Below are positions 1-64,000 of a DNA stretch of 64,000 bases, in pieces. The notes beneath the pieces were generated by a model. It did not search any database. It was given only the letters and a program-made list of their open reading frames with translations, and was not told the origin of the DNA. Origin of the DNA: Candidatus Pantoea bituminis. GTDB taxonomy: Bacteria > Pseudomonadota > Gammaproteobacteria > Enterobacterales > Enterobacteriaceae. Positions within the stretch are counted from its first letter, which is position 1; every line of letters begins with the position of its first letter. The stretch spans positions 1,612,001-1,676,000 of the forward strand of contig NZ_JAGTWO010000004.1 in NCBI RefSeq assembly GCF_018842675.1, given 5' to 3'. Both the position numbers and the translations under genes were made by a program.

Positions 1-566
1 AAGAGGGTGCCAACAAATCCAGCGCCACTGAAACCTTTGTGGCGATTCGCGTAGATATCGATAACTGGCGCTGGGCGGGCGTGCCGTTCTACCTGCGTAC
101 CGGTAAGCGTTTGCCAACCAAATGTTCTGAGGTTGTGGTCTATTTCAAAAATCCTGAAATGAACCTGTTTAAAGATTCCTACTCTGAACTGCCACAAAAC
201 AAACTGACCATTCGTTTGCAGCCGGATGAAGGTGTGGATATCGAGATTCTGAACAAGGTTCCTGGCCTCGATCACAAGCACAAACTGCAGACAACGAAGT
301 TGGATCTGAGCTACTCCGAAACCTTCAACCAGTCACATTTGGCGGATGCGTATGAACGTTTGCTGCTGGAAACTATGCGCGGCATTCAGGCGCTGTTTGT
401 ACGTCGCGATGAGGTGGAAGCAGCGTGGACGTGGGTAGATTCGATTATCGACGCATGGGCGGCCGATGGCGACTCCTCCAAGCCTTATCAGGCGGGAACC
501 TGGGGGCCAGTGGCTTCCGTCGCCATGATTACCCGTGATGGACGCTCGTGGAATGAGTTCGAATAA
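1..566 (+). CDS. zwf: Glucose-6-phosphate 1-dehydrogenase, C-terminal part
   Basis: Cut by the window edge; the reading frame is open from base 3 and gives about 187 residues of a protein of roughly 490. The enzyme oxidises glucose 6-phosphate to 6-phosphogluconolactone with NADP, the first step of the oxidative pentose phosphate pathway, in the cytosol. The segment shows the conserved C-terminal fold, including PFYLRTGKRL and the closing SWNEFE. The stop is followed 12 bases later by a strong terminator, so zwf is transcribed apart from eda. No edd gene lies between them, unlike E. coli. Identity is clear; the N-terminal catalytic part is outside the window. Confidence 0.97.
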   Translation, partial: EGANKSSATETFVAIRVDIDNWRWAGVPFYLRTGKRLPTKCSEVVVYFKNPEMNLFKDSYSELPQNKLTIRLQPDEGVDIEILNKVPGLDHKHKLQTTKLDLSYSETFNQSHLADAYERLLLETMRGIQALFVRRDEVEAAWTWVDSIIDAWAADGDSSKPYQAGTWGPVASVAMITRDGRSWNEFE

Positions 567-578
567 CTAAAACAAGTT

Positions 579-603
579 GGCCCGCCGCGTGCGGGCCTTT
601 TTG
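579..603 (+). terminator. Rho-independent terminator of zwf
   Basis: Seven-base-pair GC stem (GGCCCGC / GCGGGCC) with a five-base loop followed by a run of T. It directly follows the zwf stop. Confidence 0.85.
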
Positions 604-626
604 TATCTGGCGTTGCTTCAAATAAT

Positions 627-641
627 TGAACTGGCGTTTCA
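627..641 (+). promoter_or_regulatory. Candidate KdgR operator upstream of eda
   Basis: TGAACTGGCGTTTCA resembles the KdgR palindrome TGAAAC-N3-GTTTCA; the right half is perfect and the left half matches four of six. It lies about 117 bases before the eda start, and kdgR itself is in this window (24.7 kb). KdgR control of eda is known in E. coli; the site here is inference from the match. Confidence 0.4.
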
Positions 642-757
642 AAAATCGGTGAGTTCAATGGACGGCCCGGAAGCCAATCATGTATGGTAGTTGCGCTAAT
701 TCACAGGGTTGTCAAAGTCGGGCGGCTAAATCCGACATTCTCAAGCAAGGGGAAGTG

Positions 758-1396
758 ATGAAAAACTGGAAAACGAGTGCAGAACAGATTCTGAAAACCG
801 GACCTGTTGTCCCGGTTATCGTGGTTAACAAGCTGGAACACGCAGTACCCATGGCGAAAGCGCTGGTGGCGGGCGGTGTGAAAGTATTGGAAGTGACGCT
901 GCGCACGCCTGTCGCGATGGATGCATTACGCGCGATGATCAAAGAAGTGCCAGACGCGATTGTCGGTGCGGGCACCGTGCTCAACACGCAGCAGCTGCAA
1001 GAAGTGACCGAAGCGGGCGCTCAGTTTGTTATCAGCCCGGGCATTACCGAATCACTGTTGAAAGCAGCGGTGGATGGCCCGGTTCCACTAATTCCGGGTA
1101 TCAGTACCGTCTCTGAATTGATGACTGGCATGGATTATGGTCTGCGCGAATTTAAATTCTTCCCGGCCGAAGCCAATGGCGGCGTGAAAGCGTTACAGGC
1201 AATCAGCGGGCCTTTCCCGCAGGTGCGCTTCTGCCCAACTGGCGGCATCTCGCCGGCCAATTATCGTGACTATTTGGCGCTGAAAAGCGTGTTGTGTATT
1301 GGCGGTTCATGGCTGGTGCCGAACGATGCGCTGGAAGCTGGTGACTGGGATCGTATTACTCAGTTGGCGCGTGAAGCTGTCGAAGGCGCGAAATAA
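758..1396 (+). CDS. eda: KHG/KDPG aldolase
   Basis: Cleaves 2-keto-3-deoxy-6-phosphogluconate to pyruvate and glyceraldehyde 3-phosphate; it also acts on 2-keto-4-hydroxyglutarate. It serves the Entner-Doudoroff and hexuronate routes. The 212 residues match the E. coli protein closely along the whole length: class I aldolase barrel with VGAGTV, the EFKFFPAE segment carrying the Schiff-base lysine, and FCPTGGIS. The ATG at 758 is chosen over an in-frame start at 680 because AAGGGGAAG lies just upstream and MKNWKTSAE is the family's normal N-terminus. With no edd beside it, the main substrate source may be pectin and hexuronate breakdown. Confidence 0.97.
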
Positions 1397-1432
1397 CCGG
1401 CGTGCGGTGAGCGCGAAGCTCACCGCATGGCA

Positions 1433-2610
1433 TTAACCCTGAACGGTGATCGACGCCGCGCTGGCCACTGCACGTGCAATCGCCTGATCGGTCGTCTCTC
1501 CGCTGGCCAACGCCACACCTAAGCGACGCTGTCCATCAATCTCTGGCTTGCCGAACAGACGAACCTGTAAACCTGCGCCCAGTGCCGCTTCGACATTCAC
1601 GAATTGAATGTTTTGACTGGTCAGTTGCGGCAGAATAACGGCCGAGGCCGAAGCGCCGTATTGACGAATACCGCCAATCGGTAAACCCAGGAAAGCGCGA
1701 ACATGCAGGGCGAACTCAGAAAGATCCTGCGAAATCAGCGTGACCATGCCGGTATCGTGCGGGCGCGGTGAAACTTCACTAAACACCACATCATCGCCAC
1801 AAACAAACAGTTCAACGCCAAAAAGGCCATATCCGCCGAGCGCTTTTACCACTTGCTCAGAGATGGCTTGCGCACGCTTCAGCGCCAGTTCGCTCATCTT
1901 TTGCGGCTGCCAGGATTCGCGATAATCCCCTCTTCCTGACGATGCCCAATGGGCGCGCAGAAATGAATGCCATCCACTGCACTGATCGTCAGCAGCGTAA
2001 TTTCAAAATCAAACTTCACTACACCTTCTACGATCACGCGACCTGCGCCGGCACGGCCGCCTTGCTGCGCGTAATCCCACGCTTTGTCCAGCTGGCTGGC
2101 TTCACGAATAAAGCTCTGACCTTTGCCGGATGAACTCATCACCGGCTTAACGATGCAGGGGAAACCGATTTCAGCCGCGGCTGCATTGAAATTGGCCTGG
2201 GTATCGGCGAAGCGGTAACTGGACGTTGGCAGTGACAACTCTTCAGCGGCAAGGCGTCTAATGCCTTCGCGATTCATGGTCAGACGTGCGGCACGCGCCG
2301 TTGGCACCACGCGCTGACCAAGCTGCTCCAGCTCAACCAACTTTTCGGTGGCGATAGCTTCGATTTCCGGCACCACAAAATCCGGTTTCTCGAGTGCAAT
2401 TAATGCGGCTAACGCGTCGCCATCCAGCATGTTGATGACGTGGCTACGATGCGCAACGTGCATCGCTGGCGCATCGGCATAACGATCGACGGCAATCACT
2501 TCCACACCCAAACGCTGACATTCCAGCGCCACTTCTTTGCCCAGTTCGCCTGAGCCCAACAGCATCACACGCGTTGCAGCAGGGCGCAGCGCAGTTCCGA
2601 GAGTCGTCAT
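1433..2610 (-). CDS. purT: Formate-dependent phosphoribosylglycinamide formyltransferase (one-base frameshift in this sequence)
   Basis: ATP-grasp enzyme that makes formyl-GAR from GAR, formate and ATP in purine synthesis, an alternative to PurN. The start at 2610 ([10 protein letters not shown]) and the stop at 1433 give exactly 392 codons plus stop once one base is restored, the E. coli length. The frame breaks at a C run at 1927-1930 (G on the sense strand): as read, the N-terminal part ends in [10 protein letters not shown], whereas one more G gives the expected [10 protein letters not shown] and joins the second frame. The C-terminal half ([26 protein letters not shown]) is intact. A PurR box lies 38 bases upstream. 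I favour a sequencing error over a pseudogene. Confidence 0.93.
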
Positions 2611-2648
2611 AAATTCACCTAAGCAGTCAAAATGCGCGCGCAGTATAA

Positions 2649-2664
2649 ACGAAAACGTTTGCGT
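2649..2664 (-). promoter_or_regulatory. PurR operator upstream of purT
   Basis: ACGAAAACGTTTGCGT differs at one position from the PurR consensus ACGCAAACGTTTGCGT. It lies 38 bases upstream of the purT start, in the region divergent from yebE. Purine repression of purT via PurR is established in E. coli. Confidence 0.75.
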
Positions 2665-2772
2665 ACTCATCCTTCTCTGTTGTCTGCACGCTTTTTCCTT
2701 ACTTTTCTCGCTCTGACGTTTCCTGACATCCTGGTTGTCAGGATGGGGAGCTAACAACACGATCAGGAGTGG

Positions 2773-3432
2773 ATGATGAATAACTGGTTGCAACAAATTC
2801 AGTCGGTATTGGCGAAGAAAAGTGGAAGCGGAAAATCGTCTGGCGGATTAAGCGACATGCTGGCCCCCGGCGCGTTGGGAGGCTTAGCGACGATGTTGAT
2901 CGCCAGCAAGTCGTCACGCAAGCTGCTCACCAAATATGGCGGAAAAGCACTGCTGCTTGGCGGTGGTGCCGCAGCGGGAGCGGTATTGTGGAATAAGTAC
3001 AAACAGCGCATACGCGAATCCCATCAGGACGAGCCTGGCTTTGGTACGGCGCAGACGCCGGTTGATCTTCGCGCTGAGCGGCTGGTTACCGCGCTGGTCT
3101 TTGCTGCGAAAAGTGACGGCCATATTGACGAGCAGGAGCGCGCAGCCATCGAACAAAATATTCACCAATCAGGTTATGGTCAGGATGCAGAGCGTTTGAT
3201 TCAGCAGGCGATGAATCGTCCGCTTGATCCTCAATGGTTGGCAGCGGAGGTGAAAAATGAAGAAGAGGCGTTGGAACTCTACTTTCTCAGCTGTGCGGCG
3301 ATCGATGTTGACCATTTTATGGAGAAAAGTTATCTCTCGGCATTGGGTGATGCACTGAAGATTCCCCAGGATGTTCGCGATGATATTCAAAAAGATATTG
3401 CTGAGGAAAAAGCCCGCTTACCAGCCAGCTAA
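2773..3432 (+). CDS. yebE: DUF533 membrane-associated protein YebE
   Basis: 219 residues, the same length as E. coli YebE; function unknown. A flexible Gly/Ser-rich N-terminal part is followed by a hydrophobic stretch (around residues 50-77, with [18 protein letters not shown]) that could cross the membrane, then a TerB-like helical domain ([18 protein letters not shown]). AGGAG stands just before two adjacent ATG codons at 2773 and 2776; either may be used. Divergent from purT. In E. coli yebE responds to envelope stress (Cpx); I see no clear CpxR box here. Confidence 0.9.
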
Positions 3433-3547
3433 TCTGCCTTTGGCGTCAAAAAATAGTCTGTCACCGCTCCGTTTACATGTCTTCGCTTGGCATCTTCGGT
3501 CAGAGATGCCACGCTTACAGATCATTACTTTCACGGAGACGGATGTC

Positions 3548-5610
3548 ATGAAAGCACCCATTGCGAAAAAATTCCTCATGAAATGTCGCTGCATGGTGAA
3601 ACGCGCGTCGATAATTATTATTGGTTGCGCGATGACAAACGTGAAAACAGCGAAGTGCTCGATTATCTGCGAGCAGAAAATAATTACGGCAAGAAAATCA
3701 TGGCTTCGCAGCAGCCGCTGCAAGATCGGATTCTTAAAGAGATCATTGGCCGCTTGCCACCGCAAGACCATTCAGTGCCTTACGTAAAAAATGGCTATCG
3801 CTACCAAAGTCGTTACGAAAGCGGCAATGAATACGCAGCCTATTATCGGCAGCCCGCCAGCAGTAATCCTGACGATGAGTGGACGCTATTACTCGACGCC
3901 AATCAGCGTGCTTCCCACAGTGATTTTTACACAATGGGCGCGTTACACATCAGCCCAGACAATAACGTCATGGCGCTGGCAGAAGATTTCCTTTCGCGGC
4001 GTCAATACGGCATTCGCTTTCGCAACCTGCAAAGCGGCAGTTGGTATCCTGAAGTGCTGACAAATGCCTCTTCCAGCTTCGCCTGGGGCAATGATTCGCG
4101 TACGGTTTATTATGTGCAAAAACATGCACAAACTTTGCTCTCGTATCAGGTGTGGCGACATGAGCTGGGTACGCCACAGGCGCATGACCAGTTAGTTTAC
4201 GAAGAGAAAGATGATACGTTTCATCTCAGCGTACATAAAACCACCTCGAAGCAATTTATTCTGATCGTGCTTTACAGCACGACAACCAGCGAAATTCAGT
4301 TAATAAATGCTAATTTCCCTGATGCTCAGCCGCAGGTGTTTTTGCCACGCCGCAAAGATCATGAGTACAGTCTTGATCACTACGATCATCAGTTCTTCAT
4401 TCGATCAAATCGAGACGGCAAAAACTTTGGTTTATACCGCACACGTTATCTGGCGGAGTCGCGCTGGGAGACCATTATTCCAGCACGCGACCATGTTGTG
4501 ATGGAAGATTTTCAGCTCTTCACCGACTGGCTGGTGGTAGAAGAGCGGCAACGCGGTTTAACCAGTTTGCGTCAGATCAACTGGGCCAGCGGTGAAACCA
4601 GCGGTATCGCCTTTGACGATCCCACTTATGTGACCTGGCTGGCGTATAATCCAACGCCGCGTACCAGTAAACTGCGTTATGGCTACTCATCCATGACCAC
4701 GCCAACCACGCTGTTTGAGCTGGATATGGATACTGGCGAGCGTCGTATTCTTAAACAAAGCGCCGTCAGCAACTTCAATGCAGACGATTATAAAAGTGAA
4801 CATCATTGGATTACTGTCAGTGATGGCACTGAAGTGCCGGTATCGCTGGTGTATAACCGTAAACACTATCAGCCCGGCCAAAATCCGATGCTGGTCTATG
4901 GCTACGGCGCTTATGGCAGCAACATGGATGCAGACTTCAGCGTCAGCCGCCTGAGCCTGCTGGATCGTGGATTTGTCTATGCGCTGGTGCAGGTGCGTGG
5001 CGGCGGTGAACTGGGGCAGCAATGGTACGACGGTGGGCGTTTACTGAATAAGATGAACAGCTTCACTGATTTCATTGATGTTACTGATGCGCTAGTCAAA
5101 CGCGGATTCGCCCATCCTGAGCGACTCTTCGCCATGGGCGGCAGCGCAGGGGGATTATTAATGGGCGCGGTAATCAACCTGGCGCCTCAGCGTTTCCATG
5201 GTGTGGTCGCGCAGGTGCCTTTTGTGGATGTAGTCACCACCATGCTTGATGAATCGATCCCGCTGACTACCGGTGAATATGATGAGTGGGGCAACCCCAA
5301 CGATGCGGAGTATTATCGCTACATTCGACAATACAGCCCGTATGATAACGTTGAGGCAAAAGCTTATCCGCATCTGCTGGTCACCACCGGCCTGCATGAT
5401 TCCCAGGTGCAATATTGGGAACCTGCAAAATGGGTCGCAAAGCTCAGAGAGCTGAAAACTGACAATAACCTGCTATTGCTCTGTACCGATATGGATTCCG
5501 GTCACGGCGGTAAATCGGGCCGTTATAAAGCTTATGAAGGCGTGGCGATGGAGCTGACCTTCATTATCGCGCTAGCGCAGGGCAGCTTGCCCGAAGCACA
5601 CGATTACTGA
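3548..5610 (+). CDS. ptrB: Protease II (oligopeptidase B) (one-base frameshift near start)
   Basis: Cytosolic serine oligopeptidase that cuts small peptides after Lys or Arg. A beta-propeller domain is followed by the alpha/beta hydrolase domain with the nucleophile in MGGSAGG (Ser533 after correction) and the catalytic His in [10 protein letters not shown]. The true start is ATG 3548 after CACGGAG; the frame breaks at an A run at 3566-3571, where a seventh A turns KKFLMKC into the expected [11 protein letters not shown]. Corrected length is 687, against 686 in E. coli. Without correction only an internal ATG at 3583 would serve. The 3' end overlaps convergent exoX by seven bases. Confidence 0.93.
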
Positions 5611-6272
5611 GCCTGACTGAGATATTTACGCAGCGCCTGCCGCAACGGTGGGCGCAAATCTTTAACGTTATCCAGCATCCATTTTAAATATCCCGGATCT
5701 TTCCTCGCTATCACTGCCACGGCTTGCCCACGATATTTGCCAAACGGCAACACATCGGCTGACTGCTCTGCAGGCTGACAGCGCTGCATCATTTGCGCCG
5801 CATCCCAGCCAGAGGCTTCCATAATGCGAATCAACAGCGCAGCAGTGACATAACAGTCATAAAGCGCACGGTGTGCATGCAACTCAGCAGGTGGCGTCAC
5901 CTCGAGTTTCAAACTGTGGCGCAGCGCCTGATTACCATATTTGATGCCAGGCCACAGCTGACGCGCCAGTGTCATCGTGCAAATCCATTCGCCATGCATT
6001 TCCGGCAACATGCGGCGATCAAAACTGGCATTGTGCGCGACGTAAAACGGACTGCCATGATAGCGATCAATCGCTTGCTCAATGGTCGGCTTTCCGATCA
6101 CCATCGCTTCGGTAATGCGATGCACAGCCATAGCCTGGCGACTAATGGGGCGATCGGGTGAGATTAAATCGCTCATTGGATTAACGATCTGCCCATCGAT
6201 CACGTCCACCGACGCAACTTCGACAACCCCGCCTTGTAAGCCACAGGTTTCGGTATCAATTACTCGCAACAT
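5604..6272 (-). CDS. exoX: Exodeoxyribonuclease X
   Basis: DnaQ-family 3'-5' exonuclease of DNA repair, active in mismatch repair and UV tolerance in E. coli. The 222 residues carry the DEDD motifs: Exo I IDTETCG at residues 5-11, then [10 protein letters not shown] and HRALYDCY. The C-terminal segment [23 protein letters not shown] is the small domain also found in other exonucleases. It lies two bases downstream of the holE stop on the same strand, so the two are very likely co-transcribed. Confidence 0.96.
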
Positions 6273-6274
6273 AA

Positions 6275-6505
6275 TTATTTCTGCTTCGGTTCGTAGGGCA
6301 GGCGAGACAGGCTCAATGAGGCTTGGCGGTAATGCATTAACCGCTGACGAAACCAGTCACGCAGCGCTTCAGGCTGTTCGTTCGCCACCATTTCGGCCAC
6401 GACTGGCATGTTATAACGCTCTTTGAACGCCACGCCGGCAGCGGCTAAATCGACGTTCACTTTGTCTTTCTCTTCCTGCGAAAGCAGGGCAAGGTTCTGA
6501 CTCAT
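6275..6505 (-). CDS. holE: DNA polymerase III theta subunit
   Basis: 76 residues, identical in length to E. coli HolE, with the family core [20 protein letters not shown] and C-terminal LSRLPYEP. Theta binds and stabilises the epsilon proofreading subunit in the core polymerase. The start at 6505 is preceded by AGGAGAACCCC; a longer in-frame ORF upstream has no such site and does not resemble the family. First gene of a holE-exoX operon, which pairs a proofreading-associated subunit with another DEDD exonuclease. Confidence 0.96.
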
Positions 6506-6656
6506 GGGGTTCTCCTGATGATGTCGGGCAAAAGTAATGTTTTCCCCGGTTTGAATCAAGGGTAAAGGATCGCACTGCTGGTCTCGACACCCTAAAAACA
6601 GCAGCGTATCCTTGCGCCACGTTTGCCGTGTCAGTTGCATTTAAAAGGATGATCTC

Positions 6657-7034
6657 ATGCAGAAAACCCGTGTTTCGCGAGTAGTAATCTCACTGATTGC
6701 TACCAGCGCGCTAGCCTTTAGCCAGTTTGCGTCCGCACATGCACATCTTCAGTCATCCGTGCCCGCAGCCAAAGCCGACGTGACGCACTCAACGAAATCG
6801 CTGGCACTGACCTTTACGGAAGATGTCGAAGCCGCATTTAGCGGCGTTGAGATCGTCGATGCGCAACAGAAACCTGTCGCCAGCGAGAAGGCGAAGCGCG
6901 ATGCTAAGCAGCACGATCGTCTGGTTGTTGAACTCGCTCAGCCGCTTCCGGCAGGCCATTATCAGGTGAACTGGCATGTGTTGTCGGTTGATGGTCATAA
7001 AACCAAAGGCAGCTACCGCTTTAACGTGAACTGA
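6657..7034 (+). CDS. yobA: Periplasmic copper-resistance protein CopC/YobA
   Basis: CopC-family periplasmic copper-binding protein of 125 residues. A signal peptide runs to about residue 27 (ASA cleavage), so the mature protein begins His-Ala-His, the amino-terminal copper ligand arrangement of CopC. The remainder is the single beta-sandwich domain with the typical ending NWHVLSVDGHKTKGSYRF. It is followed three bases later by copD and then yebY, the same order as in E. coli; the set probably moves or buffers copper in the envelope. Confidence 0.93.
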   Translation: MQKTRVSRVVISLIATSALAFSQFASAHAHLQSSVPAAKADVTHSTKSLALTFTEDVEAAFSGVEIVDAQQKPVASEKAKRDAKQHDRLVVELAQPLPAGHYQVNWHVLSVDGHKTKGSYRFNVN

Positions 7035-7037
7035 TCG

Positions 7038-7913
7038 GTGACAACGTTGTGGGTTTTGCTGCGCATGTTGCATTTTATCGCCGTGATGGTACTGACGGGT
7101 AGCGCATTTTACACAGTCTTGCTGGCACCTGCGCGCTATCGCCATGCGCTGGCGGGACATTTGCATCGCGTGTTGCAGTGTAGCGTCTGGCTGGCTTTAA
7201 CAAGTGCGCTGGCGATGCTGGCAGCACAAAACGTGTTGATGAGCGGCGACTGGCATAATCTCAGCGACGTCGATATTTGGTTAGCCGTGTTCGATACGCG
7301 GTTTGGGGCGGTATGGCAATGGGAAATCCTGTTCGGGCTGGGCGGATGTTTCACGCTACTGCTGCGTGGCCGCGTTCGTCAGCAAGCTTTGCTGTTGTTC
7401 GGCATTTTACAGTTGTTATGCCTGGCGTTGGTTGGTCACGCCGCCATGCACGATGGTATTGCAGGCATGTTGCAGCAGATAAATCACGCGCTACATTTGA
7501 TAGCTTCAAGTTTTTGGGCTGGTGGATTGCTTCCACTGTTACTGCTAATGCGAGAAGCACGTCGAATTGATTATCGAACTGATGCCATCCGTACCATGAT
7601 GCGATTTTCTCGTTATGGTCATCTCGCGGTCGCATTGGCATTGATAACGGGACTGATTAACAGCCTGGTGATTGCTGGCTGGCCGCTGATCTGGCGCGAT
7701 AATATCTACGTCACGCTGTTGCTGTGCAAGGTGGCATTGGTGACAATAATGGTGCTGGTGGCCTTAATAAACCGTTACTGGCTGGTGCCACGTTTTCGCC
7801 TGGCGGGCAGCGGAACGCAGCAAAAATTTATTCGCATGACGCAGCTCGAATTGCTGTTGGCATGCGGGGTGGTTGGACTGGTTAGCGTATTTGCTACGCT
7901 TTCACCAGCCTGA
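7038..7913 (+). CDS. yebZ: Copper-resistance membrane protein CopD/YebZ
   Basis: Inner-membrane CopD-family protein of 291 residues with about eight hydrophobic segments, including LLRMLHFIAVMVLTGSAFY at the N-terminus and conserved His and Met residues in the helices. It is thought to take copper handed over by CopC. GTG start at 7038, three bases after the yobA stop, indicating translational coupling. Confidence 0.92.
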   Translation: MTTLWVLLRMLHFIAVMVLTGSAFYTVLLAPARYRHALAGHLHRVLQCSVWLALTSALAMLAAQNVLMSGDWHNLSDVDIWLAVFDTRFGAVWQWEILFGLGGCFTLLLRGRVRQQALLLFGILQLLCLALVGHAAMHDGIAGMLQQINHALHLIASSFWAGGLLPLLLLMREARRIDYRTDAIRTMMRFSRYGHLAVALALITGLINSLVIAGWPLIWRDNIYVTLLLCKVALVTIMVLVALINRYWLVPRFRLAGSGTQQKFIRMTQLELLLACGVVGLVSVFATLSPA

Positions 7914-7949
7914 ATGTGAACAAAACGAATGTGTACAAGGTAGGCTATT

Positions 7950-8294
7950 TTGTTGAAGAAAGTGATTCCCGCAATCCTGTTGTTCTCTGTCTGCGGCCAG
8001 GCGCTGGCGGCTCAAATCATTACCGTTAGCCGCTTTGAGATCGGCAAAGATAAGTGGCCCTTTAACCGCGAAGAAGTGATGTTGACCTGTGAGAAAGATG
8101 GCTCGCTTTTCGCCATTAACCCCAGCACTCTGATGCAGTATCCGCTTAACGATCTTGCTGATGCACAATTCAAAGCGGGGCAGGTGAAAGCCCAACCCAT
8201 CAGCGTGATTCAAACCGAAGATAAAGCCAATCCAGGCAACATGATGAGCTTGCAGCCTATTGTTGATCGCGCTCAGGCGCTGTGCGGTAAGTAA
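7950..8294 (+). CDS. yebY: DUF2511 protein YebY
   Basis: Secreted protein of 114 residues with a signal peptide ending near ALAAQ and two Cys in the mature part (LTCEKDG and the C-terminal LCGK). Homologue of E. coli YebY, the third gene of the yobA-yebZ-yebY copper operon. The start appears to be TTG at 7950: the only upstream in-frame ATG (7929) runs into a stop at once. Role unproven, probably periplasmic copper handling. Confidence 0.88.
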
Positions 8295-8301
8295 ATTCTC
8301 A

Positions 8302-8328
8302 GGGTGCAGCGTTGCGTTGCACCCGTTT
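8302..8328 (+). terminator. Possible terminator after yebY
   Basis: Inverted repeat GGGTGCA / TGCACCC with a nine-base loop followed only by GTTT. It lies just past the yebY stop and before the SdsR promoter. The weak T tract makes this uncertain. Confidence 0.4.
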
Positions 8329-8414
8329 CATGCACTTTTCTGCCGTCCGGATCACAAACTGATCCGCTTTCTGCCCCTCACAGCCCGGTCGGCTGGAAAA
8401 TCTACCACTCTGTT

Positions 8415-8424
8415 CTAATCTTAA
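8415..8424 (+). promoter_or_regulatory. Sigma-S-type -10 element of SdsR
   Basis: CTAATCTTAA matches the extended sigma-S -10 pattern CTAnnnTTAA and ends a few bases before the predicted first base of SdsR at 8428. SdsR is a strongly sigma-S-dependent RNA in E. coli and Salmonella. Confidence 0.65.
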
Positions 8425-8427
8425 GAT

Positions 8428-8527
8428 GCAAGGCGAAACCGCCTTCATTAATGCCAACTTTTAGCGCACGGCTCCTTGAGAGCCATTTCCCTGGACCGAA
8501 TATAGGAATCGTATTCGGTCTTTTTTT
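8428..8527 (+). ncRNA. sdsR: Small regulatory RNA SdsR (RyeB)
   Basis: About 100 bases. It keeps the nearly invariant parts of SdsR as I recall them: 5' GCAAGGCG, the single-stranded ATTAATGCCAACTTTTAGCG, a short hairpin around GGCTC/GAGCC, CATTTCCCTGGACCG, and the terminator hairpin GACCGAATA / TATTCGGTC followed by T7. It sits beside yebY as in E. coli. SdsR is an Hfq-binding, stationary-phase RNA that represses mRNAs including mutS and tolC in E. coli and ompD in Salmonella. An antisense partner (SraC/RyeA) would run on the opposite strand; I cannot confirm it. Confidence 0.9.
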
Positions 8528-8788
8528 GCCTGTATGATTTAGAACAATAGAAAATGAAATGCCCGAATATTTTTTATTTGGTTTAAACCATTACGTATTC
8601 ATTCAAAAGAGCTGAGGCGTAGCACTCCACGCCATTCACAGAAAATGAATGATTTGTGTTGCAGCGCTTTGGTCTGTTCAACATGCGTAACCAGAGCGAG
8701 TTTGACAACGCGATGGTTGCTAGTGCTTTGTCAGCGATGAGCTGAGCAGGCTCGCCGTCGTTGTACAGGCGCTCTTATGAGCTGAACT
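8528..8788. other. Non-coding spacer after SdsR
   Basis: No convincing gene. In E. coli the SraC/RyeA antisense RNA covers the corresponding area, and its promoter could lie here on the minus strand. Short reading frames have no ribosome-binding site and no family resemblance. Confidence 0.5.
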
Positions 8789-8811
8789 AAAAAAACCGCC
8801 TCAGTGGGCGG
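8789..8811 (-). terminator. Terminator of the 76-residue protein gene
   Basis: On the minus strand CCGCC-CACTGA-GGCGG followed by seven T. It lies 22 bases past the stop of the minus-strand gene at 8833. Confidence 0.75.
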
Positions 8812-8832
8812 CGGCTGTGTCGAGTGAAATAA

Positions 8833-9063
8833 TTAACTTAACATCGTCGGCTGCCAGTGATTTATAGCAGCTATGACTTCACTCTCATTTAATGGCGCAT
8901 TATGGGCGATAAGATATTGTGCTGGGCCATAGGAGAATACCGTTAATTCATAAGTCTCATTATCGAGCGTAATAGTGTCAGGAAAATCAGGAACACCTTC
9001 ATACTTTTGGAGGGTGACTAAAGGTTCTGGTTTACCTTTAAATATCAACATGTCAGGTTTCAT
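8833..9063 (-). CDS. Uncharacterised 76-residue protein
   Basis: Not recognised. The reading frame has an excellent AAGGAG site before ATG 9063 and a terminator downstream, so it is very probably a real single-gene unit. The product is acidic to neutral and soluble looking, with no signal peptide and no membrane segment. It carries a beta-rich middle (TITLDNETYELTVFSYGPAQYLIAH) and a helical end (LNESEVIAAINHW), resembling a small stand-alone alpha/beta fold. It is the first gene of an accessory block not found here in E. coli. Confidence 0.7.
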   Translation of the reverse strand: MKPDMLIFKGKPEPLVTLQKYEGVPDFPDTITLDNETYELTVFSYGPAQYLIAHNAPLNESEVIAAINHWQPTMLS

Positions 9064-9346
9064 TTGGCTTGCTCCTTGTTATGCAGCGTGCCTAACTACT
9101 TATTATAGAATTACATTGAGATATTGCGCGCTGTGATAATTAACCGGCAATAAACGTTATCGCTATGACAAGATCATTACGTATTTTGTTCTGCTGTTTA
9201 CATAATCCCGCACATATCACTGAATCATTTGCCGTCCAGGGACTTTATTGACGACCAAAACTTACCTAAGGGGCATGTTCTGTGCCTGTGTTTTTCTTTG
9301 CCACTTGGCCGGGAAGAAGGCGGCATCTGAAGCGCCGCCACTATCC

Positions 9347-10111
9347 TTAAGCCTGCTTTGGCTGACCATTTGATGCCGTAATGCCGCCATCAACCGGGAG
9401 ATTCACGCCGGTGATGTAGCGCGCATCATCGCTGGCGATAAATGCAATAGCGCTGGCAATATCTTCTGGCTCGCCCGCGCGTCTTAATGGAATACGATCA
9501 TAAAATTTGTTCAGTAATTCCTGATCGTCTTTCATATCTTCGGTTAAATCAGTCAACGTAAATCCGGGGCAAATAGCGTTTACGCGTACATTGTCTGCGC
9601 CGTAATCCATTGCCAGCGACCGGGTAAAGTTGGTTACTGCGCCTTTCGCCGCATTATAGACACTCATTCCCCAGTCACCGCCTAATCCTGAAACAGAGGA
9701 GATATTGACGATATTGCCTTTGGTCTTTAATAACGCCGGGACAAAATAGTGCACACAGTGGAATACGCCATCCAGATCGACTTTCATCAATTTTTTCCAG
9801 TCGTCGAGTTCAATTTCATGGATGCGACCTTGCACCACCACGCCGGCGTTGTTAACTAAAACATCAACGCGACCATATTTATCCTGTACGCTTTCCGCCA
9901 GGCTTTTTACCTGTTCAGCCTCAGAAACATCACAAGGCACCACAAGGTGATCTCCCTTGCTTAACGATGCCAGTGTGGTTTCAAGTTTATTCTCAGTGCG
10001 ACCGACTAAAACGACAGAAGCCCCTTCGTCAGCAAAACGTTTAGCGGCGGCTTCACCGATGCCGGAACCTGCGCCAGTGACCACAACGACTTTTCCTGTA
10101 AATCTGGACAT
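9347..10111 (-). CDS. Short-chain dehydrogenase/reductase (SDR family)
   Basis: Classical SDR of 254 residues. It has the nucleotide-binding TGAGSGIGEA at residues 12-21, NNAG near 88, catalytic Ser in NISSVSG, and YNAAK with the catalytic Tyr and Lys near 152-156. The C-terminus (YITGVNLPVDGG) is typical of FabG-like enzymes. Arg in VGRTENK just after the second beta strand suggests NADP(H). The substrate cannot be deduced. AGGAGGC precedes the ATG. It stands alone between two unrelated small genes and is not part of the E. coli order, so probably an acquired or lineage-specific gene. Confidence 0.88.
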   Translation of the reverse strand: MSRFTGKVVVVTGAGSGIGEAAAKRFADEGASVVLVGRTENKLETTLASLSKGDHLVVPCDVSEAEQVKSLAESVQDKYGRVDVLVNNAGVVVQGRIHEIELDDWKKLMKVDLDGVFHCVHYFVPALLKTKGNIVNISSVSGLGGDWGMSVYNAAKGAVTNFTRSLAMDYGADNVRVNAICPGFTLTDLTEDMKDDQELLNKFYDRIPLRRAGEPEDIASAIAFIASDDARYITGVNLPVDGGITASNGQPKQA

Positions 10112-10396
10112 GTTGCCTCCTTACTGATGGCGTTACTTTTGGCGTTAAACATACGAGGATCAAGCCTGGCATTCATGCCGTGGAGTTCAAGCGAAGCAGA
10201 AAATGTAGCCGTAACATTTTGTGTTTGAATACTCAGCCTGTTCGCTATAAAGCTGATGAGCTGCAGAAATAGGCTTTTTATAACAGCGCTAAACGTCAGC
10301 GATTGAATCCACCACAGAGAAAATAAATTCCATTAATGATCAATCGACTACCTCAAAATCTTAGCGTCTCGCTTGATCATATCAATCGATTGCGAT
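10112..10396. other. Spacer between the SDR gene and the SOS pair
   Basis: No gene seen. It holds the divergent promoters. Near the right end, GATCAATCGA (about 10338) and ATCAATCGATTG (about 10381) repeat ATCAATCGA, the second containing the palindrome CAATCGATTG, just before the LexA box. Confidence 0.4.
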
Positions 10397-10416
10397 TACT
10401 GTGTTTATATACAGCT
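10397..10416 (+). promoter_or_regulatory. LexA (SOS) box
   Basis: The core CTGTGTTTATATACAG fits the LexA consensus CTG-N10-CAG with the usual AT-rich alternating centre, and is preceded by TA as in strong boxes. It lies about 20 bases before the start of the 80-residue protein gene, in the promoter, so the pair downstream should be damage-inducible. Confidence 0.85.
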
Positions 10417-10434
10417 AAATTGTGAGGGATAATG

Positions 10435-10674
10435 ATGAGCAGAAGAGACGACATTGAGTCAGCGTTTCGGGCAGCCATTGAGATAGATGCGCGTGGACGA
10501 CAGATTGTGACAACTGATGAGTTTTGCCGACAGCTTGCAAAGCGCAACCATAGCTGGAGCCACGGTGAGTGCAACAAATGGATTGAGTATTATCAAAGTG
10601 GTTTTAAAGATCTCACGCCTTATGAAAACGTCCACCGTATATTTGCGCTGCGTAATATGGCTTACGTGAGGTGA
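10435..10674 (+). CDS. SOS-controlled small protein upstream of a UmuD'-like gene
   Basis: About 79 residues; family not named with certainty. The protein is charged and helical (RRDDIESAFRAAIEIDARGRQ, TTDEFCRQLAKRNHSWSHGE), with the look of a small winged-helix or helical adaptor, and ends FALRNMAYVR. ATG 10435 is preferred to 10432 because GAGGG lies six bases before it. It is the first gene of a two-gene operon behind a LexA box; the next start follows its stop by three bases. From memory, similar short proteins recur beside UmuD-like genes in related bacteria; this was not checked. Confidence 0.8.
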   Translation: MSRRDDIESAFRAAIEIDARGRQIVTTDEFCRQLAKRNHSWSHGECNKWIEYYQSGFKDLTPYENVHRIFALRNMAYVR

Positions 10675-10677
10675 TCG

Positions 10678-10998
10678 ATGGCATTCGAATCACCGGCACA
10701 GGATTATATCGAGAGTCGCCTTAATCTTAATGCTTTGTTTATTCCGCATCCTGAAAATACCTTCAGAGTCGATACCTGTAATGGTTTTGTGTTGATAGAT
10801 CGTGCCGCGGCTCTCCGCGCAGGTGACATGATCGCTTTCCAATATGATGGTCATTCGATGCTGGGAAAAATAGATCACGACAGGATCACGCCTGTTGAAG
10901 GCGAAGCCATCCAGGGCGAGGCGCTTGAAGCTGTAATTGTTCTGGGAAAAATGTGTTGCGAAGTGCTGAAGGTGTTTGAGCCAGATGTGCCGATTTAG
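10678..10998 (+). CDS. UmuD'-like protein lacking the protease dyad
   Basis: 106 residues resembling the LexA/UmuD S24 domain. SPAQDYIESRLNLNALFIPHP lines up with SPAADYVEQRIDLNQLLIQHP of UmuD, and AGDMIAF with the DGDLLIV strand. It begins just after where UmuD is cut (Cys24-Gly25), so it is like ready-made UmuD'. The GDSM motif with the catalytic Ser is replaced by CNGFV, and no counterpart of the catalytic Lys is seen, so self-cleavage is unlikely. No umuC follows. It is translated three bases after its upstream partner and sits under the same LexA box. It may bind a polymerase or compete with UmuD; this is inference. Confidence 0.78.
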   Translation: MAFESPAQDYIESRLNLNALFIPHPENTFRVDTCNGFVLIDRAAALRAGDMIAFQYDGHSMLGKIDHDRITPVEGEAIQGEALEAVIVLGKMCCEVLKVFEPDVPI

Positions 10999-11115
10999 CG
11001 GTAAATAAAGTCATCAGCATCATGTCCTACGGATGCGCATTCATGTCCATAAATGGTCTCGACATGGCTGTGACAGATTGAGATGCTCTGTTGAAAATAA
11101 ACAGGGGAATTTTAC

Positions 11116-11328
11116 ATGCTTGAACTGCGACCTAACTGCGAACATTGTGATATCGACTTACCAGCCGAATCGCGTGAAGCGCTGATCTGCTCGTTTGAAT
11201 GCACTTTCTGCACGACCTGCGCTGAGCAACACTTGCAGCATATCTGTCCGAACTGTGGCGGCGAACTGGTGCGGCGCCCGATCCGACCCGCTGAAAAGTT
11301 AATAAAATATCCTGCAAAAACGCGGTAA
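11116..11328 (+). CDS. DUF1272 zinc-binding protein
   Basis: 70 residues with four CxxC or CxC-type pairs: NCEHC (8-11), SFECTFCTTC (about 29-35) and ICPNC (about 46-49), typical of DUF1272 proteins, which begin MLELRPNCE and contain CPNCGGELVRRP. A small metal-binding protein of unknown role, probably zinc. ATG 11116 follows AGGGGAA. Single gene in the accessory block. Confidence 0.88.
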   Translation: MLELRPNCEHCDIDLPAESREALICSFECTFCTTCAEQHLQHICPNCGGELVRRPIRPAEKLIKYPAKTR

Positions 11329-11548
11329 TGAAAACAGGCTGATTTAGAAAGATGTGAGTGATAGTTAATATCATTCAACCTGTTTGGCCGGTATTGTTTG
11401 GCAGGTATTGTGCCGATAAAATTCTGTTGTCCCTAAAAGCCGAACACCTTTGATGAGTGCCGGAGATAAGCGCCGGAAGGGGCATCACACAAAAGCTGCT
11501 GTCTCGAGTGATGATCTCTATTTGGCAAAGCGCTTAACCGAAATGCGC

Positions 11549-12282
11549 TTAACGCGGTTTATGTGCAGCCAGCAGAAACAGCATGGGACGCTCTCGCTCT
11601 TCAGCTAAAGCAGGATTAATCGCAATCTGCTCATCAGTCGGGCCCCATTCATTAAGATGATCAATGATGAAACCGTGGGCAATCAACGCGTTGATCCAGC
11701 TTGAAAGCTTACGATGCTGCTTTTTCACCCCTTCAGCAAACCAATGACTAAAACGTTCACCTTCTTGCTGATAATGGTTCACAGGCCAGGATTTTGCTTG
11801 CTGCGCATCCTGTATCCAGCCTTGCTGATGAGGCGCTGTATAAATGGGATGTTCGCAGGAAAACAGCAGTTTTCCACCCGGTTTCAAGGCTGTAAAAAGC
11901 ATGGAAAACAGCCCATCAATATTTTCCAGATAATGCAGCGCCAGTGAACTGTAAGCCAGATCGTAATGTGCAGCGGGAAGTTGCAATGTTTCCAAATCGA
12001 CACGCTGATAAACGATGCGTTCGGCATCGCCCAATGAGTGAGCCTTCTCCAACATTTTTTCTGAAACATCCAATCCCAACACGCACGCTGCGCCTTGTTC
12101 AATCGCATAACGGCAAAACCAGCCGTAGCCGCAACCCAAATCAACCACCTTTTTATCGTGTAGCGTTGGAAGCAGTGCACGCAACGCGGGCCATTCTGGT
12201 GCGCCATCCAAACCCTTTACTGATCGATCCAGCGTGGCGTAACCGGAAAAAACTGTGGATCGTCATAAATATTTTGGCTCAT
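11549..12282 (-). CDS. Class I SAM-dependent methyltransferase (one-base frameshift near start)
   Basis: Small-molecule type methyltransferase. Motif I is VDLGCGYGWFCRYA, followed by LGLDVSEKML and the post-motif LKPGGKLLFSCEHP. The start is ATG 12282 (MSQNIYDDPQFF) after AGGAGTGTT. The frame breaks at an A run at 12247-12252 (T on the sense strand); one more T gives FFSGYATLDRS and joins the main frame at GLDGAPEW, total 244 residues. The N-terminal part is characteristic of this family, so the frameshift is probably a sequence error. Substrate unknown. Confidence 0.85.
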
Positions 12283-12416
12283 TGAACACTCCTTTTTTGC
12301 AGAACAAAGAAGTGTAGGGCGATCAACGCTGGGTTAACAGGGCTGACATTGAGCGCGATCGCAGCGTCTATAATTTTAATTATCTGCATTTCACGTTTTC
12401 AGCCCAGGGTTAAACG

Positions 12417-13064
12417 ATGAATTATCAATATCTGAACGGTGAGAACTGGCAAAAGATTTGGATCGTGGGTGACTTGCACGGATGCCGTAGCCAACTCGAT
12501 ACCTTATTACAGGCACATGACTTCGATAAGCAGCAAGATTTGTTGATTTCTGTGGGTGATTTGATTGATCGCGGCCCTGACAGCTTAGGCTGCTTAGCGC
12601 TACTTGAAGAGCCGTGGTTCCGTTGTGTGCGGGGAAATCATGAAGAAATGGCGCTTAATGCGTTACAGGGTCACGAATCGCAGTTGTGGGAGATGAATGG
12701 CGGCGGATGGTTTTGGCAGTTAAAAGGCGCAGAAGTGATTACTGCGCGACATGCCCTTAATCGATTAAAAGAGATACCGCTGATACTGCATCTGCAGCTT
12801 GAAGAGCAGATTGTGGTGATTGCGCATGCCGATTATCCAGCGGAACATTATGCCTGGGAGCAGGCGGTAAACTGGCATGACGTGGTGTGGAGCCGCAGGC
12901 GTATTGACGGGTTGCAGCAGGGAAGGCGCGACACAATACCGGGTGCAGATGCCTTTTACTTTGGACATACACCGCTCCAGCACCGGCTCGACGTAGATAA
13001 TCTTCACTACATCGACACTGGCGCGGTGTTTGGTAACCATCTTACGTTGGTACAGGTGCAGTAA
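12417..13064 (+). CDS. pphA: Serine/threonine protein phosphatase PphA
   Basis: PPP-family metallophosphatase of 215 residues. All signature motifs are present: GDLHGC (18-23), GDLIDRGPDS, RGNHEEM, a HADYP segment, and GHTP with the final IDTGAVFG. It uses two metal ions, commonly Mn. In E. coli PphA responds to misfolded protein and acts on phosphoprotein signalling. Convergent with rsmF, the stops being three bases apart. Confidence 0.93.
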   Translation: MNYQYLNGENWQKIWIVGDLHGCRSQLDTLLQAHDFDKQQDLLISVGDLIDRGPDSLGCLALLEEPWFRCVRGNHEEMALNALQGHESQLWEMNGGGWFWQLKGAEVITARHALNRLKEIPLILHLQLEEQIVVIAHADYPAEHYAWEQAVNWHDVVWSRRRIDGLQQGRRDTIPGADAFYFGHTPLQHRLDVDNLHYIDTGAVFGNHLTLVQVQ

Positions 13065-13067
13065 TAA

Positions 13068-14501
13068 TCAGCGGAACAGCCGTCCATCACGTACCAATTC
13101 TCGTGGGTAACTATTTTTGATGCGGCTACCCACTTTCTTGGCTAAACCCAGTGGTTGCTGCTGATAGGTGACAATCATTTCATCTCGCGTGGGCGCGACT
13201 TCAGGATAGACATCGCGACCGTGATACCACTCTTCCGCTTCGGCTGCGCTGAGCTCGAAAGTCTGATTTTCGTCTGGCTGCGCCAGCGCAATCACAGCTT
13301 CATGTTGCCAGCGATACCCTTTGGCGAATGTCTCAGCCAGCTTCAGACCAATGCGTGAAAAGCGTACTTTGCCAAGCATGGGCGTAACGTGAGTGGGGAA
13401 AAGCCAGATTTCTTTGTCGCGTTGCCAAAGCGTCAGCGATGCGTCCCACGTCAAAGAGACCGCTGCGGCAGCCTGAACGATCTCGCTTTCCAGCTTACGG
13501 CTGACATGTGAAAAAGGCAGTTTACCGACTTTATAGGTTGGTTCAGGCATCGGCTCAACAGAAGCCAGCTTGCGCAGACGCGCCACAAAAAAGCCTTCGC
13601 TGTCGAATAAGTGTGGGAAGACGTGCAGATAGCCTTCTACCGTCGCGGCCTGAGCTGCGCCCGCGAAAAGATCGTTAAGTGGCGTGATTTCAACGGCATC
13701 AGGATAGCGTTCCAGCAGCCAGGCAATGACCTGCTGATTTTCAATCTGATTTAGCGTACAGGTGGAGTAGACCAACGTGCCACCCGGCTTTAAGGCATGG
13801 AAAGCGCTATCGATCAAATCGCGTTGCGTTGCAGCAATCTCAGCGGTGCTCTCTAACGACCAGTTCTTCATTGCATCGGCATCTTTACGAATGACGCCTT
13901 CACCCGAACAGGGCGCATCAAGCAAAATAGCATCGAACATTTCAGGCAACGCAGGTCCGAAAACGCGGGCATCGAAATGCGTCAATGCTGTATTACTCAC
14001 GCCACAACGGCTGATATTAGCGTGCAAGACTTTTACACGACTGGATGAGAATTCATTAGCGAGGATCACGCCGTGATTATTCATTCGCGCTGCGATTTGA
14101 GTTGTTTTTGATCCCGGGGCAGCGGCCATGTCCATGACTGTTTCCGCATTGCTGACGGCATCAAACAGCGCTGTCACGGGCAACATCGAGCTGGCTTCCT
14201 GAATGTAGAACAGGCCACTCAGATGTTCTGCCACGCTGCCTAAGGGCAAACTTTCATCTTCTCGCGTAATCCAGAATCCTTCATCGCACCAGGGAACCGG
14301 CGTTAATTGCCAGTCATAATGGGCGGTTTGGGCCAAGAAATCAGCGACGCTGATCTTCAACGTATTAATGCGAATGCTGCGACGAAGCGGTTGCTGACAA
14401 ATGGCAACAAATGCCTCGAACGCGGCTTCGTCCGGCAGGTTTTGGCGCATTAAGGTGAGAAAATCGGCGGGTAAAAGCGAAGAAGAGTCCGACACAGGCA
14501 A
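13068..14501 (-). CDS. rsmF: 16S rRNA (cytosine(1407)-C5)-methyltransferase RsmF
   Basis: Methylates C1407 of 16S rRNA in the 30S subunit. About 477 residues (E. coli 479), with the Nop2/Sun domain: [10 protein letters not shown] binds [13 protein letters not shown] holds the first catalytic Cys and VYSTCTLN the second; a PUA-like C-terminal region ends [14 protein letters not shown]. There is no ATG at the start; TTG 14501 or GTG 14495 must be used, and the choice is open. It lies downstream of letB (yebT) on the same strand but behind a terminator-like hairpin. Confidence 0.94.
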
Positions 14502-14544
14502 TATCCAATAGAAGCAAAGGCGGGAAGTGTATCACGCAGAAATG

Positions 14545-14570
14545 AAACGGGCAGCCAGGCTGCCCGTTTT
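14545..14570 (-). terminator. Terminator-like hairpin after yebT
   Basis: On the minus strand ACGGGCAGCC-TGG-type stem-loop (ACGGGCAGCCTGGCTGCCCGT) followed by TTCATTT. It sits directly after the yebT stop. The T tract is imperfect, so read-through into rsmF is possible. Confidence 0.65.
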
Positions 14571-14572
14571 GC

Positions 14573-17218
14573 TTACGGTTGATTGGGATCCGGTATCGCT
14601 GTGCCCCAGTTGCGCCACGCTTTCGGCGCTTCATCCTGCAACAGGAAGTGTTTATTCGCCGTGGCCTGCGGAGCCAGCGGCACCGTTGGCGGCGTGGCAA
14701 ACTGAATGCCGCCGCGAATAAACTGCTGGAACGTCCCCGTTTTCACCACGCCACCGACCAGGCCGAAGTCGAGGTTATAGCCGGAAGCCAGCCAAAACAC
14801 GGAGTTGTTGCGCACCAGATGTTGATATTTCTTGCTGATGCGCAGAGCGATTTGTACGCGATCGGCCATGTTGCCCAGCGATGTACCGGTCACGGTACCC
14901 ACTTCTACGCCACGGAACAGCACGGGAGTCCCCAGCGACAACGAGCCCGCTTCAGACGCATCGACATAGATATTCAGACCGTTGAGGTAACGCGAATCGG
15001 TGATGGTGCTTTCCTGCAGCTCGAAAATACGTGCGGCATTGCCTTTGCCGGGATCAACGTTAACGTAGGGCTGCAACAAGGTTTCCAGATGATTCACGCC
15101 GGTAGCGGAGATCTCTGGAGATACCACCGAGAAGCGGCTACCGTTGCGCGCAAAATCCTGAACGTATTCAGGATAGAGCACCGCTTTTGCAACAACCTGA
15201 TTGTTGTCTTTACTCAGCGACAGCGATTCAACCTGTCCTACATTAATGCCAAGATAACGAATAGGCATGCCAGCAGACAATTTGCTGCCATCATAGGTGT
15301 GCAGGGTAATTTGGCTACCCACCGCACGCGCCGCCGTTTCGGAAGGATAAAGCACGCGTTTAGCGCCTTTATTTGAAACTGCACCACTCATATTATCGAA
15401 ACTGATCGCACCTTTAAGGGCACGATTAAGTGGCGATGCCTGCACGGTCAACCCGCTGCCGTTGAGCTGGACGCGCGCGCCTCCTTCAGCCCAAAATACG
15501 CTTTCATTGGTCAGCAGCTTGCGATATTCAGGCTGGATGTGTACCGCGATTTCAAAAGCATTTGCCCGCGGTGTCACTTTAGTTATTTCACCCACCTGAT
15601 ATTTACGGTAAAGCACCACAGAACCTGCCTGAACGTCCGGCAAGCTGTTCGCCGTTAGCATTAATGTGGTAGACGGGCCATCGCCTGTAATGCCTTCGGC
15701 TGCTTTATCTGCATCAGCAAATAGCGGGTAGGTTGCTTTCACATTACCTTGCTTGCCTGGGTCTAAACGGATGCCACCGTCAACCCACTCACGGGCGCTG
15801 GCACCGATCACTTGCATACCGTCCAAACCAAATTTCACATCAAGACGACTGTTAACGATAAATTTACTGTCGCCATGTACCAACTGGCGATATTCAGGAT
15901 TAACGGCAACCACAAAATTAACGCCATTCTCATCCAGACTTCGCGACATCACTTGCCCAATCTGCATGCCGTGCAGCATCAACGGTTGACCGGCGTCGAC
16001 ACCGTAACTTTCTGGTGCGCTTAATTTAACGGTAAGCACGTTCGGTTTTTGCAACAGCGATTCGTTTGCTGGCAGCACGGCAAAATGCTGTTGTGGTTGG
16101 CCTTTACCGGGAATCAGTTCAAACGTATTGCCGGTTAACAAGCTGCTAAGGCTGGTGTCGGTCAGACTAATTTTGGGACTGCGCATTTCAATACGCGTTT
16201 CGCTACGCATCAGGCCGACTACCGAAGGATCAATCGTTAATTCGCCGGTGACTTTACCGCCATCTTTCAGATTCAGCTTGGTGAGCGTGCCTACTTCAAG
16301 TCCTTGGTACATCAGCGGCGTGCTGCCCGCTTTTAGATTGTTGCCATTTGGCAGATCTAACGAGACGGAAACGCCACGCTGGCTTTGCGCTAAATCGGGA
16401 TAGAGCTGATAGTTTTGATCGGCTTTGGCGGTTTCAGCACCGTCGGGTGAATCAAACGCAATAGCGCCATTAACCAGCGCTGCCAGGCTCTCAAGCTTCA
16501 CTTTCGCGCCACTTAAACTGATATCAGCATTGACGCCAGAGACATTCCAGAAACGGCTGGTGGTTTTCACCAAATTATTGAAACGACGATCAATCAGGAC
16601 ATCAATGCTGACGCCATCGGTATCATTATTGATGCTGTAGTCGTAGACCCGTCCTACAGGAATTTTGCGGTAGTAGACCAGCGATCCTGTACTCAGCGCG
16701 CCTAAATCCGGTGCATGCAAATGGATCAATAACTCGCCAGTATTAACCCGGTATTTAGGCTGAGTGTCCAGTGCAGTGAAATTTTCGCTGGCTTTGCCTT
16801 TGCCTGGCATCATGCCTATGTAGTTCCCCCCAACCAGCGCATCTAATCCAGACACCCCCGCCAGCGAAGCTTTCGGCGTGACCAACCAAAATTGCGTATC
16901 TTCACGCAGTGCATCGCGCATATCGCTTTTGATGCTGGCCTTGATCTGAATACTGCGATAGTCATCACTCAGATTGATGCCCTGCACGGTGCCCACTTCA
17001 ACGCCTTGATAACGTATTGGCGTGCGTCCCGGCACGATGCCATCCGCCGTCTGGAAGTTAATTGTGATAGTGGTGCCGCGCTCTTGATAATTTGTCCACA
17101 GCAGCCAGCCCGCAATCAACATTGCGATAATCGGCAGCAACCAAAAAGGCGAAATTTTACGCTTGTTGCGCAGCGTGGCGTTAGTCGGTGTAGTCGGCGT
17201 TTCCTGTTGCATGTGCAT
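14573..17218 (-). CDS. yebT: MCE-domain lipid-transport tunnel protein LetB (YebT)
   Basis: Inner-membrane anchored periplasmic protein of 881 residues (E. coli 877). One membrane helix ([17 protein letters not shown], about 25-42) precedes a chain of MCE domains, seven in the E. coli protein, which stack into a tunnel spanning the periplasm for phospholipid exchange. The repeats show as recurring [18 protein letters not shown] segments (residues about 65, 290, 420, 650 and 765). ATG 17218 or 17212 could be the start; both overlap the end of yebS by more than 30 bases, showing tight coupling with its partner LetA. Confidence 0.96.
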
Positions 17219-18424
17219 CCCAGAGCAGGCGGCTGTCTAGCCACTCAACAGACATAATGGTCAGGATCACGGCGGCGCCAAAATATAAAGCGGCCGGTCC
17301 CATGGTAAAAGCCAGCAGTTGATCGCGATTGACCAACGACATGGTTAATGAAATGACAAAGAGATCCAGCATTGACCAGCGTCCAACCCAAGTCACTACA
17401 CGCAGCAAGCGAACGCGCGTTTTCAGGCCTTGTTCACACCGGAAATGAATGCTGAGTAGCAGCGTTAACATCACCAATACTTTGGTAAAAGGCACCAAAA
17501 TACTGGCAATGAAAACGATGGCGGCGACCGGAATATTGCCGGAGCCTAATGATAAAATACCGGAGAAAATGGTGTCTTCACGCCGCGAACCGTTGAGATA
17601 GACCACTGAAATGGGCAGTAAATTGGCGGGAATGAGCAGCACAATGGATGAAATCAGCGCAGCCCAGGATTTTTGCAGGCTGTGACGGCGGCGAAAATCC
17701 AGCGGGGTATGACAGCGTGGACAGCGTCCGCGTGCATCGGGGACACCGGTATTGTGGCAATTCAGGCAAACCTGAAGTTTATCACGCGCGGCGTTGCCTG
17801 GTTTCTGCGGATAAAAGTGGTCCCATAATTGCTCAATATTAAGGTGAATCAGCGTTATTAAGCTTAAAAGCGTCAACGCAATATAGGCCGCTAAGCCATA
17901 GCCCAACTCCAGCGTCGCATAATCCTGAACTTTGATAGAGGCAACGGCAATGCCAATCAAATAGATATCCAGCATTACCCACTCTTTGAGCTTTTCAAGC
18001 ATCAATAAAACGGGGCGCAGATTCATGCCAAGTTTGTGACCGATACCGAGATAGCAAATACCCGCAACGAGCGTGACAGGCGCGCCAATAGTACAGAACG
18101 CCACCATAGAAGCCGTTAACACATCACCTTGTTGCGTCATCTGCACCACGCCTTCCAGCAGGTTGGCATTGATGCGCATGCCGAGCAGGCGAATATCAAC
18201 CAGCGGCAGGCTAAAAGCGAAAGGCATCAGCACAATCATGGTGGCAGCCATCGCCATTAATCGGGTTATGGACCAGTCGTGCCCGCTCATAATTTGCGCA
18301 TTGCAGCGAGGGCAATATGCAGACTGGTGCGATTTCACATCCGGTAAGGAAAAAGGGTATCGCATTGCGGGCAACGCTGATAACGTGCGTGAGGCAATGT
18401 CTGGCTGATAGCGTGAATTTTCAT
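17181..18424 (-). CDS. yebS: LetA (YebS) inner-membrane partner of LetB (one-base frameshift near start)
   Basis: PqiA-family membrane protein. Two cytoplasmic zinc-ribbon pairs (CPQCDTLF plus YCPRC; later CLNCHNT plus CPRC) alternate with eight or so membrane helices. The start is ATG 18424 ([10 protein letters not shown]). The frame breaks at an A run at 18350-18354 (T on the sense strand): as read the protein stops after LFPYRM, and with one more T it continues [18 protein letters not shown], giving 414 residues. Functions with LetB in lipid transport. Likely a sequence error. Confidence 0.93.
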
Positions 18425-18635
18425 AGGGTGATGCAAGTTTCGCTCATCGTGTGTGACACAAATCGGTCGTTAAGACGTTGCCGGTGTGCTGGTTTCGGGC
18501 ATCACGCTTCGATCCACAGAATGCTAAGGTTATAGCAACTAACGCTATGATTCACCTTGTCGCTCTGGATATTTAGTGCTTATTTTTAACGAGCGAACCT
18601 AAACTCGCTCAGTTGTCATTGGTAATGGTTAAATA

Positions 18636-19136
18636 ATGAACAAAACTGCCTTTTACGCCGATTTGAATCGCGATATGCGCGCCTTGCTGGCCGGAGAAAC
18701 GGCCTTTCTTGCCGCGATGGGTAATTTTAGCGCGCTGTTGTATGAACGTCTCGATGGCGTGAACTGGGCAGGTTTCTACCTGCTAACGGAAGCTGACACC
18801 TTAGTGTTGGGGCCGTTTCAGGGCAAGATTGCCTGTGTACGAATCCCTGTAGGCAAAGGGGTTTGTGGAACTGCACTGGCTGAAGACAAAGTGCAACGCG
18901 TTGATGATGTGCATGCATTCCCAGGTCATATCGCCTGTGATGCTGCAAGCAACGCGGAAATTGTGATTCCTCTGAAAGTGAATGGCACTCTGGTTGGTGT
19001 CCTTGATATCGACAGTGTTGAATACAATCGCTTTGATAGCGATGACGAAGCGGGGTTAGTCACCCTTACTGATGGGCTTTGCGAAGTGCTTGCGGGCAGC
19101 GACTTAGAAAAATATCTGCAGCTGACGCGCAGCTAA
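18636..19136 (+). CDS. msrC: Free methionine-(R)-sulfoxide reductase
   Basis: GAF-domain enzyme of 166 residues reducing free Met-R-sulfoxide. The three conserved catalytic Cys of the family are present at 67, 77 and 101 in KIACVRIPVGKGVCGTA and HIACDAAS. The tryptophan-containing GVNWAGFYL and DIDS segments complete the active site. It stands divergent from yebS and upstream of proQ, the order of E. coli (yebR). Confidence 0.95.
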   Translation: MNKTAFYADLNRDMRALLAGETAFLAAMGNFSALLYERLDGVNWAGFYLLTEADTLVLGPFQGKIACVRIPVGKGVCGTALAEDKVQRVDDVHAFPGHIACDAASNAEIVIPLKVNGTLVGVLDIDSVEYNRFDSDDEAGLVTLTDGLCEVLAGSDLEKYLQLTRS

Positions 19137-19232
19137 TCGACTGGATCACATGGCATTTAGCGATGTTGTCATTATAATGTCGCCTGTTCATGCCTGCTCT
19201 GGTCGGCAAACCCGTTGTAATCAGGAAATTTC

Positions 19233-19925
19233 ATGGAAAATCAACCTAAGTTGAATAGCAGTAAAGAAGTCATTAGCTTTCTGGCGGAGCGCTTTCCGCA
19301 CTGCTTTAGCGCTGAAGGCGAAGCGCGTCCGCTCAAAATCGGCATCTTTCAGGATCTGGTAGAGCGTGTTCAGGGCGAAATGGGTCTGAGCAAAACTCAG
19401 TTACGCTCTGCGCTGCGTCTTTATACCTCTAGCTGGCGTTATCTGTACGGCATTAAAGCCGGTGCAACGCGTGTTGACCTCGACGGTAACGCCTGTGGCG
19501 TATTGGACGAGCAGCATGTAGAGCATGCGCGTAAGCAGCTGGAAGACGCCAAAGCGCGTGTTCAGGCGCAGCGTGAGCAGCAGCGTGCCGCCCGCCGTGA
19601 AGCGGGTGAAGGTGAAGAGGGCGCAGCAACACGTCGTCCCCGCAAACCTGCACCTCGCAAGCCCGCTGAAGGCGATGCTGCGCGTAAACCGCGTCCGCAA
19701 GCTGAGCGTGCGACAGCTTCACAGAATCGCAAACCGGCGCCACGCCCGGAGCAGCTTAAACCCATCACTGACACCTCAACTTTACAACCCGGCCAGAGTA
19801 TTAAAGTTAAAGCAGGCAAAAGTGCAATGGACGCTACCGTTCTGGAAGTATCGAAAGACGGCGTTCGGGTACAGCTCGCTTCCGGCATGGCAATGATTGT
19901 GCGCGCAGAACACTTACAGTTCTGA
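19233..19925 (+). CDS. proQ: RNA chaperone ProQ
   Basis: Global RNA-binding protein of 230 residues (E. coli 232). The N-terminal FinO-like domain (about 5-120) is followed by a basic, Ala/Pro/Arg/Lys-rich linker (about 120-180) and a C-terminal SH3-like (Tudor) domain with the ending [21 protein letters not shown]. Binds structured sRNAs and mRNA 3' ends. It lies 20 bases ahead of prc and probably shares its transcript. Confidence 0.97.
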
Positions 19926-19944
19926 AACGGAGGCTGACCCCGGC

Positions 19945-21990
19945 ATGAACACCCTTTTTAAAATTGGACTTATTGCGGGCCTGCTGTTGTCAGGCCCTTC
20001 CTTTGGTGCGGAGAACATTACCCGCGCCGACCAGATTCCACAGCTACACGAAGATGCGCAAGATCCCACCGTCAGTGAACGTGTTACCTCACGTTTTACG
20101 CGTTCACACTATCGTCAGTTCGATCTGAATCAGGATTTTTCAGCGAAAATTTTTGATCGCTACCTGAATATGCTCGATTACAGCCATAACGTGCTGTTGG
20201 CGTCCGATATTGCCCAGTTTGCTAGCAAGAAAACCACGTTGGGCGATGAGCTGAGAAGCGGCAAGCTGGACGTATTTTACGATCTCTATAATCTGGCGCA
20301 GAAACGCCGCTTTGAGCGCTATCAATATGCGCTGAGCGTGCTGAACCGCCCAATGAATTTCACTGGCAATGACACCATCGACATTGACCGTGCCAAAGCG
20401 CCCTGGCCGAAAGATCAGGCTGAGCTGAACGCGCTCTGGGATGCGAAGGTTAAATACGATGAGTTGAGCCTTAAGCTGGCAGGCAAAGACGACAAAGAGA
20501 TTCGCGAAGTGCTGACCAAGCGCTATAACTTTGCCATTCGTCGCCTGGCCCAAAGTAACAGTGAAGACGTTTTCCAGCTGGCAATGAACTCTTTTGCTCA
20601 CGAAATCGATCCGCACACGAACTATTTATCGCCACGCAACACTGAACAGTTCAATACCGAAATGAGCCTTTCACTGGAAGGTATCGGCGCGGTGTTGCAA
20701 ATGGATGATGATTATACCGTCATTAACTCGATGGTCGCAGGTGGACCCGCAGCGAAAAGCAAATCGATTACGGTGGGCGATCGCATTGTAGGTGTTGGCC
20801 AACCAGGCAAGCCAATGGAAGATGTTATTGGCTGGCGTCTGGACGATGTCGTCGCAAAAATCAAAGGTCCGAAAGGCAGTAAAGTTCGCCTTGAAGTGTT
20901 ACCCGCCGGTAAGGGCACCAAAACCCGCACTGTTACGCTGACGCGCGAAAAAATTCGTCTTGAAGATCGTGCTGTGAAGATGTCGGTGCATAACGTCGGT
21001 AAAGAAAAAGTAGGCGTGCTGGATATTCCAGGCTTCTACGTTGGCCTGACTGATGACGTTAAAGTGCAACTGCAAAAACTTCAGAAGCAGAATGTCGACA
21101 GTATCGTTATTGACCTGCGTACCAACGGTGGCGGGGCCTTGACGGAAGCCGTTTCATTGTCCGGTTTGTTTATTCCAAGCGGCCCGGTTGTGCAGGTGCG
21201 TGACAATAACGGTCGCGTACGTGAAGACAGCGACAACGACGGCGTTGTTTATTATAAAGGCCCATTGGTTGTACTGGTTGATCGCTTCAGTGCTTCCGCT
21301 TCTGAGATCTTTGCTGCAGCTATGCAGGATTACGGCCGCGCGCTGATCGTCGGTGAGCCTACCTTCGGTAAAGGCACCGTTCAGCAGTATCGCTCGCTGA
21401 ACCGTATTTATGATCAAATGTTGCGTCCAGAATGGCCAGCGCTGGGTTCAGTGCAGTACACCATTCAGAAGTTCTATCGCATCAATGGCGGAAGTACGCA
21501 GCGCAAAGGTGTGACGCCTGATCTGCTGATGCCAACCGGCGTAGAAGCGGCTGAAACCGGCGAGAAGTTTGAAGACAACGCATTACCGTGGGATAGCATT
21601 AATGCAGCAACCTACGTTAAATCTGGCGATGTTAAGCCGCTGGTTCCGCAATTAACGAAAGATCACGCTGATCGTATCGCTCAGGATCGTGAATTCCAGT
21701 ACATCATGAAGGATATTGCGCGTTTCAATGCGATGAAGGAGAAACGCAATAGGGTTTCCCTCAATCTTGCTCAACGTGAGAAAGAGAATCATGAAGAAGA
21801 TGCGTTACGTCTGGAACGAATCAATGCGCGTTATCAGGCTGAAGGCAAGAAACCGCTGAAGAACCTGGACGATTTGCCGAAAGATTACAAAGAGCCCGAT
21901 CCTTATCTGGACGAGACGGTAAATATTGCCAACGATCTCGCGAAGATGGATAAGGCCCAGCCAGAAGCACAAGCGGCTAGCGCGAAGTAA
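19945..21990 (+). CDS. prc: Tail-specific protease Prc (Tsp)
   Basis: Periplasmic C-terminal processing protease that degrades misfolded and tagged proteins and, with NlpI, the hydrolase MepS. About 681 residues. Signal peptide to about residue 20 (GLLLSGPSFGA), PDZ domain with LEGIGAVLQMDDDYTVINSMV, then the S41 protease core. Catalytic Ser451 lies in FSASASEIF and Lys476 in TFGKGT, matching the E. coli dyad allowing for the signal peptide. GGAGG precedes ATG 19945, so an upstream in-frame start at 19897 inside proQ is rejected. Confidence 0.97.
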   Translation: MNTLFKIGLIAGLLLSGPSFGAENITRADQIPQLHEDAQDPTVSERVTSRFTRSHYRQFDLNQDFSAKIFDRYLNMLDYSHNVLLASDIAQFASKKTTLGDELRSGKLDVFYDLYNLAQKRRFERYQYALSVLNRPMNFTGNDTIDIDRAKAPWPKDQAELNALWDAKVKYDELSLKLAGKDDKEIREVLTKRYNFAIRRLAQSNSEDVFQLAMNSFAHEIDPHTNYLSPRNTEQFNTEMSLSLEGIGAVLQMDDDYTVINSMVAGGPAAKSKSITVGDRIVGVGQPGKPMEDVIGWRLDDVVAKIKGPKGSKVRLEVLPAGKGTKTRTVTLTREKIRLEDRAVKMSVHNVGKEKVGVLDIPGFYVGLTDDVKVQLQKLQKQNVDSIVIDLRTNGGGALTEAVSLSGLFIPSGPVVQVRDNNGRVREDSDNDGVVYYKGPLVVLVDRFSASASEIFAAAMQDYGRALIVGEPTFGKGTVQQYRSLNRIYDQMLRPEWPALGSVQYTIQKFYRINGGSTQRKGVTPDLLMPTGVEAAETGEKFEDNALPWDSINAATYVKSGDVKPLVPQLTKDHADRIAQDREFQYIMKDIARFNAMKEKRNRVSLNLAQREKENHEEDALRLERINARYQAEGKKPLKNLDDLPKDYKEPDPYLDETVNIANDLAKMDKAQPEAQAASAK

Positions 21991-22008
21991 CCGCTAAGCG
22001 TTAATAAA

Positions 22009-22033
22009 AGCACCGCCTGGCGGTGCTTTTTTT
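22009..22033 (+). terminator. Terminator of prc
   Basis: AGCACCGCC / GGCGGTGCT stem with a minimal loop followed by T6-7. Directly after the prc stop. Confidence 0.9.
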
Positions 22034-22232
22034 GGCTGCGATTTGGTATTTTCGGTCACTAATTAGCGTGGCTAAACGAGATGAAATTTTGCGCAGTGGG
22101 CAAAACAAGATTAAATGTAAAGTTATGTCTTTTTAGGCACTTAAACATTAAGGTTGCTTGAAAACCCGCGCAATGCTCATAGGATATGTATCCGCGCATA
22201 TGCGCGTGAACCACTGAGGAAGATTAACAAAT

Positions 22233-23114
22233 ATGATGCGTATTGCTCTTTTCCTGATGACCAACCTGGCTGTGATGTTGGTATTCGGGCTGATTCTCAG
22301 CCTGACAGGGATCCAGTCAAGCAGTGTTCAAGGCCTGATGATTATGGCAGGTCTGTTTGGCTTCGGCGGTGCGTTTGTTTCACTGCTGATGTCGAAGTGG
22401 ATGGCGTTGCGCTCGGTCGGCGGTGAAGTGATTGAACAACCACGCAATGAAACAGAGCGTTGGTTGGTTGATACTATTGGTCGCCAGGCGCAGCAGGCAG
22501 GTATTAAGATGCCGCAAGTCGCGATCTATCATGCACCGGATATCAACGCCTTTGCTACCGGCGCACGTCGTGATGCGTCGTTGGTGGCGGTTTCAACCGG
22601 TTTACTGCAAAACATGAGCCGTGATGAAGCAGAAGCGGTACTGGCACATGAAGTGTCGCATATTGCCAATGGCGATATGATCACCATGACACTGATCCAA
22701 GGCGTGGTGAACACCTTCGTGATCTTTATTTCACGTATTCTGGCGCAAATCGCGTCTGGCTTTATGTCAGGCAATCGTGACGGAGAAGAGAACAGCAACG
22801 GGAATCCGCTGGTCTATTTTGCGGTCGCAACTGTGCTGGAACTGGTGTTTGGTATTCTTGCCAGCATCATTACCATGTGGTTCTCTCGTCATCGTGAATT
22901 CCACGCGGATGCGGGCTCGGCCAAACTTGTCGGTCGTGAAAAGATGATTGCTGCACTGCAACGTCTGAAAACCAGCTACGAACCGCAGGAGCCAAGCAGC
23001 ATGATGGCTTTCTGCATCAACGGTAAAGGCAAGTCGTTCAGTGAGTTGTTTATGTCTCACCCGCCGTTGGACAAACGCATTGAAGCGTTACGTAGCGGTC
23101 AATATTTGAAGTAA
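22233..23114 (+). CDS. htpX: Membrane zinc protease HtpX
   Basis: Inner-membrane M48 metalloprotease for damaged membrane proteins, acting alongside FtsH. 293 residues, the E. coli length. Two N-terminal helices, the zinc motif HEVSH at 139-143, a second membrane pair (about 155-215), and the third ligand region [11 protein letters not shown]. coli htpX is Cpx-controlled; here a half-matching GTAAA-N5-GTCTT at 22117-22131 is only a weak candidate box. Monocistronic, with its own terminator. Confidence 0.97.
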
Positions 23115-23127
23115 TTCGCACTAAATG

Positions 23128-23156
23128 AAAAGGCGACGGAAACGTCGCCTTTTTTG
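23128..23156 (+). terminator. Bidirectional terminator between htpX and yebQ
   Basis: AAAAGGCGAC-GGAAAC-GTCGCCTTTTTT. It has T runs on both strands and separates two convergent genes. Confidence 0.9.
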
Positions 23157-23166
23157 TGCCTGACGA

Positions 23167-24542
23167 TCAGCGGGTCGCGCGGTCTTGCGTCATGCGCGAC
23201 AGGCTAATGATTGCCGCTACGCTGGAAAATGCCCCTGCCAACAGCAGCGATGCATGAGTGCCATTATCACCAAACAGGTTAAATAACAGTGCAACCAAGG
23301 CCGCTCCCATGCTTTGGCCTAATAATCGTGCCGTGCCCAGCATGCCACTGGCACCGCCGCTGCGATTACCTGGAGCCGAAGTGATAATCGTATGATTATT
23401 TGGCGATTGAAACAGACCGAAACCTGCCCCGCACAGCACCATGCGCCAGATGATATCCCAGTCCTGCGGTTGTGAAGGCAACATTGCCAGCAAGAACAAA
23501 CCCGCCGCGAACACCGCCAAACCAATTCCACCCAATAAGCCTGCATGAAAGCGTTCAATCAAACGCCCCGCAATAGGCGCTAATACCATGGTTGCCAGCG
23601 GCCACGGCGTCAATAGCAAGCCCGTTGCCACTTCATCCCGGCCTAAAACGTTTTGTAGGAAAAAGGGCAGTGAAACCATTGCCAACATCTGGGCGCAAAA
23701 GAGCAGACTGACGTGCCCAGCGACAGGCTAAAGATCGGAATGCGCAGCAGATCAACCGGCAGCAACGGTATCGGCATACTCAGTTGGCGACGGATAAAAA
23801 ACCAGCCGACAATGATCAACGCGATAACTTCGCCAGCCACCAGCAGATGACTCAGTCCCTGCGAAAAGCCGCTTAACGCTGAAATCAGCAGTCCAAAGAA
23901 CAACGCATTCATGATGGCGCTGGGAATATCGAATTTCTGTGATTTGGTTTTTTGCGTGTTGTCCGGTAAATAACGCAGAGCGAACCACAGCGCAATCAAG
24001 CCAAGCGGAATGTTAATCAGGAACAGCCATTTCCAGCTTGCCACCGAAAGTATGGCTGCGGCTACGGTCAGGCCTGCGGCCGTCGAAACTGCCACGATCA
24101 GCGAATTGATCGCCATGCCGCGTCCCAGATATCGCTGAGGATAGATGATGCGTATCAGCGCCGTGTTCACGCTCATTAATGCAGCACCACCAAACCCTTG
24201 CAGTACGCGAGCAAAGGTTAACATCGTCAACGAAGAGGAGAGGGCGCAAAACAGCGAAGTGGCGATAAACATCGCCAGGCCAACCTGATAAACGCGCCGA
24301 TAACCCAGCATATCACCCAAAAATGAGAGCGACAGCAGCGAAACGATGATTGCGATTTGATAGGCATTCACAATCCACACGGATTCAGCCGGGCTGGCAT
24401 TCAGCTCGCGGGAAATCGTGGGCAAAGCCACATTTGCAATCGCGCCATCCAGCACCGCCATAGTAATGCCTAAGGCGATAGTGAGAATGGCACCATAACG
24501 TTGCGGAACCGGTAATCCGTCTTGAGCAAGGGAAGGAGACAT
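23167..24542 (-). CDS. yebQ: MFS transporter YebQ, DHA2-type (one-base frameshift)
   Basis: Drug/proton antiporter-like protein of 14 predicted membrane segments, with the DHA2 features DGAIANVALPTI near the N-terminus and GFGGAALMSVNTALIR. Very close to E. coli YebQ in sequence and position between htpX and kdgR. ATG 24542 (MSPSLAQDG) is the best start. The frame breaks at an A run at 23697-23700 (T on the sense strand): one more T restores SVCSFCAQMLAMVSLPF and gives 458 residues against 457. Substrate unknown. Probably intact in the organism. Confidence 0.92.
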
Positions 24543-24738
24543 AGAGCTGAGTAGCGCCAATAAGTAAAGTAGGTGAATATCACCATGCTAATGAATTCAC
24601 AGAGCAAAAGCATCGCGTTTACGTATAAATTTTATCTTAAAATATGTCTTGTGACGTAAACGATTGCCGTCGTGCCGGGCATAACTCTATACTGGTCCCT
24701 CGTTCCGTTTTTTTGAAACATATTTAGAAAGGTGCAAG

Positions 24739-25530
24739 ATGTCCTTAGCTGATAACGACAAACAGCCCGATTCGGTCTCCTCGGTACTGAAAGTGTTTGG
24801 CATTTTGCAGGCGCTCGGCGAAGAACGCGATCACGGTATTACAGAACTCGCGCAGCGCGTGATGATGTCAAAAAGCACCGTGTACCGCTTCCTCCAAACC
24901 ATGAAGTCACTCGGTTACGTTACGCAGGAAGGTGAAAGTGAAAAATATTCGCTGACGCTTAAACTGTTCGAGCTGGGAGCCAAAGCGTTGCAAAACGTTG
25001 ATCTGATCCGCAGTGCTGACGTGCAGATGCGTGAGCTGTCGCGGCTGACGAAAGAGACCATTCATCTCGGTGCGCTGGAAGAAGACAGCATTGTCTACAT
25101 CCATAAAATCGACTCGCTGTACAACCTTCGTATGTACTCACGCATCGGCCGCCGTAATCCTTTGCATACCACCGCCATTGGCAAAGTGTTATTGGCATGG
25201 CGCGATCGCAGTGAAGTAAAAGAGATTTTGAGCGAAGTTGAGTTTAAACGCAGTACGGCCAACACGTTGGTCAGTGCGGAATCTTTGCTTGAGGTTCTGG
25301 ACCAGGTAAAAGTTCAGGGTTTCGGTGAGGACAATGAAGAGCAGGAAGAGGGTTTACGCTGCATTGCGGTGCCGGTTTTCGATCGTTTTGGCGTCGTGAT
25401 TGCCGGGCTAAGTATCTCTTTCCCAACGATTCGCTTTTCTGAAGATGCAAAACAGGATTATGTGGCGATGCTGCATCGGGCGGCACGCACGCTTTCTTCT
25501 GAGATGGGATATCATCAGTACACATTCTAA
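24739..25530 (+). CDS. kdgR: KDG regulon repressor KdgR
   Basis: IclR-family repressor of 263 residues, the E. coli length. N-terminal winged helix (SVLKVFGILQALGEERDHGITELAQRV cut short here) with recognition helix around SKSTVYRFLQTM, then the effector domain that binds 2-keto-3-deoxygluconate (GALEEDSIVYIHK, TTAIGKVLLAW, GLRCIAVPVFDR). It represses pectin and hexuronate catabolism genes and eda. Divergent from yebQ, preceded by GAAAGGTGCAAG. Confidence 0.96.
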   Translation: MSLADNDKQPDSVSSVLKVFGILQALGEERDHGITELAQRVMMSKSTVYRFLQTMKSLGYVTQEGESEKYSLTLKLFELGAKALQNVDLIRSADVQMRELSRLTKETIHLGALEEDSIVYIHKIDSLYNLRMYSRIGRRNPLHTTAIGKVLLAWRDRSEVKEILSEVEFKRSTANTLVSAESLLEVLDQVKVQGFGEDNEEQEEGLRCIAVPVFDRFGVVIAGLSISFPTIRFSEDAKQDYVAMLHRAARTLSSEMGYHQYTF

Positions 25531-25558
25531 AAAAGCGGGCTGGTTAGCCCGCTTTTTA
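25531..25558 (+). terminator. Bidirectional terminator between kdgR and yobH
   Basis: AAAAGCGGGCT-GGTT-AGCCCGCTTTTT, perfect stem with A and T flanks, between two convergent genes. Confidence 0.9.
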
Positions 25559-25559
25559 A

Positions 25560-25796
25560 TCAATTATCAACCACTTCACCACTTTTCTTCAGTAGCGGAC
25601 AATCTGTAACGCCAACCACACCGCTGTCGGTATGCAGATATTGTGCGGTAATCACGCCACGCGCAGTCAGGTAACTACACTGCAATCCCAGCCCGGCAGC
25701 GTTTTTATTACTGCCTGTCAATACACCGTAGCCGGTGAGAAGCATTGCCATCCAGATAACGCCGATCACCACGATCGCCCGAATAAAAAGTTTCAT
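25560..25796 (-). CDS. yobH: Small membrane/secreted protein YobH
   Basis: 78 residues, homologous to E. coli YobH (79). One N-terminal hydrophobic helix (IRAIVVIGVIWMAMLLTGYGV) then a short outside domain with two Cys (GLQCSYLTARG and VTDCPLL) that may form a disulphide, ending EVVDN. Function unknown. AAGGAGACAAA precedes the ATG. In E. coli mgrB sits next to it; here none is seen. Confidence 0.9.
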   Translation of the reverse strand: MKLFIRAIVVIGVIWMAMLLTGYGVLTGSNKNAAGLGLQCSYLTARGVITAQYLHTDSGVVGVTDCPLLKKSGEVVDN

Positions 25797-26009
25797 TTTG
25801 TCTCCTTGTGATACATAACGCAGCTATCCGCTTATTGCTGCTACTCGTGATAATAACAGCATGCCTCGCTTTTCTCGCTGAATCGATCAGAGATAACTGA
25901 AACGGGAAAATCTGCATTGCAGCCGTACCCATTACCATTTGGCCTTGCTACAGGTAGAATGCGCGGTTGAACTGTTCTTTAGCACAAGCAAGGGTAAGAC
26001 GAGGCCGTT

Positions 26010-26282
26010 ATGAATGATTTAGCCGCAAATTCGGGTCCACTGGTCAGTTATGGCGTATGGATTATTATCCTGATCGTGGCGTTTATCGCCTGGTTTTTCA
26101 TCAACCGGGCCAGCGTACGTGCCGGTGAGCAGATTGAGCTGTTGCAATCTCTGCTGGAAGAACAAAAAAAGCAAAACACTTTGTTGCGTCGTTTAGTCGA
26201 TGCTCAACCGGGCGCCGAAGAAAAGAAACATGGGGAAGAACAGGATAAGCGAGATTTTATTCGTCTGATTCCAGAACGTTAA
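26010..26282 (+). CDS. yebO: Single-pass membrane protein YebO
   Basis: 90 residues: N-terminal membrane helix (VWIIILIVAFIAWFFINRA, about 17-35), then a coiled-coil-like stretch (EQIELLQSLLEEQKKQNTLLRRLVDA) and a charged tail ending IRLIPER. Clear homologue of E. coli YebO (95 residues). Function unknown. The stop is 17 bases before the metallo-hydrolase gene, which could share the transcript. Confidence 0.9.
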   Translation: MNDLAANSGPLVSYGVWIIILIVAFIAWFFINRASVRAGEQIELLQSLLEEQKKQNTLLRRLVDAQPGAEEKKHGEEQDKRDFIRLIPER

Positions 26283-26299
26283 TCATTAATGGAGGCTGG

Positions 26300-27264
26300 A
26301 TGGCTTGGAAAAATCCTTGGTTTGATGGAAGTAAACCGCACCATACACCTGAAGGCTTTCGCAATCTCGAACCTGATTTGCGCCAGAGCGGTGATTTAAA
26401 ACGCTGGCGCAAAGAACGCAAAGAACAAGGCCTGCCGCATCCGCCGAAGGCGGGTTATCCCGCTTTTATTGAGCATTGGTGTCATCCCGCAGATTTAAGC
26501 GGAGAAGACGATCGCGTTTGGTGGCTGGGTCATGCCGCGTTGTTGTTGCGTCTGAATAAGCACTACATCTTAATCGATCCCGCGTTGTCGAAGCGCGCAT
26601 CACCTTTTGCTTTTGCCGGGCCGCAGCGGAAAACGCCGTCGCCGCTCGATATCCACCAATTGCCTCGGCTTGATTACGTCTTAATTTCGCATAATCACTA
26701 CGATCACCTTGATAAACCTACGGTGAAACGTATTGCGCGCCGCTTCCCACAAGCCAGATTTATTGTCCCGCTGGGATTAGCGCGTTGGTGCCATCAGCAT
26801 GGTTTACGTCATGTCCATCAACTGGACTGGTGGCAGCATACCGAGTTTGCCGGTATCCGCATTGATGCTGTTCCCGCGCGCCACTGGAGCATGCGAACAG
26901 TGTATGACCGAAATCGCTCATTATGGTGTGGGTGGGTAATCAGAACGCCAACCCTGCGTTTTTGGTTTTCAGGAGACAGCGGATATTCTGAAAAACTGCC
27001 TGAGATAGCCAAACGGCTGGGACCTTTTAATCTTGCAGCATTGCCCGTGGGTGCCTACGCACCAAAATGGTTCATGGGGGCCAACACATGGACCCTGATC
27101 AGTCTGTGTCACTGTGGCGTGCCATCGGAAAACCTGTGACCATTCCCATTCACTGGGGCGTGTTTGAGTTAGCTGATGAATCACTGGATGAACCCCCGCA
27201 GAGCTCATGCGCGCCCTACAAAGTGCAGGAGAAGATAACACCCGCTTTTCAGCATGGCGAATAG
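26300..27264 (+). CDS. Metallo-beta-lactamase-fold hydrolase, NAPE-PLD-like (one-base frameshift)
   Basis: About 321 residues after correction. The N-terminal GHAALLLRLNKHYILIDP and the metal motif HNHYDHLD mark the NAPE-hydrolysing phospholipase D-like/UlaG branch; ARHWSMR, FSGDSGYS and the C-terminal IPIHWGVFELADESLDEPP supply further ligands. The frame breaks at 27076-27082 (G5C2): one extra base gives WFMG-(A/G)-QHMDPDQSVSLW, joining the second frame. ATG 26300 follows GGAGG. Exact substrate unknown, perhaps a phospholipid-type ester. Not in E. coli at this site. The break looks like a sequence error. Confidence 0.85.
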
Positions 27265-27828
27265 GGGAAAGTCGGGGGCTGGAGAATATCGACCAGGATA
27301 AATCCTAAAGCATCAAAATTAAATCGTGTGCAATTTAATTTTGTTCAATATCAATTTTTCACACATTTAGAAAAAATGGTAATAAACAATAGGTGCGCAA
27401 TTGCTTTTAATTGGGGCAGCGGTAAATCCTCTTTCCTGATTTTGGTGCAATATCATATTAAAAATGTACGGATTAAATAGCGTTGTACAAGATTAACGCT
27501 TCGCTTATTCACAACTCACTTGTAAGTCAGTTTAATTTAACTTTAGCATTGCCATATTAATGAAATATACTTTTCTTAAGGTTATCCATTGGTTTAGCGC
27601 GCTTTAGTTTTGTTCGTGAAGCGTTGGTATCAGCGTTAACTGGCTCTGATGAATAGTGACTATCCTAATTTTCAATAAACGCCGACTCTGTTTTGTACCA
27701 AGATGGACAAAGTCTGCGAGCTGTTTGGCAATTATGTGTTAAGCATCAATTGTCGATTAAAAATGGCTTGCCATTAATTTACAGATATGTGATAACAATT
27801 CGTAGGTTAACGAGGTACAGTCCTGTTT
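27265..27828. other. AT-rich non-coding region before yobF-cspC
   Basis: No gene found in 564 bases. The left part is strongly AT-rich (AATTTAATTTTGTTCAATAT and the like) and the right part presumably carries the yobF-cspC promoter and the long leader typical of cold-shock family mRNAs. Confidence 0.5.
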
Positions 27829-27903
27829 ATGTATGGCATCTTCAGTAAAGAAGTTACGAGTAAAGACGTTGACGTTGAATACCGCTTCCTTGCCGAACCT
27901 TAA
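27829..27903 (+). CDS. yobF: YobF-like leader-proximal small protein, shortened
   Basis: 24 residues (MYGIFSKEV, then [12 protein letters not shown]). The first 24 positions match E. coli YobF (47 residues, MCGIFSKEV...HVDVEYRFSAEP) and the nucleotides after it still resemble E. coli, but TAATAA stops translation where E. coli reads Tyr-Ile. It lies 81 bases ahead of cspC as in E. coli, where the two form an operon; GAGG is 13 bases before the ATG. Too short for ordinary gene finding. Function unknown; a stress-linked small protein in E. coli. Confidence 0.75.
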
Positions 27904-27984
27904 TAAGTGCCTCATTCAGTAATGTCTCTGGTTTCTCTGTAGGTCAGCCTTCGGGCAAAATAAACATTCTAAGGAATTTGCAAA

Positions 27985-28194
27985 ATGGCAAAGATTAAAG
28001 GTCAGGTTAAGTGGTTCAACGAGTCTAAAGGTTTTGGCTTCATTACTCCTGCTGACGGCAGCAAAGATGTGTTCGTACACTTCTCTGCTATCCAGGGCAA
28101 TGGTTTCAAAACCCTGGCTGAAGGCCAGAGCGTTGAGTTCGAAATTCAGGACGGCCAGAAAGGCCCAGCTGCAGTTAACGTAACTGCTATCTAA
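27985..28194 (+). CDS. cspC: Cold-shock-like protein CspC
   Basis: 69 residues, nearly identical to E. coli CspC. The nucleic-acid-binding motifs KGFGFI (RNP1) and VFVHFSAI (RNP2) are intact. CspC is made at normal temperature, binds single-stranded RNA, acts as an anti-terminator and stabilises stress mRNAs including rpoS. AAGGAATTTGCAAA precedes the ATG. Downstream of yobF and followed by a strong terminator. Confidence 0.97.
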
Positions 28195-28240
28195 TTTCGT
28201 CCACAGACCTGGTGCTTTGCACCGCTGACACGAATCTTAA

Positions 28241-28272
28241 AGCCCTGACCAATTGGTCGGGGCTTTCTTTTG
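28241..28272 (+). terminator. Terminator of cspC
   Basis: Ten-base-pair stem AGCCCTGACC / GGTCGGGGCT with AATT loop, followed by TTCTTTT. Confidence 0.88.
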
Positions 28273-28332
28273 CTTTCGATGCAGCAGGGTTCAGAGTACA
28301 CTTCGGCGCGTTATTTTTTTCCGGAGTGCTTC

Positions 28333-29136
28333 ATGTCGTTGATTTGCCCGCTTTGTCATCTTCCTCTTTTGCTTAACGATCGCAGCTGGCACTGTGAGAA
28401 TCGTCATCAATTTGATCAGGCAAAAGAGGGCTACGTCAATTTGCTGCCCGTTCAGCATAAAGGGTCGCGCGAACCCGGTGACAGCGCAGAAATGATGCAG
28501 GCGCGGCGCGAATTTCTTCAGGCTGGGCATTATCAACCACTGCGCGAGCGTGTCGTTGAACTGCTCGCCGGGCATCTTGGTCAGACAAGTGTGCAATTGC
28601 TGGATATCGGTTGTGGCGAAGGGTATTACACCGCAGCCATGGCCGCGCATTTCACCGGGCAGGTTTATGGGCTTGATGTAGCGAAAATGGCGATTCGCCT
28701 CGCTGCTAAACGCTATCGGGATATCCTGTTCTGCGTTGCGTCCAGTCAGCGATTGCCTTTTGCGGATGCTTCACTTGATGGCATCGTCAGAATTTATGCC
28801 CCTTGCAACGAAGCTGAGCTGGCACGAGTGATAAAACCGGGCGGCGTTATCCTTACAGTGACGCCAGGCGCGCACCATTTACAGCAACTTAAAGCGCTGA
28901 TTTATCGAGAAGTACAATTGCATACGCCAGAAGAAAAAGTCTATGCAGGTTTTGAGCAAGCAGCGCAACATTCGCTGCGCTACAGCATGACCTTGAGCGG
29001 TGGCGATGCGGCGAAACTTTTACAAATGACGCCGTTTGCCTGGCGTGCGCGGGAAGAGGTTTGGCAAACCCTGCAACAAACCAACACTTTTGAGTGTGAT
29101 GCCGATTTCACGTTGACGCTCTGGCGCCGAGATTAA
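28333..29136 (+). CDS. rlmA: 23S rRNA (guanine(745)-N1)-methyltransferase RlmA
   Basis: 267 residues (E. coli 269). N-terminal zinc finger with Cys5, Cys8, Cys21 and His25 (ICPLCHLPL, WHCENRHQ), then the SAM-binding domain: LDIGCGEGYYT, VYGLDVAK, and YAPCNEAELARVIKPGG. Methylates G745 of 23S rRNA. The ATG at 28333 is chosen from homology and the preceding CGGAG; an upstream in-frame start at 28270 lies in the cspC terminator. Its 3' end overlaps convergent yobD by four bases; in E. coli mntP lies between. Confidence 0.95.
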   Translation: MSLICPLCHLPLLLNDRSWHCENRHQFDQAKEGYVNLLPVQHKGSREPGDSAEMMQARREFLQAGHYQPLRERVVELLAGHLGQTSVQLLDIGCGEGYYTAAMAAHFTGQVYGLDVAKMAIRLAAKRYRDILFCVASSQRLPFADASLDGIVRIYAPCNEAELARVIKPGGVILTVTPGAHHLQQLKALIYREVQLHTPEEKVYAGFEQAAQHSLRYSMTLSGGDAAKLLQMTPFAWRAREEVWQTLQQTNTFECDADFTLTLWRRD

Positions 29137-29591
29137 CGCGCTTCAACTAACGTCTGATAGATGCGTTCCAGATCGTCGAGTTGCTGCACAGCGATTAACA
29201 AGCGGCGCTGCTCCAGTTGCATAACCAGAATGCCATCTTCGGAAAGATTGATGCTTTGAATGCGGGTGTAATCAATCCACACGCCCGCGTAAAACAGTCC
29301 CTGATTTTTCATAAGCAGTTTCGGCTTACGCAGCCAAAACAACCAAAATGCCAGAAAGCACAACACCAACAGCAGTGTGGTTGTTTGTTGCGGGCCTTGG
29401 TGTGAAACATTATTCCACAGCAGAATGAGCAGCAGGCCGATAAAAATCAGGCTGTCTATTTTGTGTCGACGGCGTAAGGAAACGCGCAACAGAGTAGGGC
29501 CACGTCGACGCGGTAAAACAGCTTCATCATAAACAGCGAAGATCAGCAGTGCAGCAATACAGAGCACGATGATAGCGTCGGTCAGTGACAT
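29133..29591 (-). CDS. yobD: DUF986 inner-membrane protein YobD
   Basis: 152 residues, same length as E. coli YobD. Three hydrophobic segments (about 5-22, 48-62, 70-88) followed by a cytosolic domain resembling a PH-like fold (IQSINLSEDGILVMQLEQRRLLI). Function unknown. It follows manZ on the same strand, behind the manXYZ terminator. Confidence 0.93.
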   Translation of the reverse strand: MSLTDAIIVLCIAALLIFAVYDEAVLPRRRGPTLLRVSLRRRHKIDSLIFIGLLLILLWNNVSHQGPQQTTTLLLVLCFLAFWLFWLRKPKLLMKNQGLFYAGVWIDYTRIQSINLSEDGILVMQLEQRRLLIAVQQLDDLERIYQTLVEAR

Positions 29592-29644
29592 TATTCTTCC
29601 TCAAACGAAATTATCTCAACCGCTCAGGCTCAGATAAGCACGCT

Positions 29645-29670
29645 AAAAAATCGGGAGCTAACGCTCCCGA
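29645..29670 (-). terminator. Terminator of manXYZ
   Basis: On the minus strand TCGGGAGC-GTTA-GCTCCCGA followed by TTTTTT. Just past the manZ stop. Confidence 0.92.
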
Positions 29671-29680
29671 CATTTCACAT

Positions 29681-30526
29681 TTACAGACCCAAAAAGCCGA
29701 CCCAGTAACCAAAAATACCAAGGGCAAAGAAGCCAACGATGATCCACAGCGCATTGACCTTGCGGCGTAACAGCCACATGCAGCCGAACGTCAACAGCAA
29801 TGGCACCACGCCAGGCATCAGCTGATCAAGGATGGATTGCACCGTGGTTACCGTGGTTTTCCCGGTCTGATCGGTGATACGTGATACCACCAACGGGATA
29901 TTCACGTGCGTCCATTTATTTACCAACGCGCCCATGACAAACAGGCCAAGAATCGACGCGCCCTCCGTCAGTTTTTGCAGGAAGCCGCCGCCCATATCGC
30001 TGACAATATCAATCCCTTTGCGATAACCGTATGCCACACCGTAGTAACGCGTAAGCAAGCGGGCAACGTTGAACAGGATAAAGAACAGTAAGGGCCCCAG
30101 CAGGCTGCCGCTCATGGCGATTCCCGCGCCCAAGGCGGCAAACACCGGACGTACAGTGCCCCAGAAAATAGGATCGCCTACGCCTGCCAAGGGTCCCATT
30201 AATCCAACTTTGAGTCCGTTAATTGCGCCATCATCAATGGCTGCACCGTTAGCACGCTGCTCTTCCATTGCCATGGTAACGCCTAACACTGGCGCGGCCA
30301 CGTAAGGATGGGTATTAAAGAACTCAAGGTGACGCTTAATTGCCTGTTTGCGATCGTCATTGTTCTCAGGATAGAGACGACGAATGACCGGCACCATTGA
30401 AAAACAGAATCCCAACGCCTGCATGCGTTCAAAGTTCCATGAACCCTGAAACAGGTTTGAACGCAGGAATACCGCACGTACATCGCCTGGCGTCAGCTTC
30501 TTCTCAACCTTTGTGATATCTACCAT
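29681..30526 (-). CDS. manZ: PTS mannose-specific EIID component
   Basis: 281 residues, close to E. coli ManZ throughout. Together with ManY it forms the membrane channel of the mannose PTS; it is mostly membrane-embedded at the C-terminal half (FVMGALVNKWTHVNIPLV, WIIVGFFALGIFGYWVGFLGL). Conserved GLMGPLAGVGDPIFWGTVRP. Third gene of manXYZ, 15 bases after manY. ManYZ is also a receptor for some bacteriocins and phage lambda DNA entry in E. coli. Confidence 0.97.
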   Translation of the reverse strand: MVDITKVEKKLTPGDVRAVFLRSNLFQGSWNFERMQALGFCFSMVPVIRRLYPENNDDRKQAIKRHLEFFNTHPYVAAPVLGVTMAMEEQRANGAAIDDGAINGLKVGLMGPLAGVGDPIFWGTVRPVFAALGAGIAMSGSLLGPLLFFILFNVARLLTRYYGVAYGYRKGIDIVSDMGGGFLQKLTEGASILGLFVMGALVNKWTHVNIPLVVSRITDQTGKTTVTTVQSILDQLMPGVVPLLLTFGCMWLLRRKVNALWIIVGFFALGIFGYWVGFLGL

Positions 30527-30541
30527 GTTGTCACCTGTTCC

Positions 30542-31345
30542 TTAATCAAGTTCGTTGTCGAGGTCATTAGCTGACGGACCTGCGGCAGGCGCACCGGCCA
30601 CGCGGTTATATTTAGGACTAAGCTGGATATACAGCACCGCCATCACAACGCCAATCACGCCCAGCGCGACCAGGTTGAAGTTGGTGAAAGCCGCAGTAAC
30701 GAAACCCAGATAGAAGAACGGCATCAGGTAGCCTGCGCGCATCATATTAATGACCATCGCATAACCTACGACCACGATCATGCCACCGGCGATGTTCAAG
30801 CCGTTGGTGACCACTTCAGGGATGGAGCTGAGTAATGCATGAACCGCACTGGTGCCGACTGAAATCGCCACGATCAACGCAGGAATGGCAATACGCATTG
30901 CTTGTAACAGCAAGGCCGAGACGTGGATCCACGATATAGCCGTGAGATTACCTTTCTCTGCTGCTTTGTCAGCAGCATGTTGAAAGGCTACGGTAAGAGT
31001 ACGAACAATAATCGTCAGAACTTGTCCAGCAGCCGCTAGCGGAATGGCCAGTGCGATACCCGCACCCACGCTTTGACCACCGGCAATAACCAGTATGGTG
31101 GAGATAATTGAGGCGAGGGCGGCGTCAGGCGCTACGGCGGCCCCAATGTTCATCCAACCCAGTGCAATCATCTCCAGCGTACCGCCGATAATGATCCCGG
31201 TTTTCATATCGCCCAGCACGGCACCAATCAAAGTACAAGCCACCAGCGGACGGTGAAATTGAAACTCATCAAGAATGGACCCCATACCGGCAATACAGGC
31301 GACGATAAATATTAAAACAATTTGTAGTGCGGATATTTCCATCAT
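30542..31345 (-). CDS. manY: PTS mannose-specific EIIC component
   Basis: 267 residues; integral membrane protein with GSILDEFQFHRPLVACTLIG near the N-terminus, the sugar-path segment GTLEMIALGWMNIGAA, and the ending DLDNELD as in E. coli. Transports mannose, glucose, glucosamine and related sugars with ManZ while ManX phosphorylates. ATG at 31345 or 31342. Located 63 bases after manX. Confidence 0.97.
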   Translation of the reverse strand: MMEISALQIVLIFIVACIAGMGSILDEFQFHRPLVACTLIGAVLGDMKTGIIIGGTLEMIALGWMNIGAAVAPDAALASIISTILVIAGGQSVGAGIALAIPLAAAGQVLTIIVRTLTVAFQHAADKAAEKGNLTAISWIHVSALLLQAMRIAIPALIVAISVGTSAVHALLSSIPEVVTNGLNIAGGMIVVVGYAMVINMMRAGYLMPFFYLGFVTAAFTNFNLVALGVIGVVMAVLYIQLSPKYNRVAGAPAAGPSANDLDNELD

Positions 31346-31408
31346 ACTTCTTGTCCTCAGCAGGATAGCGAAATTGAGCCTACTCGCGCAGGCGCATGTG
31401 GCTGCAAA

Positions 31409-32367
31409 TTACGCGTTAACCTTCGCAATGAGATCCATCATTTTCAGTTTCGGGTCGTTGGAGACTTTGCGCACTTCCAGCTCAATGTTGCGTTCATTTA
31501 ATTTGCGGAAAGCGGCGATATCTTGCTCATCGACCGATACCGCGTTATTCACTTGTGTTTTGCCCTGGCGAAATGCCATGCCGCCGATATTAACGGTTTT
31601 AATATCGACCCCTTGTTCAACGACACGCAGTACATCGGTAGGATTGGTAAACAGCAGCATCACGCGGTCACGTCCATATTTCGGGTTGTTCCAGACGCGA
31701 ACCATTTTGTCGACATCAACGACGTGTGCCGTTACGCCGGGCGGCGCAACCTGAGTCAGCAGCGTTTTACGCACATGATCCTTGGCGACTTCATCACTTA
31801 CGACGATGATGCGGTTAACGTTAGTCTCTTTTGTCCAGCGGGTAGCAACCTGGCCATGAATCAATCGGTCATCGATGCGTGTCAGACCAATCTTCATATG
31901 GTCACCGGGTGCCATAGGTTGTTGTGGTTGTGCTGCAGCGGGAGCGGCCTTAGCGGGAGCAGGTTCTTCCTCTTTGGCTTTAAGCGCTTTGACGCCTTCA
32001 CGTCCCGTTTCCACGGCGATGGCAACCAGTTCATCAAAACCCGGATCGTCATCGCGCGCCATCAGCGTTTCCACTAGCATGGGAATGTTAACCCCAGCCA
32101 CGACGTCATGATTCTCTTTATCAACTACCACGCGGCTGGCCGCGTTAAAGGGCTGCCGCCCCAGGTATCCACTAAAAATAACACGCCTTTTGCGGTATCC
32201 AGCTCTGCAAGACGTGCCTGATATTTCTCGATAAGCGTTTCTGCATTTTCACCGGGCACGAAGTCGATCCATCCGACATTCTCCTGCTCACCCAACAGCA
32301 TTTCTGCTGTTTTAAGCAGTTGTTCGGCTGCCCAGCCGTGTGTACCAATTACAATAGCAATGGTCAC
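31409..32367 (-). CDS. manX: PTS mannose-specific EIIAB component (one-base frameshift)
   Basis: Cytosolic fused EIIA-EIIB protein, 319 residues corrected (E. coli 323). EIIA domain: phospho-accepting His10 in IVIGTHGWAAEQ. An Ala/Pro/Gln linker (about 130-155) leads to EIIB, whose phospho-His lies in RIDDRLIHGQVATRW. The frame breaks at an A triplet at 32147-32149 (T on the sense strand): as read the first frame ends SPLTRPAAW, while one more T gives SPFNAASRVVVDKEN and continues. First gene of manXYZ. A break here would inactivate the PTS, so I favour a sequence error. Confidence 0.93.
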
Positions 32368-32875
32368 GTGCTACCTCCGTTCGCTAGAGAGGTTCATCTG
32401 AAGTGAATGAACCGTTAAGAGTTATCGCTTCGGTTACATCAAAATAGGTGTAGCCTGATCATTTGGATACGTTTGAAAATTCATCAGTTAACGGTATTCG
32501 GGCTAGAAGTTCGCGATTTATTTTAGTGATCGAAAAAATAAATTATGTGATGTTTGTCAGTTATTCAGCGCCTAACTTCTGGAATTTGAATTTTCAGCAC
32601 GCTTACGCCATCACGCAGCAGATTGTAAAGGTAAGAAAATTTTTTGACGCCATTGCACTAACTGTTACATTAACGATCTGTTTATTATTCAGGAGTAACG
32701 GGCATCAGCCCACCTTTATGGATCGTCACCGACGTCGCTTAACCTGTTCTTTGCGCCTTCTGGCGCGTCATTTCACGCCTGACGGCGTATTCACTGCTCA
32801 TTCAAATGCATTTTTGTCACGCCCAATGGTGCTGGCACACTCTCGCGCAATCTGTTCCTCGTTCAGGAGTCATTA
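32368..32875. other. Divergent regulatory region manX / yoaE
   Basis: 508 bases without a supported gene. It holds the manX promoter on the left and a long leader of yoaE on the right, whose last part is TTCAGGAGTCATTA before the ATG. A plus-strand open frame across it has no ribosome site and no family resemblance. A TGTGA-N6-TCAGT at about 32546-32561 is at best a weak CRP-like site. Confidence 0.45.
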
Positions 32876-34444
32876 ATGGAAATTCTATTCGACCCCTCAA
32901 TTTGGGCGGGTTTACTCACGCTTGTCGTGCTGGAAATCGTTTTAGGCATCGACAACCTGGTGTTTATCGCCATACTGGCCGACAAACTGCCACCGAAGCA
33001 GCGTGATAAAGCGCGTCTGATCGGTTTGTCACTGGCCTTGGTCATGCGTTTGGGTTTGTTGTCGCTGATCTCCTGGATGGTGACGCTAACGCGGCCCCTA
33101 TTCAGCGTAGGCGATTTCAGCTTTGCTGGACGAGATTTAATCTTGTTGGCAGGGGGTCTGTTCTTGCTGTTTAAGGCAACGATGGAACTGCATGAGCGGC
33201 TGGAAAACCGTCAGCTTGAAGGTTCAGGTAATCGTGGCTACGCCAGTTTCTGGGCGGTGGTGACGCAAATTGTGGTGTTAGATGCGGTGTTCTCACTCGA
33301 CGCGGTGATTACCGCTGTAGGTATGGTAAACCACTTACCGGTGATGATGACCGCCGTGGTCATTGCCATGGGTGTGATGTTGTTGGCGTCGAAGCCGCTG
33401 ACGAATTTCGTCAACGCGCATCCAACCGTAGTGGTGCTGTGTCTGAGCTTCCTGCTGATGATCGGTTTGTCGCTGGTGGCGGAAGGTTTTGGTTTCCACA
33501 TTCCTAAAGGGTATCTCTACGCTGCCATTGGCTTCTCAATCCTGATTGAGATGTTCAACCAGATTGCACGTCGCAACTTCATTCGTCATCAGTCGCATCG
33601 TCCCATGCGTGAACGTACCGCAGAAGCTATTTTGCGCTTAATGGGTGGAAGAAATCGCGCGCAGCCTACAAGCAGTGAAGAATCAGCCTTAGCCGAGGCG
33701 ATGCCACAGGAAGCGTTTAAAGATGAAGAACGCTACATGATCAATGGTGTTCTGACGCTGGCATCACGTTCTATTCGTAGCATTATGACCCCGCGTGGTG
33801 AAATTTCTTGGGTAGACGCCAATCGTCCGGTTGATGAGATTCGCGTTCAGCTGCTTGATACGCCTCACAGCTTGTTCCCTGTATGTCGCGGTGAACTGGA
33901 TGAAATCGTCGGCGTAGTGCGGGCGAAAGAGCTGTTAGTGGCGCTGGAACATGGTATAGACGTAGCATCCTTTGCTGCAAATACGCCGACCATTGTTGTG
34001 CCGGAAACGCTGGATCCGATCAACCTGCTAGGTGTTTTGCGTCGTGCCAAAGGCAGTTTTGTTATCGTTACCAACGAGTTCGGTGTCGTTCAGGGTTTAA
34101 TTACCCCGCTAGACGTGTTGGAAGCTATCGCCGGTGAGTTCCCGGATGAAGATGAAACGCCGGATATCATCGCAGATGGTGACGGTTGGTTAGTAAAGGG
34201 TGGGACGGATCTGCATTCATTGCAGCAGCTACTCGACTTTCATGAGTTGGTCGATCCTGAAGAGGATCATGCATCACTGGCCGGTTTATTGATTGCTCAG
34301 AAAGGTCAGCTGCCGCTGCCGGGTGAAGTTATTGATATCGCGCCACTGCATTTCCAAATTATCGAAGCGACAGATTATCGCGTTGACCTGGTGCGTGTGA
34401 CCAAGGACAAGCCTTACGATGAAGATGAAGAACAGCAGGCGTAA
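32876..34444 (+). CDS. yoaE: TerC/CBS/CorC-domain membrane protein YoaE
   Basis: 522 residues (E. coli 518). The N-terminal TerC-type domain (about 1-240) has seven hydrophobic segments with the metal-coordinating [15 protein letters not shown] and [19 protein letters not shown] pair follows (about 305-420, [31 protein letters not shown]), then the CorC_HlyC domain ([12 protein letters not shown]). Probably a divalent metal transporter, given TerC relatives that export manganese; the substrate is not established. AGGAG precedes the ATG. Confidence 0.95.
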
Positions 34445-34462
34445 AGCGAAATAATCGAACTT

Positions 34463-34493
34463 AAAACGCACCGTTGATCGGTGCGTTTTTTTT
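34463..34493 (+). terminator. Terminator of yoaE
   Basis: AACGCACCG-TTGAT-CGGTGCGTT followed by T7-8, shortly after the yoaE stop and before convergent pdeD. Confidence 0.92.
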
Positions 34494-34536
34494 GATTTAT
34501 GTTTTGGTCGAAGCAGTGAAAGAGCCGGTTAAATTA

Positions 34537-36099
34537 TTAAGCTTCAATGTCACTTTGATGGTGTTCCAGCCATGCCGGGAAATCTCCCAGCGGCATCGGG
34601 CGCGCATAATAATAGCCTTGCAGATGATCAACGCCACGCTCTCTTAAGTAGGCCGCTTGTTCCGCTGTTTCAACACCTTCTGCCACCAGACTGATATTCA
34701 AGCGCTGCGCCAGCGATATCACCATATCCGTTACGGTAGCGTTAATTGCATCAGTGCCAATTGCAGCGGTAAAAATCTTGTCGATTTTCAGAACATCCGG
34801 CTTCAAATCTTTTAGGTAGGAAAGCGAGCTGTGTCCGGTTCCAAAATCATCAATCGCCAGCCGAACGCCAATCTCATGCAGCTGAGAAATCACTGATTGA
34901 TCGACGACCGGCAGCGCATCCCGCTCGGTTAATTCAACAACCAACTTCGGCACGGGGTTAGCCGGCCACCAAAGGTGCTGCAGATCCTCTACAATCGCCC
35001 GATTGCGGAAGTGGCTGGCAGCGACGTTAATGGCAATATGAAAGGAAGGGCAGCGCGGCAGAATAGGTAAATGTGCAACGACCTGATTCAGTACAAAGCG
35101 GGTGAGCGGAGCAATCAGATTCTGACGCTCAGCCAGCGGAATAAACACGTCGGGTGCAATCCAGCCCTGCCGCGCGTTATGCCAGCGCAGCAGTAACTCA
35201 ATGCCATCGCACTCGCCTGTTTTGGCGTTGATCAGCGGCTGGCAGTAAACCATAAATTCGTTAGCCGTAATGCCATAGCTAATTTGCCAGCTCAGACTCA
35301 TGCGATTAGCCGTTGCCAGCCAGACGATATAACCCATTAGCAGGCTTAACAGCAAGGCCAGCGGAAGCTGGGAAGGCAACGTCGCCAGTGCCAGTCGCGT
35401 AGGCGAAGGGCCATACAGCGTGATACTAAATGGATAACGTAGCGACGCTTCGTTGTAGCTCACCTCATCCTCTGAAGGCACCGTTGGTTCAATCAGCGGA
35501 TTGCCATATTCCAAACTGTCGCCATTAACGTTAAGAATCGCTCGCTCAACCCACGGCAATTGAGGCTCAAGCAGATAATTGCTCATCAACTCAATATTAA
35601 TGACCTGCAATATACCGGAGTGGTTATCGATACTTTTAGGTGTCCAGAGCAGCAAAACCGGTGAGCCTTTGAGCAAAAAATTATCGGTTGATAACATCAT
35701 GCGCTGATTATTAATGGCGAGTTCAGGGTAATTCTGACTGAAAGAGATATCGCGAGGACCATAAATACTGGAGCAGTAAATGGTGTCATTTTCCACCAGC
35801 AAAATAGCGCGTACAGTTTGTGAGGCGGCTATTTTTTCGATCAGCGGAAAGCGTACATCACTACAGGAAACGCCCACCAGTCCCAGCGTGTTATTCGCTG
35901 AAACATCTAACGGCGAGAACATCCGATCAAAACGCATAATGGCGTTATCGGCAAAATTAAGTGCTCGCTGCTCTATACGTGACTTCTCTTCAATAAAGCG
36001 AAAAGCCAGAGTCAAAATAAGAACGATGGCGGCGATCACCAGCGCAATAAGCAAGCGCTTGCGCCTGAATTGTCCAACAAATTGCTGGGCCATGAGCAT
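34537..36099 (-). CDS. pdeD: Cyclic-di-GMP phosphodiesterase PdeD (YoaD)
   Basis: Membrane PDE with a periplasmic CSS-type sensor and a cytosolic EAL domain, about 520 residues. First helix about 17-35; periplasmic region with two Cys (VSCSDVR and IYCSSIYG) that in the family form a DsbA-dependent disulphide; second helix (PLALLLSLLMGYIVWLA); EAL domain from about 270. Signature is ELLLRW in place of EALLRW; LVVELTERD, AIDDFGTGHSSLSYL, KIDK and AEGVET are intact, so activity is expected. ATG 36099 is preferred because AAGGTGG stands six bases before it. Same place as in E. coli, between yoaE and sdaA. Confidence 0.94.
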   Translation of the reverse strand: MLMAQQFVGQFRRKRLLIALVIAAIVLILTLAFRFIEEKSRIEQRALNFADNAIMRFDRMFSPLDVSANNTLGLVGVSCSDVRFPLIEKIAASQTVRAILLVENDTIYCSSIYGPRDISFSQNYPELAINNQRMMLSTDNFLLKGSPVLLLWTPKSIDNHSGILQVINIELMSNYLLEPQLPWVERAILNVNGDSLEYGNPLIEPTVPSEDEVSYNEASLRYPFSITLYGPSPTRLALATLPSQLPLALLLSLLMGYIVWLATANRMSLSWQISYGITANEFMVYCQPLINAKTGECDGIELLLRWHNARQGWIAPDVFIPLAERQNLIAPLTRFVLNQVVAHLPILPRCPSFHIAINVAASHFRNRAIVEDLQHLWWPANPVPKLVVELTERDALPVVDQSVISQLHEIGVRLAIDDFGTGHSSLSYLKDLKPDVLKIDKIFTAAIGTDAINATVTDMVISLAQRLNISLVAEGVETAEQAAYLRERGVDHLQGYYYARPMPLGDFPAWLEHHQSDIEA

Positions 36100-36338
36100 C
36101 AGTAACCACCTTCCCAAGAGCAAGAGAAATCCAATATAACGGGGTTGTTATCGGCACGACACGGTCCAGGTTTAGGCCATGTTCCTGAAAACGGCACTGA
36201 AAAAAGCGGTATTAGAAAATTGCGCGACCCTCAAGTCGCGCGGAAAATTACTTTACATAATTCCAGGGGCTGAGATAGCGGAGGATGCGGATTTGAAAAC
36301 GATTGCACGTAAATTAAGCATTTTGCGTATCGCTTAAT

Positions 36339-37703
36339 TTAATCGCACTGGACCTTAATCGCCAAACCACCGCGCGAGGTTTCGCGATATTTCGCATTCA
36401 TGTCTTTACCGGTTTCATACATAGTTTCGATAACTTTATCGAGCGACACGCGCGGTTCGCTGGTACGACGTAGCGCCATACGCGCCGCATTGATCGCCTT
36501 CACTGAAGCAATCGCATTGCGCTCAATACAGGGAACCTGCACCTGACCCGCAACTGGATCGCAGGTTAATCCCAGGTTATGTTCCATGCCAATCTCTGCG
36601 GCGACGCAGACTTGTTCCGGGCTGCCACCGAGCAATTCGGCTAAGCCTGCTGCGGCCATAGAGCACGCCACGCCAACTTCTCCCTGACAGCCTACTTCGG
36701 CACCAGAAATGGAGGCATTCATTTTGTACAGCACGCCAATGGCGCCTGATGCCAGGAAGTAGCGGATAAAGATATCCGGCGTAACGGTTTCGATAAAATG
36801 ATCATAGTAGGCCAACACAGCGGGCACGATACCGCAGGCCCCGTTAGTTGGCGCAGTCACCACCCGTCCGCCAGCAGCATTCTCTTCATTAACTGCCAAA
36901 GCAAACATATTGACCCAATCGATAACATCCATCGGATCGTTGGAGTGCTTGTGAGAAGAGACTAAAAGACGACGCAGGGACGCCGCTCGACGCGGCACTC
37001 GCAGCGGACCTGGCAACACGCCTTCAGTATTTAAACCCCGATCAATACAGGCCTGCATGGTTTGCCAAATAGTCGTGAAGTAGGCGTATATTTCATCACG
37101 TGAATGCAGCGCCAGTTCATTCTTCATGACCAAACCAGAAAGCGATAAGCCGGTTTCGCGACAGTGCGCTAACAGATCTTTAGCGGAGTGGAAGGGCCAG
37201 GGAACCGATACCTCGTCTAGCGCAGATTGACCAAAATGCTCTTCATCGACGATGAAGCCGCCGCCGATGGAATAGTAGGTTTTAGACAGAATTAACAGGT
37301 CGCCGGCAAAAGCAAGTAAGCGCAATCCGTTTTCATGCAGCGAGAGGTTCTCACCGCGGAAAACCATGCCGCCTTCGCGAGGAAAATCGACTTCATGCGC
37401 GCCCTTAGCCAGCAACAGACGTTCACGCTGCTCAACGTCTTTAATAAAAGCAGGAATAGCATCAATGTTGACGCTGTCCGGTGATTCACCTGCTAATCCC
37501 AAAATAATGGCGATATCAGTGTGGTGACCCTTGCCGGTCAAAGAGAGTGAACCGTAGACGTCAACCGCAATCCGTGTCACATCATGCAGCTTTCCCTGTT
37601 CTGATAATAAATCCACAAACTGTTTACCGGCCTTCATCGGACCAACAGTATGAGAACTTGATGGGCCAATGCCCACTTTGAACATGTCGAAAACGCTAAT
37701 CAC
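36339..37703 (-). CDS. sdaA: L-serine dehydratase 1
   Basis: Iron-sulfur enzyme deaminating L-serine to pyruvate and ammonia. 454 residues, exactly the E. coli length when started at GTG 37703 ([22 protein letters not shown]), which is eight bases after AGGAG; a GTG at 37712 is less well placed. Cluster and active-site Cys are in [21 protein letters not shown] and GLTCDPVAG. No frameshift. Confidence 0.97.
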
Positions 37704-37944
37704 AGGTGACACTCCTCACAAATTATTCTAAGTCTGCCGAAGCAGTTTATGGCGCTAATAGTAACCATCACCAACCAGAAAGCAGTAGCTTTTCGCATGA
37801 AAAAACTAATTAAAAAGGCGAGAAAATATTATCGTTCTGGCGGACTGCATACCGCAAAGTTTAGGACATGGGGCTAAAGGAAACTGGGCGTGACCGAACA
37901 GAACAATCACAAAGAATGCGAAGCCCCTGTCCAGGTCTGGCACA

Positions 37945-39174
37945 TCACGTCGTGGTGTTATCGAGACGTCGAATTGCGGGTGTCAGGCTCGCGGCCAGTG
38001 TGGCAATCAGCACTGCGGCGGCTGAAGCCAGCAGTACGTTCATATTGCCAAAATGCATAGCCAGCGGGCCAGCGGCGACTTCGCCTACAGGAATGGCCAC
38101 AAATGAACCCATCGCGTCCCAGGCATAGACGCGTGCCAGTTTATCGGGGGCGATATGTGTTTGTAGCGAATGTGCCCAAACGACACCAAACTGGCCAAAT
38201 CCCACGCCGGCGATGAAAAATGCAGCCATCAACAGTAAAGCAGAAGGAACCAAACTCAGCACGATAATGGGTAACGCACAAAGAGCGACCAGCAGAGTGC
38301 CAACAAACAGCTCCCGGCGTGGACGCCATCGAAGTGCAATAAAAGATCCAACAAACAAGCCCATACTTTGTGCCGCTAAGCTCATTCCCCAGCCTGCTCG
38401 GCCAAAGGTTGAATCAGCTACAACAGGTCCGATTACCATCATCACGCCACTAAACGCGGCGTTAACGAGGGTGAACTGAACCACGATAATCCACACCCAG
38501 GCGCGGCTAATAAATTCTCTCCAGCCGTCTCGCAGATCGTGAAGGATATTGCTGTTCGGTTCTGCAGACGCAACCTGGCGCGTGCTTATCAGGGTATAAA
38601 GTGGCGCGGAAAGGGCGAACCCCAGCGCATCTATAGCTAATCCCCATCCGGGGCCGACCGCGCTGGTTAATAATCCGCCCAGCGAGGCACCAATGACGGT
38701 TCCCGCGTAAACGCCGAGTTGAATAAATGCGTTGGCTTCACGAAGAGCATGCGCAGGGACGATTTGAGGCACCATTGCCGAAGACGCTGGCAGTGCGATA
38801 CCGGCAGCTGCGCCGTTAAAGGCGCCAAGTACGGCTAACGACACAATGGTCGCGGATCCGTCGAGCACCGTCCACGCAACGACTGCCTGAGAGAGTGCAG
38901 CCATCATTGAAGATGAAAACAGAACAACGCGTCGGGAATAGCGATCAGCGAGTATGCCGCCAATCAATAAAAAGACGATGTTAAAAACAGAACGTGCGGC
39001 AACGACAAACCCTAATTCCCCGGTTGATCCACCGATGTCCAAAACCGCAAAAGCCAGTGCAATAGGCGCAATGGCATTTCCTAAGACGGTGAGGAAACGC
39101 GCAGTAAACAAATATCGAAACGAAGGGTAATGGAATGCACGACCAGAAGAACAGGCTATTACTGTGTCGTTCAA
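37945..39174 (-). CDS. MFS transporter, EntS/MFS_3-type
   Basis: 409 residues with about 12 membrane segments; the A-type motif is GGILADRYSRRVVL after helix 2. Resembles exporters of the EntS-like group (GFVVAARSVFNIVFLLIGG, ALPASSAMVPQIVPAHALREANAF). TTG start at 39174 with GGAG seven bases before it. It is inserted between sdaA and nudL, adjacent in E. coli, so it is accessory. Substrate unknown; export of a small molecule is likely. Confidence 0.85.
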   Translation of the reverse strand: MNDTVIACSSGRAFHYPSFRYLFTARFLTVLGNAIAPIALAFAVLDIGGSTGELGFVVAARSVFNIVFLLIGGILADRYSRRVVLFSSSMMAALSQAVVAWTVLDGSATIVSLAVLGAFNGAAAGIALPASSAMVPQIVPAHALREANAFIQLGVYAGTVIGASLGGLLTSAVGPGWGLAIDALGFALSAPLYTLISTRQVASAEPNSNILHDLRDGWREFISRAWVWIIVVQFTLVNAAFSGVMMVIGPVVADSTFGRAGWGMSLAAQSMGLFVGSFIALRWRPRRELFVGTLLVALCALPIIVLSLVPSALLLMAAFFIAGVGFGQFGVVWAHSLQTHIAPDKLARVYAWDAMGSFVAIPVGEVAAGPLAMHFGNMNVLLASAAAVLIATLAASLTPAIRRLDNTTT

Positions 39175-39262
39175 TGTCTTCTCCGAAAAGGGTCTTTTTA
39201 AAGCATAAAGAGCGGCTTTTGGTCAACATACTGTTACCGGTTTTACCGCCAATTGTGCATCG

Positions 39263-39832
39263 TTAGAAGGCGATCTGCTGGCTGAGAGCGCGAATGATGC
39301 CAGCGGTCATGCCCCAAACGAGGTAATCCTCATAAATTGAGAGCCAAACTGGATGTCGAATACCGGCACGATGAATAGTCAACGAGGAATATCGGCTCAG
39401 CTGCAACGCTTCCGCTAATGGCATTTCAAAAGCGCTTTGTACTTCATCAGGATTGATCCGCAAAGAAAGTGTTGCGGGTATAATGCCCACAACCGGTGTT
39501 ACCTGAAAACCGGTGCTGCTGGTGACTGCAGGTAAGCTGCCGAGTATCTCGACCTGGCTAGGGTCGATGCCCACTTCTTCATACGCTTCTCGTAATGCCG
39601 TAACGATCAACGATTCATCGCTGGCATCCTGCATGCCGCCAGGAAACGCGACCTGGCCTGCATGTTTGCGCAAGGCGTGGGATCGTTGTGTTAATAACAA
39701 TCCAGGCTGTTCACGCGCAATAATCGGCACTAAAACCGCAGCATGACGGCCTGCCAGGCGGTGCGTTTGCTGCAGCGGCTGATGCAAGATAAAGCGACTA
39801 CGAAAGGCTTCAAGCGTCAGTGAAGGTGTCAT
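39263..39832 (-). CDS. nudL: Nudix hydrolase NudL (YeaB)
   Basis: 189 residues (E. coli 192). The Nudix box is [25 protein letters not shown] (written GG...REAYEEVG; residues about 66-88 with the metal-binding Glu), preceded by the UPF0035 signature [21 protein letters not shown]. Probable CoA or nucleotide-derivative pyrophosphatase. Its ATG follows the pabB stop with no gap, so the two are translationally coupled. Confidence 0.95.
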
Positions 39833-41190
39833 TTACTCTCCCTGCTCAAGGGTCGGCAAAATGCGGCTCACCTTGTGAAAGGTTTCTTGATACTCCGCGT
39901 CCAGTTCACTGTCTGCGACCAGACCGCCGCCTGCGGAACAATAAAGCTGCTGCGCTTCGGCAATCAGTGTACGAATGGCGATGCTGGTATCCATGCGGCC
40001 GCAAAGGCTGAGATAACCGATGCTACCGCACCATGCATTACGGCGCTGCGGTTCGAGTTCATCAATAATTTGCATTGCACGGATTTTGGGGGCGCCGGTG
40101 ATTGAGCCACCGGGGAAGCAGGCGCGCAATAAATCTGTGGCGTGCAAAGTGTTAGGTAATGTGGCGCGAATGGTGCTGACCAGATGATGCACCGCCGGAA
40201 AAGGCTCAACGATAAATAATTCCGGCACGCTGACGGAACCGGGCAACGCGACACGTCCAATATCGTTACGTAGCAGATCGACAATCATCAAATTCTCGGC
40301 GCGATCTTTTTCAGAGGCGGCAAGCTGCTCGGCTTGCTGGCGATCGGCGACGGGATCGTCCATTCTTGGGCGCGTTCCTTTGATGGGACGCGTTTCAATC
40401 ACACCCTGGTCAAGCGCCAAAAGCGCTCCGGCGACAGGCTCAGAATCGCACTGTCGGGCAGACGCAAGAATGCGCTGAACGGCGCGCGATTAGCGTGGTT
40501 AAGGGTGCAAAACGCCTGCCATTCGTCACCTTGATAGCTTGCCTGAAACCGCTGCGCAAAGTTGACCTGATAACAATCGCCCGCCTGAATATACGCCTGC
40601 ACCGCGTGGAAGCGTTTGGCGTAGTCGTCGTAGCTGAGATTGGATTGCCAGCTGCTGGTAAGCGAAAAGGGCAGGGCAGCGCGGACAGGCCATTTTTCAA
40701 GCCATGCCAGGCGTGCCTGTAGATCATTCAGCGCAACCAGCGTGAGGGAGTGTAAATGGTGATCGGCGATTAACGCCCAGTCATAAATGCCAACCGCCAT
40801 GTCGGGCGTATTGAGATCGGCTTCGGCCATCGCTGGCAACGATTCAAATCGGCGACCCAGATCATAACCAAACAGGCCCAGCGCCCCACCTTGAAAAGGC
40901 AGATTGGCATTGGATGTTGGCTTTATGCCAAGGGCATCGCACTGCTGTTGCACCAGTTGTAACGGACAACCCGGCGTGTCAATAACCTGATTATCCTGAC
41001 AAACAGCGGTCAGCGGCCCGCGTGTGGTTAAGGTCACGCGCGGATCGGCGGTGAGAATATCAAAACGGTTATCGGCGTGATCGGCATTGCCAGAAGAGAG
41101 CAACATTGCCCAGGGAAGATGTGCTATGCGGGCAAAGCGCTGGGTAAGCGCATCCGGGGTATACTTTAAGCTGAGGGTTTCTACAATCAT
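39833..41190 (-). CDS. pabB: Aminodeoxychorismate synthase component I (one-base frameshift)
   Basis: Converts chorismate plus ammonia from PabA to 4-amino-4-deoxychorismate in folate synthesis. Start ATG 41190 (MIVETLSLKY), 452 residues corrected against 453 in E. coli. Chorismate-binding domain: FAQRFQASY, LSPERFL, ETRPIKGTRPR, NLMIVDLLRNDIGRV, GGSITGAPKIRAMQII. The frame breaks at an A run at 40419-40422 (T on the sense strand): as read SPERFWRLTRV ends early, with one more T it reads SPERFLALDQGVIETRP. Folate synthesis is indispensable, so a sequence error is favoured. Confidence 0.94.
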
Positions 41191-41299
41191 CGGGCAAAAG
41201 ATCAAACGTCAATGAGGGCGCTAGACTGACATATTTTTAACGCACTAGCACCTGTTAGTTCCACGTGGAATAATGTCCGCCCAAAACCAGGAGTAGAAC

Positions 41300-41491
41300 A
41301 TGTTTACAGGTTTACCGGCACTTTCTCACGAACAGCAGCAGCAGGCAGTTGAGCGAATTCAGGAGTTGATGGCGGGCGGCATGTCTAGCGGTCAAGCCAT
41401 CACTCAGGTTGCTCAAGAAATTCGTCAAAATCATAAAGGCGAGCAAATTCGAGCGCTCTTTGAAGATGAAGACGAGGATGAAGAAGTCTGA
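41300..41491 (+). CDS. yoaH: UPF0181 protein YoaH
   Basis: 63 residues, homologue of E. coli YoaH (59). Helical, with [22 protein letters not shown] then a very acidic tail EDEDEDEE. Function unknown. Divergent from pabB, as in E. coli. AGGAGTAGAAC precedes the ATG. Confidence 0.93.
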
Positions 41492-41536
41492 CGCCCGCCG
41501 TTTTGCTTACTTCAGTTTCGTCTATTTCAGTATGGT

Positions 41537-41880
41537 TTAAAGAGCAGCAATAATTTTGATTTCAACTTTGTATTTTGGGTTCATTAAACCGGCCTGAACC
41601 GTACAGCGAACGGGGGCGTTATCGGGGAAACCCATGCGTCCCAGGCGCGATTCATTGCAGCAAAATCGGCTTTGTCGACCAGAAATAGGGTGGCATCAAG
41701 GATTTTGCTTTTATCACTTCCCACGCGCGTTAACAGTGCGTCAATAACAGCGAGAGCATTTGCCGTTTGCTCTTCCGCATCTGCATCCAGATTTTCCGGC
41801 ACGCTGGTGTAATAAACAGTGTCATTGTGAATCACGGCTTCAGACATGCGGTGTTCCGGGTCAATACGCGTAATGCTCAT
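41537..41880 (-). CDS. yoaB: RidA-family protein YoaB (one-base frameshift near end)
   Basis: Rid/YjgF-family protein of 114 residues after correction, equal to E. coli YoaB. RidA relatives hydrolyse reactive enamine/imine intermediates. Start ATG 41880 (MSITRIDPEHRMSE) after AGGAGAAGAAC. The core YYTSVPENLDADAEEQTANAL is intact. The frame breaks at 41624-41633 (G4A3C3 on the plus strand): as read it ends WVSPITPPFAVRFRPV, with one more base it ends DNAPVRCTVQAGLMNP then KYKVEIKIIAAL, stopping at 41537. The C-terminal Arg of the active site (VRC) is recovered. Likely sequence error. Confidence 0.9.
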
Positions 41881-42153
41881 GTTCTTCTCCTTAGTTTTAA
41901 GTCGATTAGCCTGACATAACTCTGCCATTGCTGTCATCTTTTGTTAAAAAAGGCGTAAACGCCATCAATGAAAGCATTGGCTTCTCTTTTTTAGAGATGA
42001 AGTCATAAAAATTTTCTCCGCTTAATTAGTTGAAATTAAAATAAAAAAACAAAATAGCCTAATACGAATCCTTCTCGTTACGCTTTTATTCTCAGCGACC
42101 TCGTTCCAGGCTTAATGGGCAACTTCAGGCGAATCACTTACCAGGAGAAAACC

Positions 42154-43016
42154 ATGTTCCATCATTCATCAAAACTTCAGTATCCCGTCCGTGTCGAAAA
42201 GCCCGATCCCGAGTTTGCGATGTTGTTGCAACAAGCGATTGGTGGGGTAGAAGGCGAGATCCGTGTTGCGATGCAGTATTTCTTTCAGGCGATGGGCGCA
42301 CGCGGTGATGCGCGCATTAAAGATCTACTGATATCAACGGCAACAGAAGAGTTAGCCCATATTGAAATGCTTGGCCATGCTGTTGCGCTTAATCTGGAGG
42401 GTGCACCGCTTTCTTATCAGGAAGCTTCTGCAAAAGATCCGGTGGTTAATGCGATACTGGGCGGAATGAATCCGCGTCATATATTGTCATCTGGCCTGGC
42501 TGCGATGCCGGTTAATGCAAACGGCGTATCATTCGATATGAGTCACATTTATGCTTCTGGAAACGTCGCGGCGGACATGTTGGCTAACGTTACCGCTGAA
42601 GCAACAGGCCGCGTGCTGGCTACCCGTTTGTACAATCTTACGGAAGATAAGGGAATGAAAGATTTTCTCTCTTCCTGATTGCTCGCGACACAATGCACCA
42701 GCAACAGTGGCTGGCGGTCATTGAGGATATGGGCGGATTGAGTGCTTCTCTACCCATTCCTAATAGTTTCCCGCAATCTGAAGAGGCGCAGGAACATTCC
42801 TATTACTGCCTCAATACTTCATTAGACAAACCACTGCCTAAAGGACGCTGGAGTGAAGGACCGGCATTTGATGGTGTTGGCGAATTTAGTGCGAAAGAGC
42901 AGCCTGATATTTTGGGTGAAGAACCTGTTTTAGGGCATGCTCGTGCGGGGTCAGGTGCGCAGTCGGAACAAATGCTTTCAGCATCTGCATCATCGCCTTC
43001 TGTTCTGAAAAAATAA
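42154..43016 (+). CDS. katN: Manganese catalase (one-base frameshift)
   Basis: Di-manganese, non-haem catalase, 287 residues corrected. The four-helix ferritin-like core shows GGVEGEIRVAMQYFFQAMG, STATEELAHIEMLGH and RDTMHQQQWLAVIEDMGG, with Glu and His metal ligands; the C-terminal part is flexible and ends SPSVLKK. The frame breaks at a TT at 42672-42673: one more T turns DFLSS-stop into DFLSFLIARDTMHQQQW. Start ATG 42154 after AGGAG. Related katN of Salmonella is sigma-S-dependent. Not in E. coli here; part of a stress-type accessory cluster. Confidence 0.88.
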
Positions 43017-43050
43017 TCATCTGAGCCTGAATGCTCAAGTCATAAAAAAA

Positions 43051-43071
43051 CCGGCATTTGCCGGTTTTTTT
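43051..43071 (+). terminator. Bidirectional terminator after katN
   Basis: Palindrome CCGGCATTTGCCGG (six-base-pair stem) flanked by A7 and T7, between katN and the convergent AriR-like gene. Confidence 0.88.
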
Positions 43072-43091
43072 ATGCTGATCTAAACGTAAAA

Positions 43092-43346
43092 TCAAAACCC
43101 ATGATCGTCGGGTGTTTTGCTGACAACCCTTTCCAACAGCGTTCTTAGCAGATCCTGTTTTACGTGATCAGAACTGCTTTCCAACTCAGCAATAATAAAA
43201 AGAATAATCGCTTTATTACTGACATGCCCATTAGCCATTTCAACTCGCTCTACAATCGCATTTAAAAGCTGAGTTTCTGGAGAATACCTGTCTCCGCTAT
43301 CTGAAAGAGAGGCGGAACTATTATTAATGATTGTGCTGTGCTGCAT
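43092..43346 (-). CDS. AriR/YmgB-family connector protein
   Basis: 84 residues from ATG 43346 (MQHSTIINNSSAS). The helical core ETQLLNAIVERVEMANGHV, then NKAIILFIIAELESSSDHVKQD, matches the YmgB/AriR family, small dimeric proteins that modulate Rcs signalling, acid resistance and biofilm formation in E. coli. The ribosome site is weak and an upstream in-frame TTG (43445) cannot be excluded. Near a YcgZ-like gene on the same strand, as in the E. coli ycgZ-ymgA-ariR operon. Confidence 0.78.
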   Translation of the reverse strand: MQHSTIINNSSASLSDSGDRYSPETQLLNAIVERVEMANGHVSNKAIILFIIAELESSSDHVKQDLLRTLLERVVSKTPDDHGF

Positions 43347-43656
43347 TACAATATTCTCGACTATAATTTGTTGTTTTTCGGAAGCAATCCAGTGTTTATT
43401 TTCATCAGTGCTGGTTGTTAAAACTATATATATGACGCGCGCCAATTGACGATTCGGCGCTTTACGATCTCTTCCTGAAATGAAAAGGTATTTTGCTTTT
43501 CTCTTTTAGAGATAACTGAATCCCAAAAGATTATTAATTATTGGATGATACTTTCAAGGATAAGCCGTAAAGGCAGGCGCAAAAACGTCTTTTATTCATT
43601 TCTCTTTTCGCTGAGTAAAATTAATGGATGAACCCAGTGAATGAGCGATGAAATCA

Positions 43657-43896
43657 TCAGCGGCCAAATAACAGACCAATCAAAACATGATAATGACGTT
43701 CTTCTTCAGCGCTTGAGGCAAGTTCAAGACGGCGCACTAATTTGGTACACAAGGATTTGCGATTGAGATTGCCACCTGCACGAAGAATCTCGACAACAAT
43801 CTGTCCCAGGGTTTCTTGCTGGGAGGGTAGCGAAGCCTTGTTAAAATAGCGGGCAATGTCGTTTGCGGAATTCGGTACGAGTCCGTTCTGGCGCAT
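43657..43896 (-). CDS. ycgZ: Connector protein YcgZ-like
   Basis: 79 residues, closely related to E. coli YcgZ (78): MRQNGLVPNSANDIARYFNKA, QQETLGQIVVEILRAG, and the ending HYHVLIGLLFGR line up along the whole length. GAGGGTAGAAC precedes the ATG. In E. coli it is the first gene of a blue-light/cold (BluR) operon feeding the Rcs system. A 310-base gap to the AriR-like gene holds no ymgA. Confidence 0.85.
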   Translation of the reverse strand: MRQNGLVPNSANDIARYFNKASLPSQQETLGQIVVEILRAGGNLNRKSLCTKLVRRLELASSAEEERHYHVLIGLLFGR

Positions 43897-44130
43897 GTTC
43901 TACCCTCAATATGTCATCATTTGGTGATCGGCGTTTTCTGAGGCGAAAGTTATACAAAAACTAAACCTTTGTACAGGGATTCGTTAAAGCTTAGGGATTT
44001 AATTTTAACGTTAGGAAACCATTTAAGGATAAACAATCACTTAAGTCACAGCTATGAACTAATATTTTTTGATTAGAAAAGCGGATCGGCTGAGGGTGTT
44101 CAGGATTTGTCTTGCTTGAGGAAGGAGAAA

Positions 44131-44155
44131 GCAGATGCACAGAGGGTGCATCTGC
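44131..44155 (-). terminator. Hairpin downstream of the TTG-start gene
   Basis: Perfect nine-base inverted repeat GCAGATGCA / TGCATCTGC with a seven-base loop; on the minus strand it is followed by TTTCTCCTT. Probably terminates the gene at 44172-44480. Confidence 0.6.
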
Positions 44156-44171
44156 CGGAAAGCGCTACAGG

Positions 44172-44480
44172 TTACTCTTTTACAGCGCTTTGCTGCAGCC
44201 AAAGATCGGTACCAAATATACGGTTTCCCTCTTTGGGTTGACCGGTAAGCGTGAGCCAGTTGAGCTCAGCGCGATTGCGGTTTGCCGGCTGCAAGAAGCT
44301 TGATAACCATTTCCGCGCGTCATAAATGAGTTGTAGACGCGCATCGCTGCTCTCAACCTCGGCCATCAAAGTCAGTTTATTCATCAACGCATCGACACTG
44401 ATTTGCTGATCGTTAACGGCGAGACTTACCGCTGCTTCACCAATAACGGCATGTCCTTTTTGTTCATCATGAAATAGCAA
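44172..44480 (-). CDS. Uncharacterised 102-residue protein
   Basis: Not recognised. GGAGG lies seven bases before a TTG start at 44480, and a strong hairpin follows the stop, so it looks real. No signal peptide or membrane segment; predicted mixed structure, with a helical centre (VDALMNKLTLMAEVESSDARLQ, LIYDARKWLSSFL) and a basic, Trp-containing tail (NRAELNWLTLTGQPKEG). It lies upstream of the ycgZ-like gene on the same strand and may be stress-related by context only. Confidence 0.62.
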   Translation of the reverse strand: MLFHDEQKGHAVIGEAAVSLAVNDQQISVDALMNKLTLMAEVESSDARLQLIYDARKWLSSFLQPANRNRAELNWLTLTGQPKEGNRIFGTDLWLQQSAVKE

Positions 44481-44997
44481 AGTTGTACCTCCGTTATATT
44501 GATGCTGTAGTGATTTACCTAGTGTTGAAATTTAAGCCTAGCAGAAAATAATGATTTTGGGAGCGACGTTGTTGGCTTCAGCTTATAACAGCAATAGGCA
44601 GAGATTGTTGACACTATTATTATTGCTGCAATTTTCTGGAATAAATCGTGATAATCCGTAGTGAATAAACGCTGATAATACGTCGTGATATGAGCTGCAG
44701 ATAACAACTTATTTTTATTGTGGTTTATGCGTCATTTAGAGGGCTGGTTGCTTTAATTAATAAGGCTGAAAAAGAGAGGGTTAACCGGCAATTTAAAACA
44801 AATATTTTTAATGCTTGTTTTAATTTCGGCTTCAAGTCGATTCTCCTCATTTCATTTCGCGTCTGCATCGGCTTGTCTTTCAAAAATAATATTTTACAAC
44901 GCGCAGCATAAAGGGGGAGGTAACTGTTTAATTGCATACAAAACAAGGGATAATACAAAATTTACGATAATTCGGGCCTTTTGCTTAACGCCTACAA
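44481..44997. other. AT-rich non-coding region before yoaA
   Basis: More than 500 bases with only short, AT-rich open frames lacking ribosome-binding sites. I see no RNA gene or repeat family here. It holds promoters for the minus-strand gene at 44480 and for yoaA. Confidence 0.5.
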
Positions 44998-45015
44998 TAC
45001 TGACATAATTACAGT
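44998..45015 (+). promoter_or_regulatory. LexA-like site with nine-base spacer, upstream of yoaA
   Basis: TACTGACATAATTACAGT has both LexA half-sites but CTG-N9-CAG rather than N10. It lies 27 bases before the yoaA start. yoaA is DNA-damage-related in E. coli. One missing base, common in this sequence, would make it a perfect box. Confidence 0.35.
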
Positions 45016-45041
45016 GTTTTTGCTGTTCTTTGAGAGGGTGT

Positions 45042-46951
45042 GTGACAGACGATTTTGCAGTGGATGGCGCGCTTGCGCAGGCGATAGCTGGCTTTAAACC
45101 CCGTGAAGCGCAGCGTGAAATGGCGCAGGCGGTTTCAGAAGCCGTGAAAGGCTTGGGCGAGCTGGTGGTAGAAGCGGGAACCGGCACAGGAAAAACTTAT
45201 GCATATTTAGCCCCAGCGTTACGTGCCGGTAAAAAGGTCATCGTTTCCACCGGCTCTAAAGCCTTGCAGGACCAGCTTTATAGCCGCGATCTGCCCACCA
45301 TTGCCAAAGCGCTGAAGTTCACGGGCAAAACGGCCTTGCTAAAAGGGCGCTCAAACTATCTTTGTCTTGAACGTCTGGAACAGCAGTCCATGGCGGGCGG
45401 CGATTTGACTGTGCAGGCGCTGACCGATCTTGTCACGTTACGTGGATGGTCATCGCAAACCGCAGATGGTGATATCAGTAGCTGTGGTGGCGTAACGGAA
45501 GACAGCCCAATCTGGCCTTTGGTCACCAGCACCAACGACAATTGCCTCGGCAGCGACTGCCCACTCTATAAAGAGTGTTTTGTCGTTAAAGCGCGGAAAC
45601 GTGCCATGGATGCTGACGTCGTGGTGGTGAATCACCATCTGTTTCTGGCTGATCTGGTGGTTAAAGAGAGTGGCTTTGCTGAATTGATCCCTGAAGCTGA
45701 CGTAATGATCTTCGATGAAGCCCATCAGCTGCCTGATATTGCCAGCCAATATTTTGGCCAACAACTTTCCAGCCGCCAGCTTTTGGATCTCGCCAAAGAC
45801 ATCATCATTGCTTATCGCACTGAAGTACGCGATGTACAGCAACTGCAAAAATCAGCCGATCGCCTGGCGCAATGCGCGCAAGATTTTCGCTTATCCTTGG
45901 GCGATCCGGGCTATCGCGGCAATTTGCGTGACCTGCTCAGCGATAACAATATTATGCGCATGTTCACCTTATTAGATGATGCGCTGGAACTCTGTTACGA
46001 CGTTATAAAAATGTCGCTGGGTCGTTCCGCTTTATTGGATGCCGCTTTTGAGCGTGCCGCTCTTTATCGGACTCGCCTGAAGCGGCTGCGCGCCATTAGC
46101 GAACCTGGCTTTAGTTATTGGTATGAGTGCACTTCACGGCATTTTACCCTGGCGTTGACGCCGCTTTCTGTAGCGGAACGCTTCCGCGAAGTCATGGATA
46201 ATCGCAAAGCTGCATGGATTTTTACCTCCGCCACGCTGGCGGTCGATGAAAAGATGGATCACTTTGCCGATCGCTTAGGCGTGAATCAGGCGAAAAGCCT
46301 TATTCTCAACAGCCCGTTTGATTATTCCCAGCAGGCGCTGCTTTGCGTGCCGCGTCATTTACCTGAACCCAATCGCCCCGGTGGTGCGCGTCAACTGGCG
46401 CAGATGATGAAACCGCTTATTGATGCCAATAAAGGGCGCTGCTTCTTTCTTTGCACCTCTCACCTGATGATGCGTGAGCTGGCGGCAGAATTCCGCGCCT
46501 CAATGACATTGCCAGTGTTGGTGCAAGGTGAGACCAGCAAAGGTCAGTTGCTCAAACAATTCATCGAGAAAGGCAACGCGTTGCTGGTTGCGACCAGCAG
46601 TTTCTGGGAAGGCGTGGACGTGCGGGGAGACGCGCTTTCATTAGTTATCATCGATAAATTACCGTTCACATCACCGGAAGATCCGCTGTTAAAAGCGCGC
46701 ATGGAAGATTGCCGCATTCGCGGCGGCGATCCGTTTGCGGATGTGCAATTACCGGATGCGGTGATTACGCTGAAACAGGGCGTCGGTCGTCTTATTCGTG
46801 ATACTGAAGATCGGGGGTGTTGGTGATTTGCGATCAGCGTTTAGTCTCGCGTCCTTATGGCGCCTTGTTCCTTAACAGCCTGCCACCCACGCCGCGTACG
46901 CGTGATATTGGCCGTGCGATTGCGTTCATTCGTCAGCAACCGACAGCGTAA
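45042..46951 (+). CDS. yoaA: DinG-family DNA helicase YoaA (one-base frameshift near end)
   Basis: XPD/DinG-like 5'-3' helicase, about 636 residues corrected, that partners with HolC (chi) at damaged forks in E. coli. Walker A EAGTGTGKTYAY (residues about 49-60); four Cys for the 4Fe-4S cluster between about 108 and 175 (YLCLE, DNCLGSDCPLYKECF); DEAH box VMIFDEAHQLPD; motif VI VGRLIRD. Start GTG 45042 (VTDDFAVDG) after GAGAGGG, by homology. The frame breaks at a G run 46813-46817: one more G turns EDRGCW-stop into EDRGVLVICDQRLVSRPYG, ending at 46951. Confidence 0.93.
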
Positions 46952-46996
46952 TTTTGTGCTAAGATGCGCGCCGTTTTTGAATCTCCAGAGGTGGTT

Positions 46997-47697
46997 ATGT
47001 CTGCCCGAATTTTAGCGCTGGATACCGCGACAGAAGCGTGTTCAGCCGCGTTGTTAAATCAGCAATACATTGATGCTCGCTTTGAAATTGCGCCGCGCGA
47101 TCATACGCAGCGTATTCTCCCGCTGGTTGAAGAATTATTAGTGGCACAGCAGCTTGAATTAACTGAGCTAGATGCGCTGGCTTTTGGTCGTGGCCCTGGC
47201 AGTTTTACCGGCGTACGTATCGGCATTGGCATCGCACAAGGTTTAGCGTTTGGTGCAACGCTACCGATGATTGGTGTATCGACTTTAGCCACGCTAGCGC
47301 AAGGTGCCTGGCGTCAACAGGGCGCCAGCCGGGTGTTGGCTGCCATTGATGCGCGTATGGGTGAAGTTTACTGGGCCGAATATCAGCGTGATGAGAAAGG
47401 CGTATGGCAGGGTGAAGCCAGTGAAAGCGTACTATCGCCAGAGGCGGCGTTAACACGCATGCAGGCGCTGGAAGGCGAATGGCACACCGCTGGCACCGGT
47501 TGGCAAGCCTATCCTGAATTACAACAAGGTCATGCGCTGCAACTTACTGCAAGTGAAGTTTTGCTTCCGGCTGCGCAAGATATGCTGCCATTAGCACAAC
47601 AGGCGCTTGAGCAGGGCAAAACGGTTCTGCCTGAACATGCGGAACCGACTTACTTGCGTAATGAAGTCGCCTGGAAAAATTACCGGGCCGCGAATAG
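46997..47697 (+). CDS. tsaB: tRNA t6A threonylcarbamoylation protein TsaB (one-base frameshift near end)
   Basis: Essential partner of TsaD and TsaE in making t6A37 of tRNAs. ASKHA-fold protein with [15 protein letters not shown] and [20 protein letters not shown]. 233 residues corrected. Start ATG 46997 after CAGAGGTGG. The frame breaks at an A run at 47675-47679: as read it goes on for 25 foreign residues, with one more A it ends WKKLPGRE at 47697 as in E. coli. Because tsaB is essential in E. coli, this supports a sequence error. Confidence 0.95.
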
Positions 47698-47753
47698 CCA
47701 CGCAACTTATTGTTATGCGACCAGTCTAAACAATTATTATCTGGAGATCGCCT

Positions 47754-48347
47754 ATGTCAATTTGCCGTAAGAGCCTGTCGGGCCTGTTGTTGACCTGCAC
47801 GCTGATTTTAACGGGTTGTGTTTCCATCCCGGACAACATTAAAGGCGGCTCGGCGCTCCCGCAGCAAGATCTATTGCGCGTGATGAATGATCCAGCCATT
47901 TATAAAGGTCAGGAGTCACGTTTTGGCGGCAAGGTGGTCAACGTGAAGAACCTCAATGGCAAAACCCGCCTTGAAATTGCGACCCAGCCGCTGGATGATA
48001 GCGCACGTCCACGCCTTGGCGCGGCTTCCGTTGGACGGATATACGCTGATATTCATGGCTTCGTCGATCCCGTCGACGTAAAAGACCAGTTTGTTACCGT
48101 GCTAGGAGCCATCAAAGGCACTGAAGCGGGAATGATTGGTGAAGCCAAATATAACTTTGTCGTGATCGATGTGCGGGGTTATCAACGCTGGCATTTAACC
48201 AAACAGGTGATGTCGCCACCGCAACCCATTGATCCGTGGATTTGGTACGGACCAACGCGGCATCGCGCCGGTTATTGGGGGCCAAATCCTTATTGGGGCA
48301 TGTATAGCAGCGGTCCCGCTCAGGTGGAAACTATCCTGACAGAATAG
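47754..48347 (+). CDS. yeaY: Slp-family outer-membrane lipoprotein YeaY
   Basis: 197 residues with a lipoprotein signal: [10 protein letters not shown], lipobox Cys about residue 22. The Slp domain follows, with [18 protein letters not shown] and a Trp/Pro/Tyr-rich C-terminus ([21 protein letters not shown]). E. coli YeaY (193 residues) is RpoE-regulated. Outer-membrane location inferred. Placed 56 bases after tsaB and followed by a terminator. Confidence 0.93.
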
Positions 48348-48368
48348 ATCTGGCTCGTTTAATTTTTC

Positions 48369-48402
48369 AGCCCGGTCGCAGCGCGCGTAACCGGGCTTTT
48401 TT
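48369..48402 (+). terminator. Terminator of yeaY
   Basis: AGCCCGG stem with CCGGGCT, a 15-base loop, followed by T6. Confidence 0.85.
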
Positions 48403-48469
48403 ATTGTGCTTTTTCACTGGCACGAAATTTAGTGATGAACTTCGCAACCTCTAAAGGCCGAAATACGCA

Positions 48470-48486
48470 GACTGGTACAATCAGTT
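48470..48486 (+). promoter_or_regulatory. FadR operator upstream of fadD
   Basis: GACTGGTACAATCAGTT matches the FadR consensus AACTGGTCNGACCAGTT at 12 of 16 fixed positions and closely resembles the known E. coli fadD site. It lies about 70 bases before the fadD start. FadR, which represses fadD until acyl-CoA binds, is encoded at 56.3 kb. Confidence 0.7.
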
Positions 48487-48555
48487 AAAATATTGTTAAC
48501 AAACCAGTTGGGCGAGGCGGCGATGGGAATACAACATGATTATCGGGGTGCATCC

Positions 48556-50229
48556 TTGAATAAGGTTTGGCTAAAACGCTATCCGGCTGATGTTCCGGCT
48601 GAAATTAGTGCAGATCGTTATACCTCCTTAGTGGATCTGTTTGAGCAAGCCGCAAAGCGCTACGCTGAACAACCTGCGTTTTGGAACATGGGTCAAAAAA
48701 TGACCTACCGTCAACTGGAGCAAAAAAGCCGGGCTTTTGCCGCTTATTTACAAAATGCGTTGAAGCTTAAACCCGGCGATCGTGTAGCGTTAATGATGCC
48801 AAATCTACTGCAATATCCAGTGGCACTGTTTGGTGTATTGCGTGCGGGAATGGTGGTGGTGAATGTTAACCCGCTTTATACCCCGCGCGAGTTAAAGCAT
48901 CAGCTCAACGACAGCGGGGCCAGCGCGATTGTCATCGTCTCTAATTTTGCGCATACGCTGGAAAAAGTGGCGGCGGAGACCCAAGTTAAGCACGTCATCC
49001 TGACGCGAATGGGTGATCAACTGGCGCCGGTAAAAGCGACGCTGGTTAATTTCGTGGTTAAATACATTAAGCGTCTGGTTCCCAAATATCATCTACCGGG
49101 CGCGATCTCCTTTCGCAGCGTAGTGCAGCTTGGCGCTGACATGCCATATCAACGCCCTGAAATCAGCAATGACGATTTAGCCTTTCTGCAATATACCGGC
49201 GGTACCACGGGCGTAGCGAAGGGGGCGATGTTGACGCATCGCAACATGCAGGCCAACCTCGAACAGACCCGCGCGACTTATGGCAAAGTGCTGCGTGACG
49301 GTAAAGAGTGCGTTGTCACGGCATTGCCGCTTTATCACATCTTCGCTTTAACAGTTAACGGGCTGCTCTTTTTGGAGCTGGGCGGACAAAATTTGCTCAT
49401 CACCAATCCACGCGATATTCCCGGTTTCGTGAAGGAAATGGCCAAATTTCCGTTCACCGCGATCACTGGCGTCAATACTTTGTTTAACGCCCTGTTGAAC
49501 GACGCGGAGTTTAACAAACTCGACTTTTCTACGCTGCGCCTTTCTGCAGGCGGCGGTATGGCAGTGCAAAAAGCGGTGGCAGAGCGTTGGGAAAAACTGA
49601 CCGGGCACTATTTGCTGGAAGGATATGGTCTGACAGAGTGTTCGCCGCTGGTTTCGGTTAATCCTTATGACATCAGTAGCCACACTGGCAGCATTGGCTT
49701 GCCTGTTCCATCAACCGACGTTCGGGTATTGGATGATGCGGGTAATGATGTTCCGCCAGGTGAACCGGGCGAACTGTGCATTCGTGGCCCGCAGGTGATG
49801 TTAGGTTACTGGCAGCATCCAGACGCCACCGCTGAAGTGCTTAAAAATGGCTGGCTCCACAGCGGTGATATTGTTACCGTTGATCAGGAAGGATTTATCC
49901 GCATTGTCGATCGTAAAAAGGATATGATTCTGGTTTCCGGTTTCAATGTTTATCCTAACGAAATTGAAGATGTGCTAATGCAACATCCTAAAGTGCGTGA
50001 AGCTGCGGCCATTGGCGTACCCAGTGATTTATCCGGCGAAGCAGTGAAAGTCTGCATCGTAAAAAAGGATCAGTCTCTGACCAAAGAAGAGTTGCTTGAT
50101 CACTGTCGTCGCCAGTTAACCGGCTACAAGGTGCCAAAAATTATCGAGTTCCGCGAAGAATTGCCAAAGACCAACGTCGGCAAGATTCTACGCCGGGAAT
50201 TGCGTGATGAGGCGAAACCCAGCGCCTAA
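48556..50229 (+). CDS. fadD: Long-chain fatty acid-CoA ligase FadD
   Basis: Activates imported fatty acids to acyl-CoA at the inner membrane. 557 residues from TTG 48556 ([13 protein letters not shown]), which matches the E. coli N-terminus, where fadD also starts with TTG; GGGG lies upstream. An in-frame ATG at 48523 would add 11 residues. AMP-binding signature [33 protein letters not shown] and the C-terminal [10 protein letters not shown] are intact. Confidence 0.95.
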
Positions 50230-50254
50230 TGAGCCTCAACACATTTACAGGTTG

Positions 50255-50279
50255 AACGCCGGCGATGACCGGCGTTTTT
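50255..50279 (+). terminator. Terminator of fadD
   Basis: AACGCCGG-CGATGA-CCGGCGTT followed by TTTA. Between fadD and rnd. Confidence 0.8.
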
Positions 50280-50332
50280 ATTGCTTTTAACATGGAGCAC
50301 CGCGCGTTGTTTGCTGCGGTGGAAAATTGAAC

Positions 50333-51454
50333 GTGAACTATTCCCTGATTGACCAAGATGATCAACTGGCTTTGGTGTGCCAAAAGGCGCGCCGACATGC
50401 CGCTGTGGCGCTCGACACTGAGTTTGTCCGCACCCGCACCTATTATCCGCAATTGGGCTTGATTCAACTGTTCGATAATGAACAGCTGGTTCTGATCGAT
50501 CCTTTAAAAATCAGTGACTGGTCCGCTTTTATTGATTTACTGACTGACACCAAGGTCACTAAATTTTTGCATGCCGGTGGCGAAGATCTTGAAGTCTTCC
50601 TGCATCGTTTTGGCGTATTGCCGCAGCCGATGATCGACACGCAAATCCTGGCCGCGTTCTCCGGTCAGCCGCTTTCATGGGGCTTCGCTTCAATGGTTGC
50701 GCACTTCACTCAGGTTGAACTGGATAAGAGCGAATCGCGTACCGACTGGCTGGCGCGCCCATTAACGGAGCGCCAATGCATTTATGCAGCAGCGGATGTG
50801 CATTATTTGTTGCCAATCGCCCATCAGCTGATGGCGTTAACTACCGAAGCGGGCAATATGGCTGCTGCGCTGAGCGAGTGCGACAACCTTTGTCAGCGTC
50901 GTCTGGATGCGCTGGCACCAGAAGAAGCCTGGCGCGATATCACCAATGCCTGGCAATTGCGTCCACGCCAGTTGGCGGTACTGCAACGCTTAGCTGCGTG
51001 GCGTTTGAAAGTGGCGCGTGAAAAAGATATGGCAGTTAATTTTGTCGTGCGCGAAGAGCACTTATGGAAAGTGGCGCGCTTTATGCCGGGTTCATTGGGT
51101 GAACTGGATCATCTGGGTTTGTCAGGTCATGAGATTCGTTTTCACGGTAAAACGCTGGTGGCGCTGGTTGCTGAGGCGCAGGCGCTGGATGAAAGTGAAC
51201 TTCCGCAGCCGCTGGGTAATCTGATCGATCATCCGCACTACAAGCAGGTATTCAAAGCGATGAAAGCGTTGGTGCAGCAGGTAAGTGAAGAGAGCGGATT
51301 TAGTCAGGAGCTGTTGGCATCGCGTCGACAGATCAATCAGGTATTGAGTCAACACTGGGGATTAAAGCCACAGGGACGTCTACCCGAATTGCTGACAGGA
51401 TGGCGGGGCGAGCTGTTAAAGCCGGGTATCGATAAAATTCTGGCTGACGTTTAG
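50333..51454 (+). CDS. rnd: Ribonuclease D
   Basis: DEDDy 3'-5' exoribonuclease that matures tRNA 3' ends. About 373 residues (E. coli 375). Exo I ALDTEFVRT, Exo II FLHAGGEDLEV, Exo III with YAAADVHYL; two HRDC domains follow (WQLRPRQLAVLQRLAAWR and the C-terminal RRQINQVL region). GTG 50333 aligns with the E. coli N-terminus; TTG 50327 is the alternative but only four bases from GGTGG. E. coli rnd also uses a rare start (TTG). Confidence 0.95.
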   Translation: MNYSLIDQDDQLALVCQKARRHAAVALDTEFVRTRTYYPQLGLIQLFDNEQLVLIDPLKISDWSAFIDLLTDTKVTKFLHAGGEDLEVFLHRFGVLPQPMIDTQILAAFSGQPLSWGFASMVAHFTQVELDKSESRTDWLARPLTERQCIYAAADVHYLLPIAHQLMALTTEAGNMAAALSECDNLCQRRLDALAPEEAWRDITNAWQLRPRQLAVLQRLAAWRLKVAREKDMAVNFVVREEHLWKVARFMPGSLGELDHLGLSGHEIRFHGKTLVALVAEAQALDESELPQPLGNLIDHPHYKQVFKAMKALVQQVSEESGFSQELLASRRQINQVLSQHWGLKPQGRLPELLTGWRGELLKPGIDKILADV

Positions 51455-51464
51455 TCTCTTGAAC

Positions 51465-51490
51465 TTTCCCCTGCAACAGCGCAGGGGAAA
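51465..51490. terminator. Hairpin between rnd and minE
   Basis: Perfect ten-base stem TTTCCCCTGC / GCAGGGGAAA with loop AACAGC. It lies between two convergent genes. The T tract is short on both strands, so terminator strength is uncertain. Confidence 0.65.
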
Positions 51491-51508
51491 TTCAGGAAAC
51501 GGCTGGTG

Positions 51509-51778
51509 TCATTTAGTCACTTCTTCCGTTTCCGGTAAGGTCACGTTCAGCTCCAGAATTGAGATGTCATCTCCTTTCTGATCGAGTTGGACAGTAACCA
51601 TTTCCGGGTCGATCTTCACGTATTTGCAAATCACTTCCAGAATGTCGCGCTTAAGTTGCGGAAGATAGTGGGGCTCACTGTCGCCCCTTCTGCGTTCTGC
51701 CACGATAATCTGTAGCCTTTCCTTGGCTATATTGGCAGTGTTCTTCTTCCGGGATAAAAAGAAATCGAGTAATGCCAT
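51509..51778 (-). CDS. minE: Cell division topological specificity factor MinE
   Basis: 89 residues. N-terminal membrane-binding and MinD-activating part ([23 protein letters not shown]) and C-terminal dimer domain. It drives pole-to-pole oscillation of MinD. Third gene of minCDE, three bases after minD. Confidence 0.98.
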
Positions 51779-51781
51779 GGT

Positions 51782-52594
51782 TTATCCCCCGAACAGGCGT
51801 TTCAGGAAACCCTTCTTCTCTTCTTCAATAAAGCGGAAGGGGCGAACTTCACCGAGTAACCGTTCAACGGTATCGGCATAGGCTTTGCCAGCATCAGATT
51901 CGCTGTCGAGGATCACCGGCTCACCTTGGTTGGAGGCGCGCAAGACAGATTGATCTTCTGGGATCACACCAACCAGCGGAATGCGCAGGATTTCCAGCAC
52001 ATCTTCCATGCTCAGCATGTCGCCACGACTGACGCGGCCAGGGTTATAACGGGTTAATAGCAGGTGCTCCTTAACGGGCTCCTGGCTGTTTTCAGCACGG
52101 CGAGACTTGGAAGAGATGATGCCAAGAATACGATCCGAGTCGCGTACTGAAGATACTTCTGGGTTGGTAGTAATGATCGCTTCATCTGCAAAATAGAGCG
52201 CCATTAATGCACCGGTTTCGATACCTGCTGGTGAGTCGCAGACGATGAAATCAAATTCCATGGTCGCTAAATCATTCAATACTTTTTCTACACCTTCACG
52301 TGTTAACGCATCTTTATCGCGCGTTTGTGAGGCGGGCAGAATGTAGAGCTGCTCGGTGCGCTTATCTCTGATCAACGCTTGATTCAGTGTGGCATCGCCT
52401 TGAATGACATTGACGAAGTCATAAACAACACGACGTTCACAACCCATAATCAAATCAAGATTACGCAGACCAATATCAAAATCGATAACTACCGTTTTTT
52501 TGCCTTTCTGCGCTAAACCGGTGGCGATGGCCGCGCTTGACGTGGTCTTACCAACGCCCCCTTTACCGGATGTAACTACAATAATGCGTGCCAT
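51782..52594 (-). CDS. minD: Septum site-determining ATPase MinD
   Basis: 270 residues, the E. coli length. Deviant Walker A GKGGVGKTT (10-18) with signature lysines, PAGIETGA segment, and C-terminal amphipathic membrane helix EEEKKGFLKRLFGG. It recruits MinC to the membrane and is released by MinE. Second gene of minCDE, 33 bases after minC. Confidence 0.98.
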   Translation of the reverse strand: MARIIVVTSGKGGVGKTTSSAAIATGLAQKGKKTVVIDFDIGLRNLDLIMGCERRVVYDFVNVIQGDATLNQALIRDKRTEQLYILPASQTRDKDALTREGVEKVLNDLATMEFDFIVCDSPAGIETGALMALYFADEAIITTNPEVSSVRDSDRILGIISSKSRRAENSQEPVKEHLLLTRYNPGRVSRGDMLSMEDVLEILRIPLVGVIPEDQSVLRASNQGEPVILDSESDAGKAYADTVERLLGEVRPFRFIEEEKKGFLKRLFGG

Positions 52595-52627
52595 AAATGT
52601 TGATTTCCTTAACGAAAGAAAAGGGGC

Positions 52628-53329
52628 CTAATTAAGTGTCTGGATAGTCAGCGCGCCATCCTGAAGCGAGAGGCGCGCGGCTTTACCAAAAAATTCTTCC
52701 GGGATCTGATCCATAATCCAGTATTCGCCGGCAATTGAGACCAACTCTGCAGCCAGGTTGGTACAAAAAATCTGGCAATCGCGATCGCCGCTGGCACCCG
52801 CCAGCGCCCGCCCGCGCATCATGCCGTAAATATGGATATTGCCATCGGCAACCAGTTCTGCCCCGGCGCTGACGCTGCTAGTCACGATCAGATCGGCATT
52901 GCGCGCATAGATTTGCTGACCCGAGCGAACAGGTGTGTTGACGATGCGAGTTTTGGTGGCAACCGGTTCAGCCACGATCGGTTTCGCTTCTGGCTCTGGG
53001 GGTTCGCTGCGCTTTTTCCCCTCTTTACCTTCTGCCAAAACAGGCAAACCCGCACGGACGATCATCCGCTTTAGCGCTTCGTTTTTGCAGCCACTGACGC
53101 CAACAATACGCAAACCTGTTGCCAGCACCGCCTGTTGCAACTGTTTCCAGTTCACATCTCCGGTCAACGTCGCAACATTCAACACCACCGGTGCGTTTCT
53201 CAGAAAATCTGGAGCCTGGTCAATCTTGTCTTGAAGTGCCTTGCGAATCACCTCAGGATCGTGGTGATGCAGATGAACGACAGACAGGGTGAAACTGCTA
53301 CCTTTGAATTCGATTGGCGTTTGCGACAT
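52628..53329 (-). CDS. minC: Septum site-determining protein MinC
   Basis: FtsZ assembly inhibitor of 233 residues (E. coli 231). N-terminal domain (1-105), a charged Pro/Glu/Lys linker (about 103-125), and the C-terminal beta-helix with [32 protein letters not shown] and GRALAG. First gene of minCDE, divergent from ycgL as in E. coli. Confidence 0.98.
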
Positions 53330-53483
53330 CTGTCCCGACTCAGTCCTGTTTTCACTACCGTTTGCTAAGCGATGATAAATCCATCATTTTACAAAAACGG
53401 TGAATATTCGAAGTACTGCAAGCATGTTATAGTTACAGCTATATTCAGACAAGCCTCATTGCGGGTTAATTCGAGTAAAAAAT

Positions 53484-53759
53484 ATGTTTTGTGTGATCTA
53501 CAGAAGTCCAATGCGTGATCAAACTTATCTCTATGTTGAAAAAAGAGACGATTTTTCAAGGGTGCCGGAAGCGCTGCTCAAAGGCTTTGGTAAGCCAAAG
53601 CTGGCAATGGTGCTAACGCTGGAGGGGCGCGACAAACTGGCTAATGCGGATATCAATAAAGTTAAGCAAGGTTTAAGCGAACAAGGCTATTATTTGCAGC
53701 TTCCACCACCGATTGAAAATTTGCTAAAAGTTCATCTTGGATCGGATAAAAAAGATTAA
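53484..53759 (+). CDS. ycgL: UPF0745/YcgL protein
   Basis: 91 residues: [40 protein letters not shown] and [11 protein letters not shown] are the YcgL signature. Small alpha/beta protein of unknown function. E. coli annotation adds 12 N-terminal residues, but the ATG here aligns with its MFCVIYR. Divergent from minC. Confidence 0.94.
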
Positions 53760-54072
53760 TTCGGATTCATCTGTAAATATAATTATCTGATCAGCTCTTT
53801 CTTAGCGAATTATATTCTTTACAACTTTATATTATTAACAGCGGCGTAATTACGCCGTTATTAGCGTTATTTTTTATGTCCTCCGGTAACGTTTCTGCGC
53901 ACTTAATCGCCACTGTCGTCGACAAATTAACGGTTTTTGACAATTTCCACATACCTTACCGTTAAAAGCATCTTATTATTTGCCGACGAGGTTGGCTTTC
54001 TGACCAACGCGTGCGCACTCATCAATCTGCCAGCATCGCTGGCGCCACACCTAACAAAAGCAGGGGATTAGC
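53760..54072. other. Spacer between ycgL and ycgM
   Basis: No gene seen. It carries a hairpin with palindrome CGGCGTAATTACGCCG (53843-53858) with a T run 12 bases further on, perhaps a weak ycgL terminator, and the ycgM promoter. Confidence 0.4.
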
Positions 54073-54729
54073 ATGTATCAGCATCGTAACTGGCAAGGCG
54101 CTCTGTTGGACTATTCGGTTAACAAAGTGGTTTGCGTCGGCAGCAACTATGCGAAACACATTAAGGAAATGGGCAGCGCTACGCCAACTGAGCCGGTGGT
54201 GTTTATCAAGCCGGAAACGGCGTTGTGTGATTTGCGTCAGCCGCTGTCAATTCCCAGCGCCTTTGGTGAGGTTCATCACGAAATCGAACTGGCGGTTCTC
54301 ATTGGGGCCACATTGAAACAGGCAACCGAAGAACATGTGGCAAAAGCGATCGCCGGATACGGTGTGGCGCTGGACCTTACCCTGCGTGATCTGCAAGCTG
54401 GATTCAAAAAAGCGGGCCAGCCTTGGGAAAAATCAAAAGGATTTGATAACTCTTGTCCGCTGTCGGGTTTTATTCCTGTATCGGAGTTTAGCGATCCACA
54501 AAATGTTGAGTTGAAGCTGGTGGTTAATGGTGAGGTTCGACAACATGGCAATACGTCGGATATGATCCATAAAATCCTGCCGCTGATTGCGCATATGAGT
54601 CAGTATTTTACCCTGCGCGCCGGAGATGTGGTGCTAACCGGTACGCCGGAAGGTGTCGGCCCAATGCATTCTGGTGATACGCTGGAAGTGTCGTTGGCGG
54701 GCCACGGAATTAGCACCCGCGTATTGTAA
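54073..54729 (+). CDS. ycgM: Fumarylacetoacetate hydrolase-family protein YcgM
   Basis: 218 residues (E. coli 219). FAH fold: CVGSNYAKHIKEMG, KPETAL, VHHEIELAVLIG with metal-binding acidic residues, GYGVALDLTLRDLQ and GTPEGVGPM. Relatives act as oxaloacetate decarboxylase or acylpyruvate hydrolase; exact activity not shown here. It precedes ycgN by 64 bases. Confidence 0.93.
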   Translation: MYQHRNWQGALLDYSVNKVVCVGSNYAKHIKEMGSATPTEPVVFIKPETALCDLRQPLSIPSAFGEVHHEIELAVLIGATLKQATEEHVAKAIAGYGVALDLTLRDLQAGFKKAGQPWEKSKGFDNSCPLSGFIPVSEFSDPQNVELKLVVNGEVRQHGNTSDMIHKILPLIAHMSQYFTLRAGDVVLTGTPEGVGPMHSGDTLEVSLAGHGISTRVL

Positions 54730-54793
54730 AAACTTGCATCGCCGCACCAGAGGCTTTATAAGGTGCGGTTTGATTTAAAGCAGGACATTGATC

Positions 54794-55239
54794 ATGACTG
54801 ACACCCCTTTCTGGCAACATAAACGCCTGGCACAAATGAGCGATGAGGAATGGGAATCCTTATGTGATGGTTGTGGTCAGTGCTGCCTGAACAAACTGCA
54901 AGATGCCGACACGGATGAGATCTATTTCACCAACGTCGCCTGTAACCAGCTCAATATTAAAACCTGCCAGTGTCGCAACTATGAACGCCGTTTTGAACTG
55001 GAAGAGGATTGCATCAAGCTGACGCGGGAAAACCTCACCACGTTTAACTGGCTACCGCGTACCTGCGCTTACCGTTTGTTAGGTGAAGGCAAAACCTTAC
55101 CTGCATGGCACCCTTTACGGGCTGGCTCAAAAAAGAGATGCATGCACAGCGGATTTCGGTGCGTTACATTGCGGTACGAGAAAGCGAAGTACGTGATTGG
55201 GAAGACCACATCATTGACCGGCCCGATCGTAACGGCTAG
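54794..55239 (+). CDS. ycgN: UPF0260 cysteine-cluster protein YcgN (one-base frameshift)
   Basis: 148 residues corrected (E. coli 153). Cys-rich: [32 protein letters not shown] and the later EEDCIKL, likely a metal or iron-sulfur site. The frame breaks at an A run at 55129-55134: as read it continues [11 protein letters not shown], with one more A it reads [20 protein letters not shown] and ends at 55239, like E. coli. Function unknown. Confidence 0.92.
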
Positions 55240-55271
55240 GTTTTGCAGTGAAGAATGAGATAACGCATAAG

Positions 55272-55297
55272 AAAAAGGCTGCCTCAGGCAGCCTTTT
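55272..55297. terminator. Bidirectional terminator between ycgN and dsbB
   Basis: AAAAAGGCTGCC-TCA-GGCAGCCTTTTT, perfect stem with A and T tracts, between convergent genes. Confidence 0.9.
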
Positions 55298-55312
55298 TGC
55301 GTTTAGCGCAGG

Positions 55313-55843
55313 TTAGCGGCTAAAAAGATCGCGACGCTTGGCTTTGAAAGGCTGAGCAATCAGCACCAATAATCCGACCAACAGGTAAGCCCCAAACACC
55401 ACAATCATCCATTGCGGCATGCTCAATGTCATAAAGGTCCAGCTGCGTTCTGCACAATCGCCGCTGGCAACAAACACAGCGGGCAGCCATTTATCTAATG
55501 GCAGCCAGGTTGGGAAGCGTGCGGCAAAATCACAGGTTGTAAAAGGATTCGGGTGCAGCTGAATCATGGTGTGTTCCCATGAAAGACGCAATCCTTCCCA
55601 CGCGCTGTATAACCACATCAACAGGGCGACTAAACGTAATGGTGATTTTGGTGCAAGGGCGCCGACAATTCCCGCACCCATCACCCCGAAGAGTGCGTTG
55701 CGTTCATAAATACACATCACGCAGGGTTTTAAACCCATAACATGTTGGAACCACAACGCCGTCAGTTCCAGTGCCAGCGCCGTTAGAGCCAGTAATAACC
55801 ATGCTCCACGACCACGAGAACATTGATTTAGATATCGCAACAT
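55313..55843 (-). CDS. dsbB: Disulfide bond formation protein DsbB
   Basis: Inner-membrane quinone reductase that reoxidises DsbA. 176 residues, four membrane helices. The two redox pairs are present: CVMC in the first periplasmic loop (about 41-44) and the later pair in TTCDFAARF and SGDCAERSW. In E. coli nhaB lies next to it; it is missing here. It supports periplasmic disulphides, including those expected in PdeD. Confidence 0.97.
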
Positions 55844-56292
55844 ATTGCATTCCCTGTAAACGTTAATGCTCCGCAGTGTAAACCAAAAGCGTCTCTACGC
55901 CAGCCTGGCTTCGCGTAAAATCATGTACAAACATGACGTAACATTGATCCTGGCTAGCTGAAGCGTTGAAAATGCGGCACGTGAATTCAGCCTGTGTTCG
56001 GCATGCTGTGGGTGATAGATCGCCAGGAAGAAGATGACCACGCTGGAGAGCACCGCGCTAAAAAGTTAGCGCATCAAAAATACTGCATTATCCTCTTGAT
56101 GTTTTTACAGTTGAGTCTCAAAAAATCCTATTCAGGTAGGGCTGAGGCAAATCCCGGCATGGGATGAGAAAGAAAGCGGCTGAATTTTGCGTCAGCGCCC
56201 GCTTTTAATAGTTTCGCAGGCTATATCCGCTATAGGGCGTCTGGTATGATGAGTGCCCATCATGATAAAGAAAGCAACGAGAACAAACTGCT
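55844..56292. other. Non-coding region between dsbB and fadR
   Basis: 449 bases without a supported gene where E. coli has nhaB. One hairpin (AAAGCGGCTGA ... TCAGCGCCCGCTTT, 56173-56205) lies upstream of fadR. The fadR promoter is presumably in the right 100 bases. Confidence 0.5.
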
Positions 56293-57011
56293 ATGGTCAT
56301 TAAGGCTCAGAGCCCAGCGGGATTTGCTGAAGAATATATTATTGAAAGCATCTGGAATAGCCGCTTTCCGCCGGGATCAATTTTGCCTGCTGAGCGTGAG
56401 CTTTCTGAATTGATTGGGGTAACGCGCACCACGCTGCGAGAAGTTTTACAACGCCTGGCGCGTGATGGATGGTTAACCATTCAACACGGTAAACCTACTC
56501 GCGTTAATGATTTTGGGAAACGTCAGGACTCAACATTCTTGAAACGCTGGCACGACTCGATCACGATAGCGTGCCGGTTTTGATCGATAATCTGCTGTCA
56601 GTGCGCACCAATATTTCGTCAATTTTTATCAGCCGCGCGCTACGTCATCACCCTGAAAAAGCCAGAGAAGTGCTGGAAACCGTCGCGATTGCTGAGGATC
56701 ACGCTGATGCTTACACCGAGATGGATTATCGCGTATTTCGCGGTCTGGCTTTCGCCTCGGGTAATCCTATCTATGGCCTGATTCTTAACGGTTTGAAAGG
56801 GTTGTATACCCGTGTTGGGCGTCATTATTTCTCAAGCCCAGAAGCGCGCCAGGTTGCACGAGATTTCTATCAAAAGCTGTTGAGCCTGTGTGACGGACAA
56901 CCCGCTCAAGATGAAATTGTTGAAACCGTAAGAAATTACGGACGTCGCAGTGGCGAAATCTGGCACAGCATGCAAAAAAATCTGCCCGATGATTTAGGCA
57001 GCAAGCGATAA
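56293..57011 (+). CDS. fadR: Fatty acid metabolism regulator FadR (one-base frameshift)
   Basis: GntR-family dimer that represses fad genes and activates fabA/fabB; acyl-CoA releases it from DNA. 239 residues corrected, equal to E. coli. Winged helix: [20 protein letters not shown] with the minor-groove tip HGKPT. The acyl-CoA domain shows [38 protein letters not shown]. The frame breaks at a T run 56511-56514: as read FGKRQDSTF ends early, with one more T it reads [18 protein letters not shown]. Likely sequence error. Likely target fadD is 8 kb upstream with a matching operator. Confidence 0.95.
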
Positions 57012-57015
57012 ATAT

Positions 57016-57045
57016 AAAAAAACCGGACATCCCATCCGGTTTTTT
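57016..57045. terminator. Bidirectional terminator between fadR and ycgB
   Basis: AAAAAACCGGA-CATCCCA-TCCGGTTTTTT, between convergent genes. Confidence 0.9.
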
Positions 57046-57059
57046 CACGCTGCATAAGA

Positions 57060-58595
57060 TTAAAGTGGGCTGCCTCGCGCTGGATTTCGATCCAACAGTT
57101 CAACGCTTCCATCTTCATTCTGCTGTTCCAAAATTACATCAAATCCCCACAAACGGTGCACATGTTTGAGCACTTCACGACGGCTTTTATCCAGCGGCGT
57201 GCGGCTTTGTGGCACATAGCGCAGCGTTAACGAGCGATCACCACGTAAATCAACGTTGTAGACCTGAATATTAGGTTCAAGGTTGCTGAGATTGTATTGC
57301 GCCGAAAGCTGTTGGCGAATCGCTCGATATCCCGCCTCATCGTGAATGGCTGCAATTTCCAGATAATTATTGCGGTCATCATCCAGCACAGTGAACAAAC
57401 GGAAATCACGCATGATTTTAGGTGACAGGAATTGGCTGATGAAGCTTTCATCTTTGAATTCACGCATCGCAAAATGCAGCGTTTCAAGCCAGTCCGATCC
57501 AGCAATGTCTGGGAACCAGTAACGATCTTCTTCGGTTGGCGTCTGACAAATACGCTTGATGTCCTGGAACATCGCAAAGCCCAGCGCATAGGGATTAATG
57601 CCGTTGTACCAAGGACTGTTATAAGGCGGTTGGAACACCACATTGGTGTGGCTGTGCAAGAACTCCATCATGAAGCGTTCAGACACTTTCCCTTCATCGT
57701 AAAGGTGATTTAGGATGGTGTAGTGCCAGAACGTCGCCCAGCCTTCATTCATCACCTGCGTCTGTTTTTGCGGATAAAAATATTGGCTAACTTTGCGAAC
57801 GATACGCAGAATCTCACGCTGCCACGGTTCGAGCAACGGTGCATTTTTTTCCATGAAATAGAGCAGGTTTTCTTGCGGTTCAGAAGGGTAGCGCGCAGCT
57901 TCGACCTGCACCGTCTCTTTCTCGCGACGCGGCAAAGTGCGCCACAGCGTATTTACCTGACTTTGCAGATACTCTTCGCGGCTTTTCTGTCGCGCCTTCT
58001 CTTCCTGCAACGAAATCTTCTGTGGACGCTTATAGCGATCAACGCCGTAATTCATCAGCGCGTGGCAGGAATCCAGCAGCCGTTCTACAACTTCTACGCC
58101 GTAGCGTTCTTCGCAGTCAGTGATGTAATTCTTAGCGAATAGCAAGTAATCAACAATCGAACTGGCGTCGGTCCAACTGCGGAACAGATAATTATTTTTG
58201 AAGAAAGAGTTGTGACCGTAGCAGGCGTGCGCCATCACCAGCGCCTGCATCGTCATGGTGTTTTCTTCCATCAGATAGGCAATACAAGGATTAGAGTTGA
58301 TCACAATCTCGTAAGCCAAACCTTGCTGGCCATGTTTGTAGCGCTGTTCAGTTTCAATGAATTTTTTGCCAAAGGACCAGTGCGCATAATTGATAGGCAT
58401 GCCGACGCTGGAGTAGGCATCCATCATTTGCTCGGAGGTGATCACTTCGATTTGGTGTGGATAGGTATCGAGCCGATAGAGTTTGGCTACGCGGTCAATC
58501 TCAGCAAGATAGACATCAAGTAAATCAAATGTCCAGTCTGGTCCGTCACTGAGTCGTTTGCTGTCCTTAATGGGCTCGTCAAAGATAGTCGTCAT
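57060..58595 (-). CDS. ycgB: SpoVR-family protein YcgB
   Basis: 511 residues (E. coli 510), nearly colinear. ATG 58595 (MTTIFDEPIKDSKRLSDGPDW) chosen over an upstream in-frame start by homology. Conserved YGHNSFFKNNY, EGWATFWHYTI, HSHTNVVFQPPYNSPWY. Cytosolic, role unclear; the E. coli gene is a sigma-S stress gene and interacts with the YeaG/YeaH kinase pathway. Confidence 0.95.
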   Translation of the reverse strand: MTTIFDEPIKDSKRLSDGPDWTFDLLDVYLAEIDRVAKLYRLDTYPHQIEVITSEQMMDAYSSVGMPINYAHWSFGKKFIETEQRYKHGQQGLAYEIVINSNPCIAYLMEENTMTMQALVMAHACYGHNSFFKNNYLFRSWTDASSIVDYLLFAKNYITDCEERYGVEVVERLLDSCHALMNYGVDRYKRPQKISLQEEKARQKSREEYLQSQVNTLWRTLPRREKETVQVEAARYPSEPQENLLYFMEKNAPLLEPWQREILRIVRKVSQYFYPQKQTQVMNEGWATFWHYTILNHLYDEGKVSERFMMEFLHSHTNVVFQPPYNSPWYNGINPYALGFAMFQDIKRICQTPTEEDRYWFPDIAGSDWLETLHFAMREFKDESFISQFLSPKIMRDFRLFTVLDDDRNNYLEIAAIHDEAGYRAIRQQLSAQYNLSNLEPNIQVYNVDLRGDRSLTLRYVPQSRTPLDKSRREVLKHVHRLWGFDVILEQQNEDGSVELLDRNPARGSPL

Positions 58596-59102
58596 AGCGC
58601 ACCTCTGTTTTAGCAAACTGGCTTACCCTTATGGGTAGCCCGTTTCGGTTATTTAAGGCTTCATCCTGAGAAAGAAAAACCTAAAAAACTGAGCGAACAC
58701 TTCAATGATAGCCCACTGTCGCCTATCCGAAACCGGAACTCAAACGAATTTATTTGGCAGAAAATCATTTCGAAACTTATGCAGGTAAATTTTACAACCT
58801 TATATTTCTTCACCGCCTCTATTGTCAGGATAATATCCTGTTTATAAGTACAATGTATGGGGTTGGCTTATTCTCCTGATAAAAGACGAATTAACTAAAG
58901 CCATCGTCATTAATTCCCGCATTTATGGAAAAAGACGCATAAATCACTAATTTTCTACCATTGATAAGATTTTAGTTACCAGTTTGATAAAAAAGATGTG
59001 AAATAGTTGTATGAATTTGAGGGTAATTCCAGCTAAATCATTGCGCTGAATATATCCTTGAGATTAGTGAATTATGCTTTACATCTTGCGGCGGGGGCAG
59101 AT
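58596..59102. other. Promoter region ycgB / dadA
   Basis: 507 bases, no gene. E. coli dadAX is controlled by Lrp and CRP. The right part is AT-rich and suits Lrp binding; a TGTGA half-site at 58997-59001 has a poor partner (TGTAT), so a CRP site is only weakly suggested. Confidence 0.45.
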
Positions 59103-60404
59103 ATGCACGTAGTGATTCTCGGTAGTGGTGTTGTTGGCGTAGCCAGCGCTTGGTATCTGGCGCGAGCGGGACATCGGGTGACGGTAATTGATCGACAGTC
59201 AGCAGCGGCAATGGAAACCAGTGCAGGAAATGCAGGCCAGATTTCGCCAGGCTATGCGGCTCCCTGGGCTGCGCCCGGCGTCCCGCTCAAAGCCGTTAAA
59301 TGGATGTTCCAGCGCCATGCACCGCTGGCGATTCGTCTGGATGGCAGCAGCTTCCAGCTGGAATGGATGTGGAACATGCTGCGTAACTGCGATATGAGCC
59401 ACTATCAGCAGAACAAGAGCCGCATGGTGCGTATCGCTGAGTACAGTCGCGATTGCCTGAAAGCCTTACGCACTGAAACCGGTATTCTCTACGAGGGTCG
59501 TCAAGGTGGAACCTTGCAACTGTTCCGCACTCAGCAGCAATTCGACAGTGCCAGCAAAGATATTGCCGTGCTGCGTGATGCGGGAGTGCCTTATGAGTTA
59601 TTGCAGTCTCACGAGCTGTCACGCGTTGAGCCAGCATTAGCGGCAACGCAGCATAAGCTCACCGGTGGATTACGTTTGCCGAATGATGAAACCGGTGACT
59701 GTCAGCTTTTCACGCAGCGCCTGGCCAAAATGGCAGAAGAAGCGGGTGTGGAATTTCGTTTTAATACTTCAGTGGATCATCTTCTGTGCAATGGTAATCG
59801 TATTTACGGGGTGAAATGCGGAGAAGAGGTGATTAAAGCTGACAGCTATGTTGTAGCGTTTGGCTCTTACTCGACTTCCTTACTGAAAAACATCGTCGAC
59901 ATCCCGGTTTATCCCCTGAAAGGTTATTCACTGACCATTCCTATCAAGAACGCCGATGCCGCACCCGTTTCAACAATCCTGGATGAAACCTATAAAGTTG
60001 CCGTAACGCGCTTTGACGATCGCATTCGTGTGGGTGGGATGGCCGAAATTGTTGGATTTAACACCAAACTGTTAGAGGCAAGGCGAGAAACGCTGGAGAT
60101 GGTGGTAAGCGATCTTTATCCTGAAGGCGGTCATATTGAGCAGGCTAGTTTCTGGACGGGTTTGCGCCCAATGACGCCAGACGGTACACCGATTGTTGGC
60201 GCGACGCCGCTCTCTAATCTTTATCTCAACACCGGTCACGGTACACTGGGATGGACAATGGCGTGCGGTTCCGGCCAACTGCTGGCTGACCTTATTTCCG
60301 GTAAGAAACCGGCAATTGCGGCGGATGATTTATCCGTGTTCCGTTACTTACCCGGATTCAACGCGAACGCATCGCCGTTACGCAACGCTAACGCAACCCG
60401 TTAA
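59103..60404 (+). CDS. dadA: D-amino acid dehydrogenase small subunit DadA
   Basis: FAD-dependent, membrane-associated; oxidises D-alanine to pyruvate and ammonia, feeding the respiratory chain. 433 residues (E. coli 432). FAD-binding [21 protein letters not shown] (GSGVVG core), [30 protein letters not shown] and the C-terminal [19 protein letters not shown] 59103 after GCGGGGGCAGAT; a start at 59058 adds residues with no homology. dadX follows after 19 bases. Confidence 0.96.
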
Positions 60405-60423
60405 GCTTTCAGGGAGAGGAAGA

Positions 60424-61493
60424 ATGTCACGTCCCATTGTCGCCACCCTTAATCAACAGGCGCTGCGGCATAATCTGGCGATTGTTCGCCGTGCTGCTCC
60501 ACACTCACGCGTCTGGTCGGTGGTTAAAGCCAACGCCTATGGTCACGGTATTGCGCGTATTTGGCAGAGCCTGGCCGAAACGGATGGCTTTGCGCTACTC
60601 AATCTGGAAGAGGCCATTTTGCTGCGTGACCAAGGCTGGAATAAACCCATTTTGTTGCTGGAGGGTTTTTTCATGAACAGGACCTGCCATTAATTGACCG
60701 TTACCGATTAACCACCAGCGTACACAGCAACTGGCAGATCAAGGCATTAGCGAATGCGCAATTGTCGGCACCGATTGATCTCTATGTAAAAGTGAACAGC
60801 GGGATGAACCGACTCGGGTTTCGCCCTGAGCAAATCAATGGCGTTTGGCAGAAACTGCGTGCGTTGAAAAATGTGGGTGACATGACGCTGATGGCTCATT
60901 TCGCCGACGCTGAAAACCCTGAAGGAATTATCGAACCGATGCAGCGTATTGAACGCGCTGCAGAAGGCCTTAGCGCACCACGCTCATTATCTAACTCAGC
61001 GTGTACCTTGTGGCATCCCGAAGCCCATTATGATTGGGTGCGTCCCGGTATCGTCTTATACGGCGCTTCACCAAGCGGTGACTGGCAGGATATTGCCAGC
61101 AGCGGCTTGCAACCGGTGATGAGCTTAACCAGCGAGATCATTGGGGTGCAGCAGTTAAATCCTGGCGACGGTGTGGGATATGGTTATCGTTACCATGCAC
61201 AGCAGGCGCAGCGCATTGGCGTGGTGGCATGCGGTTATGCCGATGGCTATCCGCGTCATGCGCCATCCGGCACGCCTGTTTGGGTTGATGGGGTGGTAAC
61301 CCAAGTCGTGGGGGCGGTATCGATGGATATGATTACCGTCGATTTAACGCCTTGTCCGCAGGCAGGAATAGGATCGAAAGTGGAGTTGTGGGGCGACCAG
61401 GTGAAAATCGATCAGGTTGCAAAAGCAGCCGGAACGGTGGGTTATGAGCTGATGTGTGCTCTTGCTCCACGCGTTCCGGTCGAGGTTATTTAA
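60424..61493 (+). CDS. dadX: Catabolic alanine racemase DadX (one-base frameshift)
   Basis: PLP-dependent racemase converting L-alanine to D-alanine for DadA. 356 residues corrected, equal to E. coli. The PLP Lys is in [10 protein letters not shown] (about 34-36) and the second catalytic base, a Tyr, in VGYGYRY. The frame breaks at a T run 60666-60671: as read [12 protein letters not shown] ends early, with one more T it reads [19 protein letters not shown] and continues. AGGGAGAGGAAG precedes the ATG. Operon with dadA. The 3' end overlaps the convergent transporter by eight bases. Likely sequence error. Confidence 0.94.
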
Positions 61494-62679
61494 GCGCGGT
61501 CAGCGTACCCTGAATTGTTTTACTGCAGCGCCAGGCAATTAACGCCAGCGCTGCACCTAACAACATCATCCACGCCAGCGACATTTTCTCAGCCAGCGGC
61601 AGAGTAACAATCACTAAACTGCCCGCTGCGCCACCCGCCATCTGAATAAAACCCTGCAATGCTGAAGCCACACCTGCCTGCTGCTGATAAGGCTCTAGCG
61701 CGTAACTGGTGGCGGGACCCACAGTAAAGGCTAATCCTGCTACGGAAACAGCGACCGGCAGCATATAGAGTGTCCAATGCGTTTGAATCGATGCGGGCAG
61801 CAAATACATGCCTGCCATCAGCAGCAACGCGCCGAGCAGCATGGTAATAAATCCCATCGCCAGACAAAATGGGCGACCTGCTTTGCGAATCGCTTTATTA
61901 ACAAACACGCTAACCAGCATGATCCAAAACCCATTAGCGCCAAAAGCGAAAGAGAACTGCAGAGAAGATAAACCGCCTTCAGTCATCAAAACATGCGGTG
62001 CCAGCGAAACATAGGTCAATACCATGCCAAGTGCGCCAGCGTTGGCAAAGGCAAAAGCCAGGAAACGCGGCTGACGCAAAATTGCAGCGTATTGCGCCAG
62101 CGGCAGGCCTTTTACCCGCAGCGTATTGGCGGGACGGGTTTCCGGTAACCAGAAGATCACTAATACCGTGATCAGCGCAGCGTAACCGCACAGGAACCAG
62201 AAGGGCGCGCGCCAGTCAAATGCGCTGGCCAGTAATCCACCCAGCAACGGTGCCAATGCCGGAACGATATTCAGCGCGCCATTCAGAAATCCATAAGCGC
62301 GCGCGGCGTCATCGCCGCTTAAGCGATCACGTACGCCGCTGAAGGCCACCACCGCGGTACAGCAAACTGCGCAACCTTGTACCAGACGCGCAATCAGGAA
62401 CAGCGGCCAGGAAGTGGCTGTGGCAGCAATGATGCTGCCGATGATGTAGAGCGCCAGGCCAATCAGGGCAATAGGTTTGCGGCCATAATTATCAACCAGC
62501 GGGCCGGTAACGAGCTGACCTAATCCCATTACCAGCAAAAACAGCGGAATGGTAATCTGAATCAGGCTGACGGGCGTAGCTAAACCTTCAGCTATTTGAG
62601 GCAGAGTGGGCAAATAAAGATCGATGCCTAAAGGCGCTAACAGCACCAAGCTTAATAACAATAACGTAAATTTTTGCAT
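61486..62679 (-). CDS. Bcr/CflA-family multidrug MFS transporter
   Basis: 397 residues, 12 membrane segments. DHA1 Bcr/CflA hallmarks: APLGIDLYLPTLPQIA in helix 1, GPLVDNYGRKPI after helix 2, and RLVQGCAVC in helix 4. Related members export bicyclomycin, chloramphenicol or sulfonamides; substrate here unknown. Convergent with dadX. The 5' side faces amsG across a large inverted repeat. Confidence 0.9.
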   Translation of the reverse strand: MQKFTLLLLSLVLLAPLGIDLYLPTLPQIAEGLATPVSLIQITIPLFLLVMGLGQLVTGPLVDNYGRKPIALIGLALYIIGSIIAATATSWPLFLIARLVQGCAVCCTAVVAFSGVRDRLSGDDAARAYGFLNGALNIVPALAPLLGGLLASAFDWRAPFWFLCGYAALITVLVIFWLPETRPANTLRVKGLPLAQYAAILRQPRFLAFAFANAGALGMVLTYVSLAPHVLMTEGGLSSLQFSFAFGANGFWIMLVSVFVNKAIRKAGRPFCLAMGFITMLLGALLLMAGMYLLPASIQTHWTLYMLPVAVSVAGLAFTVGPATSYALEPYQQQAGVASALQGFIQMAGGAAGSLVIVTLPLAEKMSLAWMMLLGAALALIAWRCSKTIQGTLTALK

Positions 62680-62764
62680 AGCAACCAGAGGGTAAAACGT
62701 TCGTTAAAACGAGGCGAAGAGGGTAATGACTCAGCAGGCAAAAGGAAAGAAAATAAACGCGCAT

Positions 62765-62800
62765 AAAATGCGATGCCTGCTTTAGCAGGCATCGCATTTT
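62765..62800. terminator. Long perfect inverted repeat after the amsG-like gene
   Basis: Arms AAAATGCGATGCCTGC and GCAGGCATCGCATTTT, 16 base pairs, with a four-base loop TTTA. It follows the stop of the minus-strand amsG-like gene by 17 bases and so serves as a strong terminator there; its A/T tails allow both directions. Confidence 0.88.
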
Positions 62801-62817
62801 AAAGAGATATCATTAAA

Positions 62818-64000
62818 TCAGTAAGCGCCATCACGGCGGAATACCACACCTGCGGTTTTAAACAAGATAGCGATATCAGTCCACAGCGCCCAGTTTTTGA
62901 CATACCAGGAATCGAAATAGACGCGGGTATCATAATCGATGTCGTTTCGCCCACTGACCTGCCATAAACCGGTCATACCGGGCTTCGCCATCAGATAGTA
63001 ATCGACATCGCCAGCGTAACGCGCCAGTTCAGCTTCAACAACCGGACGTGGCCCCACTAAACTCATCTCACCCCGTATTACGTTCCATAATTGCGGCAGT
63101 TCATCAAGGCTGGTTTTACGCAGAAAACCGCCAATTTTGGTAATGCGGGGATCGTTCTTAAGTTTGAAGTCTTTATCCCATTCAACACGCGCCTCTTCGC
63201 TGGTGGCGAGCAAATGTTCCAACACTTCTTTCGAGTTAGTTACCATTGAACGGAACTTCAGGCATTTAAACTTTTTACCATCCTGACCAATGCGTTCATG
63301 ACCATAAATTGCGTTGCCGCCGTCCCGTTTTACCATTGAGCAGAGCAGAGCGAAAACGGGCGCCAGAAACACCAGCAATATTGAGGCGACCACGATATCA
63401 AAAGCGCGTTTAAGGAAGCGTGACGAATGCTTAGCAAGGTTATTGCTGACACGCAAAATCATCACTTCATGGCTAAAAATGAACGACATGTCGGTGCCAT
63501 ACAAAGGCACGCCACGTAGGGTAGGAATAACTGAAACACTACGGCAATTCATTTTGGAGAGGAATTTCAGCCAACGGTCACGCATCGGCTGCTGCTCATA
63601 TTCCATCGCTACGATGAACTGGATATTGTCACGGTCAATGGTCTGCCAGTTAATGTCTTTCCAGGCCACCACCGGTACGCCATTTACGCTCTGCTGCTTT
63701 GGCACGTCATCAATTGAGATAAACGCCTGCACGTTGTAGCCAAGAATCTCTTCGCTTTGCAATGCCGCATACGCTTCGGTGGCGTTCTTACCCGAACCAA
63801 TGATGATGGTGTCTTTTTGCCATTGGCCGGCTTTGTTGATCGCTCGTTTCACGAATGCACGCATCAACGGCAGAAGAATCAGCGCATAGGTCCAACTGAA
63901 AACCCACACCATGCGTGAAAAATCCCACTTAGAAAAAGCAATCAGGGCGAGATCGAGCAGGGAGAAGACGAACAACGTTTTAACGACTTCTTTCAGCTCG
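62818..64000 (-). CDS. Undecaprenyl-phosphate hexose-1-phosphate transferase, AmsG/WbaP/WcaJ type (5' end outside window)
   Basis: C-terminal 394 or so residues; the frame runs off the right edge. Starts exopolysaccharide (amylovoran/stewartan-like) repeat units by transferring a sugar phosphate to undecaprenyl phosphate. A partial N-terminal membrane domain with helices, a CoA-binding-like fold (DTIIIGSGKNATEA), one helix (FDIVVASILLVFLAPVFALL), then the catalytic bacterial sugar transferase domain: KCLKFRSM, KTSLDELPQLWNV, SLVGPRPV, and KPGMTGLWQVSGR. Ends FRRDGAY, as in AmsG/CpsA of Erwinia and Pantoea. Specificity (Gal or Glc) cannot be told here. Confidence 0.92.
   Translation of the reverse strand, partial: ELKEVVKTLFVFSLLDLALIAFSKWDFSRMVWVFSWTYALILLPLMRAFVKRAINKAGQWQKDTIIIGSGKNATEAYAALQSEEILGYNVQAFISIDDVPKQQSVNGVPVVAWKDINWQTIDRDNIQFIVAMEYEQQPMRDRWLKFLSKMNCRSVSVIPTLRGVPLYGTDMSFIFSHEVMILRVSNNLAKHSSRFLKRAFDIVVASILLVFLAPVFALLCSMVKRDGGNAIYGHERIGQDGKKFKCLKFRSMVTNSKEVLEHLLATSEEARVEWDKDFKLKNDPRITKIGGFLRKTSLDELPQLWNVIRGEMSLVGPRPVVEAELARYAGDVDYYLMAKPGMTGLWQVSGRNDIDYDTRVYFDSWYVKNWALWTDIAILFKTAGVVFRRDGAY

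Follow-up and report, generated by a model that had tools for sequence, protein, structure and literature searches.

A stray copy of a phage-type gene pair, predicted to be SOS-controlled and encoding a UmuD'-like protein, in Candidatus Pantoea bituminis

Two small, adjoining genes behind a LexA-type palindrome, the second resembling the processed form of UmuD, raise the question of where such a pair comes from in the genome of Candidatus Pantoea bituminis and what it may do there. The initial annotation took it for an undescribed small system of this genome. From the comparisons made here with the window (the whole 64-kb stretch of DNA analysed), with phage records and with related genomes, a different assignment emerged: judged by sequence, the pair is a stray, orphan copy of a widespread phage cassette, with a second gene of the HumD/UmuD' type that phage P1 is known to carry.

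The palindrome, CTGTGTTTATATACAG, occupies positions 10399-10414 of the forward strand, 17 bp 5' of the first gene (gene A), and is the sole match to CTGTN8ACAG in the window. The window-wide count alone is not significant, with 0.52 matches expected by chance and at least one present in 41 of 100 shuffles; the box is significant because of its position and its conservation among the relatives of gene A. The motif CTGN10CAG was found within 75 bp upstream of gene A in 141 of the 149 distinct relatives with 75 bp of upstream sequence, and in 3.8% of 20,000 random 75-bp pieces from the same loci. In a smaller first set of 41 distinct A proteins, which counts the window's own and leaves out one row lacking a start codon, it lay within 70 bp upstream in 40. 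The near-perfect LexA box initially described directly before the two genes was borne out in this way, and its conservation rules out a chance occurrence, which the count in the window would not exclude by itself. Control of the pair by LexA, as predicted from these data, is supported as well as sequence allows.

Gene A (10432..10674, forward strand) encodes a protein of 80 amino acids, or 79 from a second ATG at 10435, the position from which its homologues align. It belongs to phrog_3893 of the PHROGs collection (E 1.2e-26), a family of unknown function there, and Pfam returned no family for gene A or gene B at E 1, in agreement with the initial description of an 80-residue protein of unknown kind. 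Structure prediction, which had been proposed for both proteins, gave a winged-helix-like model for gene A (pLDDT 83, pTM 0.71); its structure matches were generic winged-helix proteins, with no named relative beyond these among them, and its sequence profile found nothing convincing in the PDB (best E 0.06). Phrog_2341 was matched by 15 of the 74 family members in the gene A alignment, and a search for this family in 321 genomes of the class gave 0 matches, the E. coli control alone being positive, and added no context. Kinship of gene A to Tum or DinI was rejected, as there was no match and the profile comparison with Tum of phage 186 gave a probability of 0.1%. A defence pair was ruled out as well, neither gene being matched by PADLOC at E 1.

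Gene B (10678..10998, forward strand; 106 amino acids) starts after a gap of 3 bp, and the GAGGTGA ahead of it overlaps the stop of gene A, so the tight coupling noted at the outset holds. PHROGs assigned it to phrog_3469, 'UmuD-like' (E 4.6e-16), and its scores with the NCBIfam models for UmuD (30 bits, cut-off 110) and HumD (22 bits, cut-off 120) were both well below threshold. It matched UmuD' of the PDB by profile and by predicted structure, which supports its assignment as a UmuD' homologue, as the initial annotation had it. The N-terminus corresponds to the residue following the UmuD cleavage bond, and there is no N-terminal arm carrying that bond. The catalytic dyad of UmuD consists of Ser60 and Lys97; in the corresponding columns the window protein shows a gap and Gly, and neither dyad residue was present in any short relative of B (0/56). 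In the short B clade, to which these proteins belong, the UmuD' core is shorter by about 11 residues, and those lost include the catalytic serine. On the HumD model (NF051876) two short relatives scored 31 and 40 bits, versus 217 and 149 bits for the two long ones tested, and the long B of some A-B cassettes, 71% identical to P1 HumD, is on these scores a member of the HumD family. No ORF for umuC or another polymerase follows gene B in the window, as had been noted, and this rules out that the window copy is part of a umuDC operon.

Both genes have relatives in phages. Searches with tblastn against 50,697 phage records located A in 47 and B in 60, all below 60% identity. Scans of viral contigs yielded 347 pattern hits for A, of which 291 were relatives, and at least 600 for B, with at least 461 relatives among them; the best 80 relatives of each were fetched, making 160 viral loci. 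The pair lies between tail genes and the integrase or attP in AH07, Midgardsormr38, mEp390, Flotzy and HK140, and in the annotated phages that were opened it is often the last item before attP/int. In phiES15 the record ends with the pair, placed after the tail fibre; in LAU1 the tail fibre likewise precedes it, and genes with host names lie on its other side. HK225 carries A but no B, and a DNA invertase comes next. A divergent dinI adjoins the cassette in mEp390, HK225, Flotzy and HK140. With a small reference set, tblastn detected a tail or integrase match in 68 of the 160 viral loci, many chromosomal loci being without one; when the ORFs of nine loci were judged by eye (seven of them lacking a tail or integrase match, DinI aside), tail-type genes or other genes of phages stood directly before the pair in most. 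Among 295 genomes of the family, B was matched in 40 (E 1e-6, UmuD proper included) and A in 38 (E 1e-4), and the 33 loci from a scan of named genomes for A were all from Enterobacterales by their titles. The initial statement that the block is absent from E. coli stands in so far as blastn of positions 10300-11100 against 20,395 E. coli records returned nothing, and fails in so far as the E. coli phages mEp390, Flotzy and HK140 carry the pair. Acyltransferase-type genes were seen adjoining the cassette in several phages or prophages, at L096:6339-7451, L107:8247-9275, L112:8396-9520 and L113:10522-11541, one being annotated in AH07 and the others judged by eye.

Conserved co-occurrence, suggested initially as a check, was evaluated in these sets and is clear. 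In the first set a B-type gene started -1 to +3 bp after A in 37 of 41 cases, and of the 150 distinct A proteins in the enlarged set, 142 have 330 bp of downstream sequence, B coming next in 125 of these. The 17 A loci without B include five (L020, L248, L292, L325 and L329) that show B sequence out of frame or below threshold; no B was recognised in HK225, L058, L063, L215, L331 and the four copies in L326, and cases of A without B include a Siccibacter locus. Of these, L326 and HK225 count against any strict coupling of A to B. In the viral scans alone, B was present in all 65 A loci with room for it, and A in 44 of 78 short-B loci; 33 of the other 34 have a palindrome within 120 bp before B. 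Since B can stand alone under a LexA-type palindrome and A nearly always goes with B, we read A as a partner of B. Distances among A and B proteins correlate (r 0.22 for 83 pairs and 0.39 for 66 short pairs, with 0 of 2000 permutations reaching either value), shared ancestry being uncorrected in both figures. The window copy has the arrangement typical of the cassette, namely a phrog_3893 gene directly before a UmuD'-like gene and a LexA-type palindrome upstream. Other loci among the 17 A loci without a B-type gene next departed from the usual organization in their own ways. At L062 (G260), A and a long-form B share one open frame, probably through a frameshift in the end part of A; at L311 and L320, both from Pantoea, A and a full umuD downstream of it each have a palindrome to themselves, and a UmuC match follows; and L326 (Erwinia phyllosphaerae) holds its four A-like copies within 16 kb, three of them behind LexA-type palindromes.

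The surroundings of the window copy are of another type. It is flanked by a dehydrogenase gene and a DUF1272 gene, among host-type neighbours, and does not lie between tail-fibre genes and attP/int; PHROGs also matched some of the neighbouring genes, none as a virion or integration protein, and a reference set of 21 phage-locus proteins (tail, integrase, DinI, UmuC) gave no match in positions 2001-20000 of the window. In the best-matching congener (G314) gene order around the site is conserved, and there the DUF1272 gene directly adjoins the dehydrogenase gene, the pair being absent. Homology of the intergenic DNA runs up to 10225 and starts again at 11034; an insert of approximate limits 10226..11033, about 808 bp, thus corresponds to 186 unrelated bases at the same site in G314. 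The repeats flanking the insert were not attachment-like, only one 12-base pair being found, with its first copy inside gene A. When the cassette surroundings were compared with the fetched phage loci, positions 10121-10398 matched congener DNA alone and positions 10999-11115 gave no DNA match. A search with positions 9347-12211 gave matches in 58 of 61 genomes of the genus, and among the matches listed the own genome alone matched across the pair at this site.

Other copies exist in the genus. The same congener with the empty site, G314, carries a complete A and B on another contig (L347; G314:C10:177500-183000) with CTGTATATATATACAG upstream, and a further broken copy (L348); G341 has A and B (L350) without the CTGTN8ACAG core in the piece, and G317 a partial A behind a CTGTN8ACAG palindrome (L351). 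Matches to the B profile in G319 and G297 (L349 and L352), located in longer frames, we take for UmuD proper. The genus thus carries the cassette frequently, at several landing places of which the window site is one. The own genome holds three more B-like pieces, all incomplete and one with an internal stop, and one of them precedes a LysR-type gene, which adjoins the cassette in Pantoea sp. BAV 3049 as well. At L100:8439-10415 (G000:C4, about 1384438-1386414), a umuD with a LexA-type palindrome upstream and a umuC split into two overlapping ORFs precede a truncated B-like ORF, with tail-fibre-like genes nearby; two broken pieces lie at L101:9933-10188 and L102:9632-9851 (G000:C4), one with an internal TGA. 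The host encodes UmuD and UmuC elsewhere in its genome. A full-length UmuD gene lies at L103:8891-9310 (G000:C5), with no umuC among the adjoining ORFs listed, and UmuC matches occur about 8 kb from it on the same contig.

These pieces fit a loss of prophages in which ends of the cassette stayed in place, and the window copy may be a better preserved one of these ends. That it is a decaying leftover of a lost prophage, with no present function, we regard as rather unlikely. The frequent position of the cassette as the last item before attP/int means that prophage loss could leave it behind, and the incomplete pieces elsewhere in the genome point the same way. In a tree of 116 B proteins, based on few columns and unresolved at many forks, window B belongs to a five-member set (support 100/93) together with those of Ca. 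Pantoea haifensis, Pantoea brenneri, a plasmid-borne copy of P. agglomerans and phage AH07, all with A; presence of A on this tree requires about 10 changes, at least 4 of them forced. Within this set the end branch of window B is long (0.71, versus 0.26 for its sister), and of the 24 columns that are conserved in 85% or more of its relatives, the protein departs from 9. Against decay, both frames are open, the box and the ribosome-binding sites are in place, window A departs from only 1 of its 16 conserved columns, and neither attachment-like repeats nor other phage genes flank the copy. The confidence given to this reading overlaps with that of the functional ones below, because decay of the window copy would be compatible with any function of the family.

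As to function, HumD of P1, gp26 of N15 and gp23 of phiKO2 (NF051876) offer the closest parallel. Like B, they are phage-borne UmuD' homologues with a processed-type N-terminus and a palindrome just upstream, with no adjoining umuC; unlike the A-B cassette, P1, N15, phiKO2 and HK639 have no A, and short B differs from HumD in the missing residues around the catalytic serine and in scores far under the family cut-off. According to the P1 record, HumD complements UmuD'; HumD is the subject of McLenigan et al. (1999). B also shares fold and sequence kinship with UmuD/UmuD' of DNA polymerase V, and differs from UmuD in having no cleavable arm, no Ser-Lys dyad and no umuC partner gene. The explanation we favour, tentatively and at somewhat less than even chances, is that the pair is an orphan phage SOS cassette in which B is a UmuD' mimic, probably acting via host UmuD/UmuC, and A acts with it. 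LexA would repress the cassette and DNA damage would release both genes. B would be made directly in the form that RecA-driven cleavage gives UmuD, minus the protease residues, a ready-made mimic for which activation would not be needed, and it would probably join the host UmuD/UmuC machinery and shift translesion synthesis, as reported for HumD of P1. For A, a small protein, winged-helix-like by prediction and seldom encoded apart from B, we infer a probable action on B or together with it. We prefer this explanation on two grounds: the short and the long form of B are both found in this cassette, and an activity has been assigned to HumD. A HumD-like role is not assured for short B, given the low score of the window protein and the core residues absent from its clade; the departures at 9 of 24 columns and the occurrence of A without B in HK225, Siccibacter and L326 also count against the explanation.

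Other roles deserve to be weighed. A protease-dead B could pair with the like-folded C-terminal domain of phage CI or LexA, alone or with A, and would then be a LexA-controlled antirepressor or co-regulator of resident prophages; we hold both forms of this proposal to be rather unlikely. It rests on the shared fold and on the precedent of LexA-controlled antirepressors, which adjoin dinI in Gifsy phages and to which Tum of phage 186 belongs (PMC3121763; phage 186 record). Tum and the Gifsy proteins GfoA and GftA resemble the cassette in being small phage proteins under LexA outside the repressor gene, often with dinI near. However, in four carriers (mEp390, AH07, HK225 and Flotzy) the repressor has retained an S24 domain with both Ser and Lys and looks cleavable, so that these phages would need no antirepressor of their own, which lowers the need while binding could still occur; and gene A is unrelated to Tum by profile. 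In Acinetobacter, UmuDAb and DdrR combine a UmuD homologue with a small partner in the damage response, UmuDAb being the repressor itself with an N-terminal domain needed for repression (PMC4807011). The A-B pair resembles this system, compared here by description, in that combination, and B has no N-terminal domain of the UmuDAb type. A role of B as a decoy that binds the RecA filament where UmuD, LexA and CI bind and, being uncleavable, slows their cleavage and damps the SOS response appears quite improbable. DinI-type proteins do tune RecA, but B lacks the N-terminal arm that carries the cleavage bond. A broader proposal, to which we give a low probability, is that the short clade has left polymerase V altogether, so that a UmuD' fold devoid of protease activity would form, with a small partner of the winged-helix type, a two-protein SOS effector of temperate phages, gripping the LexA/CI/UmuD fold or the RecA filament and coupling the host damage response to prophage induction. 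If true, this would be a kind of regulator not yet described.

Single HumD-like phage genes were already known, so far annotated singly as 'UmuD-like', while descriptions of the A-B cassette, of the serine-less B clade or of gene A were not found in the open-access literature, to which our search was mostly confined. Building on the box, the pairing, the homology, the loss of catalytic residues and the phage home of the family, the comparison reveals a recurrent two-gene cassette, SOS-controlled by prediction, in many enterobacterial prophages, whose first gene is unstudied and whose second has lost its protease site across a whole clade. This makes a question testable, i.e. whether prophages reset the mutation rate of their host, or each other's induction, by means of ready-made UmuD' mimics.
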